Below are positions 1 to 64,000 of a stretch of DNA of 64,000 nucleotides, piece by piece (the first letter of the stretch is position 1; each line of letters opens with the position of its first letter). Position numbers and translations under genes: made by a program. The notes beneath the pieces were generated by a model that was not told the origin of the DNA, did no database searches, and worked only from the letters and a program-made list of their open reading frames with translations. The stretch is from Bacteroides zhangwenhongii (lineage in GTDB: Bacteria > Bacteroidota > Bacteroidia > Bacteroidales > Bacteroidaceae), in NCBI RefSeq assembly GCF_009193325.2, contig NZ_CP059856.1, positions 5,022,001 to 5,086,000 of the forward strand, in the 5' to 3' direction.

Positions 1-3000
1 GGCTTACGGATTTTTTCCTGCAAGAACTCAAATGCAATGTAAAATACCGGGACTACAAACAATAATGCCAATGTACCCACAGCCATACCTCCTACGACAC
101 CTGTACCCAATGATGAATTACCGTTAGCACCTGCACCGGAGGAGAACATCAACGGCAACATACCGAAAATCATCGTAAGAACTGTCATCAAGATAGGTCG
201 CAAACGAGCTTGCGCCGCACTGTAGGCCGACTCGATAATTCCCATCCCTTTACGACGCCGTTCGATTGCGTACTCTGTAATCAGAATAGCCGTCTTCGCT
301 AACAAACCGATCAACATAATCACACCCGTCTGGAGATAAATATTATTCTCCAAACCGAAAATCTTGGCAAAGAGGAAAGATCCCATCAAGCCGAACGGTA
401 CGGAAAAGATAACGGCAAACGGTATCAGAAAGCTTTCATACAAACAAGCCAGAATAAGAAAGATCAAAACAATACAAATACCATACACAAAAAGCGTTTT
501 TGCACCGCCACTGCCGGCCTCTTCACGCGCCATTCCTCCATACTCGTATCCGTATCCCATAGGCAAGGTCTGTTCGGCAACCTCATTAATGGCTTTCTGG
601 ACCTCACCGGATGAGTATCCGGCAGCCGGATTCACGTTGGCTGTAATACTGCTATACAGGTTGAAGCGATTGGCAACTTCCGCTCCCATTACCTTCTTGA
701 TCGTCACAAACTGGCTGACAGGAGCCATTTCGGTACCATTACGGACATACATATTCTTGAGTGCGTGCTCATCCAAGCGATACTCCGGTGAAGCCTGCAT
801 CATAACACGATATACCTTACCGAACTGGTTATAGTTGGATATGTAAGCACCACCACAGTAACTACCCAGTGCATCCAATATCGTAGAGGGCGAAATACCT
901 GCCCGCTTACACTTCGCCGGATCTACTTCTACCGACAGTTGGGGGAAGTTCATGGCGTAGGAAGTATATGCCATTGCCACTTCCGGACGCTGGTTCAACG
1001 CACCGAGGAACTTCATCGCATTGTTATAGAATGTAGTCATATCCCCACCAGTCTTATCCTGAAGGTTCAGCTCGATAGAGTTACCCATACCGTAGCCTGG
1101 AATCATACCCGGCTGGAAGCAGAAAATCTGTGCTTCTTTAATCATATAGAATTGTCCGTTCAGACGTGTCATCACCGCATCAGCCGTGTGTTCGCTGCCC
1201 TTACGTTCGCTCCAGTCCTTCAGACGGATAATAACCGTACCGTACGAAACACCCTGTCCGGCAATCAGTCCGTAGCCGGCGACAGTAGTATATTGTTTTA
1301 CCTCCGGAGTGCTCTTTATCACAGCTTCTACTTTATCGATTACTTTGTTGGTCTCTTCCAGCGTACTACCCGGTGCCACACTGACATTCACCATCATAAC
1401 TCCCTGATCTTCCTGAGGAACCAGACCGGTTTTGGTTGTTGACATCAGATAAACGAGCAAAGCTATACAGCAAACCAAAGAAGTCCACACCATCCAACGG
1501 TGGTGGATAAAGAACATCACTCCTTTCTTATATTTACCCAGCATAGCATTGTAAGAAGCATTATAAGCGGCACGCACACGTCCGTTGATACTTTTCGCGC
1601 TCTTAGTGCCCGAAGCCGGACGCATCATCATAGCGCACAATGCCGGACAAAGAGTCAAGGCGCAAATACAGGACAAGCCAACGGAAGTTGCCATAGTGAT
1701 ACCGAACTGCGTATAGAAGATACCGGAAGTACCGCCCATAAAAGTAACAGGGATAAATACCGCCATAAATACACACGTACAAGAGATTACCGCCATCGTC
1801 ACATCACTTAACGCATCTTTGGTGGCGAGATAAGGAGATGTGTAGCCGGAATCAAACTTTGCCTGCACTGCCTCTACCACTACAATAGCGTCATCAACTA
1901 CCGTACCGATGGCAAGCACCAGAGCGAAAAGCGTAAGAATGTTGATACTGAATCCGGCTGCCGTCAGACAGGCGAACGTACCGACCAAAGAGACAATGAT
2001 GGAAATAGACGGTATCAGCGTGCTTTTGAAATCCTGCAAGAAGAAGTAAACCACAAGGATAACCAAGATGATAGCGATGACCAATGTCTCCACCACATTG
2101 TGAATAGAAGCGAACAGGAAGTCGTTAGAACTCATCATCGAAAGAAATTCCGTACCCGCAGGCAGGTCTTTCGACATTTCATTCAGTTTGTCCGTTATGG
2201 CTTCGTTTACCGAAGTAGCATTTGCTCCCGCCACCTGGAAGGCCATAAACGTCACGCCCGGATGTCCGTTTGTCTTACCATGAAAGCTGTAAGACAACGC
2301 TCCCAATTCCACCTCGGCCACATCTTTCAAGCGAAGTGTAGAACCATCATCCTCTGCACGCAACACAGTGTTCTGAAATTCTTCCACACTCTTCAGACGA
2401 CCGCGATATTTCATAGTGAACTGGAAAACATTTTTAGAATCCGCACCTAAAGAACCGGTAGGAGCCTCAAGGTTCTGCTCACCCAGTATTGCCGTCACAT
2501 CCGACGGAACCAATCCGTATTGTGCCATCAATTCCGGTTTCAGCCAGATACGCATACTATAAGTATCTCCCAACTCCATCACGTCACCGACTCCCTCGAT
2601 ACGTTTAATTTCCGGAATAACGTTAATATCCAGATAATTGGCAAGGAAAGTCTCATCGTAACGGTCGTCCGTACTTACCAATGAATTAATCTGCAAGAAG
2701 CTGGTCTGCCGTTTACTCGTCGTTACACCGATCTTGGTAACTTCGGCAGGCAACAGCCCTTGGGCCTTCGATACACGGTTTTGCACGTTGACCGCAGCCA
2801 TATCCGGATCTGTTCCCTGCTTGAAATAGACTTGGATAGTGGCAGTACCAGAATTGGTCGCATTAGAAGTGATATACATCATATTTTCAACACCATTGAT
2901 ACTCTCCTCCAATGGCATAATCACACTATTCATCACCGCATCAGCGTCTGCCCCCGTATAAGTGGCGGACACCATCACCGTAGGCGGTGCTATATCGGGA

Positions 3001-3107
3001 TATTGCTCCACCGGCAAGGTGAAAAGCGAAATAAATCCGACAATCATAATCAACACGGAAATGGACATAGCCATCACCGGTCGCTTTATAAATACATTTC
3101 CTTTCAT
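1..3107 (-). CDS. RND efflux pump, inner-membrane transporter (AcrB/MexB type), partial
   Basis: Proton-driven inner-membrane pump of a tripartite efflux system that moves drugs, bile salts or similar amphipathic compounds out through a TolC-like channel. About 1,035 codons are present; the C-terminal end lies beyond base 1. The ATG is the complement of 3105-3107 and the protein opens MKGNVFIKRPVMAMSISV, the usual HAE1-family start, with the first membrane helix and then the porter domain. The TM4 motif GTVVDDAIVVVEA places two aspartates at residues 405-406, matching the AcrB proton-relay pair. Near the end of the visible part the usual second-half helices are seen (GVIMLIGLLAKTAILI). It lies 18 bases downstream of the membrane fusion protein gene, in the same operon; the outer-membrane factor is expected just outside the window. 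Family is certain; substrate is unknown. Confidence 0.97.
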   Translation of the reverse strand, partial: MKGNVFIKRPVMAMSISVLIMIVGFISLFTLPVEQYPDIAPPTVMVSATYTGADADAVMNSVIMPLEESINGVENMMYITSNATNSGTATIQVYFKQGTDPDMAAVNVQNRVSKAQGLLPAEVTKIGVTTSKRQTSFLQINSLVSTDDRYDETFLANYLDINVIPEIKRIEGVGDVMELGDTYSMRIWLKPELMAQYGLVPSDVTAILGEQNLEAPTGSLGADSKNVFQFTMKYRGRLKSVEEFQNTVLRAEDDGSTLRLKDVAEVELGALSYSFHGKTNGHPGVTFMAFQVAGANATSVNEAITDKLNEMSKDLPAGTEFLSMMSSNDFLFASIHNVVETLVIAIILVILVVYFFLQDFKSTLIPSISIIVSLVGTFACLTAAGFSINILTLFALVLAIGTVVDDAIVVVEAVQAKFDSGYTSPYLATKDALSDVTMAVISCTCVFMAVFIPVTFMGGTSGIFYTQFGITMATSVGLSCICALTLCPALCAMMMRPASGTKSAKSINGRVRAAYNASYNAMLGKYKKGVMFFIHHRWMVWTSLVCCIALLVYLMSTTKTGLVPQEDQGVMMVNVSVAPGSTLEETNKVIDKVEAVIKSTPEVKQYTTVAGYGLIAGQGVSYGTVIIRLKDWSERKGSEHTADAVMTRLNGQFYMIKEAQIFCFQPGMIPGYGMGNSIELNLQDKTGGDMTTFYNNAMKFLGALNQRPEVAMAYTSYAMNFPQLSVEVDPAKCKRAGISPSTILDALGSYCGGAYISNYNQFGKVYRVMMQASPEYRLDEHALKNMYVRNGTEMAPVSQFVTIKKVMGAEVANRFNLYSSITANVNPAAGYSSGEVQKAINEVAEQTLPMGYGYEYGGMAREEAGSGGAKTLFVYGICIVLIFLILACLYESFLIPFAVIFSVPFGLMGSFLFAKIFGLENNIYLQTGVIMLIGLLAKTAILITEYAIERRRKGMGIIESAYSAAQARLRPILMTVLTMIFGMLPLMFSSGAGANGNSSLGTGVVGGMAVGTLALLFVVPVFYIAFEFLQEKIRK

Positions 3108-3125
3108 TTTTTGTATCTTACAGCT

Positions 3126-4229
3126 TTATTTTACTTGCGTTCCCTCTCTAAGCAGTCCGGCACCTTGTGACACAATCTCGTCCCCGACTTTCAACCCGTC
3201 CAGAACGATGTACTCGCGTCCGTCATTGATGGCAGCTACAGTAATCAACATTGAAGTCGCTTTTCCGTCCACAACTTTATATACGGAAATCTTATCCTGC
3301 ATTGCCACCGTAGCTTCCTGAGGAATAACAATAACACCTTTGTAGGAGTTGGGAACCAGGACACTGCCCGAAGCGCCACTGTGCAAAATACCCGAAGCAT
3401 TAGGGAACACTGCACGGACACCTACCGTTCCTGTCTGACGGTTGATCACACCGCTGATAGACTCCACACGTCCTTTCTCGCCATACACCGAACCGTCAAT
3501 CAGTTTTAATTCTACTTCCGGCATATTCTTCAATGCTTCGTCCATGTTTTTATACTGATTAATCAAAGAAAGCAATTCATTTTCGGTCAGAGAAAAGTAA
3601 ACGTACATATCCGAATTGTCGGAAACCGTAGTCAAAGCCTGTGGAATGCTTGGTCCTACCAATGCTCCGACACGGTAAGGCAACATAGCTATCACACCGT
3701 CGCTGGGACTCTTCACTACCGTATATGAAAGGTTATTGCGGGCGTTTACTTCCTGTGCTTTCGCCTGTGCCAGCTGTGCTTTGGCTGCCAGAAGAGAATT
3801 CTTTGCCGTGCTCAGATCGAATGCGGAAACCACATTCTCCTTATACAGTTCCTCTTTGCTTTCATAAGTAAGCTGTGCCGTAGCAAGAGCAGCTTCAGCA
3901 GACTTCACATTTGCCACCGCCGTCTGCAATGCGGCTTCGTAGGGCACCTGGTCGATAATGAACAATGTCTGTCCGTTTTTTACACGTTGTCCTTCCGTCA
4001 CACATACTTTTGTCAGCGTTCCGCTCACCTGCGGATAAATATCAATATCCTGGCGTCCACGAATTGTCGCCGAATATGTGCTCAGAATCATACGGTCCGC
4101 CGGAGCGACGGTCATAACTTCATATCCTGTTTCCATTTGTGCAGGTGGAGCTTGCTTACATCCCGTAGCAGCAACCAGACAGCAGAGCAATAACAGCCCT
4201 TGCTTAACTTTACTAATCTTTCTACTCAT
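3126..4229 (-). CDS. RND efflux membrane fusion protein (AcrA/MexA type), lipoprotein
   Basis: Periplasmic adaptor linking the RND pump to its outer-membrane channel. The 367-residue protein starts with a lipoprotein signal (lipobox AATGC, lipidated Cys24) followed by KQAPP, with no acidic run, as expected for a protein staying in the periplasm. A biotinyl-lipoyl-like half is seen at about residues 60-100 (IYPQVSGTLTKVCVTEGQRV), then a coiled-coil hairpin rich in Ala, Lys and Glu (about 100-165), the second lipoyl half (YTVVKSPSDGVIAMLPYRVG) and a beta-barrel/membrane-proximal region to the C-terminus. Length is normal for the family. It is first in the operon with the pump and is divergent from an AraC-type regulator, which is the obvious candidate controller. 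Confidence 0.95.
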   Translation of the reverse strand: MSRKISKVKQGLLLLCCLVAATGCKQAPPAQMETGYEVMTVAPADRMILSTYSATIRGRQDIDIYPQVSGTLTKVCVTEGQRVKNGQTLFIIDQVPYEAALQTAVANVKSAEAALATAQLTYESKEELYKENVVSAFDLSTAKNSLLAAKAQLAQAKAQEVNARNNLSYTVVKSPSDGVIAMLPYRVGALVGPSIPQALTTVSDNSDMYVYFSLTENELLSLINQYKNMDEALKNMPEVELKLIDGSVYGEKGRVESISGVINRQTGTVGVRAVFPNASGILHSGASGSVLVPNSYKGVIVIPQEATVAMQDKISVYKVVDGKATSMLITVAAINDGREYIVLDGLKVGDEIVSQGAGLLREGTQVK

Positions 4230-4258
4230 TATGTTACCTATTAAATTTTTGAACGCGG

Positions 4259-4266
4259 CAAAGATA
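4259..4266 (-). promoter_or_regulatory. Bacteroides -7 box for the efflux operon
   Basis: On the minus strand this reads TATCTTTG, a perfect match to the Bacteroides primary-sigma -7 element TAnnTTTG, about 30 bases upstream of the membrane fusion protein start. No convincing -33 TTTG is seen at the usual 19-21-base spacing, so an activator may be needed. Confidence 0.55.
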
Positions 4267-4354
4267 GGCTCTTTTTAGTATAGAAAACTGGTCATACTGT
4301 TTTGAGTTTTGTTCATTTTCGGAATATAAAAGCTAATATTTAGTAAAATAGTCC

Positions 4355-4362
4355 TATTTTTG
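4355..4362 (+). promoter_or_regulatory. Bacteroides -7 box for the AraC-type gene
   Basis: TATTTTTG matches TAnnTTTG. Transcription would start near 4368-4370, so translation must begin at the ATG at 4378 or 4384 and not at the upstream in-frame TTG at 4360. The box is about 90 bases from the divergent efflux promoter, so one bound regulator could control both. Confidence 0.5.
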
Positions 4363-4377
4363 TCCGCGAAAAGAGAA

Positions 4378-5241
4378 ATGTATATGAAAGAAAAAAACTC
4401 CAGCCTTGCTATACTCCGCGAACCTTTTATTGCCGGGACCGACGAAAATCTGTCTCCGGTCATGCATCATTTATGGAAGTTGGAAGGAGGTGCCATTTAC
4501 TTCTGCCGTAAGGGATGGGCACACGCCACAATCGATTTGAAGGATTATGAAATTGTAGAAAACACACAGGTAGTACTTCTTCCCGGTACCATTATCCGCA
4601 TCAATGGTTGCAGCAGCGACTTCACCGCTTCGTTTTTCGGATTTCCAAAAGAGATGTTCATGGAAGCCTGCATGCGGTTTGAGCCTATATTTTTCCGGTT
4701 CATCAAAGAACAGCCTTGCTACGTTCTCCCCCAAGAAAATACCGGAGCCATCAACGGATTGATACGAGCCACAACAGCGATATATAACGACCGTGAAAAC
4801 CGTTTCCGGAACCAGATAGCCAGAAACCATCTCCAGTCTTTCATGTTCGACATTTATGATAAATGCTACCGCTATTTCGGCAAGCATAAAATAGAAGGTG
4901 GTACCCGACAGGATGAAATCTTCAAAAGTTTCGTATCGCTTGTACACGAGCATTGTGCCTCTCAACGGGAAGTCAGCTTCTATGCCGACAAACTGTGCAT
5001 TTCTACCAAATATCTGACTGGTATCTGCAAAGCTGTCACTGGTGATTCCGCTAAAAAGATCATTGACGACTTTGCCATTCTGGAGATTAAAGTGTTGCTT
5101 CAATCAACCGAACTGACAGTGCAGGAAATTGCCGACCGACTCCATTTCCCTGACCAATCATATTTAGGCAGATATTTCAAAAGGCACGAAGGAATGTCAC
5201 CAAAGGAATATCAGAACAAATACTCGATGAAAACAAATTAG
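4378..5241 (+). CDS. AraC-family transcriptional regulator
   Basis: DNA-binding regulator of 287 residues with an N-terminal cupin-like sensing half (about residues 20-150) and a C-terminal double helix-turn-helix. The AraC domain is clear from about residue 190: VSFYADKLCISTKYLTGICK is the first HTH, and LTVQEIADRLHFPDQSYLGR followed by YFKRHEGMSPKEYQNKY is the second HTH and family signature. The start is placed at the ATG at 4378 (MYMKEKN); a second ATG at 4384 is equally possible, and an upstream TTG is excluded by the promoter position. It is divergent from the RND efflux operon, so it probably senses a substrate of that pump; this is inference from position. The effector is unknown. Confidence 0.93.
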   Translation: MYMKEKNSSLAILREPFIAGTDENLSPVMHHLWKLEGGAIYFCRKGWAHATIDLKDYEIVENTQVVLLPGTIIRINGCSSDFTASFFGFPKEMFMEACMRFEPIFFRFIKEQPCYVLPQENTGAINGLIRATTAIYNDRENRFRNQIARNHLQSFMFDIYDKCYRYFGKHKIEGGTRQDEIFKSFVSLVHEHCASQREVSFYADKLCISTKYLTGICKAVTGDSAKKIIDDFAILEIKVLLQSTELTVQEIADRLHFPDQSYLGRYFKRHEGMSPKEYQNKYSMKTN

Positions 5242-5263
5242 AGTAAAAGCAATCAAAAACAGA

Positions 5264-5358
5264 AGTACTACAACCACTACTATATTGTACAACTGCCGGA
5301 ACAGTCAAGTACAAGAGTGTATGCACTCAAGTACAAGACCGTACCGGCAGATGTACAT
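5264..5358. repeat. 22-bp-period palindromic repeat array A
   Basis: GTAC-headed units start at 5287, 5309, 5331 and 5353, exactly 22 bases apart (a degenerate unit at 5264 is 23 away). Units 2 and 3 share TCAAGTACAAGA (5305-5316 and 5327-5338). The block also has dyad symmetry around 5321.5: CTGCCGG (5293-5299) pairs with CCGGCAG (5344-5350), GAGTG (5315-5319) with CACTC (5324-5328), and the GTAC words with each other. It lies between two convergent genes, so it could act as a bidirectional terminator, but there is no T-run and the strict period is unexplained. Confidence 0.7.
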
Positions 5359-5408
5359 CTTTCCTGTTTTTCTTCTATACGGAAATCAATCTGAAAAGCT
5401 TTTATCGC

Positions 5409-7586
5409 TTAAAACCTCAACTTTATACCGGCATTCATGACAAACCCGTCAAGCGGTGCATAAATATCACGAAAATCAGGGTTGGATATACTACCCGTAT
5501 AAATAGTATCAAAACGGGTTTGCCGCCTGTCCGTAAAGTTTTCAAAGTTGGCATATAAAGAAAGCTTTTCCCAAATCTTCTCTATCATGAAGCCACACAC
5601 AACGTATGATTTGCCTTTCAGACCATCACCTAGTTTCTGCGGACTGAAATAATAGGCTTCCAATCCTATTTTCCATTGGTCTTCTACTTCATACATCAAG
5701 ATACTGTTCAACCGATGTTTGGGAGTCAATATGTTTTCATATTTTATAGCATTCTCTTTTGTTTCGATATCTGTATAGGTATAGCCCAGATATAAATGAA
5801 AATCTTTATATCCTATTTTTACATTCGTCTCTCCCCCTTTACTGTCTGTATGACCTTTGATATTATTAAGCTGATACATTCCTCCCGTTGCAGGTTGCAG
5901 CAAAAGAGGACTATCAAGATAAGTATAAAAGAATAACTGATTGACGCTGAAAGTTACATTACCTCCGCCAAACGAAGTGACATAATTAAAATCCCAATTC
6001 AAACCATAACTTCTTTCCAATTTATTCTTGTCTTTATCAATGGGAAGCACATCCCGGTATTGCCTTTTCTCGCTATCTTCCGTGAAAACCGTAGGTGCCT
6101 TATAACCGAAACCGCCACCAAGCCGGGAAGAGAACTTGTCCGTTATCTTAAAATGAGCAGAAATACGCGGAAGCACAGCTACCCCATAATCGGCAACATA
6201 ATCGGTCCGCAAACCGGTTTCAAGATTCAACCAATTTGTCAAATTCCAATTGTTCTGAACAAACACTCCGGCAATTGTCTGATTATAGTCTCTCAACTGA
6301 AAATCAGACCGTTTCTTTTCATCAAATTTATCTGTCCACAGATTTAATCCGGCTACCCATTCCGTTTTTTGTTCCGTATATGTATATGATAATTCACTGA
6401 AACTGGATAGTTGGGTACCTTCAAAAGTATAGTTCGGCACTCCTATTTCTCTTTTGAAATAGGTCACGCTATTCTTAAAATCGAGCCTGTGTTTCTCGTT
6501 AAAACGGTGTTCCAACGTCAGTTGGGTAGAATGTCTTTGCGTCTTGTTTTCTTCAAAATAAGAATGTACATCATCTCCCTTTCCTTTAATATACTCGATG
6601 TCTCCTCCCAAGCGGTTCTCAAACATTGTATTGAGCCCGATACTCATCTCGGTATTTTCCGTCAAATAGAGGAATAACTTAGGATTAAAGACATATCTGT
6701 CAAATTGTGGGATAGCCGTAAATCCCGTATTTGACGGATCATAAGCCCAGTTTCTGTTATATGCAGCAAAGATAGTGGTACCCACTTTCTCAAACTTCTG
6801 TCCATAAAACCCACTGACATCCAAACCTTTCCCCGATGTTCCATTAAGGTGTAGACTCAGCTCTCTCTTTTCCTCCGGAGTTTTTGAAATAAGGTTCACC
6901 AATCCGGCTATTGCCCCACCACCATATAAGGTTGATGTGGAACCTTTGATTATTTCCACTTGTTTCAAGTCGAGAGGAGGAGTCTGCAACAGTCCCAAGC
7001 CACTTGCTGCTCCTGCAAAGACCGGAAATCCATCCTTTAAGATCTGGGTGTAACGACCGTCCAATCCTTGTATACGTATAGCGGCATTTCCTGATGTTGC
7101 AGATGTCTGCTGGGTGATAATACCTGTACTTTCATTCAATAACATACGAATATCTCCCGGTTTCATGCTCCCCTTTTCATCAAGTTCTTCTCCGGAAATA
7201 AATTCGACTCTGGTCGGTATATTTTGAATGGTCCGGGTTCCACGCGTAGATGAAATGATAACTTCTTCCAATGCTTCCTCGTCCTGTTCCAGGAAGATCT
7301 CGACAGGAGTATCGGAAGCTAAAGGGAACGTAAAGGATTTTGTTTCCGTCTCATAGCCAAGATAACTGAATTTTATACGCTGAACTCCATCCGGAATATC
7401 TTTGATGATAATAGTCCCGTTCGCATCGGAACTTGCTCCGTAAGTTGTCTTCTCCACTATAGCATTTACGCCAACCAACACTTCTTTTGTATCTCCGTCT
7501 TTTACAACTGCCTTAAATATGTTTTGTGCTACTACACTTTGTACTGACAACACAAATATTGCCAGCATAACTAATCTTATACTCAT
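5409..7586 (-). CDS. TonB-dependent outer-membrane receptor with carboxypeptidase-like N-domain
   Basis: Outer-membrane importer of 725 residues driven by TonB. A Sec signal peptide ends near VVAQN (about residue 21), followed by a carboxypeptidase-regulatory-like beta-sandwich (about 25-110: KEVLVGVNAIVEK ... IKFSYLGYETETKSF), a plug domain (about 120-235: NIPTRVEFISGEELDEKG, IRIQGLDGRYTQILKDGFPV, LYGGGAIAGLVNLIS) and a 22-strand-type barrel ending in LRF. It is not a SusC protein: no SusD partner, no STN domain, shorter. The upstream gene on the same strand encodes a small Cys-rich exported protein, a pairing I associate with metal-linked TonB receptors in Bacteroidota, so a metal, metal chelate or cofactor is a plausible cargo; this is inference. 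Confidence 0.9.
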   Translation of the reverse strand: MSIRLVMLAIFVLSVQSVVAQNIFKAVVKDGDTKEVLVGVNAIVEKTTYGASSDANGTIIIKDIPDGVQRIKFSYLGYETETKSFTFPLASDTPVEIFLEQDEEALEEVIISSTRGTRTIQNIPTRVEFISGEELDEKGSMKPGDIRMLLNESTGIITQQTSATSGNAAIRIQGLDGRYTQILKDGFPVFAGAASGLGLLQTPPLDLKQVEIIKGSTSTLYGGGAIAGLVNLISKTPEEKRELSLHLNGTSGKGLDVSGFYGQKFEKVGTTIFAAYNRNWAYDPSNTGFTAIPQFDRYVFNPKLFLYLTENTEMSIGLNTMFENRLGGDIEYIKGKGDDVHSYFEENKTQRHSTQLTLEHRFNEKHRLDFKNSVTYFKREIGVPNYTFEGTQLSSFSELSYTYTEQKTEWVAGLNLWTDKFDEKKRSDFQLRDYNQTIAGVFVQNNWNLTNWLNLETGLRTDYVADYGVAVLPRISAHFKITDKFSSRLGGGFGYKAPTVFTEDSEKRQYRDVLPIDKDKNKLERSYGLNWDFNYVTSFGGGNVTFSVNQLFFYTYLDSPLLLQPATGGMYQLNNIKGHTDSKGGETNVKIGYKDFHLYLGYTYTDIETKENAIKYENILTPKHRLNSILMYEVEDQWKIGLEAYYFSPQKLGDGLKGKSYVVCGFMIEKIWEKLSLYANFENFTDRRQTRFDTIYTGSISNPDFRDIYAPLDGFVMNAGIKLRF

Positions 7587-7610
7587 TTTCTGTAATTGAT
7601 AATTTTACGC

Positions 7611-7641
7611 TATCTATTTATTCCGTACAAATAAATAGATA
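7611..7641. promoter_or_regulatory. Perfect 12-bp inverted repeat upstream of the TonB receptor gene
   Basis: TATCTATTTATT at 7611-7622 and its exact reverse complement at 7630-7641 enclose a 7-base loop. It lies 25 bases upstream of the TonB receptor start, in the 158-base gap after the Cys-rich gene. It could be an operator (dyad centre 7626) or an mRNA hairpin setting the ratio of the two products. No T-run follows in the direction of transcription, so it is not a standard terminator. Confidence 0.5.
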
Positions 7642-7744
7642 ACAATTCTATGATGAAGTGTGAAACCTCATCTATAAATAATTAATTAATCAAAGAGGGA
7701 GAAAAACTCCGTAGTAAAAAGACTTTTACCCCCAAAAAATTATC

Positions 7745-8065
7745 TCAAAGAGTAATAAGCTTAGGCGGTTGCCAGATGGAAGAAGAAAACTGAGGAATCA
7801 GTTTCTCTTTATAAAACGAAAGGAGATTATCATTCAACGGGATTTCCAGAACGAAAGGTAAGTGAAAAAGTCTCGGAACCGGACATCCCGTACAAGTATT
7901 GCAATGCAGGAAAGGAGAACAACAATCTGCGCAAGAACATCCATCATCCGAACATGTTTCCTCCATGTTATTTACACACTGAAACAAACATTTATCTTGC
8001 AAAAAGCAAGGAGCCGTTGACAACAACAGCACCCATAAAGCCAATATGTGAGATAAATATTTCAT
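7745..8065 (-). CDS. Small Cys-rich exported protein (DUF6660-like)
   Basis: Unknown function. The 106-residue product has a hydrophobic N-terminal signal (LSHILALWVLLLSTAP), then 11 cysteines between residues 20 and 61 (C20, 26, 30, 38, 43, 45, 48, 49, 55, 58, 61), including CSCADCC and HCNTCTGC, then a Cys-free tail. The spacing suggests metal binding or several disulfides in the periplasm. From memory it resembles the DUF6660 family of short Bacteroidota proteins found beside TonB receptors and metal efflux genes; I could not check this. It is first in a two-gene unit with the TonB receptor, with a good -7 box upstream. Confidence 0.75.
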   Translation of the reverse strand: MKYLSHILALWVLLLSTAPCFLQDKCLFQCVNNMEETCSDDGCSCADCCSPFLHCNTCTGCPVPRLFHLPFVLEIPLNDNLLSFYKEKLIPQFSSSIWQPPKLITL

Positions 8066-8093
8066 ATAAATGAGATGTTTTTCTATTCAGGCG

Positions 8094-8101
8094 CAAAGTT
8101 A
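8094..8101 (-). promoter_or_regulatory. Bacteroides -7 box for the Cys-rich protein/TonB receptor unit
   Basis: The minus strand reads TAACTTTG, matching TAnnTTTG, 28 bases upstream of the ATG of the Cys-rich protein gene. It is the only clear promoter signal for the pair. Confidence 0.5.
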
Positions 8102-8160
8102 TTGATTTTATAATTCTTAAGCAAATATTATTGTATAAATCTTTTCCTGCATTACATCAG

Positions 8161-9549
8161 TTATTTCATCGCATTATCCAAATAATTCTGAATCTCGCTG
8201 TCCGAAGCACGTGGAGCGTTGGTCGTTATAATCTTGCCCGCTTTATCAAAAAGCATAAAACGAGGGATCCCATTTATTTGATATTCCTTACACAGATCAG
8301 ACTTCATACCATCAGTAGTTATAAACTGCCTCCATTCCGGTTTATCCGCTTTCAGCTTATTCTTCCATTTGGCAACGTTGTCATCCAACGAAATACTGAC
8401 AAATTCAATATTCGGATTGCCTGCATAATGTTTCACCAACGCTTCCACATGAGGAATCTCAGCACAACACGGGCCACACCATGTAGCCCACACATCGAGA
8501 TAAACAACTTTCCCTTTTCCTATCACGTCAGAGAACTTAAGAGGTTTATCATTGACATCCTGCAACGCAAAATCAGGTGCTGTAGTTCCCGGCAGAATCT
8601 TTATAATCTTATCATATAGAGATTGTAGTTCCTCTACTTTATCCTGATGGGTCGTAGTATTTTTATAGGCCTCGAATGTAGACTCAAGATAGGCATCCGC
8701 TCCATTTTCCATATAGGTGGCCATATAGCTATCAGCCACATAATCAATAATCGCCTGGTCAGAAACTTTATCCTTCAGAACTATAAAGAACTGTTCTCCC
8801 GGCGTCATAACCGAATCTGTATGACAAGACAAATACCACTTGATATACATATTTATCAAACCGGCCTTCGCACTTTCCATTGTGTTATAGTCCAGACTTT
8901 CAATGTATTCAACAAAGTCCATATCCATATCTGTCGGTTCATTATTGCTCATCTTTGCCCAAGCAAACCGGAAAGGAATTGCCAACTGCTTCTTTTCCAG
9001 TTTCTTCTGCTCGTATGCTATGAACTTCTTATCTTTCGTAGCCTCCAATTGTGTTCTCAATTGATCGGCAGTCGCATCAATAGCCGCTTTATATTCCTTA
9101 AATGATTGATACTTGCCGGCTTCCCTGACAGTCCACTTTGCCAAACTTCCGAATTCATGGTCAAATGCCCATAAATACTCGGAACTTTTGGTATCCCCGC
9201 TGAAAATTACATCGCAACGGCCATAGATAGAATCGGCACTGGCAGTAAGAATAACATGCTGTTTATCACCATTTTTCAGATAAAGACGGACAAATCCCTG
9301 TGCATCTTCCGACGTCAGCCATATCTCGGCTCCTTCGGGGAAATCACGGGTGTAAGAGAAAGTGCCGTCCGCATTCATTTGCAAACTATCTTCAATAACA
9401 TCAGTATCTGTCTTTATCATGCATTCGGTCATCCCTCCCCGATAGTCCTTTATTTCTCCTGTCAGAATAGCCGGAGCCGGTTTGCATGCTCCCATCATTC
9501 CTAAGACCAAAGCTACTGAAGCTAATTTATAAATTTTCAGTTTCATCAT
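8161..9549 (-). CDS. TlpA-family thiol-disulfide oxidoreductase, lipoprotein (PUL A)
   Basis: Periplasmic thioredoxin-like protein of 462 residues. It has a lipoprotein signal (lipidated Cys22, followed by KPAPA without acidic residues, suggesting it faces the periplasm), an N-terminal beta-rich DUF4369-like part (about 28-120), a helical middle (about 125-315) and a C-terminal AhpC/TSA-thioredoxin fold (about 322-462). The redox motif WCGPC is at residues 357-361, unusually followed by a third Cys at 362. The cis-proline region (GIPRFMLFDKAGKI) is intact. It is the last gene of PUL A, 20 bases after the SusD gene. Such proteins often accompany SusC/D pairs that lack glycosidases; the client is unknown. 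Starts at MM or at the second Met are equivalent. Confidence 0.92.
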   Translation of the reverse strand: MMKLKIYKLASVALVLGMMGACKPAPAILTGEIKDYRGGMTECMIKTDTDVIEDSLQMNADGTFSYTRDFPEGAEIWLTSEDAQGFVRLYLKNGDKQHVILTASADSIYGRCDVIFSGDTKSSEYLWAFDHEFGSLAKWTVREAGKYQSFKEYKAAIDATADQLRTQLEATKDKKFIAYEQKKLEKKQLAIPFRFAWAKMSNNEPTDMDMDFVEYIESLDYNTMESAKAGLINMYIKWYLSCHTDSVMTPGEQFFIVLKDKVSDQAIIDYVADSYMATYMENGADAYLESTFEAYKNTTTHQDKVEELQSLYDKIIKILPGTTAPDFALQDVNDKPLKFSDVIGKGKVVYLDVWATWCGPCCAEIPHVEALVKHYAGNPNIEFVSISLDDNVAKWKNKLKADKPEWRQFITTDGMKSDLCKEYQINGIPRFMLFDKAGKIITTNAPRASDSEIQNYLDNAMK

Positions 9550-9569
9550 TACTGTTATTTATTATGTTA

Positions 9570-11138
9570 TTATTCATATTTATTCTGTTCGATCATCCCA
9601 TTGCTTACCGTTACTTCCGTTGACGGAATAGCCATTGTATAGATATATTTATCACTTTTCGGGGTAAGGGTATATTCTACAGTTTCATCATCAAATATAG
9701 GAGAATGAGCACCGGTAGAGCTCAACTTATAGAATCGACGCGTAATAGTCACATCATCATTCGGGTCGTCGTTAAAGTTGCAACGGCGGATATCATGCCA
9801 CCGCAAAGTAAACGGAAATTCCCGCATACGCTCTTTCAATATTACATCAATCGCCTCATCCTTGTTAGCAGCAGTCAGATTAACGGCGTCAGCCGGTGCT
9901 TCACTTGAAATCCGGTAAGGACGGAAATTTGTATTGAGATACGTCAACGCATCACTCCACTGTCCCTGACGAGCCATAGCTTCTGCCTTGATAAGCAGCA
10001 TTTCCGAGACACAAGGTCCGGAATCGAAATCATCTCCATTATAATAACTGTAACCCGGAGCTTCATCTTCAAAATACTCAACTCCCATCCCCATTATACA
10101 TAAGGAAATATACTCCTCATAATAAAAATATTTGTAACGCAGGTCATTGTCCGTATCAAAAGCCTCCCGCAATTTGGCACTTGGAATGGCCCATGAATCT
10201 GTAAAATGATAACGTCTATAATAAGACTTCTGATTAATTCCCGGTAATAGACCTGTCATATCAAACGTCGATTCGTCATACCATGTAGTCACAGTACGAA
10301 GTTCTCCATTACCGTCTTCAAATTCCTCAACCGGTTCAATATCTGTATTATAATCCGCCAATTCACTATCACAAGCTAAAGCCTTTTCTGCAAAGTCTTT
10401 GGCTTTGGCATAATCCCCCATAGTCAGATAGAGTCGGGCGGCAAAACCATTGACGGCTGCGCTATTCTCACGCCAGATTTTACGTTCACCACCTTCTATT
10501 AATGGTACGGAAAGAGGCAAAGCCTGTGCCAATTCACTCTCTATGAGGTCATACACATCTTTTAAGATTCCACGCGAATAATTTTCATTATATTCTATAC
10601 TGATATTTATAGGAACTCCCAATTCTTTCAGATTGGCTTCGCAATAAGGCACACAGTAGCAATTGACTAGTTCATAATAGTTATAGGCACGTATAAAATG
10701 TGCCCGTTGCGCTAAAGTGGCCCGTTGTGCAGAAGTACCTCCCGTTACTTTATCCAGATAAGCCAGCACGGTATTGGCCATAAAAATATTCTTATAAGCA
10801 CATAACCAAAGAGAATTGGAAGATTGTATTTCCGCTGTATATTTAGGTTGGAAGCAATTCAATTCCAAAGCCGTATAATCAGCCAAAGCAACCATTCCCA
10901 TCGCAATATCCATCGGCATTTCATAACAATCGCTCATATAACGTTGAGCGGCATTGCAATCCCATATAGCCGAGCGGTCTATGGGTTCCATCCTTGCGGC
11001 AAGCAAAGCCTCCAATTGTTCAAAAGTCTCCAGTTCTATCCCGTCACCTTTCTTAGGCTTCTCATCTAGAAAATCATTACAACTGCTTACAATCAACGTA
11101 ACCAGCAAAGTCAAACCTATCTTATCTATATATTTCAT
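9570..11138 (-). CDS. SusD-like surface lipoprotein (PUL A)
   Basis: Surface glycan- or ligand-binding lid protein for the SusC-like transporter encoded 22 bases upstream. The 522-residue protein has a lipoprotein signal (Cys20) followed by NDFLDEKPK, the near-universal SusD start and an acidic surface-export signal. The N-terminal SusD-like part contains the usual TPR helices (RATLAQRAHFIRAYNYYELV at about 138-157; FAARLYLTMGDYAKAKDFA), and the C-terminal RagB/SusD part has the typical block DVILKERMREFPFTLRWHDIRR. Length is normal. The ligand cannot be predicted from sequence. Confidence 0.96.
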   Translation of the reverse strand: MKYIDKIGLTLLVTLIVSSCNDFLDEKPKKGDGIELETFEQLEALLAARMEPIDRSAIWDCNAAQRYMSDCYEMPMDIAMGMVALADYTALELNCFQPKYTAEIQSSNSLWLCAYKNIFMANTVLAYLDKVTGGTSAQRATLAQRAHFIRAYNYYELVNCYCVPYCEANLKELGVPINISIEYNENYSRGILKDVYDLIESELAQALPLSVPLIEGGERKIWRENSAAVNGFAARLYLTMGDYAKAKDFAEKALACDSELADYNTDIEPVEEFEDGNGELRTVTTWYDESTFDMTGLLPGINQKSYYRRYHFTDSWAIPSAKLREAFDTDNDLRYKYFYYEEYISLCIMGMGVEYFEDEAPGYSYYNGDDFDSGPCVSEMLLIKAEAMARQGQWSDALTYLNTNFRPYRISSEAPADAVNLTAANKDEAIDVILKERMREFPFTLRWHDIRRCNFNDDPNDDVTITRRFYKLSSTGAHSPIFDDETVEYTLTPKSDKYIYTMAIPSTEVTVSNGMIEQNKYE

Positions 11139-11160
11139 AATCTATCTTGTTTTAGAATTC

Positions 11161-14100
11161 TTAATATGCAAATTTCACTCCGATGGTGTAGGTCGGTTGT
11201 AAACGAAAACCACCATAGGCATATTCCGGATCTTCATCAGTAGCCTTTATGGTAAACAGATCGTTGCCTTGCAAATAACAAGTCAAACGGCTAATTCCCC
11301 ACTTTCTCAACAATACCTGGGGCAAAGAGTAAGACAATGTCAATTCTTGCATACGCACATGATTAGCACTCTTTACATTATAATCCATATAGGGAGAAAT
11401 GCTGGAATAATGGGACAAGTTGATAAACTTATTATCCGGCATCGGCATCACAGTCTCATCTTGCAACTGAGTATATTGGCGGTTAGGAATAGTCACCAAC
11501 GGATCAGCATAATTAAATCCGGTCTGGCGGAACTTATGCCCAAACTTACCGATCATCGTGAATGACAATGCCCATTCCTTATATTCGAAAGAATGACTCA
11601 TTCCCACAGTCCACGGAGCCACCGTAGTACCCATATATTTCATAGCTTTTCTGCCATCCGTATTTTCCAAGATGTTATCAATCGGAGATGTGCCGCCTTC
11701 GTTATCCACATAAATATTGGGAACTTTATAAGTATTTCCTTCATCATCAGTCCGTTCTCTCAACCCGGCATACTGATATGCCCACAAACCATTGATATCA
11801 TAACCTTCTATTGGAATAGGATCACGCATCTTATCATGACCAACATAACCCAAATAGAGTTTGTCTACTTTGTTTTTATTATATGCCAGCGTTACATTTC
11901 CATCCCAATGTACACCTGCGCCAAAGTCCTGGCTACTGCCCAATTCCATTTCAAGGCCACGATTTGTCACTTCTGCCGCATTCGCTGTAATCTTAGCGTC
12001 TACAATATTAAATCCGGGTTTTAGCTGCCCGGAAGCAATAGGGACAGACACATCGGCCATGATGTCTGTTCCTTTCTTGTTATAGACATCTATTTTACCA
12101 TAGAACTTACCTCCAAACATAGACCAATCGATACCGAAGTTAACCACATGTGTCTGCTCCCAGCTCATTTGCGGATTTCCATAAGAAGAGATACGTGCAT
12201 ATTGTTCCTGTGTAATATCACTGACACCCGCCATCGTAATCAACGGGACCATAGAAGTGGTAGTATTGGCATTACCATTGCATCCATAAGTTATTCTCGG
12301 TGTCAAATAATCCAGCCAATGCTGAGATTTCATAAAATCTTCGTGCATCATGTTCCAGCTAAAACCAACCGACCAGAAGGGCGAATAACGATATTTAGGA
12401 TCATCTGTGATAAAATTGGAAGCATCCGTTCTGAAAGAACCCGAAATCGAATACTTGTCGTCAAAAGTGTAAGCCAGATTTGTAAAAGCCGAAAAGTACC
12501 GTTGTAAGCTATATCGGAACATCGACTTTACCGGAATGGAAACTTTTCTTTCATTGAAACAATTCGTCACCACCACTTCCTGGATAGGTCTGGAAGTCAG
12601 ATAATTATCATCATAGCCATAAATAGGAGCAAAAGTACGGTTATTTATTTTACTCTGGCTCACTTCCACACCTGCTACCGCATTGATTGCATGACGTTCA
12701 GCAAAAGTGCGGTTAAAATCCAACTGGTTACGCCAGTTATATGCATCTGTCGCATATTTACCTTCATTCAAAATGCTACCTTTCTCAATGTGTGCCGTAG
12801 CTGTCTTCTTCTTTAAATCGAGTGTAGTAAAACGATTCACTACATCGCGTACATAATACGTTTCATCCGTGTATAATTGACGTGAATCTTTTTGCACGTG
12901 TTCCAATTGGAATTTAGTACTCACTGACAATCCCTCAAGAATAGTAGCTCTCAATCCTACTTGAAAACGATTGTTCATGGTTTTATTGGACATACTACGC
13001 CCATTCACCTCACGAAGCAAATTATAGCTCCAATCGGAATAAGGAAAATCATATTGATTGAGCATATGATTTATACCATCAGCGTATTGCATAATATAGC
13101 TCATATCAGTGTAACTGCCATCTTGATTCAATACCATATCGTAAGGTGCAAGCTCTGCAATATCACTGGCCGTTGCACCCGAAGTGTTATTCTTACGATA
13201 TAAAGCCATAGCAGACACATCCATTTCCAACCACTTCAACAACTTTATATTTCCCCGATAATCGAACTGGAATTTCCGTGAATCAGACCCTTGATAACGG
13301 GTAGTATCATAAGCGTAAAGCATGGAAACATAATTGGTCATACGTGCCGTAGCACCAGATAAAGTGACATTATACTGTTGGTAAATAGGACGTTTCAGCA
13401 GTTCATCCGAGATTTGCCGCTTATTGTCCAAAGCAGCAAGAGAAGAAAGGCCCGTGTTATATTCGCTTTCGGAGATTTCATTCTTTGAGTACTTATTATA
13501 CAGTACGGCAGCCTGATTATATCTGTATTGATATGCTCTGGAAAATTCAGGGAATGAAGCCGGTGTGGACGAGGGACTCACCGGATCAGCCAAATATGTG
13601 CCGAAAGTCTTCTTCTGATACTCTATACTCTCCGTACTGGACATCATATTACGCAGGTAATCAATATCCACCTTATTTCCGATGCGCAACTGGGCATCCA
13701 CTTCCACCGTAAGACCTTTGGCTTTGTTTCCTTTCTTCGTCGTGACTACAATCACGCCATTCGAAGCACGAGCTCCCCAGATAGAAGCAGCGGCAGCATC
13801 TTTCAAAATCGAGATATTCGCCACATCATTCGGATTGATGGAGGCAAAACCTGTGGAAATAGGAAAACCATCCACGACGATCAGCGGTTCCGCATCGGAC
13901 TGCAACGTACCGTTACCACGAATTTTGAGGGAAATCTCTCCATCAACAGTTGTAGTAGCCTGCACACCTGCCACTTTACCTACCAGACGGTCGGCAATAG
14001 TCACCGAAGGTTTCTCCAACGCTTTTTCTTTAATGATGTCGAACGCACCGGTTGCCCGTTCTTTGGAAATCGTCTGATAACCGGTCACCACTACATCTCC

Positions 14101-14712
14101 CAACATTTTGGATTCCTCTTTCAGCGTGACATTCATCACATTCCCGCTGACGGCAAGCACCTGCTTTGCCATACCGACGTACGAAAAGACCAACGCTTCG
14201 TCAAGAGCCGCCTTAATCTCATAACGACCGTTATAATCCGTTATCACTCCTTTCGCATGATTCCCGTTTTCAACATAAACGGCAGCACCAATCAACGGTT
14301 CTCCCGCCTCATCCGTAACGATACCGGTTATCTTTTGTTTGGGTAATGCCTGCTTCTCCGTTCTCACTTTCGTTATCAGTACGTAATCATCCTTCAGCAC
14401 ATACTGTAAACCCGCTGCGGGACAAATCACATCCAACGCTTTTTGTAATGTTACCTTCCGCAAATCCAAACTCAAATGCGGTTTGTTCTCCACAATACCG
14501 GACTGGAACATCAATGACACTCCACTCTGTTTTTTCACCTGTTCCAAAGCTTCCCTTACCGAAATGTCACGATTGACAATGGTTATCAGCTTTGCATCAT
14601 CAAAAACATTTGCCACAGAAGGCAATGCAAATGCAAACAACAATGCTAAAACGACAACCGGAATCCGGATTTGTTCAGATAGCAGAAAACCTCTTTTCTC
14701 ATTCTTTTGCAT
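11161..14712 (-). CDS. SusC-like TonB-dependent transporter with STN domain (PUL A)
   Basis: Outer-membrane importer of 1,183 residues. It has a signal peptide (about 1-35), an STN signalling domain (about 38-115: DISVREALEQVKKQSGVSLM ... LQYVLKDDYVLITK), a carboxypeptidase-like domain (about 127-205: ITGIVTDEAGEPLIGAAVY), a plug (about 205-330: DVVVTGYQTISKERATGAFD; ISILKDAAAASIWGARASNG, the SusC/RagA hallmark) and a beta-barrel to the terminal Tyr (GVKFAY). The STN domain implies contact with the FecR-type anti-sigma encoded 55 bases upstream, so ligand import should switch on the ECF sigma factor. It pairs with the SusD gene directly downstream. Confidence 0.97.
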   Translation of the reverse strand: MQKNEKRGFLLSEQIRIPVVVLALLFAFALPSVANVFDDAKLITIVNRDISVREALEQVKKQSGVSLMFQSGIVENKPHLSLDLRKVTLQKALDVICPAAGLQYVLKDDYVLITKVRTEKQALPKQKITGIVTDEAGEPLIGAAVYVENGNHAKGVITDYNGRYEIKAALDEALVFSYVGMAKQVLAVSGNVMNVTLKEESKMLGDVVVTGYQTISKERATGAFDIIKEKALEKPSVTIADRLVGKVAGVQATTTVDGEISLKIRGNGTLQSDAEPLIVVDGFPISTGFASINPNDVANISILKDAAAASIWGARASNGVIVVTTKKGNKAKGLTVEVDAQLRIGNKVDIDYLRNMMSSTESIEYQKKTFGTYLADPVSPSSTPASFPEFSRAYQYRYNQAAVLYNKYSKNEISESEYNTGLSSLAALDNKRQISDELLKRPIYQQYNVTLSGATARMTNYVSMLYAYDTTRYQGSDSRKFQFDYRGNIKLLKWLEMDVSAMALYRKNNTSGATASDIAELAPYDMVLNQDGSYTDMSYIMQYADGINHMLNQYDFPYSDWSYNLLREVNGRSMSNKTMNNRFQVGLRATILEGLSVSTKFQLEHVQKDSRQLYTDETYYVRDVVNRFTTLDLKKKTATAHIEKGSILNEGKYATDAYNWRNQLDFNRTFAERHAINAVAGVEVSQSKINNRTFAPIYGYDDNYLTSRPIQEVVVTNCFNERKVSIPVKSMFRYSLQRYFSAFTNLAYTFDDKYSISGSFRTDASNFITDDPKYRYSPFWSVGFSWNMMHEDFMKSQHWLDYLTPRITYGCNGNANTTTSMVPLITMAGVSDITQEQYARISSYGNPQMSWEQTHVVNFGIDWSMFGGKFYGKIDVYNKKGTDIMADVSVPIASGQLKPGFNIVDAKITANAAEVTNRGLEMELGSSQDFGAGVHWDGNVTLAYNKNKVDKLYLGYVGHDKMRDPIPIEGYDINGLWAYQYAGLRERTDDEGNTYKVPNIYVDNEGGTSPIDNILENTDGRKAMKYMGTTVAPWTVGMSHSFEYKEWALSFTMIGKFGHKFRQTGFNYADPLVTIPNRQYTQLQDETVMPMPDNKFINLSHYSSISPYMDYNVKSANHVRMQELTLSYSLPQVLLRKWGISRLTCYLQGNDLFTIKATDEDPEYAYGGFRLQPTYTIGVKFAY

Positions 14713-14767
14713 ACTATTCTATATTGTATAAGTGAAACATATCTATGTGTATTTTCTTATAAGGAAG

Positions 14768-15934
14768 CTATTTGTGCAGGCTAACAAAAACAACTCCGTC
14801 TTCTCTGTCAAACCGAACATCGGAAACTTGCCGGATAATTTCTAACGAGAAGCCCAAAGGTTTATTGCGAAATACAGTTCCGTCAAAATGTAAATCACGA
14901 ACTTGCGGATCTTTATATACGATTCTCACTCCGTACCACAACTCCAACTGTCTCAGAATCTTGCTCAATGGAGTTTCTGTAAAGTCATATTTACCGGACA
15001 CCCATGATGTGTAAAGTTCCGTATCCACGCTGGCTATATCAATCACTCCCTTCTCATCATCCACCGTAGCTTGTTCTCCGGGCAACAACAGTCTCCTACG
15101 CCCGCCACTTTTCACCTCTACTTTTCCTTTCACCAAAGTAGTAATCATACTCTTCTTGCTATATCCGGAAACATTAAAACTGGTACCCAGTACTTCCACT
15201 TCTTTATTATCTACTTTCACCACAAAAGAAGTTCCGTCATGTGTCACATCGAAATAGGCCTCTCCTATCAACTCCACACAACGGTCTCCCTTGAAAGTAA
15301 CAGGATAGCGAAAGACAGAAGAGGAATTTAACGTAACCTGCGTTCCATCGGAAAGAGTCAGCGTAAAGGTACTCCCTTCGGGAACGGTCACTGTATTGTA
15401 TTGGGGTACTGATACATTATTAGCAGCTACTTTTTGATAGTTAAGAGAGGTATTACTACCGCTGGCTATTGCCAAACCGTTATCAGAAATAGCCTGCACA
15501 CTGTCCTTATCCAGCACAATCTGTTGACCGGAACTTAAGGTCAATGTTACCTTATTCTTAGGCAGATCGGGAAAAACCTCCGCCAAAGTTACAGACTTCT
15601 CCACAACGGGAGTCTCATCGTAGGAATTGAAATAGAATGCACCTAGTATAACAGCAGTAAGCAGACAAGCGGCAATAACCACCCTGTAAAGACGTTGCCG
15701 CAAACGATAAGCTTTTCTTTTACGCTCGATGGCTTGCCAGCCTTTGGACGGATCCGCCTGTCGGTACGTTTCCGCACGCATCTCAGCCTTGTATAATTTC
15801 ACATAGTTCGAAAAGAAGCGATAATTTTCCTCCGAACCATCCACCCACATCCGAAGTTTCCGGTATTCCGCCTCAGTCAATTCGTGTGTCTTGTACTTAC
15901 TGCATAATTCTATAAATTCTTCTTCTGATAACAT
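14768..15934 (-). CDS. FecR-type anti-sigma factor (PUL A)
   Basis: Inner-membrane anti-sigma/sigma-regulator of 388 residues. The N-terminal cytoplasmic part (1-80; EEEFIELCSKYKTHELTEAE) should bind the ECF sigma factor. One membrane helix lies at about 83-103 (VVIAACLLTAVILGAFYF). The periplasmic FecR domain follows (about 180-280: VTVPEGSTFTLTLSDGTQVT, VEVLGTSFNVSGY), and a C-terminal STN-like DUF4974 domain (about 310-388: SKILRQLELWYGVRIVY). It lies between the ECF sigma gene and susC and completes the trans-envelope relay. Confidence 0.95.
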   Translation of the reverse strand: MLSEEEFIELCSKYKTHELTEAEYRKLRMWVDGSEENYRFFSNYVKLYKAEMRAETYRQADPSKGWQAIERKRKAYRLRQRLYRVVIAACLLTAVILGAFYFNSYDETPVVEKSVTLAEVFPDLPKNKVTLTLSSGQQIVLDKDSVQAISDNGLAIASGSNTSLNYQKVAANNVSVPQYNTVTVPEGSTFTLTLSDGTQVTLNSSSVFRYPVTFKGDRCVELIGEAYFDVTHDGTSFVVKVDNKEVEVLGTSFNVSGYSKKSMITTLVKGKVEVKSGGRRRLLLPGEQATVDDEKGVIDIASVDTELYTSWVSGKYDFTETPLSKILRQLELWYGVRIVYKDPQVRDLHFDGTVFRNKPLGFSLEIIRQVSDVRFDREDGVVFVSLHK

Positions 15935-16008
15935 ATTTATTCATTCTTTTACAACCATGACGTAAAAGACTGTAAAATGGGTGAGGGAAAAGTGAAAAAC
16001 TTTAGCCT

Positions 16009-16557
16009 TTAAAGAGAAAAAAGTGAAAATAGAGTAATAAACTTGCAACTTCTCAAATATTTCAATGCATGAGAAAGATGAGTTTTAACGGTATTGACAG
16101 ATATCCCCAATTCTGCAGCTACTTCTTTATACTTTTTATTATGTACGACAACTTCCATCAATATTCTATATTCCTGTGGAGAAAGTTGCAGCAAATAATG
16201 ACGCAACCGTGCAAGTTGCTCTTCCGGCACTTCGTCGTCCGGATTTACATCCATAATATAGACGTGTTCTTCTATCTCCGTAAATACGAAAGACTGATGT
16301 TTACGCAGATAATCAATAGAAGCATTACGGATGGAATTAAACAGATATTGCTTCAATTTGCCATTGACTGTACGATAAAGTTTTTTCTCCCAAAAACGCA
16401 CGAAAAAATCTTGCACAAGATCTTCCGAAACTTCCAAAGAATCCGTAAACTGTACCGAATAAACACAGAGAGGAGTATAGTAGGCATCCACCAATTCTTT
16501 AAATGCTTTTTCATCATTTTCCAGTCTGCCTAATATATTGTCGTCTGCTATGAACAT
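16009..16557 (-). CDS. ECF RNA polymerase sigma factor (PUL A)
   Basis: Sigma-70 family, ECF (Bacteroides expansion) subgroup, 182 residues. Region 2 is at about 15-90 (FKELVDAYYTPLCVYSV, DLVQDFFVRFWEKK, YLFNSIRNASIDYLRK) and region 4 at about 120-172 (LSPQEYRILMEVVVHNKKYK then EVAAELGISVNTVKTHLSHA). It is the first gene of PUL A, 74 bases before the FecR gene, and should direct transcription of the susC/D genes when released. A -7 box lies 23 bases upstream of the ATG. Confidence 0.95.
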   Translation of the reverse strand: MFIADDNILGRLENDEKAFKELVDAYYTPLCVYSVQFTDSLEVSEDLVQDFFVRFWEKKLYRTVNGKLKQYLFNSIRNASIDYLRKHQSFVFTEIEEHVYIMDVNPDDEVPEEQLARLRHYLLQLSPQEYRILMEVVVHNKKYKEVAAELGISVNTVKTHLSHALKYLRSCKFITLFSLFSL

Positions 16558-16579
16558 GCTACATCTGATTTGTAATGGT

Positions 16580-16587
16580 CAAAAGTA
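16580..16587 (-). promoter_or_regulatory. Bacteroides -7 box for PUL A sigma gene
   Basis: The minus strand reads TACTTTTG (TAnnTTTG), 23 bases upstream of the ECF sigma start codon. No good -33 element is seen. It suggests the sigma/anti-sigma pair is read by the housekeeping sigma factor. Confidence 0.45.
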
Positions 16588-16679
16588 CAAAAAAAACATT
16601 TTTAACCTAACATTTGACGGCTTTTAAATACCGCTATCTCTGAAATAAGATGTATTTCAAAAACATACTCAATAAAAAT

Positions 16680-16715
16680 AAAGAGGTGAACACCTCATCC
16701 GTACCCACCTCTTTT
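16680..16715 (-). terminator. Likely terminator of PUL B
   Basis: On the minus strand, AAAGAGGTG and CACCTCTTT form a 9-bp stem with a loop of about 18 bases, followed by the T-rich ATTTTTATT. It lies about 40 bases after the stop of the NagX-like gene and separates PUL B from PUL A. Confidence 0.6.
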
Positions 16716-16752
16716 CATTGATATTATCAATATAGATTCTATCTCATCCAAT

Positions 16753-17868
16753 CTATATCTTTATAAATATTTGCTTTTTGTACAGCACCCATACAATTAG
16801 ATAATTGAATCCGATAAACAGAAGGGCGTAAATCAGAGAGGCCAGATGAGCATCGGGAAGAACGCTCCAAATGGAAGTGTAAATCTTCTCCTGCAAGCTA
16901 CTCCCCGCAACCGTAATTACTTCCAGCAAAGTAGCTAACACACCGGCCACTATATAAATAAACAATGGATTCGTACCAAAAACATGGAAAGGATATCCCC
17001 ATTTCTGCTTTTTACGAATATCAATCAGCCAAGTGAGAAATACAAGAAACAAGGAAGCAAAACCACAAGTCACCAGAACAAAAGTCGAACTCCATACTTT
17101 CTTATTCAACGGACAGCCGTAACTCAACAACCATCCTGTAAACAAAAGGGCAATACCCAGTATGGAGATCTGCAACAGCCGGTGATGGATTTCAGTCTTC
17201 TCCCGCAAAATATTTCCGCAGAAATAACCGATAATCACTTGCGCAATGCACGGCAAGGTACTCAACAGGCCTTCCGGATCGAAAAAGATACGCCCGCCGT
17301 CCGGCAACCACTCCCGATACAAATGGGCTTCTCCGAACAGTGTGCGATCTGTAACGGCAATAATATTCTGTTCGGAAAGTTCAAATCCGTGTCCCAAAGC
17401 CAGCAAGATGGAATAGCCTGCCAGAATGATCCCGGAGATCCATGCCAGATTTGCCGGACGCCGGACACCCACAATCAGCAAGGAAGCAAAGAAATAAGCC
17501 AATGCCAACCGCTGCAACACTCCCAGAATACGTATGTGCGAGAAAGGTTGTTCTACTCCTGTGCACACCAACGAGAACCAGGAAAGAAAAAGTCCCAACA
17601 AAAACAAGATCACCGTGCGCCGTACCAGTTTGATGATAAAACTGCGACTGAAATGATGGTCGAACCGGGATAAGGCAAAACTCATGGAAACGCCCATTAT
17701 AAACATGAAGAACGGGAAGACCAAATCAGTCGGAGTCAGTCCGTTCCATTCGGCATGTCGCAAGGGTGCGTAAATGGATTCCCATGTTCCGGGGTTGTTC
17801 ACCAAAATCATTCCGACAATGGTGATTCCCCGGAGTATATCTAATGAAAGTAAACGTTCTGATTTCAT
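16753..17868 (-). CDS. NagX-like membrane acyltransferase (DUF5009/HGSNAT-related)
   Basis: Polytopic inner-membrane protein of 371 residues related to the catalytic part of heparan-alpha-glucosaminide N-acetyltransferase and to NagX. It opens with the family signature RLLSLDILRGITIVGMILVNN, then HAEWNGLTPTDLVFPFFMFI, and about ten hydrophobic segments follow. GTNPLFIYIVAG near the C-terminus is also typical. Genes of this family usually sit with N-acetylhexosamine uptake or hydrolysis genes, and here it is the last gene of an operon with two GH20 hexosaminidases (21 bases downstream of the second). A role in moving or acetylating amino sugars across the inner membrane is inferred, not shown. 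Confidence 0.88.
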   Translation of the reverse strand: MKSERLLSLDILRGITIVGMILVNNPGTWESIYAPLRHAEWNGLTPTDLVFPFFMFIMGVSMSFALSRFDHHFSRSFIIKLVRRTVILFLLGLFLSWFSLVCTGVEQPFSHIRILGVLQRLALAYFFASLLIVGVRRPANLAWISGIILAGYSILLALGHGFELSEQNIIAVTDRTLFGEAHLYREWLPDGGRIFFDPEGLLSTLPCIAQVIIGYFCGNILREKTEIHHRLLQISILGIALLFTGWLLSYGCPLNKKVWSSTFVLVTCGFASLFLVFLTWLIDIRKKQKWGYPFHVFGTNPLFIYIVAGVLATLLEVITVAGSSLQEKIYTSIWSVLPDAHLASLIYALLFIGFNYLIVWVLYKKQIFIKI

Positions 17869-17889
17869 ATTGTTCTTAGTGTACCGGGA

Positions 17890-19518
17890 TTAAAGAAATC
17901 CCGGTTTGGTGAAATAGAATCCATTCGCATTCAACCATTTAACATGCCATTTCAGGCGATTGGTAAAATCAATCCAGTTACGGCTACTTCCCCACGCCAA
18001 CTCCGAAAATGCTTGAAGAGAGGGAAACACGTGCTGACCAAACTTCCGTTCATTAGGAATCATCTCCGTCCATACACAAGCCTGGAAACCTAATACATTT
18101 TGCTTCACGATGCCGGGAAACTGGGGTTCGAACTCGAAGTTATACAAAGAGCTTAATCCTTCGTCTGAAGGCGTTGCACTCAAATAGAAACGGGACCATT
18201 CCATGAATATAATCGGATAACCTTTCTGGGTAATCTTTCCCGGCTGATCGGGCAGCCAGTCACGCCAATAAGTATAAATCAAATCCTGCGGCTCTTTTTC
18301 AAGAAAAGCATCGTCCCATCCCATCACTTTCTTGCCTTTACCCTTCACATAGCTTGTCATGATCTTCACAAAACGGTTTTGCAGTTCATCCACTTTCTGA
18401 TAACCTTCCTGCTGCATCAATCGCTGACAAACTTCACACTGTTCCCAGTTATCTTTCTCCACTTCATCAGCTCCGATATGGAAATATTCCGAAGGGAAAA
18501 TCTCGACCATCTCATCAATGATGGACTGCACAAACTGATAGTTCTCCGGACGCGAGGGACAGATAGGATAAGAGAATTCTTCTCCCCATCCGGCTTCTCC
18601 CGTGCACGACAACTCGGGATAGACTTTGATAGCCGCCGAGAAATGACCTGGCATGTCAATTTCGGGTACAATATCGATACCTCTTTCCAACGCATAGCTT
18701 ACCAAACCTTTCATCTCTTCCTGCGTATAATGACCGCCATATTGAGAACCGTTTCTCACGAAACGGGGATCTATCTCATAGTTATAATCCTGTTGGGAAA
18801 GTTCTACGCATCTCTTGTCATATTCGTCAAAGTCGCGCCAGCTGCCTTCCTGCGTCAGCAATGGGTATTTTTTCACTTCAATGCGCCAACCCTGATCGTC
18901 CGTCAGATGCAAGTGAAGCTTGTTTATCTTGTAGAAAGACAAACAGTCTATCACCTTTTTCAGATAATCAACCGTAAACATGTGGCGGACTACATCGATA
19001 TGAAATCCGCGCCAATCATATTTGGGAGCATCTTTTATATCGACCATCGGAAGATATTTAGCACTTCCGGAAGTGAAGAAATTTGCTTGTTCGAGCGCTT
19101 GTCTCAATGTCTGGATTCCCCAGAGAAGTCCGGTTTCCGTTGAATAATAAACGCAGGCTCCCTCTTTGGTAACGGTGAGCCGATAAGCCTCTTTTGCCAA
19201 ATCCGATTCCTGTTTCACACGGATAAAGGCACGATCGTTGGAGGCATCACTGACGGAAAGAGAAAGTTTCTCTTCCAGGGTGGATTTCAACAGTTGCGAC
19301 GTGGAAGCCGGAATGTTCTGGCTGACTGTTACATTCTGCGGAAGAGAGACAACCGATTCTTTATAATCGACTCTTTCCGGCAAAGGCATCACCGACAGGC
19401 GGGTGGGCACTCGCTCCGGGTAGTTCCCGTTATCATTATCATTGCACGACAACGATGTGATCGCACCTATTCCCAACAAGAATAATATTCCGGTTCTTTT
19501 TATCTTATCATAGTTCAT
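17890..19518 (-). CDS. Beta-N-acetylhexosaminidase, GH20, surface-type lipoprotein
   Basis: Exo-acting glycosidase releasing terminal beta-GlcNAc or beta-GalNAc by substrate-assisted catalysis. The 542-residue protein has a lipoprotein signal with Cys25 followed by NDNDNGN, an acidic stretch that fits the Bacteroidota surface-export signal. It has a GH20 N-terminal alpha/beta domain (about 38-155) and a TIM barrel (about 165-520). The catalytic Asp-Glu pair is D351-E352 in FHIGADEVEKDNW; other family motifs are WRGFHIDVVRH, KLHLHLTDDQGWRIE and DIVPEIDMPGH. It is shorter than the neighbouring GH20 and lacks the C-terminal chitobiase-type domain. It probably acts outside the cell on host N-acetylhexosamine-capped glycans. 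Confidence 0.96.
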   Translation of the reverse strand: MNYDKIKRTGILFLLGIGAITSLSCNDNDNGNYPERVPTRLSVMPLPERVDYKESVVSLPQNVTVSQNIPASTSQLLKSTLEEKLSLSVSDASNDRAFIRVKQESDLAKEAYRLTVTKEGACVYYSTETGLLWGIQTLRQALEQANFFTSGSAKYLPMVDIKDAPKYDWRGFHIDVVRHMFTVDYLKKVIDCLSFYKINKLHLHLTDDQGWRIEVKKYPLLTQEGSWRDFDEYDKRCVELSQQDYNYEIDPRFVRNGSQYGGHYTQEEMKGLVSYALERGIDIVPEIDMPGHFSAAIKVYPELSCTGEAGWGEEFSYPICPSRPENYQFVQSIIDEMVEIFPSEYFHIGADEVEKDNWEQCEVCQRLMQQEGYQKVDELQNRFVKIMTSYVKGKGKKVMGWDDAFLEKEPQDLIYTYWRDWLPDQPGKITQKGYPIIFMEWSRFYLSATPSDEGLSSLYNFEFEPQFPGIVKQNVLGFQACVWTEMIPNERKFGQHVFPSLQAFSELAWGSSRNWIDFTNRLKWHVKWLNANGFYFTKPGFL

Positions 19519-19538
19519 AACTTATCTACTTTTGTGGA

Positions 19539-22076
19539 TTAATCTACTTTGAGAGTGCTTGTCACACTCTCTTTATTTAAATAAAACAGTTTCGCTTTCA
19601 CAACGGAAGCATCACAGGCTACGGGAGCTTTCCAAAGTTCCGAACGAAGGGTCGGTTCCGTGCCATCGGTCGTATAGCGTATTTCACCTCCCCGGATAGG
19701 AGTACTGGCGTGGAGTTGCCCTTCTTTGATGCAAAGTCCGGGATGAGGTAAACGGAAATTGATACTTCGGGACGCCCAGTGAGGCATTTCTTTCTCACTC
19801 ACTTTGGAGTAGAACAGACCCAGTTCTTTATTGAAAGCCTGACGTTCTTTCTCTCCTGCTAAAGTGCTCCAGGCGGGAAAAGCATTCCAACCGCGTTCCA
19901 CCAATCCGAGGATTTTGGGGAAGGTGTAATATTCCACCCATTCAAAATCACGGATGGTTTCAGCAAATAATTGTGCCTGCACTCCCTGGATATATTCCTT
20001 TCCGAAAGCGGTCAAAGTCGTTTTTCCCTTTCCCGCGATGTCCGGATCGACCGGATTGCCTGCCATATCGGTACGCGAAGAACGATAAATGCTATATGGA
20101 AGCATGGAGAATCCCTTGGACTCGTCGACATATCCCGCCCACGAAAGACCTCTTTCGTCGGGATGAGCGTCATAGGCCAAATCCAGATAGAAATTGTTCA
20201 CGTTGCAGAGAATCACCGGATATCCTTTGTTGGCTATCTGGTAAGGTATTTCATCCGCTTCCCATTCAGGAACCGTATTCCAGCAATACACTCCTGCTGC
20301 AAGTTGGTTCAAATGCCGATCGGTTGTTTCCGGATGTCCCAACGCTACTTCCTGCCAGCCGCTGAATTGCAAATGATGTTGTTGCAGATAGTCTGCCATC
20401 TTCGTAATATAGTATTCAGACAGTTCGTGGGCACTTGTCATCCCGTGTTCATCCATAAACGTCCGGCAGACAGGAGAACCCATCCAGGCTCCTTCGGGTA
20501 CTTCATCGCCACCTAAATGAATCGTAGTCAAAGGTACCTCCGCTTCCTCATACATGGCTATCAACTCACGAATCACTTTTTCCATAAACCGGTATGTAGA
20601 AGGCAATGCTACATTTATGACATTATCCGTATAAGACTGCGCGGAAACATAACGGGAAGTGTCTTGTGCGTCACTTAATAAATATTCGTTGGCCTTTTCA
20701 GGGGCAGTATTCACATACTTATGATAGCGCGCTTTCATGGACACGATTGCCGCACGGGCATGTCCCGGAGACTCAATCTCCGGAATCACACGCACATGTC
20801 TTTGAGCTGCATAACGCAGTAAATCGATAAATTCTTCACGGGTGTAATATCCGTTGCCGGAGGTAGCTGCAGACGGATCATAGTTGCCATCGTAGCCCGG
20901 ATATAAACATTCCAGTTCATCCGTGGTATGTCCCCGGCGTGCGCCGACCGATGTCAATTCTTCCAGGCCGGGAATCTCCAGACGCCAGCCTTCATCATCC
21001 GAAAAATGGAAATGCAGTACGTTCAGTTTATAAGAAGATATTACATCTACCAGCTTTTTCAGATATTCAACAGTCGTAAAGTTCCTGGCAATATCGAGCA
21101 TTTGCCCACGATACGGCAAATCGGGATAATCACGGATGGAGAGAGCTTCCAAACGAAACGGCTTTTCCTGACCTTTCAACAGGGAGAGCAAGGTTTGCGT
21201 CCCATTGAAAATGCCATGTGAAGTGGAAGCTGAAATATTTATCAGCCCGTTTCCCGTATCAATCCGATAATATTCGCCGTTCACTGCTGTTTCCCGTTCC
21301 GGCAAATAATCCAGATGAACTGTTACCGGTGCTTCGGATACAACTTCCAGGCCATGGATGGTTGCCAGCTTTTCTTTCAATAATTCAGCTTCGTTGGCAA
21401 AATCGGGATGGAAAGTCAGTTTTACTTTATTTTCTATAGCAAAACCCTCTTTGCCGATAGCCGGTACCGCTTCTTTCACTGACGGAAAAATATCTGTTTG
21501 CTGCAACTGGGCTGTAGTCTCCAACGCCAAATTCGAAGCATATATCTTATCAGGTGCGGGATACCAGTCTTCTGTCTCCATTCCTTTCAACGGCTGTATG
21601 GTCAGTCCGACAGGCAAAGGAATACCTTGTTTACTGCCTGACTGACTCACCCAGTAAGTGCCTTCGGGAGCATGTGACATTTTTTTCAATCCGTTGGTAC
21701 AACAGAATTTGACGGTCAGCGAATCTCCCGGAGCCAGTGATTGAAAATTTTCTGCCGGATACATCCGGAAGAAGTTCGCATTCACCACTTCCACTTTGAC
21801 CGGAGCAGACTCTTCCTGCAGAATCTCACGAGGCAGCTGCGAATAATAGATGATCCAATCCTTTCCTAAAGGAACATCTGAGATGTTCTTCAGGACAAAT
21901 GAATTCTCATAGTAACCGGGCTGTACTTCCACAGCTCCCATCTTCCAAGTCAATGACATGGGGGCTTTCGCCCCGTCAGTCGATTTACAACCGGAAATGA
22001 CCAGCAGGAGGCACAGACTTCCCCATATTGTATATAGCATATTTCTCATAGGCTTTCCTGTTTTTCTAGATATCAT
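19539..22076 (-). CDS. Beta-N-acetylhexosaminidase, GH20, multidomain lipoprotein
   Basis: 845-residue GH20 enzyme. The lipoprotein signal has Cys30 followed by KSTDGAK, without a strong acidic run, so a periplasmic site is more likely than for its neighbour. Domains in order: CHB_HEX-like carbohydrate-binding N-domain (about 40-160), GH20 domain 2 (about 180-305), catalytic barrel (about 320-745) and a C-terminal chitobiase-type domain (about 770-845: IRYTTDGTEPTLRSELW). The catalytic pair is D524-E525 in IHLGGDEVPEGAW. The start is uncertain: the Met at codon 11 (22046) gives a cleaner signal peptide (MRNMLYTIWG). It is 20 bases upstream of the second GH20 gene, so the two are cotranscribed. 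Confidence 0.95.
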   Translation of the reverse strand: MISRKTGKPMRNMLYTIWGSLCLLLVISGCKSTDGAKAPMSLTWKMGAVEVQPGYYENSFVLKNISDVPLGKDWIIYYSQLPREILQEESAPVKVEVVNANFFRMYPAENFQSLAPGDSLTVKFCCTNGLKKMSHAPEGTYWVSQSGSKQGIPLPVGLTIQPLKGMETEDWYPAPDKIYASNLALETTAQLQQTDIFPSVKEAVPAIGKEGFAIENKVKLTFHPDFANEAELLKEKLATIHGLEVVSEAPVTVHLDYLPERETAVNGEYYRIDTGNGLINISASTSHGIFNGTQTLLSLLKGQEKPFRLEALSIRDYPDLPYRGQMLDIARNFTTVEYLKKLVDVISSYKLNVLHFHFSDDEGWRLEIPGLEELTSVGARRGHTTDELECLYPGYDGNYDPSAATSGNGYYTREEFIDLLRYAAQRHVRVIPEIESPGHARAAIVSMKARYHKYVNTAPEKANEYLLSDAQDTSRYVSAQSYTDNVINVALPSTYRFMEKVIRELIAMYEEAEVPLTTIHLGGDEVPEGAWMGSPVCRTFMDEHGMTSAHELSEYYITKMADYLQQHHLQFSGWQEVALGHPETTDRHLNQLAAGVYCWNTVPEWEADEIPYQIANKGYPVILCNVNNFYLDLAYDAHPDERGLSWAGYVDESKGFSMLPYSIYRSSRTDMAGNPVDPDIAGKGKTTLTAFGKEYIQGVQAQLFAETIRDFEWVEYYTFPKILGLVERGWNAFPAWSTLAGEKERQAFNKELGLFYSKVSEKEMPHWASRSINFRLPHPGLCIKEGQLHASTPIRGGEIRYTTDGTEPTLRSELWKAPVACDASVVKAKLFYLNKESVTSTLKVD

Positions 22077-22087
22077 TCTTTTAGGTA

Positions 22088-23470
22088 TTAATCACTCAAT
22101 CGTTCGATGTGCAAAGTTTCTTTGCCTACTCCCTGCGAGGCGTCGAAAGTCAGACGATAATAGCCGGGAACGAAACCGTCGCCACTCGTTATTCCATTGG
22201 AACCAGACAGTTCAATTCCATCCGTATCGCCGGACAATGAACCCTCTTGCAGTAGCATGCCTTTATCTTTATTCCATTGCAAATCGCTGTAAATTTCAAT
22301 TTCGAAGGATTCCCATTCATGAGTGTTACTCAAATACACGGTGGTCTGGTATTTCTGTTCACCGATTGGCACAATATATCCTAACTGTGATATGTCTTCC
22401 AAATTCCAGCCTCCACTATTATATGCTTCATTCCAAACGGGTGCGCATGTAAATCCATGTCCTACCAGCCAGAAGCAAGTGGGAGCCGTATCACCCATCC
22501 GTGCCACCCAGATATAATTATACTTAGAAGAATAATAAATCTCCCAGGTCCCTGATTTGCGCAAGAAGGTAAACTTGCCATTATCCGGATTATAGCTAAA
22601 GAAGTCGCGATTGTAAGCGTGTTCCACATCTTCAAATCCACTCATTTCGAACTCTTCCCCCTGCGTAAAGCTAATCTGTGCACGGAAAAATCCCTCACTG
22701 GCTATCAACTCGGTTTCTTTAATTTTCAGGTTCTTTTGGTAGCCGACTACTCCCAATTCAAAAGTCATCACATTGAAAGTGATTTGTTCGACAAACCAAT
22801 CCCGGTAATCAAAAGCAAAGCTGGGTCCCGACGCTTCAATAAGGACTGCCGTATTGCTTGCTTCAGCAGCTCCCCAAATCAGTTTTGCATCGTCCAATGA
22901 TGCTGCGGTAGAGATCTTTCCGGATAATTCCATCGGATAACCCTCTTCCGAATCGGAAACTTCCGTGAGGTACAGGTAAGGATTGTCCTCACTCCGGTTC
23001 ATTTCTACCACCTCACCGTTATAGTGAAGATAAAGCACTTCGGGAATCTGCGGACGGGTTATATGGAAATCAAATGTTTGAGTGACTTCACTACCTTCCA
23101 CATTAATGGCTGTCAGAATCACCTTCGCTTCCTGATTCTCTTCAAGTCCGGCTTCAAACGGGATATAAATCCCTTTTTCAACAATCGAAACATCAGTGCC
23201 TTTCGTACGGATCGACTGCGAACTGACCAAAGTTTCACCTGTCATCAATTTCACTTCCAGCGTAGACAAAGGAGTCTGCGGATCGTGAATCTTCACAGAA
23301 AAATAAAGAGAATCGGCAGCAGGTGTCTGATCGGTAGTTGAGAATTGCAGTTCCGATATTTCGGGACACGAATATGGATACGTCACCCGGCCATCTTCTT
23401 CGCTGCATGAAGCCAGCCAACAAACAGTCAGCCCCAGCAGCCATAAAAACAGATTATTGTGTTTCATCAT
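22088..23470 (-). CDS. SusE/SusF-like outer-membrane lipoprotein (PUL B)
   Basis: Surface glycan-binding protein candidate, 460 residues. The lipoprotein signal carries Cys22 followed by SEEDG, a clear surface-export signal. The body is all-beta: a SusE-type Ig-like N-domain (about 35-135), a middle region, and a C-terminal region (about 325-460: DTAPTCFWLVGHGFTCAPVW) with an aromatic-rich pattern like carbohydrate-binding modules. It sits directly after susD and before the GH20 genes, the normal place for SusE/F or other surface glycan-binding proteins. Sequence in this class diverges quickly, so the assignment rests on position and general pattern. Confidence 0.8.
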   Translation of the reverse strand: MMKHNNLFLWLLGLTVCWLASCSEEDGRVTYPYSCPEISELQFSTTDQTPAADSLYFSVKIHDPQTPLSTLEVKLMTGETLVSSQSIRTKGTDVSIVEKGIYIPFEAGLEENQEAKVILTAINVEGSEVTQTFDFHITRPQIPEVLYLHYNGEVVEMNRSEDNPYLYLTEVSDSEEGYPMELSGKISTAASLDDAKLIWGAAEASNTAVLIEASGPSFAFDYRDWFVEQITFNVMTFELGVVGYQKNLKIKETELIASEGFFRAQISFTQGEEFEMSGFEDVEHAYNRDFFSYNPDNGKFTFLRKSGTWEIYYSSKYNYIWVARMGDTAPTCFWLVGHGFTCAPVWNEAYNSGGWNLEDISQLGYIVPIGEQKYQTTVYLSNTHEWESFEIEIYSDLQWNKDKGMLLQEGSLSGDTDGIELSGSNGITSGDGFVPGYYRLTFDASQGVGKETLHIERLSD

Positions 23471-23503
23471 TTTTTCTTTTAAAGTTTTACGTTCCTCTTT
23501 TCA

Positions 23504-24979
23504 TTAATAGCCTTCATTTTGAGTCAGATTGGTGTTCTTATCTTTCTCTCCTTGAGGAATCGGCCACAACTGCCGAAAAGCCTGCAAACCTGCAAACAGC
23601 AATCTGCCGTCTTTGTCTTTATGCTTCTGCATCACTTCCAGCAAACGATTATTGCGTACCAGGTCGAACCAGCGCTGACCTTCCATATACAACTCTAATT
23701 GGCGTTCGTTCTCTACCGCCAGACGTCCTCTAGCCTGCCCCATATTTTCATCTAAAGAAGAAGGAGCAAAACCGGCACGTTCTCTAATGCTGTTTACAAT
23801 CCGGATGGCTTCCGGGGTGCGGTCCAACTCTACCAGTGCTTCGGCTTTCAACAGCAGTATATCTGCCAACCGCATCAAAATGATATTGGAAGTCTTCTCG
23901 CGAATCTTATAAGACAACGGGTAACTGTCTGCCGGCCAATAGGTATCATAAGGCACTGATTTCCAAAGAATACTGGATGCATAACGGGTATCTTTCTCTT
24001 TGTCAAATTTAGCAACCAGATCATGAGTAGGTGTACAATAACGTCGCCAGGTTACTGATCCGTCATCTTCTTTCAGCAATACCCAGTAAGCCCAGTTGGG
24101 TGCATCGGAGGTGTAATAGACTTCGAAGATGCTTTCTGAAGAAAATTTCTTATCGGGTTGCCACAACTCGTCAAAATTACTGACCAGCGTATAGCCTTCT
24201 GCTATTACTTTGTCACAAGCCTCAACCACTTTGGTATAGTCGCGTGTTGATTTCTCCCCTCTCGTTGCTAACACTTTGGCACGTAAAGCATAGGCTGCTC
24301 CCTTGGTTGCCTGGAAAATTCCTTTATTCTTGCTTACCAGGTAACGAATGGTATTTTCTTCATTCAGGTCGTCCAGGATCTGGTCATATATTTTATCTGT
24401 GGCAGAACGTTCCGGATACATCACCGGATACCATTTATCGAGGTTTTCGGCTGTAATGGTCGGAATCAAATCCAGCACCATCGGGGCATCACCCCATAAA
24501 CGGACAATATCAAAATACGCCCATGCCCGCAAGAACTTGGCTTCTGCAATAACACGATTACGTTCTTCTGCTACGGTAGAAGTAGGATCCATCATCTTCG
24601 TATTTTCAATTACACTGGTTGCAGTGCCCGCCATCGAATAATACTGTGACCAGACCAGTTCTACTTTATAATTGGTAGAGGTCAGTTTCAACAAATCAAA
24701 CTCCTGTTCGGCCACACCATCTCCGCCGATATAACAATTATCGGACTGCACATCTCCAATAGTATAATTTTCCGACTGGAATATATCTGCTTTAAAACTC
24801 TCATACGCACCCTGCAACTCGGCCTGTGCATCTGCCAGACTTCCATATTTAGACTCCTGATCTTCCGTTCCGGTACCTTCCTGCATAAAATCCGATTGCG
24901 GTTTCTCATCTAGGAAACTACTGCATGAAACGACTAATGTACAGAGTACGACATACACTAAATTTATTATGTTTTTCAT
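23504..24979 (-). CDS. SusD-like surface lipoprotein (PUL B)
   Basis: Surface ligand-binding lid for the PUL B transporter, 491 residues. The lipoprotein signal has Cys19 followed by SSFLDEKPQSD, the standard SusD opening. TPR-like helices include ERNRVIAEAKFLRAWAYFDI and ATKGAAYALRAKVLATRGE; the C-terminal motif AVENERQLELYMEGQRWFDL is the family hallmark, and the protein ends with the usual LTQNEGY. It is 11 bases downstream of susC and followed by the SusE/F-like gene. Confidence 0.96.
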   Translation of the reverse strand: MKNIINLVYVVLCTLVVSCSSFLDEKPQSDFMQEGTGTEDQESKYGSLADAQAELQGAYESFKADIFQSENYTIGDVQSDNCYIGGDGVAEQEFDLLKLTSTNYKVELVWSQYYSMAGTATSVIENTKMMDPTSTVAEERNRVIAEAKFLRAWAYFDIVRLWGDAPMVLDLIPTITAENLDKWYPVMYPERSATDKIYDQILDDLNEENTIRYLVSKNKGIFQATKGAAYALRAKVLATRGEKSTRDYTKVVEACDKVIAEGYTLVSNFDELWQPDKKFSSESIFEVYYTSDAPNWAYWVLLKEDDGSVTWRRYCTPTHDLVAKFDKEKDTRYASSILWKSVPYDTYWPADSYPLSYKIREKTSNIILMRLADILLLKAEALVELDRTPEAIRIVNSIRERAGFAPSSLDENMGQARGRLAVENERQLELYMEGQRWFDLVRNNRLLEVMQKHKDKDGRLLFAGLQAFRQLWPIPQGEKDKNTNLTQNEGY

Positions 24980-24990
24980 TTTTGCAGCTA

Positions 24991-27900
24991 TTAAAATTCA
25001 ACATTCAAACCAAAAATTACCGCCCTCGATTGAGGATAAGTACCATAGTCCACCCCTTGAGCAACGGAGTCTCCGCCAAAAGCATTTACTTCAGGATCGT
25101 ATCCTTTGTATTTTGTCAGTGTGAAGAGATTCTGTCCGGTGACGTAAGCCTGCAATCTGGACAGATGTATCTTATTCAACCATTTCTTAGGAAAATTATA
25201 GGATAAAGTGACTGTTTTCAGGCGCAGATAAGATCCATCTTCTACAAAACGGGAGGAGTTATGATTATTCTCTGTATTACCAACGCGGGGGACATTGGTA
25301 ATCATACCCGGTCGTTTCCAACGATCCAACACACGAACCGACTGGTTTCTAAAGTCTGTCATGCCTTCCATATCAATACGCGATGCATTAAAAATCTTAT
25401 TGCCCTGACTTCCCTGCAAGAATACAGACAGGTCGAAACCGGCATACGAAAATGTATTCGTCATACCGTAAATGAACTTGGGCTGGGCATTTCCCAAAGT
25501 AGTGCGATCTTCCGGATCGATAAAACCGTTACCATTCAAGTCACGATAGATAATATCTCCGGTTTCCGGATCAACGCCTTCTGATATGTAACCAAAGAAT
25601 GTGCCTAACGGAAGACCTTCTTTCAGGATGACGGCTTTCTCCTTGGATTCGTACATTTCAGCATAATAATAGACTTTATTCAAACCGAGTTTCGTCAGCT
25701 TATTCCGGTTGAAAGATATATTGAAATCGGTATTCCACTGAAAGTTACCTTTAAAATTCTGAGAAGAGAGAGTGAACTCCATACCTTTATTCACCATCTC
25801 ACCGTCGTTTCTTGTCACACTGCTCGGCACCACATTCTCCGGCAGGCTGACTGTCAATAGTAAATCGGTGGTCTTTTTGTAGTAAGCATCAACCGAGAAG
25901 GATAAGCGGGAATCAAACATGGTCAGGTCGAGTCCCAGATTCCATTGGCTTGTTTTTTCCCAGGTCAGTTCTTTATTGGCTGCCGAGCCGGGTTTAATGG
26001 CAAGTCCCGGATATAAGTTTCCCTCCGAAACGGGCAGTTTACTGACGCTCATGGAAGCCATGTAAGCGTAGTTTCCAAAACCGCCTTGGTTACCATTCAT
26101 ACCCCATCCGGCACGTAATTTCAGGTCGGTAACAATGTCTTGCAAAGGTTGCATGAACTTTTCGCCTGAAATTCTCCAACCTGCAGAAACAGAAGGGAAA
26201 GTACCCCAACGATGTCCCGGGGCAAAACGAGAAGAACCGTCTGCACGGAAGTTAACCGTCAGTAAATAACGGCTGTCGTAATTGTAGGCTACACGACCCA
26301 GAAAAGAGGCCAGCGTCCATGCGGAAGCAGAAGAACCGCAAGCATCCTTATCTAGCTGATTGGCTGCACTGATGGAATGAATATCGGGATAAGACTCTGC
26401 CAGGTCGAAACCTGCCATCCACGAACCGTTATATTGTGCACGCTGCTGGGTAGCCCCTCCCAAAATAGAAAGGTTATGTTTATTGAATGAACAATCATAG
26501 GTCAGCAAGTTTTCAAAAAGCCATTCAAAGTTTCGCGAGAAACTCTCTTCCACACGTCCTTTTGTGCCCCGTCCGTCCGAAGTTGAAATCGGGTCCAGAT
26601 AGTAGTCCCAATGTTCATTGGTCAGTTCAATGCCAAAAGTGGTTTTAAACTTCAGTCCTTTGAATATGTCAACTGTGAAGCCGAGTGAACCATTTATATG
26701 GTCTGTATTCGTGTTACTATCTGCAGCATTGGCAGCCAGCGGATTCAGAATACGTGCACCGTAAGCCTGTTCGTCATATTCGTTCGGATCATACGGATTC
26801 CATTTCTGCATAAACGGAGGAGTATTCACAACGGATAAGATGGAACCGGCACGCAAAGAACTACGGCTTTCGTTCACCCATTGTCCGCCTGTATGCGAAT
26901 ATGCAAAATTGAGTGCCATCTTTAGCCATTTGGTCTGCTCACTATCCAGGTTTGCACGGAAATTATACCGATTGAAATGTGCTTTCTCCACGATACCCTG
27001 TTCGTCGGAATAACCTCCGGAAACAAAATATTGCAGTTTCTCGGTTCCATTTGCCACAGACAACTGATAGTTCTGATTGACACCCGTACCGAAGAATAAA
27101 TCAGTCCAGTCCACATAGCGCGTTTCACTTTCGGGGATATTGGGGGCAACATCCGAAACTGCTTTCAAGTCTTTCATCAAGTCTTTATATTGTTCTGTAT
27201 TCAACGCATCTATTTTTTTCCCTAATTTAGAGAAACCCACATAAGCACTCATTTTCACTTGCGGTGCACCGATCTTTCCTCTTTTAGTCGTAATCAACAC
27301 TACTCCGTTTGCCGCACGTGCTCCGTAAATAGCTGCCGATGAGGCATCTTTCAGAATTTGCATGCTTTCAATATCATTCGGACTGATATTCGAAATGTCA
27401 TCCGACGGCAAACCGTCCACCACATACAACGGTTCATTGGATGCCTGTACCGAAGTGGCTCCTCTCACCCGGATTGTCACTCCGGAACCCGGCATACCCG
27501 ACGGCTGTACAACCTGAATACCGGCTGCCTTTCCCTGAATAGCCTGTGCAGCTGTCATAATCGGACGTTCTTCAATATCTGCCGTGGAAACGACAGATAC
27601 CGCAGTCGTAATATCTTTCCGTTTCATAAAACCGTATCCCACTACAACTACCTCTTCCAATACCTGCGAATCTTCACTCAATGACACATTGTATACATTC
27701 TGCTTATTGACTGTATGAGATTGGGAGACATAACCGATATAGGAAAAGCTGACCTTTGCCCCCACAGGAGCCTCCAAAGAGAAACGACCGTTTATATCAG
27801 TAGCAGTTCCAATATTCTCTCCTTCCACTCTCACTGTGACACCAATCAAAGGTTCTCCCCTCCGGTCGGCCACAACACCGGTGATTGTTTTCTTATCGCC

Positions 27901-28233
27901 TTTCTGGGGGGCGTTCTGTTCACTTTTCAAAGTAAGCACCACTTGCTTACCCGATTCTATTTTATAACTAATAGATGATCCTTTGAAAACTTTTTCTAAA
28001 ACCGCATCAATACTTTCATTGTTCACTGTCAATGAAATTTTTTGATCCAATCCGGGAAGCTTATCCGTATAAAAGAAGCTGTAATCGGCCTTCTTTTCAA
28101 TCACTCGTATCGTCTGGCGTATCGTCTGATTCTTCACAGAGAAAGTGATCTGTGCACTTGCCTCTTGAGACACAAACAACAAGATACAACTGAACATAAC
28201 AAGCCTGAATATGATATGTAATTGTTTTCTCAT
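24991..28233 (-). CDS. SusC-like TonB-dependent transporter with STN domain (PUL B)
   Basis: Outer-membrane importer of 1,080 residues for the oligosaccharides handled by PUL B. Signal peptide (about 1-28), STN domain (about 30-105: TFSVKNQTIRQTIRVIEKKA), carboxypeptidase-like domain (about 114-195: ITGVVADRRGEPLIGVTVRV), plug (about 195-320: EEVVVVGYGFMKRKDITTAV; ILKDASSAAIYGARAANGVV) and barrel to the terminal Phe (GLNVEF). The STN domain links it to the FecR anti-sigma encoded upstream. The 226-base gap between the two genes holds signals for a divergent transcript, described separately. Confidence 0.97.
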   Translation of the reverse strand: MRKQLHIIFRLVMFSCILLFVSQEASAQITFSVKNQTIRQTIRVIEKKADYSFFYTDKLPGLDQKISLTVNNESIDAVLEKVFKGSSISYKIESGKQVVLTLKSEQNAPQKGDKKTITGVVADRRGEPLIGVTVRVEGENIGTATDINGRFSLEAPVGAKVSFSYIGYVSQSHTVNKQNVYNVSLSEDSQVLEEVVVVGYGFMKRKDITTAVSVVSTADIEERPIMTAAQAIQGKAAGIQVVQPSGMPGSGVTIRVRGATSVQASNEPLYVVDGLPSDDISNISPNDIESMQILKDASSAAIYGARAANGVVLITTKRGKIGAPQVKMSAYVGFSKLGKKIDALNTEQYKDLMKDLKAVSDVAPNIPESETRYVDWTDLFFGTGVNQNYQLSVANGTEKLQYFVSGGYSDEQGIVEKAHFNRYNFRANLDSEQTKWLKMALNFAYSHTGGQWVNESRSSLRAGSILSVVNTPPFMQKWNPYDPNEYDEQAYGARILNPLAANAADSNTNTDHINGSLGFTVDIFKGLKFKTTFGIELTNEHWDYYLDPISTSDGRGTKGRVEESFSRNFEWLFENLLTYDCSFNKHNLSILGGATQQRAQYNGSWMAGFDLAESYPDIHSISAANQLDKDACGSSASAWTLASFLGRVAYNYDSRYLLTVNFRADGSSRFAPGHRWGTFPSVSAGWRISGEKFMQPLQDIVTDLKLRAGWGMNGNQGGFGNYAYMASMSVSKLPVSEGNLYPGLAIKPGSAANKELTWEKTSQWNLGLDLTMFDSRLSFSVDAYYKKTTDLLLTVSLPENVVPSSVTRNDGEMVNKGMEFTLSSQNFKGNFQWNTDFNISFNRNKLTKLGLNKVYYYAEMYESKEKAVILKEGLPLGTFFGYISEGVDPETGDIIYRDLNGNGFIDPEDRTTLGNAQPKFIYGMTNTFSYAGFDLSVFLQGSQGNKIFNASRIDMEGMTDFRNQSVRVLDRWKRPGMITNVPRVGNTENNHNSSRFVEDGSYLRLKTVTLSYNFPKKWLNKIHLSRLQAYVTGQNLFTLTKYKGYDPEVNAFGGDSVAQGVDYGTYPQSRAVIFGLNVEF

Positions 28234-28295
28234 TAGTAATTAGCTTTAAATTCTTTAAAATATAAGTCTGAAAATTAGACTTTTTATTATCTTTG

Positions 28296-28432
28296 TGAAA
28301 TCGTGAAGCAAAAAGGATTCCCTTTCCCTTATCCACATAAGGAAAATTTCTTTTTTACTATCATGTATAAACCGTATTTGATTTCGGGGTGGAATTATGC
28401 TGCTACATAATTCTACCCTCTTTATTTTATTA
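28296..28432 (+). ncRNA. Candidate cis-antisense small RNA over the PUL B susC leader
   Basis: No gene lies on the plus strand here, yet there is a perfect -7 box TATCTTTG at 28288-28295 followed by two hairpins. The first (about 28324-28345, CCTTAT/ATAAGG core) is followed by ATTTCTTTTTT; the second (28386-28420, GGTGGAATTATG pairing with CATAATTCTACC) is followed by TCTTTATTTTATT. Either could end a transcript of about 55 or 130 bases, antisense to the untranslated leader of susC. From memory, ECF-type PULs in B. fragilis carry repressing antisense RNAs (DonS type) at exactly this place. No good -33 element is seen, so start and end are approximate. Confidence 0.5.
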
Positions 28433-28459
28433 TGAGGTGTCTTCCATAAATTGTCTTTT

Positions 28460-29455
28460 TTAGTTAATACTACTTCCTATTCTCACCGTATCTCCTTCTA
28501 ACTCATAAGTTAAAGGATAAGTAAGGCTTATAATGTAAAATACATTATGCAAGCTGCTGTTCCGGATGGTTCCGGAAAACGGCACGTTCTTCAGTTTCTC
28601 GGAATCAAACACGACTTTCACTCCGTACATCCGCTCCAGCGTAGTCGCGATCTCCGCTAAAGATGATGAATTAAAAATCAACATATTGTTCCGCCAAAAG
28701 TCAATTTCACGCATATCCGAAATTGCCGATTTAGTAAATGTCTGCTTGTTCTTATGGTATTCTACCTTTTCCCCGGGTTTCAACAAGGCAGCATCCGTTT
28801 TATTAGAAACCCTGACGCTTCCCTCTGCCAGCAGTGTCGTGACCGAATGATCGTCACGATAGCCTTTCACATCGAAGGTAGTTCCTAACGCTTCTATCTC
28901 CAGATCATTACAACAGACGATAAAACGTTTTTCTTTGTTTTTCGCCACCTCGAAATAGGCTTCTCCGTCCAAATAGATTTTCCGGTCGGATTTATTATAC
29001 TCCGCATCATAAGAAAGATGAGTGGCCGAATTTAACCAGACTTTTGTTCCATCAGGCAAAGTCAGATTCGCTTTCTGTCCATAATCTACGGCCATCATGA
29101 AAGGGTCTTGTGATACCTTATTTATATGTTCTACCCCAAAGTAAGTGGCCAGTCCCAAACAAACCGGTAATAAGATGGTGGCTGCCACCTTATATATAAT
29201 AGGTTGCCAGCGTCGTTTCTTCGGAGACAGTATCTTGGATTCATCCAGATTCCTCTGCAGATGATTCCACATTTCTTCTTCCATCGTTTTATCAATTTCA
29301 ACGGCGGCTTCTTTCCACATTTGCTCGCAAAGCAGATTAAACTCATCACGAATTCCGGGTTTGCGAATCCATTCAATAAGTATCCTTCTTTCTTCAGAAG
29401 AGGCCTCCTTCTTGAAGAATTTTTCCAATAGTACTATGTAATCGTGTTGCTCCAT
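28460..29455 (-). CDS. FecR-type anti-sigma factor (PUL B)
   Basis: Membrane anti-sigma factor of 331 residues. The cytoplasmic N-terminal part (about 1-80; EKFFKKEASSEERRILIEWI) should bind the sigma factor; one membrane helix lies at about 88-108 (VAATILLPVCLGLATYFGV). The FecR domain (about 125-225: MAVDYGQKANLTLPDGTKVW, EIEALGTTFDVKGY) is followed by the C-terminal STN-like DUF4974 part (about 250-331: SSLAEIATTLERMYGVKVVF). It receives the signal from the SusC STN domain and controls the ECF factor encoded 97 bases upstream. Confidence 0.95.
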   Translation of the reverse strand: MEQHDYIVLLEKFFKKEASSEERRILIEWIRKPGIRDEFNLLCEQMWKEAAVEIDKTMEEEMWNHLQRNLDESKILSPKKRRWQPIIYKVAATILLPVCLGLATYFGVEHINKVSQDPFMMAVDYGQKANLTLPDGTKVWLNSATHLSYDAEYNKSDRKIYLDGEAYFEVAKNKEKRFIVCCNDLEIEALGTTFDVKGYRDDHSVTTLLAEGSVRVSNKTDAALLKPGEKVEYHKNKQTFTKSAISDMREIDFWRNNMLIFNSSSLAEIATTLERMYGVKVVFDSEKLKNVPFSGTIRNSSLHNVFYIISLTYPLTYELEGDTVRIGSSIN

Positions 29456-29552
29456 AATTTTCCTGTTCTATTTATACTAGTCTTGAGAGACAGAAAAGGA
29501 CTACAAAGAAATCGAAATAATTCAGATATTAACTTTTATTAAAGTTTATACG

Positions 29553-30119
29553 TTAGATATCATGCAAGAAGAGAGAGACTGAAAAGGCAATTATTCCCAG
29601 TTTGTCACGTAAGAAATCCAAAGAACGGTGCACCTGCGTGGCAACAGTCTTTTCCGAGATATTCAGCTGGTCAGCTATCTCACGATAGTTCAACCCTGAT
29701 TTCCAGTAAAGCATAAAAACTTCCCGGCGAGCTGGAGGCAGTTCTTCTAAAAGTTTCAGGATATATTCTTCCAAAAACAAATAATCCAGTTCTTCATCCA
29801 TCTCTACGGATTCGTCAGATGACTCATTCGAAAGCTTGTCTACATAATTTTGAAGCAGGAGTTCGCGCCTTACATAATGATATACCATATTTTGGGATAT
29901 TTTAAAAAGATAGCCGTCAAAATTCCCTTCCAGATCGATATTAAGCCGCCTCTCCCAGATATGGAGAAAAATATCTTGTGTGATATCTTTCGCCACCCCG
30001 GCATTGCTCACCATAGAAAGGACAAAATTATAAATGCGCGCATTGTATCCACGATACAATGCTTCAAAAGCATTTTTATTTCCTTCTTTCAATAATTGAA
30101 GTTGCTGGGTGGTAATCAT
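29553..30119 (-). CDS. ECF RNA polymerase sigma factor (PUL B)
   Basis: ECF sigma factor of 188 residues, Bacteroides expansion type. Region 2: NAFEALYRGYNARIYNFVLS, DITQDIFLHIWERR, YLFKISQNMVYHYVRR. Region 4: LPPARREVFMLYWKSGLNYR then EIADQLNISEKTVATQVHRS. It heads PUL B and should activate the susC-to-NagX genes once the FecR partner releases it. A -7 box lies about 30 bases upstream. Confidence 0.95.
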   Translation of the reverse strand: MITTQQLQLLKEGNKNAFEALYRGYNARIYNFVLSMVSNAGVAKDITQDIFLHIWERRLNIDLEGNFDGYLFKISQNMVYHYVRRELLLQNYVDKLSNESSDESVEMDEELDYLFLEEYILKLLEELPPARREVFMLYWKSGLNYREIADQLNISEKTVATQVHRSLDFLRDKLGIIAFSVSLFLHDI

Positions 30120-30149
30120 TATAAAATAAGGTTAAATCATATATCGATT

Positions 30150-30157
30150 CAAAAATA
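30150..30157 (-). promoter_or_regulatory. Bacteroides -7 box for PUL B sigma gene
   Basis: The minus strand reads TATTTTTG (TAnnTTTG) 30 bases upstream of the ECF sigma ATG. No good -33 box is visible. The rest of the 255-base gap to the divergent malic enzyme gene is AT-rich with no other feature I can support. Confidence 0.4.
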
Positions 30158-30328
30158 GCGAAATAACTAAATTAACAGATAAAGTATTTATTGAAATTTC
30201 AATAAATTAATATTATAGCACCTAAAAAAAATAGGATATAAATACATATCAGATTATAACTTCAGCCATTTTGCTATAAAATTAATAGAAATTACCAACA
30301 AGAGACTACAATATATAACTTTTATTCC

Positions 30329-30336
30329 TACATTTG
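30329..30336 (+). promoter_or_regulatory. Bacteroides -7 box for the malic enzyme gene
   Basis: TACATTTG matches TAnnTTTG and ends 39 bases before the ATG at 30376. No convincing -33 box is seen at the expected spacing. Confidence 0.5.
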
Positions 30337-30375
30337 CAGCCAAATGATAACTTATTAATAAAAAATACAGATACT

Positions 30376-32664
30376 ATGGCTAAAATAACCAAAGAAGCCG
30401 CTTTGCTCTATCACTCACAGGGCAAACCTGGTAAGATCGAGGTAGTCCCTACCAAACCGTATAGTACACAAACAGATTTAGCACTCGCATACTCTCCCGG
30501 CGTGGCAGAACCTTGCCTCGAAATTGAGAAGAACCCACAAGATGCATACAAATATACTGCGAAAGGTAACCTTGTTGCTGTTATTTCTAACGGTACAGCC
30601 GTACTCGGACTAGGTGACATAGGCGCATTGAGCGGCAAACCGGTAATGGAAGGTAAAGGCCTGCTCTTCAAAATCTATGCCGGCATTGACGTATTCGATA
30701 TCGAAGTCAATGAAAAAGACCCGGAGAAATTCATTGCAGCCGTAAAGGCTATCGCTCCCACCTTCGGCGGTATCAACCTCGAAGACATCAAAGCTCCGGA
30801 ATGCTTTGAAATCGAACGCCGTCTGAAAGAAGAACTGGATATCCCTGTGATGCATGACGACCAGCATGGTACCGCTATCATCTCCAGTGCCGGATTGGTA
30901 AACGCCCTGCAAGTAGCCGGAAAGAAAATCGAAGATGTAAAAATCGTTGTGAACGGTGCCGGTGCATCTGCCGTGTCTTGCACTAAACTGTATGTGTCAC
31001 TGGGTGCACGTCTCGAAAATATTGTCATGGTGGACAGTAAAGGCGTTATCAGCAAAACACGTACTGACCTGAACGAACAGAAGAAATATTTCGCAACTGA
31101 CCGCACGGACATACATACACTGGCAGAAGCTATCAAAGGTGCAGACGTATTTCTCGGCCTGTCAAAAGGGAACGTATTGAGTCAGGATATGGTACGTAGC
31201 ATGGCTCCTATGCCTATCGTATTCGCGTTGGCCAACCCGACTCCGGAGATTTCCTACGAAGACGCTATGGCAGCCCGCCCCGATGTATTGATGGCAACCG
31301 GACGTTCCGACTATCCGAACCAGATAAATAATGTAATCGGCTTCCCGTATATCTTCCGTGGTGCATTGGACACTCATGCCAAAGCCATCAATGAAGAAAT
31401 GAAAATTGCGGCCGTACACGCCATCGCCAATCTGGCAAAACAGCCGGTACCCGACGTTGTTAACGCGGCCTACCATGTAAACAACCTTTCCTTCGGTCCG
31501 GAATACTTCATCCCGAAACCGGTAGACCCACGCCTCATCACAGAGGTGTCTTGCGCTGTAGCAAAAGCTGCGATGGAAAGTGGAGTAGCCCGCACGGAAA
31601 TCAAGGACTGGGACGCATACTGTGTACATCTGCGCGAATTAATGGGTTACGAATCCAAACTGACCCGCCAACTATATGATACTGCCCGCCGCAACCCGCA
31701 ACGTGTCGTATTTGCAGAAGGAATCCACCCCAATATGCTGAAAGCTGCCGTTGAAGCAAAATCGGAAGGTATCTGCCAACCTATCTTATTAGGAAACGAT
31801 GAGGCTATCGGAAAATTAGCAGAGGAACTGGATCTGAGTCTGGAGGGTATCGAGATTGTAAATCTCCGCCATCCGGACGAGTCGGAACGCCGCGAACGTT
31901 ATGCCCGTATTTTAGCCGAAAAACGTGCACGCGAAGGCTTTACTTATGAAGAAGCCAACGATAAAATGTTCGAGCGCAACTACTTCGGTATGATGATGGT
32001 AGAAACCGGAGACGCCGATGCGTTCATCACCGGACTTTATACAAGATACAGCAACACAATCAAGGTTGCCAAAGAAGTGATCGGCATCCAACCGGGATTT
32101 AAACATTTCGGAACCATGCACATACTGAACTCCAAGAAGGGTACTTACTTCCTGGCAGATACATTAATTAACCGTCACCCCGATACCGACACATTGATTG
32201 ACATTGCCAAACTGTCCGACAAAACAGTCCGCTTCTTCAACCATACTCCGGTAATGGCCATGCTGTCTTACTCAAACTTCGGTGCTGATACAACAGGAAG
32301 TCCCGTAAAAGTGCATGAAGCCGTAAACTATATGCAGAAAGAATATCCGGAATTGGCTATCGACGGTGAAATGCAGGTAAACTTCGCCATGAACCGCGAA
32401 TTGCGTGATACCAAGTATCCGTTCACCCGTCTGAAAGGAAAAGATGTGAATACATTGATTTTCCCGAACCTGAGTTCAGCAAATGCCGGTTACAAACTGC
32501 TGCAAGCAATGGATCCGGATACGGAATTTATCGGCCCTATCCAAATGGGATTGAACAAACCGATTCATTTCACCGATTTCGAAAGCTCTGTACGTGATAT
32601 CGTTAATATTACAGCTGTAGCAGTAATTGACGCTATCGTAGACAAGAAGAAAAAAGAAGGCTAA
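30376..32664 (+). CDS. maeB: NADP-dependent malic enzyme with phosphotransacetylase-like C-domain
   Basis: Oxidative decarboxylation of malate to pyruvate with reduction of NADP. The 762-residue product has the MaeB two-part layout: a malic enzyme half (about 1-425: [36 protein letters not shown]; the metal-site block [12 protein letters not shown]; the nucleotide site [12 protein letters not shown]) and a phosphate acetyltransferase-like half (about 430-762: [33 protein letters not shown]). The C-terminal half is normally regulatory (acetyl-CoA binding) rather than catalytic in such fusions. The start is the ATG at 30376, after the promoter box; an earlier in-frame start at 30334 would be upstream of the likely transcript start. 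The stop overlaps the start of a small membrane protein gene. Confidence 0.96.
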
Positions 32665-32840
32665 TGAGAAGACCGTTATCCAAATCACAAATAGTTTGCA
32701 TCAGCCTGCTTTGGTTGGCGCTTTGCTATTTAGTTCTCACAAAAGCCGAACGAATTGATGGGATGACAGTAGTAATGCTTGTCATTTCGGCAGCATTAGT
32801 ATTCATTCCTGTTTATAAGTCGATAAAAAGGAATAAATAA
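32664..32840 (+). CDS. 58-residue two-helix membrane microprotein
   Basis: Small gene whose ATG overlaps the malic enzyme stop (TAATG at 32662-32666), a sign of translational coupling. The product begins [12 protein letters not shown], has a first membrane helix (about 9-27: QIVCISLLWLALCYLVL), a short polar loop (TKAERIDGM), a second helix (about 34-51: TVVMLVISAALVFIPVY) and a basic tail KSIKRNK. It ends just before a strong terminator hairpin, so it belongs to the malic enzyme transcript. Function unknown; it might be a membrane anchor or regulator. The coupled start, clean topology and basic ends support a real gene. Confidence 0.7.
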   Translation: MRRPLSKSQIVCISLLWLALCYLVLTKAERIDGMTVVMLVISAALVFIPVYKSIKRNK

Positions 32841-32860
32841 ATATCTTTTTTCCCATTTTT

Positions 32861-32903
32861 AATGCGATAAAATATCAAATTTGATGTTTTATCGCATTTT
32901 TCT
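32861..32903 (+). terminator. Terminator of the malic enzyme operon
   Basis: AATGCGATAAAA (32861-32872) pairs with TTTTATCGCATT (32888-32899), with inner ATC/GAT pairing, followed by TTTTC. It lies 20 bases after the microprotein stop. Confidence 0.8.
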
Positions 32904-32913
32904 TTATAAAATG

Positions 32914-32944
32914 TTTGCTAGTTTAATTTTTATCTTTACTTTTG
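32914..32944 (+). promoter_or_regulatory. Promoter of glutamate dehydrogenase gene
   Basis: A full Bacteroides promoter: TTTG at 32914-32917, 19 bases, then TACTTTTG at 32937-32944. Transcription should start near 32950, giving a leader of about 55 bases before the ATG at 33005. Confidence 0.75.
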
Positions 32945-33004
32945 CAACCGCATAAGAGAAATAGATAATCGAATTTTAAACAACCAATAAAAGAAAAAAA
33001 GATT

Positions 33005-34339
33005 ATGAATGCAGCAAAGGTATTAGACGATCTGAAAAGAAGATTTCCCAATGAACCGGAGTATCATCAGGCAGTAGAAGAAGTACTTTCTACTATTGAG
33101 GAAGAATACAACAAACACCCTGAGTTCGATAAAGTAAACTTGATCGAACGTTTGTGTATCCCTGATAGAGTATATCAGTTCCGCGTGACTTGGATGGATG
33201 ATAAAGGTAACATTCAGACTAACATGGGTTACCGTGTTCAACATAACAACGCGATTGGCCCGTACAAAGGTGGTATCCGTTTCCACTCATCCGTGAATCT
33301 TTCTATCTTGAAGTTCCTTGCCTTTGAACAGACATTCAAAAACTCACTGACTACATTGCCTATGGGTGGCGGTAAAGGTGGTTCCGACTTCTCTCCCCGT
33401 GGTAAATCAAACGCAGAAGTAATGCGCTTCGTGCAAGCTTTCATGTTGGAATTGTGGCGTCACATCGGTCCTGAAACGGACGTTCCTGCCGGTGATATCG
33501 GTGTAGGTGGCCGCGAGGTAGGTTTCATGTTCGGTATGTACAAGAAACTGACTCACGAATTCACTGGAACATTCACAGGTAAAGGCCGCGAATTCGGAGG
33601 TTCACTGATTCGTCCGGAAGCGACAGGTTACGGTAACATTTACTTCCTGATGGAAATGCTGAAAACCAAAGGTACTGACTTGAAAGGTAAGACTTGCTTG
33701 ATTTCCGGTTCCGGTAACGTTGCTCAATACACTGCAGAAAAGGTTCTTGAACTCGGCGGTAAGGTTCTGACTATGTCTGACTCTGACGGTTACGTTTATG
33801 ATCCGGACGGTATCGACCGTGAGAAACTGGATTACATCATGGAATTGAAGAATCTGTATCGTGGCCGTATCCGTGAATACGCAGAAAAATATGGCTGCAA
33901 ATATGTAGAAGGTGCTCGTCCTTGGGGTGAGAAAGCAGATATCGCTCTGCCTTCTGCAACTCAGAATGAATTGAATGGTGACGATGCTAAGAAATTGGTT
34001 GCTAACGGTGTGATAGCTGTATCCGAAGGTGCTAATATGCCTTCTACTCCGGAAGCTATCCGCGTATTCCAAGAAGCCAAAATCCTTTATGCTCCGGGTA
34101 AAGCTGCCAATGCAGGTGGTGTATCAGTATCCGGTCTTGAAATGACTCAGAACTCTATCAAACTGAGCTGGAGCTCTGAAGAAGTAGACGAGAAGTTGAA
34201 GAGCATTATGAAGAATATCCATGCAGCTTGCGTTCAATACGGTACTGAAGCTGACGGATACGTAAACTATGTGAAAGGTGCTAACGTAGCCGGATTCATG
34301 AAGGTTGCCAAAGCAATGATGGCACAAGGTATCGTATAA
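33005..34339 (+). CDS. gdhA: Glutamate dehydrogenase (hexameric, probably NADP-specific)
   Basis: Assimilates ammonia by reductive amination of 2-oxoglutarate, or runs in reverse. The 444-residue protein is full length for the hexameric family I enzymes. The substrate domain contains YRVQHNNAIGPYKGGIRFH and the active-site block TTLPMGGGKGGSDFSPRG with the catalytic lysine; PAGDIGVGGREVGFMFG follows. The nucleotide domain has SGSGNVAQYTAEKVLELGG (GxGxxA fold), followed by TMSDSDGYVYDPDG; absence of an acidic residue right at the strand end fits NADP better than NAD, but this is not decisive. It has its own promoter and a strong terminator, so it is monocistronic. A paralogue lies at 50930-52267. 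Confidence 0.96.
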   Translation: MNAAKVLDDLKRRFPNEPEYHQAVEEVLSTIEEEYNKHPEFDKVNLIERLCIPDRVYQFRVTWMDDKGNIQTNMGYRVQHNNAIGPYKGGIRFHSSVNLSILKFLAFEQTFKNSLTTLPMGGGKGGSDFSPRGKSNAEVMRFVQAFMLELWRHIGPETDVPAGDIGVGGREVGFMFGMYKKLTHEFTGTFTGKGREFGGSLIRPEATGYGNIYFLMEMLKTKGTDLKGKTCLISGSGNVAQYTAEKVLELGGKVLTMSDSDGYVYDPDGIDREKLDYIMELKNLYRGRIREYAEKYGCKYVEGARPWGEKADIALPSATQNELNGDDAKKLVANGVIAVSEGANMPSTPEAIRVFQEAKILYAPGKAANAGGVSVSGLEMTQNSIKLSWSSEEVDEKLKSIMKNIHAACVQYGTEADGYVNYVKGANVAGFMKVAKAMMAQGIV

Positions 34340-34370
34340 TCAGCCACAGATATAAATAAGCTATAGTTAA

Positions 34371-34411
34371 AAACTCCCGCCTTCCGAAAGGAAGAACGGG
34401 AGTTTTTTTAT
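34371..34411 (+). terminator. Terminator of gdhA
   Basis: AAACTCCCG (34371-34379) pairs with CGGGAGTTT (34397-34405); an inner CTTCC-GAAA-GGAAG hairpin continues the stem; a T-run follows. Textbook intrinsic terminator. Confidence 0.9.
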
Positions 34412-34441
34412 CAATAAATAAGATAAAAAGCACAAAAAGAA

Positions 34442-34471
34442 TTGTCGGTATAGCGCAAATAGTTATCTTTG
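34442..34471 (+). promoter_or_regulatory. Promoter of the toxin-antitoxin pair
   Basis: TTG at 34442-34444, 19 bases, then TATCTTTG at 34464-34471. It is 35 bases before the antitoxin ATG. Confidence 0.6.
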
Positions 34472-34505
34472 TAATACTCAAGTACATAAAAGAAAGGAAC
34501 AGATC

Positions 34506-34787
34506 ATGAAAACGTTTGATGTAAATATACACTTAGCTGATTATTATTTTTCTATCCTCAATTCTCTGAGTGATAAAGCAAAGTTGTATTTGGTGAATAA
34601 ACTAACAGAATCCTTAATAAATAGTGCTGATAAAACTGAAAAAATTAAAGAAGCTGAGAAAGATAATGCTTTCCATAAATTGGCTGGCATATGGGCTAAC
34701 GATCCGGATATTGACAGAATAGAGAAATCTGTCTTGACAGGGCGAAGAAGTAATAAGACACGTAACCTGATACCATTTGACGAATGA
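34506..34787 (+). CDS. Antitoxin partner of PIN toxin
   Basis: 93-residue protein with no obvious DNA-binding ribbon. It has a helical N-terminal half (YYFSILNSLSDKAKLYLVNK) and a C-terminal segment HKLAGIWANDPDIDRIEKSV followed by a basic stretch (GRRSNKTRN), a pattern seen in antitoxins cotranscribed with PIN toxins, where the tail wraps the toxin active site. Its stop overlaps the start of the toxin gene (ATGA at 34784-34787), the usual coupled layout. The identification rests mainly on this pairing. Confidence 0.75.
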   Translation: MKTFDVNIHLADYYFSILNSLSDKAKLYLVNKLTESLINSADKTEKIKEAEKDNAFHKLAGIWANDPDIDRIEKSVLTGRRSNKTRNLIPFDE

Positions 34788-35188
34788 CCAAATATTTATT
34801 AGACACAAATATTTGTATATTCTTCCTGCAAGGAAAATATAACGTTCCTGCACGTATAAAAGAAATAGGACGAAAAAACTGTTATATTTCAGAAATAACA
34901 GTGGGAGAATTATTGTATGGTGCTGTATGTAGTAGCAAAAAAGAAGAACATCTCGCCCAAGTCAACGAATTTGTAAACTTGTTTGTTGTCCTGCCTATTT
35001 ATCCAATATTACCATTTTTTGCTGAATCTAAAGCAGAATTGCGCAAACAGGGACAGTTAATTGATGATTTTGACATATTAATCGGAGTCACAGCAGTAGC
35101 CAATAAAATGACTCTAGTTTCAGAAAACCTAAAGCATCTATCACGTATTCCCAACATTAAGACAGAGAATTGGATAATGAGAAAATGA
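34784..35188 (+). CDS. PIN-domain ribonuclease toxin (VapC type)
   Basis: 134-residue PIN-domain protein, probably a metal-dependent endoribonuclease toxin. The first acidic residue is D7 in YLLDTNICIFF; the second is E37 or E42 in YISEITVGELLYG; the third cluster is DDFDILIG (D94, D95, D97). The last strand region LVSENLKHLSRIPNI fits the family, although the usual Thr/Asn-Asn is Ser-Glu-Asn here. It follows and overlaps its antitoxin by 4 bases. The pair sits between the gdhA terminator and the end of an unrelated convergent operon, and is more AT-rich than gdhA, consistent with an acquired module. Confidence 0.88.
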   Translation: MTKYLLDTNICIFFLQGKYNVPARIKEIGRKNCYISEITVGELLYGAVCSSKKEEHLAQVNEFVNLFVVLPIYPILPFFAESKAELRKQGQLIDDFDILIGVTAVANKMTLVSENLKHLSRIPNIKTENWIMRK

Positions 35189-35253
35189 TAACATAGAGTA
35201 CCACAAGAGTTTCCACCGAATCCCTTTCACATTTTATGCACAAGCAACTTGTA

Positions 35254-35292
35254 CGGCACCCGAATCTCAGTATACATGAGTCCCGGGTGTCG
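35254..35292. terminator. Hairpin between convergent toxin gene and lipoprotein operon
   Basis: CGGCACCCG (35254-35262) pairs with CGGGTGTCG (35284-35292) with one G-T wobble, and CTCAGTATACATGAG inside is itself a palindrome. No T-run follows on either strand. It lies 65 bases past the toxin stop and about 80 bases past the operon end, so it may stop transcription from both sides. Confidence 0.4.
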
Positions 35293-35370
35293 TCACAACT
35301 ATCTTTGCAATAAAAGGTACGCACTATTACAGTTCACAACCGGAAGGAATACATTGAATAAGAGATAAAA

Positions 35371-36963
35371 CTAATCATCATAGTCATATTCCAAACTAAA
35401 GTCATCCACCCAAAGAGTAGCACCTTCCCCTCCAGTGAAATAATCGCCATACTTGCTGGCAGAACATACGACCAGAAGATATTTCGGTTTACGATTAACT
35501 GCTCGATATTCCAGTTCTAATTCAAGCTTTTGATATTCACTTACCGTCCTTCCTGTATTAAATTCAGCATAGGCAATCACATGAGAATCATTCTTATCAA
35601 ACAGTTTCCTTTCAGAATATTTAGTATAAACTCCTACCGGACTATCCCAATCACCTAGTGCTATATATATAGCACAAGTATCAGGCTTACCTTTATAAGA
35701 AACAAAACGTTTATAATCAAGCGGGGCATTCTTCTCACTCGGCAAATTATCAATCGGAGCCGTTGTATACTTATAATACGCTTTCAACTTTGTAGGTCTT
35801 GCCGTAAACGGTTTACCAAATTCCAACTTTCCATTTGTACCTACCGTTTCTAAGTATTTGCCGACATACAAGTTACCTGCTGCAAACTTTCCGATCCCTA
35901 CCAAACCTACAAATTTAGAAGACAGTTTTGCAGCCTGTCCTTTTCCATTCCAAGTTTCACTAGTCGGTATAGAATTACTATCCCCCATTTTAGTTGCTCC
36001 CTTATTACCTGTATCCCATATCTGCTCACCATTTTCAGCCCATGGATTCCAGACATCGTCAACTTGGTGCCAATTATCCAAAGAACCTCCCGGCAATACT
36101 ACCGCTTCTCCCGTTGTAAAAGTTAGAATTTCGCCATATTTATCGTTAGCAACTGCACGGCAATTATAAGCGGTAGAAGCTTTCAAATGGGGAACGCGTG
36201 CGGTGAAAGTTCCCCCATTTACCGTTATATAAGCCTCATCCACAGTTTTCCATTCTCCTGTTGAGACCTCACTGATTTCAAATCCGAAAACAGCCCCTTT
36301 TTTCCCTTGTCCGGACAGCCACACCACATTTGTCCAAGCATCAGCCGAAGACGTAACAACGTCATCACTAGTAGGCGACACATATAAAGTCCAAACCTCC
36401 GTTATGTCGTGATAGCTCACAGTGACCGTCTGACCGGACATAAAATCATGCAAAGCTGAGTAATCCGGTGCCATCGTACATCCTTCAGGACCTAGTTTCA
36501 GATCCTCTATTTGAATAGTACGCAGGCTAGTAGAAGTGGTCACATAAGCTACCACTAAACGATTTTCAACATCAAATATGGGCTCTCCAATCTGATCATT
36601 TACGACAAACCGACGTTCTATCGTCTGTCGGGCAACAATTGTCCATTCATAATTTTGATATAAAGACAGAGTAACCTTTCGAGGCTTTGTCAAATCCAGA
36701 ACTGAATTAACTGCCAAATCGGTTTTAGCTCCCTCTGTTAGTTCAAGCTTTGTAACTTTCACCTTTTTCAGGTTAACAGTTTCATCCAAATTCAATGTTA
36801 TCGTATTGGTTTCCGTATTAATAATAGCATTACCGGATTGACCTTCCACAACAATATCTAAAAACTGTAACTTAACGACCGGATAATCTATATCATTCTC
36901 TATGCATGATGTAATTAACAACATCATCCCCACCATTAAGCCATTTATATATATTCTTCTCAT
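35371..36963 (-). CDS. Surface-type lipoprotein with PCMD-like C-domain
   Basis: Unknown function. The 530-residue protein has a lipoprotein signal with Cys20 followed by IENDID, fitting surface export. Beta-rich repeats of Ig/fibronectin type occupy about 25-285 (for example WTIVARQTIERRFVVNDQIG; YITVNGGTFTARVPHLKAST). The C-terminal part (about 290-530) matches from memory the PCMD (putative carbohydrate metabolism) jelly-roll fold: SLDNWHQVDDVWNPW, FVGLVGIGKFAAGNLYVGKY, ASKYGDYFTGGEGATLWVDD. The same motifs recur in the 705-residue protein of the operon, so the two are paralogues. It is the last of six genes, 12 bases after the beta-barrel gene. The acidic aromatic-rich domain suggests glycan or surface ligand binding; not shown. 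Confidence 0.8.
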   Translation of the reverse strand: MRRIYINGLMVGMMLLITSCIENDIDYPVVKLQFLDIVVEGQSGNAIINTETNTITLNLDETVNLKKVKVTKLELTEGAKTDLAVNSVLDLTKPRKVTLSLYQNYEWTIVARQTIERRFVVNDQIGEPIFDVENRLVVAYVTTSTSLRTIQIEDLKLGPEGCTMAPDYSALHDFMSGQTVTVSYHDITEVWTLYVSPTSDDVVTSSADAWTNVVWLSGQGKKGAVFGFEISEVSTGEWKTVDEAYITVNGGTFTARVPHLKASTAYNCRAVANDKYGEILTFTTGEAVVLPGGSLDNWHQVDDVWNPWAENGEQIWDTGNKGATKMGDSNSIPTSETWNGKGQAAKLSSKFVGLVGIGKFAAGNLYVGKYLETVGTNGKLEFGKPFTARPTKLKAYYKYTTAPIDNLPSEKNAPLDYKRFVSYKGKPDTCAIYIALGDWDSPVGVYTKYSERKLFDKNDSHVIAYAEFNTGRTVSEYQKLELELEYRAVNRKPKYLLVVCSASKYGDYFTGGEGATLWVDDFSLEYDYDD

Positions 36964-36975
36964 ACGTTTCTAAAA

Positions 36976-37860
36976 TTACATACAAAGAGTAATACCAATG
37001 TTGATATTAAACAGATTAATCTTGAAGTTAGCGCCACTGCTCCTCCGCTTACCAGTTTCTCCCAAATTATTCTTCTGCTTCTCTATCCGGTACTTAAATC
37101 CGACAACTCCAAATGAGACTTCAGCGCATACATTCTGCATAATAAACACCGCCAAACCCGGATTTATCCCCAAATGAAGTTCATTTAACGTCGTTTCCGT
37201 TCGTTTCAAATTATCTCCCGTTCCACGAGAAAAACTAGATGTACCTCTATTATAAGAAAGAGTAGTTTCATTAAATAAACCGAAACGCTTACCGTGATCC
37301 AAGCCGACATAAGAACGGTGAAAGACTGCAGCCGAATAGGTATCTTCCGCATAACGCATATCTTTCAAAGAAACATCCAAATCTTCAACTGCAAGGGAAA
37401 CATTATCCAATTGAGCAATTGTATGGTTATATCCCAACTTCATACCTACTACCAAATTGTCCCGAATTGCATAGCCCCAGAAAGGCTTGACGGAGAAGGT
37501 ACGGAAGTTACAATCAAAATCTTTCAGAATAGAAAACAATAACCGACTGTCGTCACTATCAAAATTGACATACGAGAAAGTCAAACCTCCAATCCATTTA
37601 CCTTTCGGAATGAAACGGTAATTTTTGATTCCGCGATCAAAACGTCCGATAGCTCTCGTATGAATAATATCTGTTGAATCCAGCTGTTCTTCGTATTCCT
37701 CCTTCAGAAGAAAAACAGTATCACGAACAATAACCCTTTCGACAATTAAAGAATCCCTTCCATCCATCGTACGGAGAGTATCGCGTTGCTGTGCCTGTAT
37801 ACCCGGTATCCCGACCAACAAGCCCAATATACATATATATAATACTTTGTACATTTTCAT
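36976..37860 (-). CDS. Outer-membrane beta-barrel-like protein (294 aa)
   Basis: Unknown function. It has a Sec signal peptide (about 1-23, ending GIQAQ), an N-terminal linker of about 60 residues (MDGRDSLIVERVIVRDTVFL, repeated Asp/Arg/Val) and a barrel-like body of alternating hydrophobic strands to a C-terminal GITLCM. Its body is related to the adjacent 242-residue protein: both have a KGKWIGG or KGQWIVG first strand, a YAIRDNLVVGMKLGYNHT-like block and an ANFKINLFNINIGI or ANFKINLFSIGLGI end. The genes abut (37860/37861), which suggests a duplicated pair working together in the outer membrane with the operon's lipoproteins. Confidence 0.75.
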   Translation of the reverse strand: MKMYKVLYICILGLLVGIPGIQAQQRDTLRTMDGRDSLIVERVIVRDTVFLLKEEYEEQLDSTDIIHTRAIGRFDRGIKNYRFIPKGKWIGGLTFSYVNFDSDDSRLLFSILKDFDCNFRTFSVKPFWGYAIRDNLVVGMKLGYNHTIAQLDNVSLAVEDLDVSLKDMRYAEDTYSAAVFHRSYVGLDHGKRFGLFNETTLSYNRGTSSFSRGTGDNLKRTETTLNELHLGINPGLAVFIMQNVCAEVSFGVVGFKYRIEKQKNNLGETGKRRSSGANFKINLFNINIGITLCM

Positions 37861-38589
37861 TTATAAATAAAAGGCAATTCCCAAGCCGATAGAAAACAAA
37901 TTAATTTTAAAATTAGCGCTACTAGACGACCGTTCACCAACATAGACTTGATCTGTAGTTTGTTTCACCTTACTAAAGTTCAACCCAAGCACACCAATAC
38001 TAACTTCTACCGCCGTATAGTTATTAATAAAAGCTACAATACCGGGAGCTACACCAATGCTGAAATCTGTAGTTGTAGAATAGGTTCCGGTAACGGAATC
38101 ACCTCCCTTATTTACTACTTTCGACTGGCTTCCCCCCATTCCCAATTGTGTCTCACTAAAGAGTGCAAAACGTTTGCTACTTCCCAATGTCACATAATTA
38201 CGGAGGACAGCCATTGCTGAATACGAATGTTTCAACTGATAAAGATCGTCTACGTCAAACTGATTTTCTTCATCCAAATTGATAGACAATCCATCCAACT
38301 TTGTTAATGTCCGTCCATAGGCAAAACGCCCTCCGGCAGCCATATTATCTTTAAACGCATAACAGACCATCGGACTGACTTTAAAAGTATACCCATCAGA
38401 ATTAAATCCATCAAGTACCAAAAACTGATAGTTCTGCTCATTATGTTCCGAATATGAAACTGAGCTACCTACAATCCACTGTCCCTTAGGTATAAAGGTT
38501 CCCAATTTAATATCTCTTTTGAAGTCTTGCGCCCGAACACTGAATATGCCTAAAAACACAAGTGACAAGATAAAAGCTATTTTTTTCAC
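37861..38589 (-). CDS. Outer-membrane beta-barrel-like protein (242 aa)
   Basis: Unknown function. It has a signal peptide (about 1-20, ending VRAQD), then strands typical of a small barrel: GTFIPKGQWIVGSSVSYSEH, YTFKVSPMVCYAFKDNMAAG, RFALFSETQLGMGGSQSK, and a C-terminal strand NLFSIGLGIAFYL ending in Leu. It is a paralogue of the next gene downstream but lacks its N-terminal linker. It follows the 705-residue lipoprotein gene by 10 bases. Confidence 0.78.
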   Translation of the reverse strand: MKKIAFILSLVFLGIFSVRAQDFKRDIKLGTFIPKGQWIVGSSVSYSEHNEQNYQFLVLDGFNSDGYTFKVSPMVCYAFKDNMAAGGRFAYGRTLTKLDGLSINLDEENQFDVDDLYQLKHSYSAMAVLRNYVTLGSSKRFALFSETQLGMGGSQSKVVNKGGDSVTGTYSTTTDFSIGVAPGIVAFINNYTAVEVSIGVLGLNFSKVKQTTDQVYVGERSSSSANFKINLFSIGLGIAFYL

Positions 38590-38599
38590 GTATTTTATT

Positions 38600-40717
38600 T
38601 TATTCGTAAATCAATTCCAAATCATCCAACCACATCGTACTGCCTGTACTTCCGGTATAATAGTCTCCATACTTGCTAGCTGACGCAACTACAAGAATAT
38701 ACTTAGGTTTAACATCTTTCCGTCTATACTCTAGTTTTATCTTATGTTCAGTCCAGGCATTTACATTACCATCAATAATCAACTCTCCATAAGCTATTAT
38801 TTTAGAATCGTCTTTACTGAACAATGTTGTCTTATCCTTAGTATGCACTACAATGGGTTTATCCCAATCAGTTAATGCTACATATACAATAGCAGTATCC
38901 TGTATACCCTTAGGCGCATCAACCGTTTCGGAATAATCAATAGTGCCTAAAGTCGCACGATACCAGATAGAAAGTTCCGAAGGGCGGGATGCAAATTCAC
39001 GTCCAAAATCAAGAATACCTTGAGTCCCATCTTCTACACCAACAAATTTTCCGGTAAACAAATTCCCTGCAGCAAACTTCCCAATACCCAAGAAGCTCAC
39101 AAATTGCGACTTTAATTGAGCGGCACGTTTTCCACCATTCAATCCTACCCTGTCAATATAAGTAGTCACGTTTATATTCATCTTTGAAGAGCCTTTGTTA
39201 CCACTATCCCAGAACATTGCTTCACCTTCTCCATAAACCCACAAAGGTGAACTTCCTGACCAGTTTTCAAAGCCGCTATTCGGCAATTGCGCAGCTTCTT
39301 CCGTTGTAAACGAACAAACCACAGCCGAAGGAGTATTACCGGCCAATGCTTGATACTGATACTCTGTACCGTCTTCCAATCCAGTAAGTTTTGTTGTAAA
39401 AGTTACTCCATCTTCCCCTTTTACCGCCTCTACATTAGTCCAATTACTTTCGCCTTTCTTCCGGTAATTAAAGCTCAAGGGTTCCGTTGTCTCATGTATG
39501 ATTTCTCCTCTCAATTCGGCTCTTGAACTCCATACGTCTCCCACTACTACATCCTTTGTTAGAACAGAAGCGTTAGAAACAACGATTGACAAAATCCCGG
39601 TATTGCTCAACCCTTCCGCATCAATCGCACTCAAAGCAAAAGCATAGGAAGTTTCTGCGGTTGTCATCTTTCCAACCAAAGAAGATGTCAATGTCAATGT
39701 CAACACCCCAGCTTTTGTAGTCTCATCAAAAGCAGAAACAATCTGCAGTCCATTAGCGGCTAAAGCAGATATTTCATCTTCACCAAGATTAGCCAATTGA
39801 AGCGTATTACCCGAAAATCCCCATTCGGTCAGTTTATCACAGGCAAGAGTAGCCTCCGTTAAAGCTGAAGTGACCGCTATTTTAAAAGAGAGTTCACTAG
39901 CCGCATTCAAAGCATATATATAAGGTGTACCAAAATCAAAGCCTACTCCTCTAAAAGACGGACGTTGCTTAACCTCCACCTCATCTTCTATCGTCTCCAA
40001 AGGAGTCTCGTCCACAGTCACTTGCAAACTAGCACCGCCATCTTCAATATCATCCACAAAATTCAGCTTGAAAGTATAGTGCGTAGCTGATTCTGCCAAA
40101 ACTTCACCTTCTTTCTCAAATTCTTTTTCATTCTGCAACACTCCGGTAAACTTCCACTTCAACGAACTGTCCCCCTCAGACAACATATAATAACCTATAG
40201 CACCGACATTCTCCTGCGTAAAGTCCAATGAACCGAACTTTGTGTATACGGTCATCGTATAATTCTTAAATAATTCGTTCACATTATCACTGAAACTTAC
40301 TGTAGACAATACATTGGCAATACTGCATTTCACATTCTGCTCCGTCACAGTTCCATTCGTTATCTCGAACGGAACCATCCCTTTATAATAAGTTTTATCA
40401 AAAGAAGCAGGGACCGAATCTCCTGCGGTAACCTTAACATTATAGGCTCCTGACTTCAATTGTAGCTCTTCGGGTACTTCAGAAAGTCCTTTATAATAAC
40501 GAATCAGCCCCTTGCCATTATAAAGGCGAACCTCACAATTCTTTTCCAACTCCGCCTGTTCATCATCGGTCACAGTGCGCGAAGTTACTACTTTAATGGA
40601 CGAATCCACGTTGACTTTCATACGTAGTATTCCCTCTCCGTCCAAACGTTCTGTTTCCGTACATCCATTTAACAGCACATACGTCAGAAACACCAATATA
40701 TAGTAAGCGTTCCTCAT
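38600..40717 (-). CDS. DUF4493/PCMD-like surface lipoprotein (705 aa)
   Basis: Unknown function. Lipoprotein signal with Cys19 followed by TETERLDGEG, an acidic surface-export signal. The N-terminal part (about 28-235) looks like DUF4493: LRMKVNVDSSIKVVTSR, a sandwich domain with EELQLKSGAYNVKVTAGDSV and VKCSIANVLSTVSFSDNVNE. Ig-like segments follow (about 250-470), and the C-terminal part (about 480-705) is PCMD-like: NSGFENWSGSSPLWVYGEG, FVSFLGIGKFAAGNLFTGKF, ASKYGDYYTGSTGSTMWLDD. It is third in the operon, 2 bases after the 422-residue protein gene. Family names are from memory. Confidence 0.8.
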   Translation of the reverse strand: MRNAYYILVFLTYVLLNGCTETERLDGEGILRMKVNVDSSIKVVTSRTVTDDEQAELEKNCEVRLYNGKGLIRYYKGLSEVPEELQLKSGAYNVKVTAGDSVPASFDKTYYKGMVPFEITNGTVTEQNVKCSIANVLSTVSFSDNVNELFKNYTMTVYTKFGSLDFTQENVGAIGYYMLSEGDSSLKWKFTGVLQNEKEFEKEGEVLAESATHYTFKLNFVDDIEDGGASLQVTVDETPLETIEDEVEVKQRPSFRGVGFDFGTPYIYALNAASELSFKIAVTSALTEATLACDKLTEWGFSGNTLQLANLGEDEISALAANGLQIVSAFDETTKAGVLTLTLTSSLVGKMTTAETSYAFALSAIDAEGLSNTGILSIVVSNASVLTKDVVVGDVWSSRAELRGEIIHETTEPLSFNYRKKGESNWTNVEAVKGEDGVTFTTKLTGLEDGTEYQYQALAGNTPSAVVCSFTTEEAAQLPNSGFENWSGSSPLWVYGEGEAMFWDSGNKGSSKMNINVTTYIDRVGLNGGKRAAQLKSQFVSFLGIGKFAAGNLFTGKFVGVEDGTQGILDFGREFASRPSELSIWYRATLGTIDYSETVDAPKGIQDTAIVYVALTDWDKPIVVHTKDKTTLFSKDDSKIIAYGELIIDGNVNAWTEHKIKLEYRRKDVKPKYILVVASASKYGDYYTGSTGSTMWLDDLELIYE

Positions 40718-40719
40718 CC

Positions 40720-41988
40720 TTATTCTCCTTCCGCTACCGAAATCAATGTTAATGTTTTCTCTACACTATTTCCGGACTGGTCGATAGCCGTAATAATAAA
40801 TTTGTGAGTAGCCGGACCATAAATGCCAAGTAGTGGCGTGAATTTAGTAATATCAAACTTCAAAGTCGTTTTGCCCAAAACCTGGTCACCTACAGGAAAG
40901 CCTAATGATTCCAATCCCGTTCTCAAATCTCCCGGATAGGCCAAATCAAATTCAGAAGCCAGTCCAACTTCCTCCAATAGCTCCGGAGTCAATGTTTCCG
41001 AATCAATCTTCACTTTAAGATTCGAGAATCCATTCTCCGCTTCAATGTTTACAACCACCGTAATACCAATCAGATTTCCACCTTCATCTCTCTTGATAGG
41101 CACATCCAAACTCTCATCGATATCGAACCCGTTTCCCACAATAGTCGGCGCTTTTCCGCTAGGCGTAGGCGGATTCGGATCTATTATCGTTTCTTCTTCC
41201 TCTCTATTTGTAAATCCTTTCTCTATTACTGTACACGTTGCAACAATCACCAGTTTGAGTTTAGTGAATCCTCCCTCAATATAGCCATCATCATTGACAT
41301 ACTTCAAATAGAATTTTATGAGACGATGTTGACCAGGCTTTACATTCTTAATCGGATAAGGCACTTCCCTTGCCACCCCATCAATAGTTCCGGTCATCAC
41401 CGCTTTCATAATATTATTGCCATCTGCATTCGACTTGAAATATCCATTTCTGGTTTCGTCATACGCAAATGCTAAGGAAGCGTCTCCCACAGTAACAGTG
41501 GTTTTCACATCCTCGCCCATCACTTCTTTCAACTTATCATCGTATGTCACAGACACCTTGATATTATTCAACTTACATACCAATGGTTCCAAGTCCTTTA
41601 CTTTATTAGCCTCAATAGTGAAAGATTCTTCGGCATAATAAAAAGGAACTTCAAACTCTGCCGGTTGCACCTCGTGTGACAAAGCTTGTACTGTATAGCT
41701 CCCTACTCTGAGCGTAAATATCTCAGGCAACTCGCTATATTTCCATTCACGTACCAAATTTTGTTCCGCATCGTAAATACGAATCAAATAATTATCCGTA
41801 TTTACTTCGGACGCACGAGTGATAGGAGTAGAAGAGGAAACCTCAACCGACAAGCCTTTCAAGGAAGCCAGATTCACAGAACCCTCACCCAATTCTACTG
41901 TATCATTATCCATCTTCTCACGATCGCAAGCTGTAAAAGAAAGAATTACTGCCAATGCGATAAACAGTATGTATGTTACCTTTTTCAT
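40720..41988 (-). CDS. DUF4493-like surface lipoprotein (422 aa)
   Basis: Unknown function. Lipoprotein signal with Cys21 followed by DREKMDND, a surface-export-type sequence. Residues about 35-260 resemble the DUF4493 part of the two larger neighbours (GSVNLASLKGLSVEVSSS; EIFTLRVGSYTVQALSHEVQ; LEPLVCKLNNIKVSVTYDDK), and about 275-420 is an Ig-like domain (FDIDESLDVPIKRDEGG; ATHKFIITAIDQSGNSVEKT). It lacks the C-terminal PCMD-like domain, so in the operon it may be a shorter partner or competitor of its paralogues. It lies 11 bases after the first gene of the operon. Confidence 0.78.
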   Translation of the reverse strand: MKKVTYILFIALAVILSFTACDREKMDNDTVELGEGSVNLASLKGLSVEVSSSTPITRASEVNTDNYLIRIYDAEQNLVREWKYSELPEIFTLRVGSYTVQALSHEVQPAEFEVPFYYAEESFTIEANKVKDLEPLVCKLNNIKVSVTYDDKLKEVMGEDVKTTVTVGDASLAFAYDETRNGYFKSNADGNNIMKAVMTGTIDGVAREVPYPIKNVKPGQHRLIKFYLKYVNDDGYIEGGFTKLKLVIVATCTVIEKGFTNREEEETIIDPNPPTPSGKAPTIVGNGFDIDESLDVPIKRDEGGNLIGITVVVNIEAENGFSNLKVKIDSETLTPELLEEVGLASEFDLAYPGDLRTGLESLGFPVGDQVLGKTTLKFDITKFTPLLGIYGPATHKFIITAIDQSGNSVEKTLTLISVAEGE

Positions 41989-41999
41989 ATTTCGTTGTT

Positions 42000-44519
42000 T
42001 TAATATATCAATTTTACATCATCAATTGTCAATACGCTACCGACATGGCGAGAATCGCCATAGCCTGCCCTCCAAGCACCTTTACTTCCTTGAATAGCTA
42101 ATGTCGCAGGAGAATCCAAACTGCTGGATAAAAAGACAACAGTTATATAAGCAGCTTTTTCTGTTGTCTTAGCTATAGAAACAGTACCTTTCTCATAAGT
42201 ATCCACAGGATTCGATATAAGCAATTCTCCTCTAGCTATCTCTTTCTTCTCTGCATTATATAACACAGCATAAGCTTTCGCGGATTCATTATTGTATGAA
42301 TAATATTTATAATAAAACTCAACTGCGGAAGGACGAGAATTAAAGGTATGCCCCAAAGTTTCTTTCTGAGATGCCCGGTCATAAGTACCGATGAACAACG
42401 ATCCTGCCGTTCTATAGTCTACATCCTCTTGAGCACTTTCTTGACTCAGCCAATTATTAGCCCCATGACCGACTGTCGAAATTTCCATTGCAGACGTTCC
42501 TCTATGTGATGCGATTGTTAACGATTGCCCTCCAAATTTATTAAGATGATTATAAGCCGTCCAACCATCGTACGATGTGGGTACTGTACTTGGATACGAT
42601 GCATAGAACCAAGAAGCAACTCCATCATACGATTGAGTTGTTTTATCATTACGCGAACTCCACCAACTAGTAGCACTCGGATAAAAAGCCCATACTTTTT
42701 CTCCACCACTGAGCACAATAGTCTTATACCAAACCTGTTTTCCCGTCCAATCCTCAAAATCACTATTAGGTATTTGTGCAGCGACTTCCGTCGTTATCTC
42801 CAACTCATTTTCCGCTTTCACATCTCCCGATACAGCTCTCAACGTATATTTATTAGTATTTAGAGGATCTTCAGGCAATCCCGTTATTTCAATGACATCA
42901 CCATCTTTTGTTTGAGTAGGTGTCACCCATGTTCCAGTTTCATACTCCGAAGACTTAATATACTCAATAACAATCGGTTGAGTTTTCATATACTCCTTAT
43001 CTTTCCCTACAACATGTATAGTAGCTTTTGTTGCCCATACATCCCCTTCAGAAGCTTCCAGACCAAATACAGGAGGATTGACTCCAACAGAAACAGATAA
43101 AGTACGCACACCGCAAGTCACATAAACCAGGAAGTTATGCGACGTTATAAAAGGTAAAGCTAATGTTACTTGATGTTGAATACCGTCTGTAAGTACACCA
43201 GAGACATCTATATCCGTTAAGACTTCCTCCTTTAGATATTGGAACTTAACTCTGGAAATATCTCCATCCAACGTAACAGGAATAGTAATTGCTTGAAGTC
43301 CGACATTTACATTATCCACAGTCCCTACTGCAAACTGATTATCCTGCACGTTCACCTTTATGACTTCATCAACAGCATTGACTCTTCCTGCCTTATCAGT
43401 CACCACAAGAGAAAAAGAGACTTCACCATCATCACTCAATAAATAGGGTATTACCTCAGCAAAATCCAACGTAGCCATCTTTTCCACATTAGTACTCAAT
43501 CCCCGCATGGACAAGCCTAATGATTTCAATTTCTCTAATGTTTCTCCGGCGAGATTGACCAAATCTACAGAAGTCGGCCAACCTTGTGCAAGTAAAGAAG
43601 GCGACACCGTAGTCAACACACACTTTTTAATCCCATTACGTGCAGTAACAAGCGTAGAAAGAGGAAAAATCGTACTACCCTCTTTCACATCCTGCACCAC
43701 ACCGGATTCATATCCGGAACGAGTAAAAAATGGAGGTTGTATGTTCAATGCTTCATCAGAGACATCTATTTCCACCGGCTTCTCCACAGTAGTTTTGTCA
43801 AATGAAATCTTCAATGTAGCGCTCCCCGCATCCACATCCAATTTTATATGATAAAACTCACGAGGCTTGGCCTCATCAATTTCCCCAACTTCCCACTTGG
43901 CAGTCTGCCCGTTCTGATTCACGACATCGGCATATATAGTAATAACGCCCGGCTTCACATAAGCCGCACGCACTTCATCTTTAACAAAAGTAATAGAACT
44001 TCCGCCATCAGACTGGATGACAGTAGAATAATCAGAAAAGTACTTTTTAAATGCATCTGTGTATTCCACAGACAGTTTCACATTCGTCAAATAGCAGGTG
44101 ATACTAGCTTCAACAGTCTCATCATCTTCCACCGTAATTTCTTGCGTTCCCTCATAATAAGGAGATTCAAAGCCCTCTTTTTCCGGATTACCGCAATACG
44201 CTTTCAATGTATAAGTCCCCACCGGAACAACAGCATATTTAGGAAACTCGCTAAACTTATCCCACGAAGTTTTAACGACATTTCCATCCATCAAAGCAAT
44301 CGTAAAGTCTCCAACATCAGGTACTAAATCATCTTCCTCTGTATTCTCTTCTCCACTATCACCGACCTCAGCACGTGTAGTAGTAGCGTCAATGACATCC
44401 TGACTAGTAGCCAGATTCAAAGCAAGCATACCTGTTGCCATATTGGATCGCTTTTGTTCGCTTTCACAAGCAGACAGTACTATTGCCATCAACAACAATA
44501 CTCTAAAAACTTTTCTCAT
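42000..44519 (-). CDS. DUF4493/PCMD-like surface lipoprotein (839 aa), first gene of operon
   Basis: Unknown function. Lipoprotein signal with Cys18 followed by ESEQKR. The N-terminal DUF4493-like region (about 28-255) contains GMLALNLATSQDVIDATT, an acidic insertion (GEENTEEDD) and YAVVPVGTYTLKAYCGNPEK. Ig-like domains span about 260-590. The C-terminal PCMD-like domain (about 600-839) carries IPNSDFEDWTGKQVWYKTIV, GSLFIGTYDRASQKETLGH and SVLTIDDVKLIY. It is aromatic-rich (Trp, Tyr), as in glycan-binding jelly rolls. It is the first gene of a six-gene unit of about 9.1 kb with a -7 box about 93 bases upstream. Confidence 0.8.
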   Translation of the reverse strand: MRKVFRVLLLMAIVLSACESEQKRSNMATGMLALNLATSQDVIDATTTRAEVGDSGEENTEEDDLVPDVGDFTIALMDGNVVKTSWDKFSEFPKYAVVPVGTYTLKAYCGNPEKEGFESPYYEGTQEITVEDDETVEASITCYLTNVKLSVEYTDAFKKYFSDYSTVIQSDGGSSITFVKDEVRAAYVKPGVITIYADVVNQNGQTAKWEVGEIDEAKPREFYHIKLDVDAGSATLKISFDKTTVEKPVEIDVSDEALNIQPPFFTRSGYESGVVQDVKEGSTIFPLSTLVTARNGIKKCVLTTVSPSLLAQGWPTSVDLVNLAGETLEKLKSLGLSMRGLSTNVEKMATLDFAEVIPYLLSDDGEVSFSLVVTDKAGRVNAVDEVIKVNVQDNQFAVGTVDNVNVGLQAITIPVTLDGDISRVKFQYLKEEVLTDIDVSGVLTDGIQHQVTLALPFITSHNFLVYVTCGVRTLSVSVGVNPPVFGLEASEGDVWATKATIHVVGKDKEYMKTQPIVIEYIKSSEYETGTWVTPTQTKDGDVIEITGLPEDPLNTNKYTLRAVSGDVKAENELEITTEVAAQIPNSDFEDWTGKQVWYKTIVLSGGEKVWAFYPSATSWWSSRNDKTTQSYDGVASWFYASYPSTVPTSYDGWTAYNHLNKFGGQSLTIASHRGTSAMEISTVGHGANNWLSQESAQEDVDYRTAGSLFIGTYDRASQKETLGHTFNSRPSAVEFYYKYYSYNNESAKAYAVLYNAEKKEIARGELLISNPVDTYEKGTVSIAKTTEKAAYITVVFLSSSLDSPATLAIQGSKGAWRAGYGDSRHVGSVLTIDDVKLIY

Positions 44520-44611
44520 ATTGGTTTATATCTCTAAATTAGTCCGGAATAAATATATCTATTTCTCCTTGTGACATCTTCTTTTGTACTCTTCCTCTCT
44601 AAAACTTTGCG

Positions 44612-44619
44612 CAAAAGTA
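44612..44619 (-). promoter_or_regulatory. Bacteroides -7 box for the DUF4493/PCMD operon
   Basis: The minus strand reads TACTTTTG (TAnnTTTG). Transcription would start near 44606, giving a leader of about 87 bases. No -33 TTTG is seen at 19-21 bases; one at 28 bases (CAAA, 44648-44651) is too far. Confidence 0.5.
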
Positions 44620-44925
44620 CAGTTTTCTTTCTTTATAATAAAGTATCCAAAGAAAGATTTATCCCGAAATCTGAAAATGAGAACACAATTTGTTTGCTTG
44701 ACCTAAAAAAAAGACCATAATTTTAAGCATACAACAAAAGATTTCCGCTTTTTAGATGAAAAACAGAACGTTTCCATCTCATGTTTCAAATAAAAACCTA
44801 CTTATTCAAACAAAAAGAGATTAAAAATTCATCCAATCCAACATGATCAATTCTAGGAAAAGAAAAATGTACTGCAAATATTTCATAGAAACAATGCACC
44901 GATTCATACTAGAAAAGTATTTTTC

Positions 44926-45072
44926 ATCTCTCATAAAAGCAACATAAACATCAGATTACCAAACATTTACATTATGAGAGATCTTTTTTTATTATACATC
45001 TCTCATACTTTCGCCCCGCATCTCTCATGCTTTCTCGCTATATCTCTCATGCTTTCGCCTTACACCTCTCAT
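44926..45072. repeat. 22-bp-period repeat array B (ATCTCTCAT words)
   Basis: ATCTCTCAT occurs at 44998, 45020 and 45042, with a one-mismatch copy at 45064: four units exactly 22 bases apart, sharing a following GCTTTCGCC-like block. Outlying copies are at 44926 (same strand) and 44974 (reverse complement). Two more reverse-complement copies are at 45422 and 45444, again 22 apart, just after the stop of the receiver/PPDK_N gene. The two sets could pair as a long inverted repeat centred at 45236. Confidence 0.75.
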
Positions 45073-45181
45073 CGTAAGCCGTATTTTGCAAAACAACTAA
45101 TGGGATTTTATATAAAGACTACCGTTTAATCTCCTGTCTTTCAGCATATAACGTCACATTTTCTACAAGATATCACAACCG

Positions 45182-45272
45182 TTCCACTACAGTAGATAGT
45201 TCTGTGCACTAATGTGAACAGTTCCGTTCACTAGAGTACACAAAACTGTTCACTAGAGTGGAAGGTTATGAT
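45182..45272. repeat. 22-bp-period palindromic repeat array C (CACTA words)
   Basis: CACTA starts at 45185, 45207, 45229 and 45251, exactly 22 bases apart; GTTCACTAGAGT occurs at 45226 and 45248. The block is also an imperfect palindrome centred at 45222.5: TTCCACT (45182-45188) with AGTGGAA (45257-45263), GTGAAC (45214-45219) with GTTCAC (45226-45231), TGTGCACT with AGTACACA (one mismatch). It resembles array A in period and symmetry but not in sequence. Confidence 0.75.
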
Positions 45273-45421
45273 GTTGGTAAAATAATCCAAAAACAAAGGC
45301 TAAATATGCCAACAACATAAGTAAACTGACATATAAACCACTATTAAATTAGAGGCAGAAAACACGATGAAAAAGGTCTGTGAAACCTACACAACAATCT
45401 ATATCCCAGTTCCGGGATATC

Positions 45422-45452
45422 ATGAGAGATGAATCGAGAAAGAATGAGAGAT
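45422..45452. repeat. Inverted outlying copies of array B
   Basis: ATGAGAGAT at 45422-45430 and 45444-45452, 22 bases apart, reverse complements of the array B word. The second copy ends 8 bases from the stop codon of the receiver/PPDK_N gene, so it lies in that gene's 3' untranslated region. Confidence 0.65.
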
Positions 45453-45460
45453 GCAGGGTT

Positions 45461-48430
45461 CTACACTCCTGGCATCAGCACCACCCCAAGTTTCTTCTTT
45501 CCATCCATCTTGACCACTATCGGTTTCTCAAAGCGGACATGGCGGAGGAACTTCGTTTCTTCCACAGCCGGTTGCGCATTGAGGAACTCTTGGTTGTAGA
45601 CACCATCATTCATAAAGGCATTGATCGTGAAGTAACCCACTCCGAACGAGGTAAGATTCTGGAAGAAATGCGTACCCTGGCTGGGATCAACGCGGTAATT
45701 AGTCAGTCCCGCCTCCACTATCACACGGGCTGCCGAGATGTGCGGCCACTTCACCGGAATACCCAGCCACGTGTCGCTGCTTCCCCAACGTCCGGGACCG
45801 ACAAGCACATAGTTCTTCCCCTCGTTCAAGAACTGCTGATTGATCTTTTCTATCTCCCAAGCAATAGCCTGATTATTGGAAGCACTGTAGCCGTCCGTCT
45901 TCACATAGACAACATCCTGAATCTCGTTCATAATGCCATGTCCCAGCGAATTATACGAGCGAAGAATCACCTCATCATCCGGTATATCGTTCAAATCCTC
46001 ATCCAGCATCTCCTTGCTATCCACAATCGGACGGATCTGCAAAAGATAGAAAGTACCCGTCTTATCCTGATCACGACTTAACGTTGCCGCAAACTCAATC
46101 TCAACCGGACGACGCATCTCCTGCTCCCCGTATTTCAAGACCAACTGCAAAATACGAGCCAACGGGAAAACATCATGTTGCAGGATATTAGCAAACGTGA
46201 TCACCTTGCGTCCTCCCGGATACAAGCCATCCCGGATTATCTGGTCGTACGGGTCGTATGTAGAAGCGATATACTGCAAAGCACCGTCATTTTCCGCCTC
46301 TTTCACATGAAGTTTCAACAGATTAAAGCCGTCATCGATCGAAAAGTCATGCCCTGCATTCTTCAAGTCCAACGCATAGAAACGGGTCTGAGTCTCTTTC
46401 AAAGCTATTTCCATCTCGCTGGTCTGTAACACCTGATTGGGATGATAAGGAGAAAAACGAAGCGTCATACCGCCATCCACAATATATTTTCCCAATCCAA
46501 GAGCCAGATTCACCGTTCCTTCCTCCGCCTTTTCATCACCTAGCGGATAATAATTGAGCGAGCGTGCCACACCGGACATGGAAGGATAATAACGTTCTCC
46601 GTATTGGTTACCAACGACTTCCTGCAAAATGACAGCCATCTTTTCCTGGTCTATCACGTTCGACGTAGCTTGCATATAAGCCTTGCTGTCACGGAAGTAT
46701 ACCGAAGCATACACTCCCTTGATGGCATCGGAAAGCATACGCAGCATCTCATAGCGGTCGTCCAGATAAGGAATCATATACGTATTGTAAATCCCCGCAA
46801 ACGGCTGATAATGGGAGTCTTCCAACAGAGAAGAAGAACGGATGGCAATCGGTGACTTCACCACATCAAAGAAAGTAAAGAAGTCTTCCACCAACCGGTC
46901 CGGCAACTTCGCTTTCAGGAAATACCTCAGAATCAAATCATCATCCGCATCCGAAAGGGCAATCTGATACAGATTGTTCGTGTCCATAAACTCATCGAAC
47001 ACATCCGTACAAAGCACCACCGTCTTGGGAATGGCTACCCGTGCATTCTCAAACTCATCAAACTCCGGATGACGCTTCACCATGTTATCTATGAAAGCCA
47101 GTCCGCGCCCTTTACCTCCGAGCGAACCGTCACCGATACGCGCGAAATTGGAATAACGGTCGAAACGGTCCCGTTTAAAGACGGCAACGACTCCCTGATT
47201 CTTCATCTTGCGATATTTCACGATCGCCTCAAAAATGATACGGCGATGGGCGTCCACATCCTGAAGACTGCTCCATGTAATCGGTTTCAAGAACTCCGCC
47301 ACGGGAAACATAGCCCGCGAATAAAGCCAGCGGGACACATGATTACGGCTAATGTGATATAAGAATGATTCCGCAGGAACGGCAAACAGGATATTCTGCA
47401 ACTCTTTCAGATTCCGTACACGGGCAATCTCCTCCCCCGTCTCCGGATTACGGAAAACAAAATCACCGAAACCGAAGTTATCGGAAACGATACGGCGCAG
47501 GTCGACATCCATCTTCTTGGAATTCTTGTCAATAAAGCTGGCGCCGTATTTTGCCGCATAGGAAGCATTCTCCGACTCGGACGACTGGATAATCAAGGGT
47601 ACGAACGGATCATTCTTACGTATCTCGGCACACAGCTTGATACCCGCCAGACCGTCTTTCTCTCCCCGCTCCACCTTCGGGAAACGTACATCCGTGATCA
47701 CCCCCAATATATTATTCTGATACTTACGGTAAATATTCATTGCCTCCTGATACGTACGCGCCAACACGATTTTAGGCCGTCCGCGCATACGAAGCGTACG
47801 CTGGTGCGCATTCAGAGCCTCTGTAGAGAACTCCTGACTCTGCTTCAACACGAACTTATACAGATTGGGAAGAATGGAAGAATAGAAGCGAATGCCGTCT
47901 TCCACAACAAGTATCAACTGTACTCCTACCTCCTGCACGTCATGCTCCAGATTCATCTTGTCCTCCATCAGCTTAATGATAGAAACCAGCAAATCGGTAT
48001 TGCCCAGCCAGCAGAAAACGTACTCGAAAGCACTCAGATCCTCATTGATAATCCGTTTGGTAATACCGTGACTGAAAGGAGTCAGAATGACGATAGGAAT
48101 GTGTTCATATTTCTCCTTGATATGCCGTCCGATGTCGAAACTGTCATTATCTCCCGTACTCGGCATACAAATCACCAGGTCGAATGACATACTTTCCAAC
48201 TGCGCCAATGCCTCCTCTTCGGTAGACACCTGCGAGAAACGGGGCGGATAACGCAGAGAGAGCGAAGTATATTCATTAAAAATCTTCTCATCGATACGTC
48301 CGTCATCTTCGAGCATGAAAGCGTCGTACGGATTGGCTATCAGCAGCACGTTGAAAATTCGCCGGGTCATCAAATTGGCGAACTGGGTATCTTTGAAGTA
48401 AAGCTGGTTTAATTTATATTTACTAAGCAT
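45461..48430 (-). CDS. Receiver-domain/PPDK_N (PEP-pyruvate ATP-grasp) fusion protein without His domain
   Basis: 989-residue soluble protein of unknown role. Residues about 25-135 and 170-320 look like two CheY-type receiver domains; the second keeps an acidic pocket (LVVEDGIRFY), a candidate phospho-Asp (GVITDVRFPK) and the conserved Lys (FIDKNSK). The PPDK_N nucleotide-binding fold follows (about 430-830): GDGSLGGKGRGLAFIDNM, VKSPIAIRSSSLLEDSHYQP and FYLLQIRPIVDS, as in PEP synthase and pyruvate phosphate dikinase. The mobile phosphohistidine domain (TSH motif) and the PEP/pyruvate barrel are absent; the last 150 residues carry GPGRWGSSDTWLGIPVKW and GVGYFTINAF. It cannot be a normal PEP synthase. 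It may be a phosphotransfer or nucleotide-dependent signalling enzyme, or act with a separate partner. A -7 box lies about 55 bases upstream. Confidence 0.9.
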   Translation of the reverse strand: MLSKYKLNQLYFKDTQFANLMTRRIFNVLLIANPYDAFMLEDDGRIDEKIFNEYTSLSLRYPPRFSQVSTEEEALAQLESMSFDLVICMPSTGDNDSFDIGRHIKEKYEHIPIVILTPFSHGITKRIINEDLSAFEYVFCWLGNTDLLVSIIKLMEDKMNLEHDVQEVGVQLILVVEDGIRFYSSILPNLYKFVLKQSQEFSTEALNAHQRTLRMRGRPKIVLARTYQEAMNIYRKYQNNILGVITDVRFPKVERGEKDGLAGIKLCAEIRKNDPFVPLIIQSSESENASYAAKYGASFIDKNSKKMDVDLRRIVSDNFGFGDFVFRNPETGEEIARVRNLKELQNILFAVPAESFLYHISRNHVSRWLYSRAMFPVAEFLKPITWSSLQDVDAHRRIIFEAIVKYRKMKNQGVVAVFKRDRFDRYSNFARIGDGSLGGKGRGLAFIDNMVKRHPEFDEFENARVAIPKTVVLCTDVFDEFMDTNNLYQIALSDADDDLILRYFLKAKLPDRLVEDFFTFFDVVKSPIAIRSSSLLEDSHYQPFAGIYNTYMIPYLDDRYEMLRMLSDAIKGVYASVYFRDSKAYMQATSNVIDQEKMAVILQEVVGNQYGERYYPSMSGVARSLNYYPLGDEKAEEGTVNLALGLGKYIVDGGMTLRFSPYHPNQVLQTSEMEIALKETQTRFYALDLKNAGHDFSIDDGFNLLKLHVKEAENDGALQYIASTYDPYDQIIRDGLYPGGRKVITFANILQHDVFPLARILQLVLKYGEQEMRRPVEIEFAATLSRDQDKTGTFYLLQIRPIVDSKEMLDEDLNDIPDDEVILRSYNSLGHGIMNEIQDVVYVKTDGYSASNNQAIAWEIEKINQQFLNEGKNYVLVGPGRWGSSDTWLGIPVKWPHISAARVIVEAGLTNYRVDPSQGTHFFQNLTSFGVGYFTINAFMNDGVYNQEFLNAQPAVEETKFLRHVRFEKPIVVKMDGKKKLGVVLMPGV

Positions 48431-48483
48431 AGAATTATTCTCCTTTCTTATACCAAATCGTCTTGTTTCAAAATCACATTTTG

Positions 48484-48491
48484 CAAAGTTA
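48484..48491 (-). promoter_or_regulatory. Bacteroides -7 box for the receiver/PPDK_N gene
   Basis: The minus strand reads TAACTTTG (TAnnTTTG), 54 bases upstream of the ATG. Confidence 0.45.
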
Positions 48492-48535
48492 ATTCTTTAA
48501 ATCTCATTTTCCATCATCTTCTTTATAAAGTTTAC

Positions 48536-48565
48536 TTGTTTATCTCTTATTATTTTGTAGTTTTG
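48536..48565 (+). promoter_or_regulatory. Promoter of the prolyl oligopeptidase gene
   Basis: TTG at 48536-48538, 19 bases, then TAGTTTTG (TAnnTTTG) at 48558-48565, ending 36 bases before the ATG. Confidence 0.55.
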
Positions 48566-48601
48566 TACCAATAAGTTTATTCAAAAAGACTTTTTATTTA
48601 C

Positions 48602-50713
48602 ATGAAAAAAGTAACTTTATTAATGAGTGGAATCATGGTAATGTCATGCGCTCCCCAACAAAAAAAGCCGGTCTACCCCGAGACGGCAAAAGTAGACACT
48701 GTAGACGTGTACTTCGGTACGCAAGTTCCCGACCCTTACAGATGGTTGGAAAATGATACCAGCGCAGCTACCACCGCTTGGGTAGAAGCGCAGAACAAAG
48801 TGACAAACGAGTATCTGAGCCAAATACCTTTCCGGGAGAACCTCTTGAAACGGCTGACGGAACTGGCTGATTACGAGAAGATCAGCGCTCCTGTCAAGAA
48901 ACACGGCAAATATTATTTCAGCAAGAACGACGGTTTGCAGAATCAAAGCGTGTTCTACGTACAAGATTCATTGGACGGCGAGCCTCGCGTGTTCCTCGAC
49001 CCCAACAAATTGTCGGACGACGGCACAGTGGCCCTCACGGGACTTTATTTCTCACACGACGGCAAATACACCGCGTACACCATCTCGCGAAGCGGCTCCG
49101 ACTGGTCTGAAATCTACGTGATGGACACCGAAAGCGGCAAGTTGCTCGAAGACCACATCGAATGGGCCAAATTCACCGACGCTGCCTGGCAGGGAGACGG
49201 ATTCTATTATAGCGCTTACGATGCTCCGACCAAAGGAAAAGAGTTCTCCAACGTGAACGAGAATCATAAGATCTATTACCACAAGATCGGCGAACCCCAA
49301 TCGAAAGACAAGCTGATTTACCAGAATCCGGCTTATCCGAAACGTTTCTACACCTCCGGCACCAGCGAGGATGAACGTATTCTATTCCTGACCGAATCCG
49401 GAGCCGGAAGAGGGAACAACCTGTTCATACGGGATTTGAAAAAGCCCGCCTCTCCTTTCATCCAGCTCACCACCGACCTCGATTACCAATATTACCCAAT
49501 TGAAGTAATCGGCGACCGGATTTATATCTACACCAACTACGGCGCACCGAAAAACCGGATTATGGTGGCGGACATCAACCATCCGAAACTGGAAGACTGG
49601 AAAGAGCTCGTGCCCGAATCGGAAGCAGTGCTCTCCAACGCGGAAGTGATCGGTGGCAAACTGTTCCTCACATACGACAAAGACGCCTCCAATCACGCAT
49701 ACGTTTACGACCTCGACGGCAAGCAATTGCAGGAAATCGAACTGCCCTCACTCGGTTCGGTAGGATTCAGCGGCAACAAGGATGACAAGGAATGCTTCTT
49801 CGGATTTACCTCGTTCACCATTCCCGGCGCTACCTATAAATATGATATGGACAAGAACAGCTACGAACTGTACCGTGCCCCGAAAGTGCAGTTCAACTCG
49901 GACGACTTCGTAACGGAACAGGTGTTTTTCCCCAGCAAGGACGGTGTGAAGATTCCGATGTTCCTTACTTATAAGAAGGACTTGAAGAAAGACGGCAAAA
50001 ATCCGGTATTCCTCTACGGGTACGGAGGTTTCGGTATCAGTCTCAATCCGGGCTTCAGCTCCAACCGTATCCCGTTCCTCGAAAACGGCGGTATCTATGC
50101 CCAAGTCAACCTGCGTGGCGGCAGCGAATACGGTGAGGACTGGCACGTAGCCGGAACCAAAATGCAGAAACAGAACGTGTTCGACGACTTCATCTCGGCC
50201 GCTGAATATCTCATCAGCCAGAAATACACCGATAAAGACAAGATAGCGATTGTCGGCGGTTCCAACGGCGGTCTGTTGGTAGGCGCCTGTATGACGCAGC
50301 GTCCCGACCTCTTCCGTGTAGCCATCCCGCAAGTAGGTGTGATGGATATGCTCCGCTACCACAAGTTTACCATCGGCTGGAACTGGGCCAGCGATTACGG
50401 CACCAGTGAAGACAGCAAGGAGATGTTCGAATACCTCAGAGGTTACTCTCCATTGCACAACCTGAAACCGGGCACAAAATATCCGGCAACTCTGGTAACC
50501 ACTGCCGACCATGACGACCGGGTAGTCCCCGCCCACTCATTCAAGTTTGCCGCTACCCTGCAAGCCGACAATGACGGGACCAATCCGACCTTGATCCGCA
50601 TCGACAGCAAAGCCGGACACGGTGCAGGCAAACCTATGGCAAAGGTACTGGAAGAGCAAGCCGACATTTACGGATTCATCATGTATAATCTGGGCATGAA
50701 ACCGAAATTCTAA
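48602..50713 (+). CDS. Prolyl oligopeptidase, S9A family, lipoprotein
   Basis: Serine peptidase cleaving short proline-containing peptides after Pro. The 703-residue protein has a lipoprotein signal (Cys16, followed by APQQKKP with no acidic run, so probably periplasmic). The beta-propeller spans about 85-420. The alpha/beta-hydrolase catalytic domain has the nucleophile S554 in GGSNGGLLVG, the acid at D638-D639 in TADHDDRVVPAHS and H673 in SKAGHGAGKP. FLYGYGGFGISLNPGF and GGIYAQVNLRGGSEYGEDWH are S9A hallmarks. Full length for the family. It is monocistronic by its own promoter and hairpin, but lies near an Xaa-Pro peptidase and two glutamate dehydrogenases, which points to use of peptides and glutamate. 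Confidence 0.96.
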   Translation: MKKVTLLMSGIMVMSCAPQQKKPVYPETAKVDTVDVYFGTQVPDPYRWLENDTSAATTAWVEAQNKVTNEYLSQIPFRENLLKRLTELADYEKISAPVKKHGKYYFSKNDGLQNQSVFYVQDSLDGEPRVFLDPNKLSDDGTVALTGLYFSHDGKYTAYTISRSGSDWSEIYVMDTESGKLLEDHIEWAKFTDAAWQGDGFYYSAYDAPTKGKEFSNVNENHKIYYHKIGEPQSKDKLIYQNPAYPKRFYTSGTSEDERILFLTESGAGRGNNLFIRDLKKPASPFIQLTTDLDYQYYPIEVIGDRIYIYTNYGAPKNRIMVADINHPKLEDWKELVPESEAVLSNAEVIGGKLFLTYDKDASNHAYVYDLDGKQLQEIELPSLGSVGFSGNKDDKECFFGFTSFTIPGATYKYDMDKNSYELYRAPKVQFNSDDFVTEQVFFPSKDGVKIPMFLTYKKDLKKDGKNPVFLYGYGGFGISLNPGFSSNRIPFLENGGIYAQVNLRGGSEYGEDWHVAGTKMQKQNVFDDFISAAEYLISQKYTDKDKIAIVGGSNGGLLVGACMTQRPDLFRVAIPQVGVMDMLRYHKFTIGWNWASDYGTSEDSKEMFEYLRGYSPLHNLKPGTKYPATLVTTADHDDRVVPAHSFKFAATLQADNDGTNPTLIRIDSKAGHGAGKPMAKVLEEQADIYGFIMYNLGMKPKF

Positions 50714-50742
50714 AGACCGGCTTTCTATTTGCGAACACATAG

Positions 50743-50783
50743 AAGCCCCGTTACCTGTTTTTTACATCACAGGTGGCGGGGCT
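50743..50783 (+). terminator. Terminator hairpin after prolyl oligopeptidase
   Basis: AGCCCCG and CGGGGCT enclose ACCTGT/ACAGGT, separated by short internal mismatches, with a T-rich loop. Only a short TTT follows. It lies 30 bases after the stop. Confidence 0.65.
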
Positions 50784-50870
50784 TTGCGCTTCTTGGACCC
50801 AAAAACTATCATTTTATCATTATTTAATCAAAATAACGCCTTAAAAATAATCGCATTTCAAATATTTCCC

Positions 50871-50878
50871 TATATTTG
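50871..50878 (+). promoter_or_regulatory. Bacteroides -7 box for second glutamate dehydrogenase
   Basis: TATATTTG matches TAnnTTTG, 51 bases before the ATG at 50930. No good -33 box is seen, unlike gdhA at 33 kb, so the two paralogues are probably regulated differently. Confidence 0.5.
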
Positions 50879-50929
50879 CAGATAGTTAGTTGACATTTTA
50901 TCAGAATTAACCTTTTAAACTATAGTATC

Positions 50930-52267
50930 ATGAACATCCAAAAAATCATGTCCTCTCTGGAGGCAAAACATCCCGGTGAATCTGAGTATCTTCAAGCTGT
51001 CAAAGAGGTTCTTCTGTCCATTGAAGATATATACAATCAACATCCTGAATTTGAAAAAGCCAAAATCATAGAAAGACTGGTCGAACCCGACCGTATCTTT
51101 ACTTTCCGTGTGACGTGGGTGGACGATAAAGGCGAAGTGCAGACCAATCTCGGCTACCGCGTACAATTCAACAACGCTATCGGCCCGTACAAAGGCGGTA
51201 TCCGTTTCCATGCTTCCGTCAATCTTTCCATCCTGAAGTTTCTCGGCTTCGAACAGACTTTCAAGAACGCACTGACCACTCTGCCTATGGGTGGCGGCAA
51301 AGGCGGTTCCGACTTCTCACCACGCGGTAAGAGCGATGCTGAAATCATGCGTTTCTGCCAGGCGTTCATGCTGGAGCTGTGGCGTCATCTGGGTCCGGAT
51401 ATGGATGTTCCCGCCGGTGATATCGGCGTAGGCGGACGCGAAGTGGGTTATATGTTCGGTATGTACAAGAAGCTGACGCGTGAATTTACAGGAACTTTCA
51501 CCGGCAAGGGATTGGAGTTCGGCGGTTCTCTGATTCGTCCCGAAGCTACCGGTTTCGGCGGTTTGTATTTCGTGAATCAGATGTTACAGGCAAAAGGAAT
51601 TGATATAAAAGGTAAGACCGTCGCTATCTCCGGGTTCGGAAACGTAGCTTGGGGGGCAGCCACGAAAGCCACCGAACTGGGTGCTAAAGTGATTACAATC
51701 TCCGGACCGGACGGATACGTTTACGATCCCGACGGCATCAGTGGCGAAAAGATAGACTACATGCTGGAGCTTCGAGCTTCGGGCAATGATATAGTTGCTC
51801 CATACGCGGAAAAATATCCGGGTGCGACCTTCGTCGAGGGCAAGCGTCCGTGGGAAGTAAAAGCTGATATTGCACTTCCTTGTGCAACTCAGAATGAATT
51901 AAATGGAGAAGATGCACAAAATCTCATAAAAAATGACGTACTTTGTGTCGGAGAAATTTCCAACATGGGCTGTACGCCGGAAGCCATCGATTTATTCATC
52001 GAGCATAAAAAGATGTACGCACCGGGTAAAGCAGTCAACGCAGGCGGTGTTGCCACATCCGGACTGGAAATGTCTCAAAACGCCATGCACCTCAGCTGGA
52101 GTGCCGCAGAAGTGGATGAAAAGCTTCATGCAATCATGCACGGCATCCATGCCCAATGTGTGAAATACGGCACGGAGCCCGACGGATACATTAACTATGT
52201 GAAGGGAGCCAACATTGCCGGATTCATGAAAGTAGCCCATGCAATGATGGGACAAGGCGTCATTTGA
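50930..52267 (+). CDS. Second glutamate dehydrogenase (hexameric)
   Basis: 445-residue paralogue of the enzyme at 33005-34339, aligned along its whole length. The substrate and catalytic blocks are the same (GPYKGGIRFHASVNLSILKF; TLPMGGGKGGSDFSPRG). The nucleotide domain differs: SGFGNVAWGAATKATELGA followed by TISGPDGYVYDPDG, compared with SGSGNVAQYTAEKV and TMSDSDGYVY in the other copy. These changes at the coenzyme-binding strand suggest a different cofactor preference or direction (NAD or dual), which fits the known presence of NAD- and NADP-linked enzymes in Bacteroides; inference only. Monocistronic, with its own promoter and hairpin. Confidence 0.95.
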   Translation: MNIQKIMSSLEAKHPGESEYLQAVKEVLLSIEDIYNQHPEFEKAKIIERLVEPDRIFTFRVTWVDDKGEVQTNLGYRVQFNNAIGPYKGGIRFHASVNLSILKFLGFEQTFKNALTTLPMGGGKGGSDFSPRGKSDAEIMRFCQAFMLELWRHLGPDMDVPAGDIGVGGREVGYMFGMYKKLTREFTGTFTGKGLEFGGSLIRPEATGFGGLYFVNQMLQAKGIDIKGKTVAISGFGNVAWGAATKATELGAKVITISGPDGYVYDPDGISGEKIDYMLELRASGNDIVAPYAEKYPGATFVEGKRPWEVKADIALPCATQNELNGEDAQNLIKNDVLCVGEISNMGCTPEAIDLFIEHKKMYAPGKAVNAGGVATSGLEMSQNAMHLSWSAAEVDEKLHAIMHGIHAQCVKYGTEPDGYINYVKGANIAGFMKVAHAMMGQGVI

Positions 52268-52421
52268 TAATTAAAGATTAAAAATTAAAAGGCAGAAAAA
52301 TAGAAGGTGGACGGGAGCTGGTTGGCTTGGGATTCACAAATTATTTAATTTTTAGTTTCTAATTTTTAATTTCTAGATTCATTTAGAAGACTTTGTTTAG
52401 TTGTATTTGTATTTGTGGTTT

Positions 52422-52465
52422 GCGCCACTCGCCTCCTGTGACAGGACGCGGGTGGCGCTATTTTT
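52422..52465 (+). terminator. Terminator after second glutamate dehydrogenase
   Basis: GCGCCACTCG pairs with CGGGTGGCGC (one mismatch), with inner CCTGT/ACAGG; followed by TATTTTTATG. The 150 bases before it hold AT-rich repeats of ATTAAAAATTAAA type (52266-52290) and their near reverse complement (52342-52376). Confidence 0.65.
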
Positions 52466-52498
52466 ATGAGATTAACGTTATTTTCGATGGGAATTAAT

Positions 52499-52506
52499 TA
52501 TCTTTG
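52499..52506 (+). promoter_or_regulatory. Bacteroides -7 box for the M24 peptidase gene
   Basis: TATCTTTG, a perfect TAnnTTTG, 34 bases before the ATG at 52541. Confidence 0.5.
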
Positions 52507-52540
52507 CGGCATTATCGAATAAATAAATAACTAAATAAAA

Positions 52541-53704
52541 ATGCTACAACCCGAATTAAAATTCCGTCGCGATAAGATTCGCAGTCTGATGGCGTTGCAG
52601 GGCATTGACGCTGCGCTCATTACTTGTAATACAAATCTGATTTATACATACGGCTGCGTTGTCAGCGGTTACCTTTATCTTCCGCTCCATTCACCCGCAT
52701 TGTTGTTTTTCAAACGTCCCAATAATATCACAGGCGAACATTCGTTCCCTATCCGCAAACCGGAACAGATTGTCGATCTGCTGAAAGAAAACGGATTGCC
52801 CATGCCGACCAAGCTGATGTTGGAGGGCGACGAACTTCCTTACACGGAATATTGCCGTCTGGCAAGTCTTTTCCCCGAAACCGAAGTGGTGAACGGCACT
52901 CCGCTGATCCGTCAGGCGCGTAGTGTGAAGACACCGGTTGAAATCGAAATGTTACGCCGTTCGGGCATTGCCCATGCGAAAGCTTACGAACAGATTCCGA
53001 GCGTATACCGTCCGGGAATGACGGATATAGAATTCTCTATCGAGATAGAACGTCTGATGCGCCTGCAAGGGTGTCTGGGCATTTTCCGGGTGTTCGGACG
53101 CAGCATGGAAATCTTCATGGGCAGCGTACTCACGGGAGACAACGCCGGATATCCTTCTCCATACGACTTCGCACTGGGCGGACAAGGTCTCGACCCTGCC
53201 CTGCCGGGAGGAGCCAACAAGACTCCGTTGAAAGAAGGACAAAGCGTCATGGTCGATTTAGGAGGCAACTTCAACGGATATATGGGCGACATGAGCCGGG
53301 TGTTCTCTATCGGGAAACTGCCGGAAGAAGCTTATGCGGCACATCAGGTCTGTCTGGATATTCAGGAAAAGATAGCTTCCATTGCCCGTCCGGGTGTTGC
53401 CTGCGAGCAACTGTATGACACCGCCATCCAAATAGCGACGGAAGCCGGATTCAGAGACAAATTCATGGGAACCAACCAGCAAGCGAAGTTTATCGGCCAC
53501 GGCATCGGCCTCGAAATCAACGAAGCTCCCGTACTGGCCCCCCGCATGAAGCAGGAACTCGAACCGGGCATGGTGTTTGCCCTCGAACCGAAAATCGTAC
53601 TTCCGGGAGTAGGTCCTGTAGGTATAGAAAACTCTTGGGTGGTGACGAACGAAGGCATCGAGAAACTGACGAACTGCCGTGAAGAAATCATTGAGCTGAG
53701 TTAA
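52541..53704 (+). CDS. M24-family aminopeptidase (Xaa-Pro peptidase-like)
   Basis: Metallopeptidase of 387 residues with creatinase-like N-domain (about 8-130) and pita-bread catalytic domain (about 140-380), probably removing the residue before proline. Metal ligands are visible: two Asp in SVMVDLGGNFNGYMGDMSRV, His in FIGHGIGLEINEAP, Glu in FALEPKIVLPG and Glu in VGIENSWVVTNEG. No signal peptide, so cytoplasmic. It lies upstream of a sulfatase gene with a 40-base gap and may be cotranscribed with it, although no functional link is obvious. Xaa-Pro dipeptidase versus aminopeptidase P cannot be separated from sequence alone. Confidence 0.92.
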   Translation: MLQPELKFRRDKIRSLMALQGIDAALITCNTNLIYTYGCVVSGYLYLPLHSPALLFFKRPNNITGEHSFPIRKPEQIVDLLKENGLPMPTKLMLEGDELPYTEYCRLASLFPETEVVNGTPLIRQARSVKTPVEIEMLRRSGIAHAKAYEQIPSVYRPGMTDIEFSIEIERLMRLQGCLGIFRVFGRSMEIFMGSVLTGDNAGYPSPYDFALGGQGLDPALPGGANKTPLKEGQSVMVDLGGNFNGYMGDMSRVFSIGKLPEEAYAAHQVCLDIQEKIASIARPGVACEQLYDTAIQIATEAGFRDKFMGTNQQAKFIGHGIGLEINEAPVLAPRMKQELEPGMVFALEPKIVLPGVGPVGIENSWVVTNEGIEKLTNCREEIIELS

Positions 53705-53744
53705 ACTCGTCCGGACACAAACCTTATTCAAACAACCCAATAAA

Positions 53745-55271
53745 ATGAATTACATATCTGTTTCATTCATCGGCAGTGCTTTACTTTTGCCTGCATTATC
53801 CATCCATGCGCAGCAAAGGAACGCCCAACCGAATATTTTATTTATTCTCTGCGATGACATGGGATATGGAGATTTGGCCTGCTACGGTCAACCGTTTATC
53901 CGCACCCCTCATATCGACGCTATGGCAAATGAAGGGATGCGCTTCACACAGGCGTATGCCGGTAGCCCTGTCAGCGCACCTTCAAGAGCTTCAGTCATGA
54001 CGGGACAACACAGCGGTCATTGCGAAGTGCGGGGAAACAAAGAATATTGGAAAAATGCTCCCACCGTGATGTATGGGGACAATAAAGAATACGCAGTAGT
54101 AGGGCAACATCCATACGATCCGGAGCACATCATACTGCCGGAAATAATGAAAGACAACGGATATACTACAGGAATGTTCGGTAAATGGGCAGGAGGCTAT
54201 GAGGGCTCCTGCTCCACTCCCGACAAACGGGGTATAGACGAATACTATGGCTACATCTGCCAGTTTCAAGCGCACCTCTACTATCCTAATTTCTTAAACC
54301 GTTACAGTAAAGCATTGGGTGATACCGGAGTGGTACGCGTAGTTATGGACGAAAACATCAAGTATCCGATGTTCGGTCCCGAATACCGGAAACGTCCTCA
54401 ATATTCCGCCGACATTATCCATCAAAAAGCTTTGGAATGGCTGAACAGACAAGATGGCAAGCAACCGTTCTTCGGCATATTCACCTACACTCTTCCCCAT
54501 GCGGAACTTGTACAGCCGGAGGACTCGATTCTGAACGAATACAAAGCGGAGTTTAGTCCTGATAAAATTTTCAAAGGTAGTAAATGGTCACGTTATAATG
54601 CGGTTACTCATACGCACGCTCAATTCGCCGGCATGATTACCCGTCTGGATTATTATGTAGGCGAAGTACTGAAAAAGCTGAAAGAGAAAGGACTGGACGA
54701 GAACACATTAGTCATTTTCTCCAGCGACAACGGTCCTCATGAGGAAGGTGGAGCCGACCCTACTTTCTTCGGTAGAGACGGAAAGCTGCGCGGATTGAAA
54801 CGCCAGTGCCACGAAGGCGGTATCCGCATTCCGTTCATAGCCCGTTGGCCGGGACGTGTGCCCGCCGGTAAAGTGAGCGACCACATCTGCGCTTTCTATG
54901 ACTTAATGCCTACTTTCTGCGAAGTGGCGGGTATCAAGAATTATGAAAAGAAATACCGCAATAAAAAGAAGGAGACCGACTATTTTGACGGAATCTCTTT
55001 TGCGCCGACATTACTGGGAAAGAAAAAGCAAAAACAACATAAATTCCTGTACTGGGAATTCGACGAGACAGACCAGATAGCAGTGCGCATGAACGACTGG
55101 AAGCTAATCGTAAAAAAAGGAAGTCCTTCATTATATAACTTGAAGACGGACATTCACGAAGACAACGATATAGCCCTCCAGCACCCGGACATTGTAAAAA
55201 AGATGAAAGCCATCATCTTTGAGCAACATACTCCGAATCCGCATTTTTCGGTAACATTACCTACGCAGTAA
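53745..55271 (+). CDS. Sulfatase, S1 family, Ser-type (formylglycine-dependent)
   Basis: Exported sulfatase of 508 residues hydrolysing a sulfate ester, probably on a host glycan or other sulfated carbohydrate. Signal peptide about 1-22 (ending SIHAQ). Metal-binding Asp37-Asp38 in FILCDDMGYGD. The formylglycine site is S77-A-P-S-R in YAGSPVSAPSRASVMTGQ, with Ser rather than Cys, so activation needs an anaerobic sulfatase-maturating enzyme (anSME), none of which is in the window. FGKWAGGYEG, FSSDNGPHEEGG and GREGKLRGLKRQ-like FGRDGKLRGLKRQCHEGG complete the active site. It is an orphan: no SusC/D or glycosidase adjacent. The substrate position specificity is not predictable here. Confidence 0.94.
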   Translation: MNYISVSFIGSALLLPALSIHAQQRNAQPNILFILCDDMGYGDLACYGQPFIRTPHIDAMANEGMRFTQAYAGSPVSAPSRASVMTGQHSGHCEVRGNKEYWKNAPTVMYGDNKEYAVVGQHPYDPEHIILPEIMKDNGYTTGMFGKWAGGYEGSCSTPDKRGIDEYYGYICQFQAHLYYPNFLNRYSKALGDTGVVRVVMDENIKYPMFGPEYRKRPQYSADIIHQKALEWLNRQDGKQPFFGIFTYTLPHAELVQPEDSILNEYKAEFSPDKIFKGSKWSRYNAVTHTHAQFAGMITRLDYYVGEVLKKLKEKGLDENTLVIFSSDNGPHEEGGADPTFFGRDGKLRGLKRQCHEGGIRIPFIARWPGRVPAGKVSDHICAFYDLMPTFCEVAGIKNYEKKYRNKKKETDYFDGISFAPTLLGKKKQKQHKFLYWEFDETDQIAVRMNDWKLIVKKGSPSLYNLKTDIHEDNDIALQHPDIVKKMKAIIFEQHTPNPHFSVTLPTQ

Positions 55272-55323
55272 TTGCGTCACAACATCAGCCAAATACATCT
55301 TCCCGTCAGCCAATTTCATTTTC

Positions 55324-55369
55324 AGTTGACTACAATTTGTAGTCAACTCACTTCCCTCTTTTTTTTATT
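55324..55369. terminator. Bidirectional terminator between sulfatase and cca
   Basis: AGTTGACTACA (55324-55334) and TGTAGTCAACT (55339-55349) form a perfect 11-bp stem with a 4-base loop, followed on the plus strand by CACTTCCCTC and a run of eight T. It lies between two convergent genes. Confidence 0.75.
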
Positions 55370-55381
55370 AAACAGCGAAAC

Positions 55382-56818
55382 CTAGCCGATAACCGGTGTC
55401 AGCCCCATCTTCTTTGCCCGTGCCAACATAAAGGTGCGGGCAGCTTCATATTCATTCGGGATCACTCCATCCAGAATCGCATCCTTTATCGCACTTTTCA
55501 GAGTCCCCACCTCCCGGCACGGTTGCAATCCGAAAGTCTCCATGATCTCCTCACCGCTCACAGGGGGCTGGAAATTGCGAATCCGGTCTTTTTCCTCCAG
55601 GTCTTTCAGCTTCTGCCGCACCAGTTGAAAGTTATTCAGGAAACGTTGCTTACGTTCCATATTTTTAGAAGTGATGTCCGCTTCACAGAGCGTCATCAGG
55701 TCGTCGATGTCATCCCCCGCCTCAAAAAGCAGACGGCGGACAGCCGAATCCGTCACCACATCATCCGCTATCACGATAGGACGCATGTGGAGACTGACCA
55801 TCTTCTGCACATACTTCATCTTCTCATTCATCGGCAACTTCATCTTCCGGAAAATATTCGGAATCATCTTCTCACCGATAAAATTATGATTATGGAAAGT
55901 CCACCCCGCCTTCGGTTCCCAACGTTTAGTCACAGGTTTGGCAATGTCGTGCAGCAAGGCAGCCCAACGCAACCAAAGATTGTCGGTCTTTTTGCTGATA
56001 TTATCCAGCACTTCGAGCGTATGATAAAAATTATCCTTATGCGAACGCCCGTTCCGGGTTTCCACCCCTTGCAAGGCAGCCAGCTCCGGAAAAATCAACG
56101 GGAGCAGTCCGCTACGGTCCAAGTCGATAAAACCTTTCGATGGAATCGGTGAAAGAATTATCTTATTGAGTTCGTCGGCAATACGCTCACGCGATATAAT
56201 TTCAATCCGGTCCTTATTGCGGCAAAGAGAATCGAACGTGTCATCATCAATATAAAATCCCAGCTGCGTAGCAAAACGGATACAACGCATCATCCGCAAC
56301 GGATCGTCACTGAAGGTGATGTCCGGATCGAGCGGAGTGCGGATCGTCTTCTCCTTCATATCCTCCAGTCCTCCGAACGGGTCTACCAGTTCACCGAAGC
56401 GTCCCTTATTGAGGCAGACGGCGAGGGCATTAATTGTGAAGTCACGACGGTTCTGATCGTCTTCCAACGTCCCGTCCTCCACAATCGGCTTGCGGGAATC
56501 CCGTTGGTAGGACTCTCTGCGCGCCCCCACAAATTCCACTTCCGTACCTTTATATTTCACCTGTGCTGTTCCGAAGTTCTTGAAGACAGAGACATGAGCG
56601 CCGCGTCCCAGATGTTTTCCGAGCGCTTCCGCCATCGCTATCCCACTGCCTACCACCACCACGTCTATATCTTTAGAGGGACGTTGCAGAAAAATATCAC
56701 GAACATAGCCGCCTACGACGTAACACTCCAGACCGAGCGTATCGGCCGTTTCGGCTATCTTCCCGAAGATGGGCTCGCTAAAATGCTGCTTCAATTCCTC
56801 TTGAGTCAACTCTATCAT
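55382..56818 (-). CDS. cca: CCA tRNA nucleotidyltransferase (class II, HD-containing)
   Basis: Adds or repairs the 3' CCA end of tRNAs; a close relative is poly(A) polymerase I. The 478-residue protein has the class II nucleotidyltransferase head (about 25-160) with [21 protein letters not shown] carrying the catalytic Asp pair in DID, the [10 protein letters not shown] template-site motif, the RNA-binding region (about 175-240: [18 protein letters not shown]) and an HD domain (about 265-370: [12 protein letters not shown]). The C-terminal tail is helical. Standing alone, divergent from a lipoprotein gene. The distinction between CCA enzyme and poly(A) polymerase cannot be made with certainty from motifs. 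Confidence 0.92.
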
Positions 56819-56845
56819 TCTTCTTAGTTATAAGTTTTGAGGGGA

Positions 56846-56882
56846 CAAAATTACAAAAATAAGGGATATATTCGTACTTTTG
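56846..56882. promoter_or_regulatory. Divergent Bacteroides -7 boxes for cca and lipoprotein genes
   Basis: The minus strand reads TAATTTTG (56846-56853) 28 bases before the cca ATG. The plus strand has TACTTTTG (56875-56882) 33 bases before the lipoprotein ATG. Both match TAnnTTTG. Confidence 0.5.
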
Positions 56883-56915
56883 CCCTAAATAACCAAATAG
56901 TAAACAGAATTTGTG

Positions 56916-57755
56916 ATGAAAAAACTAACAATCTTCTTTTGCGGAACACTGGCACTGGCTGCCTGCGGAAATGGAATCGAGAAAAAAGCCAATGAGAAAC
57001 TGATGGTCGCCCAAGCGGCCTACGAACGTGGCGACTATGAAGAAGCCAAGTCGCAGATCGACAGTATCAAGATTTTGTATCCCAAAGCGTTCGAGGCACG
57101 CAAAGCGGGACAGGCATTGATGCTGGATGTAGAGACGAAAGCGCAGCAGAAAACGCTTGCTTACCTGGACAGCGCCCTCCGGGCCAAGACTGAGGAGTTT
57201 AACGCCATCAAAGACAAATTCATCCTTGAGAAAGATGCGGAATACCAACAGGTGGGCAATTATCTATGGCCTACGCAGACTGTCGAAAAAAACATGCACC
57301 GTTCTTTCCTCCGCTTTCAGGTGGACGAACTGGGCAAGATGAGCATGACTTCCATCTACTGCGGTTCCGGCAACATCCATCACGTAGGGGTCAAAGTGAT
57401 TGCTCCCGACGGCAGCTTCGCAGAAACTCCCGCCTCCAAAGACAGCTACGAGACAGCCGACATGAACGAGAAAATAGAGAAAGCGGACTATAAACTGGGG
57501 GAGGACGGTAACGTTATCGGCTTCATCAACTTCAACAAGGACAAGAATATCCGTGTGGAATTTATCGGCGACCGCTCCTATAAAACGACTATGAGCCCGA
57601 CCGACCGCCAGGCTGCGGCAAATGTCTACGAATTGGCGCAAATCCTCTCCGCCATGCAGGAGATAAAGAAAGAACAGGAAGCCGCCAACTTGAAAATCGG
57701 ATTTATCAATAAGAAGAAAGAACGGAAAGCACAGGAAGAACCGACGGATAAATAA
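56916..57755 (+). CDS. Lipoprotein of unknown function with TPR/coiled-coil N-domain
   Basis: 279 residues. Lipoprotein signal with Cys17 (LALAACGNG). Residues about 25-115 are helical and charged, with a TPR-like start (VAQAAYERGDYEEAKSQIDS) and a coiled-coil stretch (YLDSALRAKTEEFNAIKDKF). A beta-rich middle (about 120-230) includes FLRFQVDELGKMSMTSIYCG and VGVKVIAPDGSF. The C-terminal segment (about 230-279) is a second charged helix ending in KKKERKAQEEPTDK. The ATG at 56916 is preferred to the GTG one codon earlier. No family recognised; possibly a periplasmic assembly or scaffold protein. Confidence 0.85.
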   Translation: MKKLTIFFCGTLALAACGNGIEKKANEKLMVAQAAYERGDYEEAKSQIDSIKILYPKAFEARKAGQALMLDVETKAQQKTLAYLDSALRAKTEEFNAIKDKFILEKDAEYQQVGNYLWPTQTVEKNMHRSFLRFQVDELGKMSMTSIYCGSGNIHHVGVKVIAPDGSFAETPASKDSYETADMNEKIEKADYKLGEDGNVIGFINFNKDKNIRVEFIGDRSYKTTMSPTDRQAAANVYELAQILSAMQEIKKEQEAANLKIGFINKKKERKAQEEPTDK

Positions 57756-57775
57756 TGAAAGCCATCACTCTAAGA

Positions 57776-57809
57776 TAAAAAGACAGACGGGTCACTTCAC
57801 CCGTCTGTT
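57776..57809 (-). terminator. Terminator of the ruvA operon
   Basis: ACAGACGGGT and ACCCGTCTGT form a 10-bp stem. On the minus strand it is followed by CTTTTTATC, so it best serves the minus-strand ruvA unit; it may also slow transcription from the convergent lipoprotein gene. Confidence 0.75.
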
Positions 57810-57874
57810 CAATTGATTATTAGCCTTTCCGGCAAAAGGGTTGTTACTTTTCTTGATCGGCATAACGCTACCTA

Positions 57875-58879
57875 TTAGTCCCCTTCATAAAATTCTCTCA
57901 GGAACCAGCGAGCCACGAAGTCCCAGTTGTCGTGAAGCAATGCCTTTCCGTTCTCAAACGGGAATTGCGCCTCCGGCAACAAGTTATGTTCCATGCCATA
58001 CTTTAACAAATCGAACGGGCACAATCCCCCTTCACAGAACATCTCGTATGCTTCCTCCTCCGTTGTCGCAGCGTCATACAACGGATTATTCCCCGCTGCA
58101 AAGTATTTGGCAACATCCGGAGCCACCAGCACGCCTTTCAGATTGCCATAGACAACAAAGTTGTCAAACTCCGCCAGTTCGGGCAACAAAGCCTCTTCAT
58201 CGTCTTCCCATTTCAGAGAATGGACGAAGAAAAACTTCAGGGCATCATACGAGTCAAAGAACATGAGCGGTTCGCCCTTACCGGCTTCCAGAAAATGTTC
58301 CACATCCGCCGGCAATGCCGCTCCCGGCACAATCTCAGGCAGAGGTTCACGTTCCTTTTCCATCAGCCTCCTGTCCATCATCCAGTTCGAAGCCAGTTCA
58401 TCACTGATAGGAGCCGACTCGAAAGCCGCATCCAGACGTTCGTAAAGTACGTCCGCCAACTCAAGCAACGTCTCATCCAACGGATTCTCCACGTCGTTGA
58501 ACGGGAAACTGTCACTGCTCGTCGAACTGAGCGCCCACAGAAGAAAAGCGATATCCTCACGGTTAATCTCGTCCGGCAAGTAATCCTCCGTCAACGAATA
58601 GAACGGCAGATAACGACCATAACTCCTCTTATGCCAATGGATAAACTCCCGCCAGTTTCCCGCATCCGCCACGCAGTCCTCCAGATACAGAGCGCACGTC
58701 AGAGCCAACCGACGCTGGTCTTCCGCTACGTCCGGGTTTCCTTCATACAAAGGGAAAGTCATCACCAACGGCAACAGCTCATTGGCCAACCCCATGTACC
58801 ACTCGTCCGTATCCGTTTTCTTCGTCCGGTGGTGAATCTCAAGCCACGGGCGCATATAAATCTTTGATTGCCTCATCAT
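57875..58879 (-). CDS. Acidic cytoplasmic protein of unknown function (DUF3843-like)
   Basis: 334 residues, very acidic, no signal peptide and no membrane helix. It opens [20 protein letters not shown] and is mainly helical, with WYMGLANELLPLVMTFPLYE, HWHKRSYGRYLPFYSLTEDY and DIAFLLWALSSTS. The C-terminal part has FVVYGNLKGVLVAPDVAKYF and ends WDFVARWFLREFYEGD. From memory it resembles the Bacteroides DUF3843 proteins; not checked. Its first ATG overlaps the ruvA stop by one base, so it is translationally coupled to ruvA. That could mean a link to DNA repair, but conserved neighbourhood would need checking. The second codon is also Met (start 58876 possible). Confidence 0.85.
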   Translation of the reverse strand: MMRQSKIYMRPWLEIHHRTKKTDTDEWYMGLANELLPLVMTFPLYEGNPDVAEDQRRLALTCALYLEDCVADAGNWREFIHWHKRSYGRYLPFYSLTEDYLPDEINREDIAFLLWALSSTSSDSFPFNDVENPLDETLLELADVLYERLDAAFESAPISDELASNWMMDRRLMEKEREPLPEIVPGAALPADVEHFLEAGKGEPLMFFDSYDALKFFFVHSLKWEDDEEALLPELAEFDNFVVYGNLKGVLVAPDVAKYFAAGNNPLYDAATTEEEAYEMFCEGGLCPFDLLKYGMEHNLLPEAQFPFENGKALLHDNWDFVARWFLREFYEGD

Positions 58880-59484
58880 TATAATCGTTTCAAAGCCAGT
58901 TTAATAACCTTTTCCACCGGAGCTTCCGGCTCTTCCATCAAGATAGCCAGCACCACCTTCTGCGAAGGCGCAGCAGCAAAGCCAAGCATCGTCAATGCAG
59001 CCACAGCTTCCTCCTGCACTTCCGCGTTGGCAGCCTGCAGCAGCATACCGCCAACGGCACTTCCACCGGCAGCGGACGCTCCCATTGTCTTTATCTTATC
59101 TTTCAGGTCGACAATCACCCGTTGCGCAGTCTTCAGCCCGATTCCCTTCACCGTCTTCAACAAGTTCGCATTCTCGGTACTGATGACGTTTACCAGCTCG
59201 GCAGGCGAAAGGGCGGAGAGGATCATACGCGCCGTATTCCCGCCAATGCCCGACACGGAAATCAGCAACAGGAAAATCTCCCTCTCCTGCTTCTCGGCAA
59301 ATCCGTAGAGCACATAAGCGTCCTCACGAATGGCTTCATATATATACAACTTACAGGTTTTCTTTCCCTGAATGGCCGAATAGGTGTTCAGAGATATATT
59401 GGCGGCATAGCCCACCCCGTTACAGTCGATCACTGCGGTTGCCGGACTAAGTTCGGCAAGCTCGCCTCTAATGTATTCTATCAT
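58879..59484 (-). CDS. ruvA: Holliday junction branch migration protein RuvA
   Basis: DNA-binding tetramer that loads RuvB helicase on Holliday junctions. The 201-residue length is normal. Domain I (OB-like, about 1-63) includes [20 protein letters not shown] and [20 protein letters not shown]; domain II has the two helix-hairpin-helix motifs ([20 protein letters not shown] and [20 protein letters not shown]); domain III (about 150-201), which contacts RuvB, ends with [12 protein letters not shown]. The linker is Ala/Gly-rich as usual. The coupled downstream gene is of unknown function; ruvB and ruvC are not in the window. Confidence 0.97.
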
Positions 59485-59492
59485 AACGGGTA

Positions 59493-59500
59493 CAAAGATA
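59493..59500 (-). promoter_or_regulatory. Bacteroides -7 box for ruvA
   Basis: The minus strand reads TATCTTTG. It lies only 9 bases upstream of the ATG, giving a very short or absent leader. Confidence 0.4.
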
Positions 59501-59621
59501 AAACTTTCTCACCACAGATTACACTGATTCTCACAGATTATTCTTTTGTACATCAGATACGAAGAATATGAAAAAAATAAAAATATTAAAGCAGATGAAC
59601 CAAAGTTAGTAGTAAATTGTT

Positions 59622-59629
59622 TACTTTTG
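59622..59629 (+). promoter_or_regulatory. Bacteroides -7 box for ddh
   Basis: TACTTTTG (TAnnTTTG), 42 bases before the ATG at 59672. It excludes a start at the upstream in-frame codon at 59546. Confidence 0.5.
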
Positions 59630-59671
59630 CAGGCAAAAGAAAGAAATTTGTTCATTAAAACCAAGAAAAGA

Positions 59672-60571
59672 ATGAAAAAAGTAAGAGCTGTCATCGTTGG
59701 TTATGGCAACATTGGACATTATGTACTTGAAGCGCTTCAGGCAGCACCTGATTTCGAAATAGCCGGAGTCGTTCGCCGTGCCGGAGCAGAGAACAAACCG
59801 GAAGAGTTAGCAAACTACGCAGTAGTGAAGGACATAAAAGAGCTGGGAGAGGTAGACGTAGCTATTCTTTGCACGCCGACCCGCAGCGTAGAGAAATATG
59901 CCAAAGAATACTTGGCGATGGGCATTAATACAGTGGACAGTTTCGATATCCATACCGGCATCGTAGACTTGCGCCGTACACTAAACGCTACCGCCAAAGA
60001 GCATAAAGCCGTATCGATCATCTCTGCCGGATGGGATCCGGGAAGTGACTCCATCGTACGCACCATGCTGGAAGCGATCGCTCCGAAAGGCATCACGTAC
60101 ACGAACTTCGGTCCGGGTATGAGCATGGGACACACCGTAGCCGTGAAAGCGATTGACGGAGTGAAGGCTGCCCTTTCCATGACTATTCCGACCGGAACGG
60201 GAATCCACCGCCGTATGGTATACATCGAACTGAAAGAGGGATATAAATTCGAAGAAGTAGCTGCTGCCATCAAAGCAGATCCTTACTTTGTGAACGATGA
60301 AACACACGTGAAACTCGTTCCGAGCGTAGACGCCCTGCTCGACATGGGACACGGCGTGAACCTGACCCGCAAGGGCGTATCCGGCAAAACCCAGAACCAG
60401 TTGTTCGAATTCAATATGCGTATCAACAACCCCGCACTGACCGCACAGGTATTGGTGTGCGTGGCGCGCGCTTCCATGAAACAGCAACCGGGATGTTACA
60501 CAATGGTAGAAATTCCGGTAATCGACCTCCTTCCGGGCGACCGCGAAGAGTGGATCGGACATTTGGTGTAG
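59672..60571 (+). CDS. ddh: meso-Diaminopimelate D-dehydrogenase
   Basis: NADPH-dependent interconversion of meso-diaminopimelate and L-2-amino-6-oxopimelate, the one-step branch of lysine and peptidoglycan precursor synthesis. The 299-residue protein opens with a Rossmann fold (MKKVRAVIVGYGNIGHYVLE) and CTPTRSVEKYAKEYL. The substrate site follows (VDSFDIHTGIVDLRRTLNA; SAGWDPGSDSIVRTML; FGPGMSMGHTVAVKAIDGVK), and the C-terminal part MKQQPGCYTMVEIPVIDLLPG is a family hallmark. The start is chosen at 59672 to fit length and promoter. It is followed after 20 bases by the hemolysin III-like gene. Confidence 0.95.
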   Translation: MKKVRAVIVGYGNIGHYVLEALQAAPDFEIAGVVRRAGAENKPEELANYAVVKDIKELGEVDVAILCTPTRSVEKYAKEYLAMGINTVDSFDIHTGIVDLRRTLNATAKEHKAVSIISAGWDPGSDSIVRTMLEAIAPKGITYTNFGPGMSMGHTVAVKAIDGVKAALSMTIPTGTGIHRRMVYIELKEGYKFEEVAAAIKADPYFVNDETHVKLVPSVDALLDMGHGVNLTRKGVSGKTQNQLFEFNMRINNPALTAQVLVCVARASMKQQPGCYTMVEIPVIDLLPGDREEWIGHLV

Positions 60572-60591
60572 TCGGGTTTAGTCGAGCGACA

Positions 60592-61242
60592 TTGAAAAAC
60601 AAACGATATAGCAACCGGGAAGAATGGGCGAACACCCTCAGCCATGGGGCAGGCATTCTTCTCGGAATCGTAGCAGGATATTTCTTACTGCGAAAAGCTT
60701 CCGTTGCTGCTGATCCGCAATGGGCAGTGCCCTGCGTGATTGTCTATCTGGCGGGAATGCTTTCTTCTTACGTCAGTTCTACCTGGTATCACGGCAGTCG
60801 TCCGGGAGCACTGAAAGAACAGCTCCGTAAATTTGACCACGGAGCCATCTATCTGCACATAGCAGGCACTTATACTCCGTTCACACTACTCGTCTTGCGC
60901 CATGCAGGCGGTTGGGGATGGGGTATTTTCGCATTTGTCTGGCTGTCCGCCATTGCCGGTTTCATCCTTAGTTTCAAAAAGCTGAAAGAACATAGCAATC
61001 TCGAAACGGTTTGTTATGTGGGTATGGGGGCATGTATACTGGTGGCAATGAAGCCTCTTCTCGATCAGTTGGAAATGACCGGTGCCTCCCCCGCTTTCTG
61101 GTGGCTGATAGGCGGAGGCATTTCATACATTACAGGAGCTGTATTCTATTCGCTGCGCAAGCCTTATATGCACGCCGCTTTCCATCTGTTCTGTCTCGGC
61201 GGAAGCGTAGGGCACATCGTGGCGATCTGGCTGGTTTTATAA
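60592..61242 (+). CDS. Hemolysin III/YqfA family membrane protein
   Basis: Seven-helix membrane protein of the HlyIII/PAQR-like family (function poorly known; some members are linked to membrane stress). The signature REEWANTLSHGAGILLGIV opens the protein, then WYHGSRPGALKEQLRKFDHG and YLHIAGTYTPFTLLVLRHAGG hold the conserved His, Asp and Ser positions, and PYMHAAFHLFCLGGSVGHIV closes it. The start is the TTG at 60592 (first residues MKNKRYSN), giving 216 residues, normal for the family; upstream frame inside ddh is excluded. The TTG start and the 20-base gap after ddh suggest the two are cotranscribed, with the second gene weakly translated. Confidence 0.88.
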   Translation: MKNKRYSNREEWANTLSHGAGILLGIVAGYFLLRKASVAADPQWAVPCVIVYLAGMLSSYVSSTWYHGSRPGALKEQLRKFDHGAIYLHIAGTYTPFTLLVLRHAGGWGWGIFAFVWLSAIAGFILSFKKLKEHSNLETVCYVGMGACILVAMKPLLDQLEMTGASPAFWWLIGGGISYITGAVFYSLRKPYMHAAFHLFCLGGSVGHIVAIWLVL

Positions 61243-61257
61243 AGGACGCATACGGAC

Positions 61258-61325
61258 AAAAAAAAAGGCCATCTATCCCAGACAGCCAATCTTTATTAAC
61301 CTTAAATCTAATACTATGAAAAACA
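61258..61325 (-). ncRNA. Candidate ~68-nt small RNA
   Basis: A full Bacteroides promoter reads on the minus strand: TTTG (61358-61361), 19 bases, TATCTTTG (61331-61338). About 40 bases after the predicted start there is an intrinsic terminator: GGCUGUCU (61280-61287 read on the minus strand) pairs with AGAUGGCC (61267-61274) through G-U wobbles around a GGGAU loop, then nine T. No minus-strand gene lies upstream of the terminator, so the promoter and terminator define a short RNA. The plus-strand reading has no T-run and two mismatches in the stem, so the strand is clear. Confidence 0.65.
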
Positions 61326-61620
61326 CACTACAAAGATACGGACTTTCCTCATATCTCCAAATTTTCGAGGCAAAGCAGGAACATTTATAACACGGTTTAA
61401 TAGATATCAGATATTCGTTAACATTTAACGTAGTTAAATCTAAAAATTAACGAATGGCCCATCATAATATAGACAAGAAGAACAACGGAGAGTTTCACAC
61501 AACTTTTAAAGAATAACTTAAAGAAAAGTTTTCCAAAACGGAAAACTTTCTGTATCAGCAAGAAAGAAAAGTTTCCCAAAATTTAATGTTAAAAGCGAAC
61601 CAAGCTATTGGATTATCTTC

Positions 61621-61628
61621 TATCTTTG
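61621..61628 (+). promoter_or_regulatory. Bacteroides -7 box for the riboswitch/nrdD transcript
   Basis: TATCTTTG, a perfect TAnnTTTG, just before the riboswitch. A -33 TTTG at 19-21 bases is not seen. Confidence 0.55.
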
Positions 61629-61631
61629 TAT

Positions 61632-61800
61632 CCGGTTTCGGAACTAAAAAGAGGTTTAGTCAATGAGGGAACGCTGTGCAAATCGGCGACAGTACCCGCT
61701 GCTGTAATTCTCTAAGAATCCGCACGGTAAGCCACTGCATCGACAACGGATGTGGGAAGGTGTTGCGGGGGAGGGATAAGTCAGAAGACCTGCCGGAATC
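61632..61800 (+). promoter_or_regulatory. Cobalamin (AdoCbl-type) riboswitch
   Basis: Vitamin B12-sensing RNA leader. The conserved core is readable: GAGGGAACGCTGTGCAAATC, then GTACCCGCTGCTGTAA, then AAGCCACTG, then GGGAAGG, then the B12-box region AAGTCAGAAGACCTGCC (about 61779-61795). The order and spacing fit the family. It ends about 40 bases before the nrdD ATG, which suggests control of translation initiation by hiding the start region when cobalamin binds, so nrdD is expressed when B12 is scarce. Confidence 0.93.
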
Positions 61801-61840
61801 AGAATCAACTTATTATTAATCACTTTCGGGAGTTAAAGTT

Positions 61841-64000
61841 ATGAACTACGCGGAAATTTGTATCATCAAACGTGATGGTAAAAGAGAAGATTTCTCTATC
61901 AGTAAGATCAAGAATGCGATCAGTAAGGCATTCAATGCAACCGGTATCCAGGATGAACAGCAGTTGGTGGCTGACATCACGATGAACGTAATCAGCCAAT
62001 TTGCCACCCCTACCATTACCGTAGAGGAGATTCAGGACTTGGTGGAAAAAGCATTGATGAAGGTGCGCCCTGAAGTAGCGAAGAAGTACATTATCTATCG
62101 CGAATGGCGGAACACGGAACGGGACAAGAAAACCCAGATGAAGCACGTGATGGACGGTATCGTCGCCATCGACAAGAACGATGTCAATCTGAGCAACGCC
62201 AACATGAGCAGCCACACGCCTGCCGGGCAAATGATGACTTTCGCCTCCGAAGTGACCAAAGATTATACCTATAAATACCTGTTGCCGAAACGTTTTGCGG
62301 AAGCACACCAATTGGGCGACATCCACATCCACGACTTGGATTACTATCCGACAAAGACGACGACCTGCATCCAGTATGACATGGACGACCTCTTTGAACG
62401 CGGATTCCGTACCAAGAACGGAAGTATCCGCACGCCACAGAGCATTCAGAGCTACGCCACGCTGGCAACCATCATTTTCCAAACCAACCAGAACGAGCAA
62501 CACGGAGGACAGGCAATCCCCGCCTTCGATTTCTTCATGGCGAAAGGAGTAGCGAAGTCGTTCCGCAAACATCTGGCTTCGTTCATCAACTTCTACGTGG
62601 CGATGGAAAACGGAAGCCAGGCGGACGAAAAGGCTATCCGCACGTTGATCGAGGAGTATCTTCCCTCCATCAAGTCCACCGAAACCGAACGTGAGACATT
62701 ACGCATCGCTCTGATAGCCTTGCAGATCATCATAGACAAGGAACACCTCGCAAGAATTGTGGAAAAGGCTTATCAGCAGACTCGCAAGGACACGCATCAG
62801 GCGATGGAGGGATTTATCCACAACCTGAACACGATGCACTCTCGCGGAGGTAACCAGGTGGTATTCAGCTCGATAAACTACGGTACGGACACTTCCGCCG
62901 AAGGCCGCATGGTAATTGAAGAGTTACTGAAAGCCACAATCGAGGGACTGGGCACACGAGGCGAAGTGCCCGTCTTCCCCATTCAGATTTTCAAGGTGAA
63001 GGACGGGGTGTCTTACTCGGAAAAGGATTTTGAAAAGGCTATGAAAGCGGAAAACATAGAAGAGGCCATGAACGACCGTTACGAAGCTCCCAACTTCGAT
63101 CTGCTGCTGAAAGCCTGCCAGACAACCGCAAAAGCGTTGTTCCCGAACTTCATGTTCCTCGACACGCCTTTCAACACGAACGAGAAATGGAAAGCGGATG
63201 ATCCGAAACGGTACATCTACGAGTTGGCAACGATGGGTTGCCGCACCCGTGTGTTTGAAAACGTGGTAGGAGAAAAGTCATCATTGGGACGAGGCAATCT
63301 GTCTTTCACCACGCTCAATATGCCGAGACTCGCCATCGAAGCCCGCATCAAGGCGGAGAATCTGATAGAGGACGAACGCAACACGGCTGCCATAGAACAG
63401 AAGGCGAAGGAGATTTTCATTGAATCCGTGCACTCTATGGCTGCTTTGGTGGCAGACCAGCTTTACGAACGTTATCAGTACCAACGTACAGCTCTTGCAC
63501 GCCAGTTCCCTTTCATGATGGGGAATAATGTATGGAAAGGCGGTGCGGACTTGAACCCGAACGAGCAGGTGGGCGACGTATTGCGCAGCGGAACGTTGGG
63601 AATCGGATTCATCGGCGGACACAACGCGATGATGGCACTCTACGGAGAGGGTCACGGACATAGCCGGAAGGCATGGGACACGTTGTACGAAGCGGTGATG
63701 GAAATGAATAAGGTAGTAGACGAATACAAAGCGAAATACAACTTGAATTACTCTGTTCTGGCTACTCCCGCTGAAGGACTCTCCGGACGTTTCACCAAAA
63801 TGGACAGACGGAAGTACGGGAAGATTCCCGGAGTGACGGATCGGGATTATTATGTCAACTCTTTCCACGTGGATGTAAAAGAGCAGATTAGCATTGTAGA
63901 GAAAATCAAGTGCGAAGCTCCTTTCCACGCCATCACACGCGGTGGGCATATCACGTATGTAGAACTGGACGGCGAAGCACAGAAAAATGTACGCGCCATC
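61841..64000 (+). CDS. nrdD: Anaerobic (class III) ribonucleoside-triphosphate reductase, partial
   Basis: Oxygen-sensitive glycyl-radical enzyme making deoxyribonucleotides without cobalamin. The window holds the first 720 codons; the C-terminal glycyl-radical loop lies beyond base 64000, and the activase gene nrdG is expected next. An ATP-cone allosteric domain is at about 5-95 (IIKRDGKREDFSISKIKNAI, KYIIYREWR). The catalytic barrel follows: GDIHIHDLDYYPTKTTTCIQ with the substrate-site Cys, HSRGGNQVVFSSINYGTD, LATMGCRTRVFENVVG with a conserved Cys, and GRGNLSFTTLNMPRLAIEA. It lies directly behind a cobalamin riboswitch. Confidence 0.96.
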   Translation, partial: MNYAEICIIKRDGKREDFSISKIKNAISKAFNATGIQDEQQLVADITMNVISQFATPTITVEEIQDLVEKALMKVRPEVAKKYIIYREWRNTERDKKTQMKHVMDGIVAIDKNDVNLSNANMSSHTPAGQMMTFASEVTKDYTYKYLLPKRFAEAHQLGDIHIHDLDYYPTKTTTCIQYDMDDLFERGFRTKNGSIRTPQSIQSYATLATIIFQTNQNEQHGGQAIPAFDFFMAKGVAKSFRKHLASFINFYVAMENGSQADEKAIRTLIEEYLPSIKSTETERETLRIALIALQIIIDKEHLARIVEKAYQQTRKDTHQAMEGFIHNLNTMHSRGGNQVVFSSINYGTDTSAEGRMVIEELLKATIEGLGTRGEVPVFPIQIFKVKDGVSYSEKDFEKAMKAENIEEAMNDRYEAPNFDLLLKACQTTAKALFPNFMFLDTPFNTNEKWKADDPKRYIYELATMGCRTRVFENVVGEKSSLGRGNLSFTTLNMPRLAIEARIKAENLIEDERNTAAIEQKAKEIFIESVHSMAALVADQLYERYQYQRTALARQFPFMMGNNVWKGGADLNPNEQVGDVLRSGTLGIGFIGGHNAMMALYGEGHGHSRKAWDTLYEAVMEMNKVVDEYKAKYNLNYSVLATPAEGLSGRFTKMDRRKYGKIPGVTDRDYYVNSFHVDVKEQISIVEKIKCEAPFHAITRGGHITYVELDGEAQKNVRAI

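Follow-up and report, generated by a model that had tools for sequence, protein, structure and literature searches.

Organization of the operon

The window analyzed here, a 64,000-nucleotide stretch of the Bacteroides zhangwenhongii genome, contains six genes on the reverse strand (positions 35371–44519), packed as one block with intergenic gaps of 11, 2, 10, 0 and 12 bases from P1 to P6; these ORF coordinates bear out the tight unit, with gaps of 0–12 bases, described in an earlier examination of the letters alone (hereafter the sequence-only reading). The products, in gene order, are:

42000..44519, − strand: P1, lipoprotein of 839 aa with DUF4493 at residues 29–254 and a weak C-terminal PCMD domain at 616–838
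40720..41988, − strand: P2, lipoprotein of 422 aa with DUF4493 and a second beta domain
38600..40717, − strand: P3, lipoprotein of 705 aa with DUF4493, a weak FN3-like stretch and a C-terminal PCMD domain
37861..38589, − strand: B1, predicted 8-stranded outer-membrane barrel of 242 aa, GTG start
36976..37860, − strand: B2, B1 paralogue of 294 aa, extended at its N-terminus
35371..36963, − strand: P6, lipoprotein of 530 aa with a C-terminal PCMD domain, proposed to be a lipid-held base

The domains that the sequence-only reading considered common to three products each were both recovered by Pfam: DUF4493 at the N-terminus of P1, P2 and P3 (E-values of 1.5e-46, 3.6e-40 and 2.9e-45, respectively), and PCMD at the C-terminus of P3 (7.7e-42), P6 (8.9e-46) and, weakly, P1 (1.4e-4, under the Pfam cut-off; 30.5 bits against a cut-off of 28 when searched with its neighbours). 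Between its two domains, P1 contains further residues without a Pfam match, and the second beta domain of P2 appears Ig-like from weak matches in its relatives. By analogy, the domain layout of P3 may be called tip-pilin-like. Genome-wide, all three DUF4493 matches and three of the five PCMD matches fall in the operon. The acidic mature ends attributed to the four lipoproteins are read directly in the sequence that follows the lipid-bearing cysteine (CESEQ, CDREK, CTETE and CIEND). B1 and B2, which the sequence-only reading called duplicates, are 36% identical, and neither has a Pfam match. By Pfam, none of the six products is a SusC/D protein, an enzyme or a regulator, as that reading also noted, and none matches a FimB/Mfa2-type anchor.

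DUF4493 and the fimbrillins

The structure model of P2 (pLDDT 88) displays, in its DUF4493 part, the predicted two-lobed transthyretin-like fold of the fimbrillin superfamily, with residues 33–258 matching fimbrillin (FimA/Mfa) structures; the P2 alignment comprised 64 of the 65 listed relatives and the window copy. At the sequence level, the kinship between DUF4493 and fimbrillins is weak, and P1 and P2 searched alone against PDB sequences gave no match.

Of the 267 DUF4493 proteins, 257 have a lipobox-type cysteine ahead of the domain; the other ten were left out for lack of a recognized cysteine or because of an open N-terminus. Alignment of these 257 proteins (238 distinct N-termini) revealed a near-invariant glycine ahead of the first strand, which is followed by a Ser/Thr–Arg/Lys–small site; Arg accounts for 70% and Lys for 23% of the site column. 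More specifically, the [Ser/Thr]-[Arg/Lys]-[small] motif is present in 206 of the 247 loops that entered the loop test (187/228 when identical N-termini are counted once). Shuffled loops (300 shuffles per loop) contain it in 42 cases on average and in 56 at most. In the operon, sequence and family statistics place the site as follows:

44370..44378, − strand: predicted maturation site of P1, T48-R49-A50
41812..41820, − strand: predicted maturation site of P2, T57-R58-A59
40574..40582, − strand: predicted maturation site of P3, S46-R47-T48

In the P2 model, residues 57–59 form one of the three segments with a pLDDT below 50. When the equivalent range is considered, the motif is found in 204 of 257 DUF4493 proteins versus 12 of 71 P6-type proteins. 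All seven aligned DUF4493 proteins from three Flammeovirga and Persicobacter loci (L019, L021 and L088) keep the loop arginine, but the residue before it is A, L, Q, F or R and not S/T. In classical FimA-family proteins from relatives (19 of 30 ORFs), [ST][RK] is seen by eye at a similar place in 18/19, the exception being the copy of the window's own genome. Clostripain-family matches number one in the window's genome and at least one in six of the eight other cassette genomes searched, with none in the two Flammeovirga cassette genomes searched. The conserved DUF4493 site fits prepilin maturation, with cleavage at this position as the presumable outcome.

The operon resembles type V pili (FimA–E and Mfa1–5 of Porphyromonas gingivalis, and the type V pili of Bacteroides) in several respects: (i) the subunits are lipoprotein precursors with a predicted two-lobed beta fold; (ii) an Arg/Lys site follows the first strand; (iii) tip-like subunits carry C-terminal extra domains. 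It differs from them in that its subunits belong to another sequence family, DUF4493, that a FimB/Mfa2-type anchor is not recognized, and that one or two dedicated barrels are added, together with a PCMD lipoprotein displaying a conserved lipid-proximal motif. DUF4493 is probably a pilus-subunit domain of the fimbrillin-like prepilin type. The sequence-only reading had assigned no known role to the six genes; this view does not stand because the fold predicted for DUF4493 is that of type V fimbrillins, an established family of pilus proteins, with a processing-type site at the same place. A structural match to a known secretion or pilus system was an outcome that the reading had itself named as counting against it. 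Rather than lacking known relatives, the six-gene set most likely belongs to the fimbrillin-type systems, to which it would add a barrel and a lipoprotein base of its own.

In the open-licence literature searched, we found no mention of DUF4493, nothing for "putative carbohydrate metabolism domain" or "PCMD domain-containing protein", and, for PCMD with Bacteroides, only matches whose titles appear unrelated. Five large proteins at the head of cassettes were examined in Rikenellaceae, Alistipes and one uncultured Bacteroidales; the fimbrillin model Mfa_like_1 matches two of them, and the remaining three have no match. Listeria-Bacteroides and InlB-type repeats, which are familiar from adhesins, occur in two proteins encoded downstream of Parabacteroides cassettes.

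Barrels B1 and B2 and lipoprotein P6

The B1 model has eight transmembrane strands and is OmpA-like, although B1 differs from the OmpA transmembrane domain and other 8-strand barrels (9% identity to 1qjp). Of the barrel relatives aligned (115 of the 125 listed, plus both window copies), 29/117 match Pfam OMP_b-brl at E<0.1. A role as secretion pore or usher was rejected because eight predicted strands make the barrel too narrow. Among the parts measured, conservation is highest in B1 (mean pairwise identity of 0.52) and lowest in DUF4493 (0.28–0.29), which would be expected of a constrained membrane part and variable exposed subunits. Across 63 loci, B1 distances correlate most closely with those of the DUF4493 domain of P3 (r = 0.845) and less with those of the P6 PCMD domain (0.685), a pattern of co-divergence that would count against a special B1–P6 pair.

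Comparison of the P6 family delineates one further feature:

36880..36906, − strand: conserved lipid-proximal motif of P6, C20 to P28

The pattern C-x(1,2)-N-[DN]-[ILVFYM] is present in 68 of the 77 proteins of the P6 type and in only 4/257 DUF4493 proteins; among the nine P6-type proteins without it, six have an extra residue before the Asn. Residues 51–262 of P6 match the DUF4960 protein of PDB entries 8a9y, 8aa0 and 8aa2 (E ~7e-5), taken here to belong to a Bacteroides complex for glycan uptake, and PCMD matches solved proteins named putative glycoside hydrolase. The lipid-proximal motif and the DUF4960 match suggest that P6 is a lipid-held base rather than a shed subunit. P6 resembles Sus-type surface glycan-binding lipoproteins such as the DUF4960 protein of 8a9y in being a lipoprotein and in its N-terminal region, but it has a C-terminal PCMD domain and no SusC/D beside it: the six genes include no SusC/SusD pair, and the window pairs checked (23504–28233 and 9570–14712) lie apart.

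Conservation of the cassette

A scan of genome contigs with the barrel gave 142 relatives, of which 80 were kept. The recurring order, which is found across Bacteroidales and also in Flammeovirga and Persicobacter, is DUF4493(+PCMD), DUF4493, DUF4493+PCMD, barrel, often a second barrel, and PCMD lipoprotein. Some loci have additional DUF4493 genes; the barrel relatives of Flammeovirga, Persicobacter and Parabacteroides replicons each lie within a similar gene set. Of the 74 loci in which more than 3 kb is available, 67 have DUF4493 genes upstream of the barrel. In 77/85 loci, the barrel adjoins a PCMD protein that lacks DUF4493; in the remaining eight, the barrel is at or near the end of the available sequence. 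Under a stricter rule, the count is 71/72 (L099 excluded). From these upstream and adjoining counts, the occurrence of the cassette as a block is more than chance. Where a locus has a single barrel, all 20 aligned barrels are of the B1 type and B2 is absent, while two-barrel loci contain 50 B1 and 45 B2 types; by sequence type, B1 is the core barrel copy. An expanded cassette (L141, 3045–18221) comprises nine DUF4493 genes and two barrels, with a TR site after the first strand in 9/9 by eye.

Co-occurrence, which like block conservation had been proposed as a check, was assessed in samples that include related genomes, so that genome counts are not independent events. In the family sample (301 genomes), DUF4493 is above the cut-off in 39 genomes and a strong barrel (>200 bits) is present in 40, with both in 39; G485 has only the barrel, and two more genomes have DUF4493 matches below the cut-off. 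Fifteen further genomes display weaker barrel matches (18–128 bits) and no DUF4493 match; in the two that were read (L139 and L140), the barrel lies beside a PCMD protein of ~280 aa. In the genus, presence is patchy, since 7 of 22 genomes hold both DUF4493 and barrel. In the order sample (295 genomes), a strong barrel (best match >175 bits) is present in 25 genomes, 24 of which have DUF4493. DUF4493 itself occurs in 34 genomes of this sample, ten of them without a strong barrel; the stretch examined shows one DUF4493 gene in nine of these ten and three in G801. Three genomes pass the DUF4493 cut-off in the phylum sample (395 genomes). The lone DUF4493 genes of genomes without a strong barrel (L173–L181) lie, in L174, L175 and L178, near genes that look like sugar-nucleotide or polysaccharide-type genes.

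Seven loci contain barrel and PCMD genes without DUF4493 nearby, and six of the seven genomes have DUF4493 elsewhere. In four of them (G395, G396, G397 and G401), a separate contig, distinguished by length, contains DUF4493(+weak PCMD), DUF4493 and DUF4493+PCMD (L185–L187 and L190); in Flammeovirga G398 and G400, DUF4493 genes are on other contigs, with no barrel in the stretches read there. The seventh genome, G399, has no DUF4493 and shares its contig with G879. Linkage that persists despite separate contigs speaks for a shared function of the DUF4493, barrel and PCMD lipoprotein genes. Overall, block conservation is borne out by recurring gene order and by co-occurrence of DUF4493 and the strong barrel.

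Carriage as phage cargo was discarded (no relative in viral contigs; 0/52 pattern stretches confirmed), as was carriage as plasmid cargo: only three records, of 640, 859 and 92 kb, contain the cassette, and all three are classed as non-mobilizable.

A putative pilus-like assembly and its alternatives

We propose, with a probability of roughly 0.55, that the operon encodes a type V-pilus-like adhesive assembly in which cleaved DUF4493 subunits stand on a dedicated barrel and a lipoprotein base. This reading draws on a predicted fold for P2, a statistical site, a predicted barrel for B1, and gene linkage given by order and co-occurrence. In the scheme that we infer for cleavage, polymerization, anchoring and ligand, P1, P2 and P3 would arrive at the surface as lipoproteins, where clostripain, a surface protease specific for Arg whose gene lies elsewhere in the genome, would cut the site and remove the lipid together with the first strand. 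The opened groove would then accept a strand of a second subunit. The C-terminal PCMD domains of P3, and perhaps of P1, would be displayed as tip-like binding domains. P6, as a rule without the site, would keep its lipid and form the membrane base with B1 (and B2), so that the barrels would anchor the fibre, and the assembly may bind glycans or surfaces. The surface complex or fibre linked to barrels that the sequence-only reading envisaged is supported, as is conservation of the block; the six genes gave no evidence for the capsule role that it also considered.

More tentatively, the operon may represent a distinct class of Bacteroidota fibre. Each locus would provide at least three different DUF4493 subunits, and not one repeated stalk pilin, forming a short hetero-fibrillum of fixed composition with an 8-strand barrel and PCMD lipoprotein base and PCMD binding heads; we consider this possible, and hold it with less confidence than the assembly itself.

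If PCMD binds carbohydrate, then the lipoproteins could instead stand side by side in a non-polymeric surface glycan-binding complex held together by the barrels, the Arg site serving only for shedding. The resemblance of P6 to the DUF4960 protein, that of PCMD to putative glycoside hydrolases, and the barrel and short PCMD pairs without DUF4493 beside them (L139 and L140) are consistent with such a complex; yet SusC/D and enzymes are missing from the six genes, the DUF4493 fold is pilin-like and the conserved site is of the prepilin maturation type, which makes this explanation rather unlikely. An ordinary type V pilus cluster with the barrels as incidental neighbours would share the predicted fold, site and lipoprotein route of known fimbrillins and would accommodate the ten order-sample genomes that have DUF4493 without a strong barrel, but it is improbable given that DUF4493 accompanies the strong barrel in 39 of 40 family genomes, even on separate contigs, and that Pfam detects no Mfa2/FimB-type anchor among the six products. 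Finally, the close linkage of barrel and lipoprotein genes would also suit barrels that export or flip the lipoproteins to the surface, which we regard as very improbable.

With the pilus-like assembly as the preferred reading, DUF4493 gains a likely identity as a fimbrillin-like prepilin domain, with an exact predicted cut site in each of P1, P2 and P3, and the data point to the presence, in many gut Bacteroidales and some Cytophagales, of a fimbria-like system linked to barrels. According to one report, the ligands of Bacteroides type V fimbriae are still little known (PMC12632263); on that account, the predicted system makes a common gut-bacterial surface feature directly testable.

Promoter and surroundings of the operon

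A candidate promoter lies ~100 bases upstream of P1:

44612..44642, − strand: promoter candidate, TTTA-19-TACTTTTG

It fits what we take to be the Bacteroides-type promoter consensus. Similar promoter words are present upstream in three close relatives (L022, L023 and L026), and 29 of the 71 upstream regions contain the −7 word, compared to 9.6 expected from shuffles. An invertible promoter was set aside, the only arms being imperfect (43 bases, 84%), 359 bases apart and built of short repeats. Rfam gave no match between positions 34000 and 46500.

Upstream of the operon, positions 45461–48430 encode a pyruvate phosphate dikinase (PPDK) ATP-binding domain behind a response-regulator domain; in 14 of the 80 loci scanned, a gene of comparable size (985–993 aa), size being the only criterion, immediately precedes the cassette. 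Repeats of the ATGAGAGAT type, partly with a 22-base period, lie between the operon and the PPDK-like gene (44918–45072 and 45413–45453), and both genomic occurrences of the exact 15-mer GAAAGCATGAGAGAT are in repeats of this interval. By the other end of the operon (34506–35188), a 93-aa protein without Pfam match overlaps a PIN-domain protein, forming a toxin–antitoxin-like pair. Farther away in the window are a cobalamin riboswitch (61622–61811, + strand) and a FopS small RNA (61255–61326, − strand).
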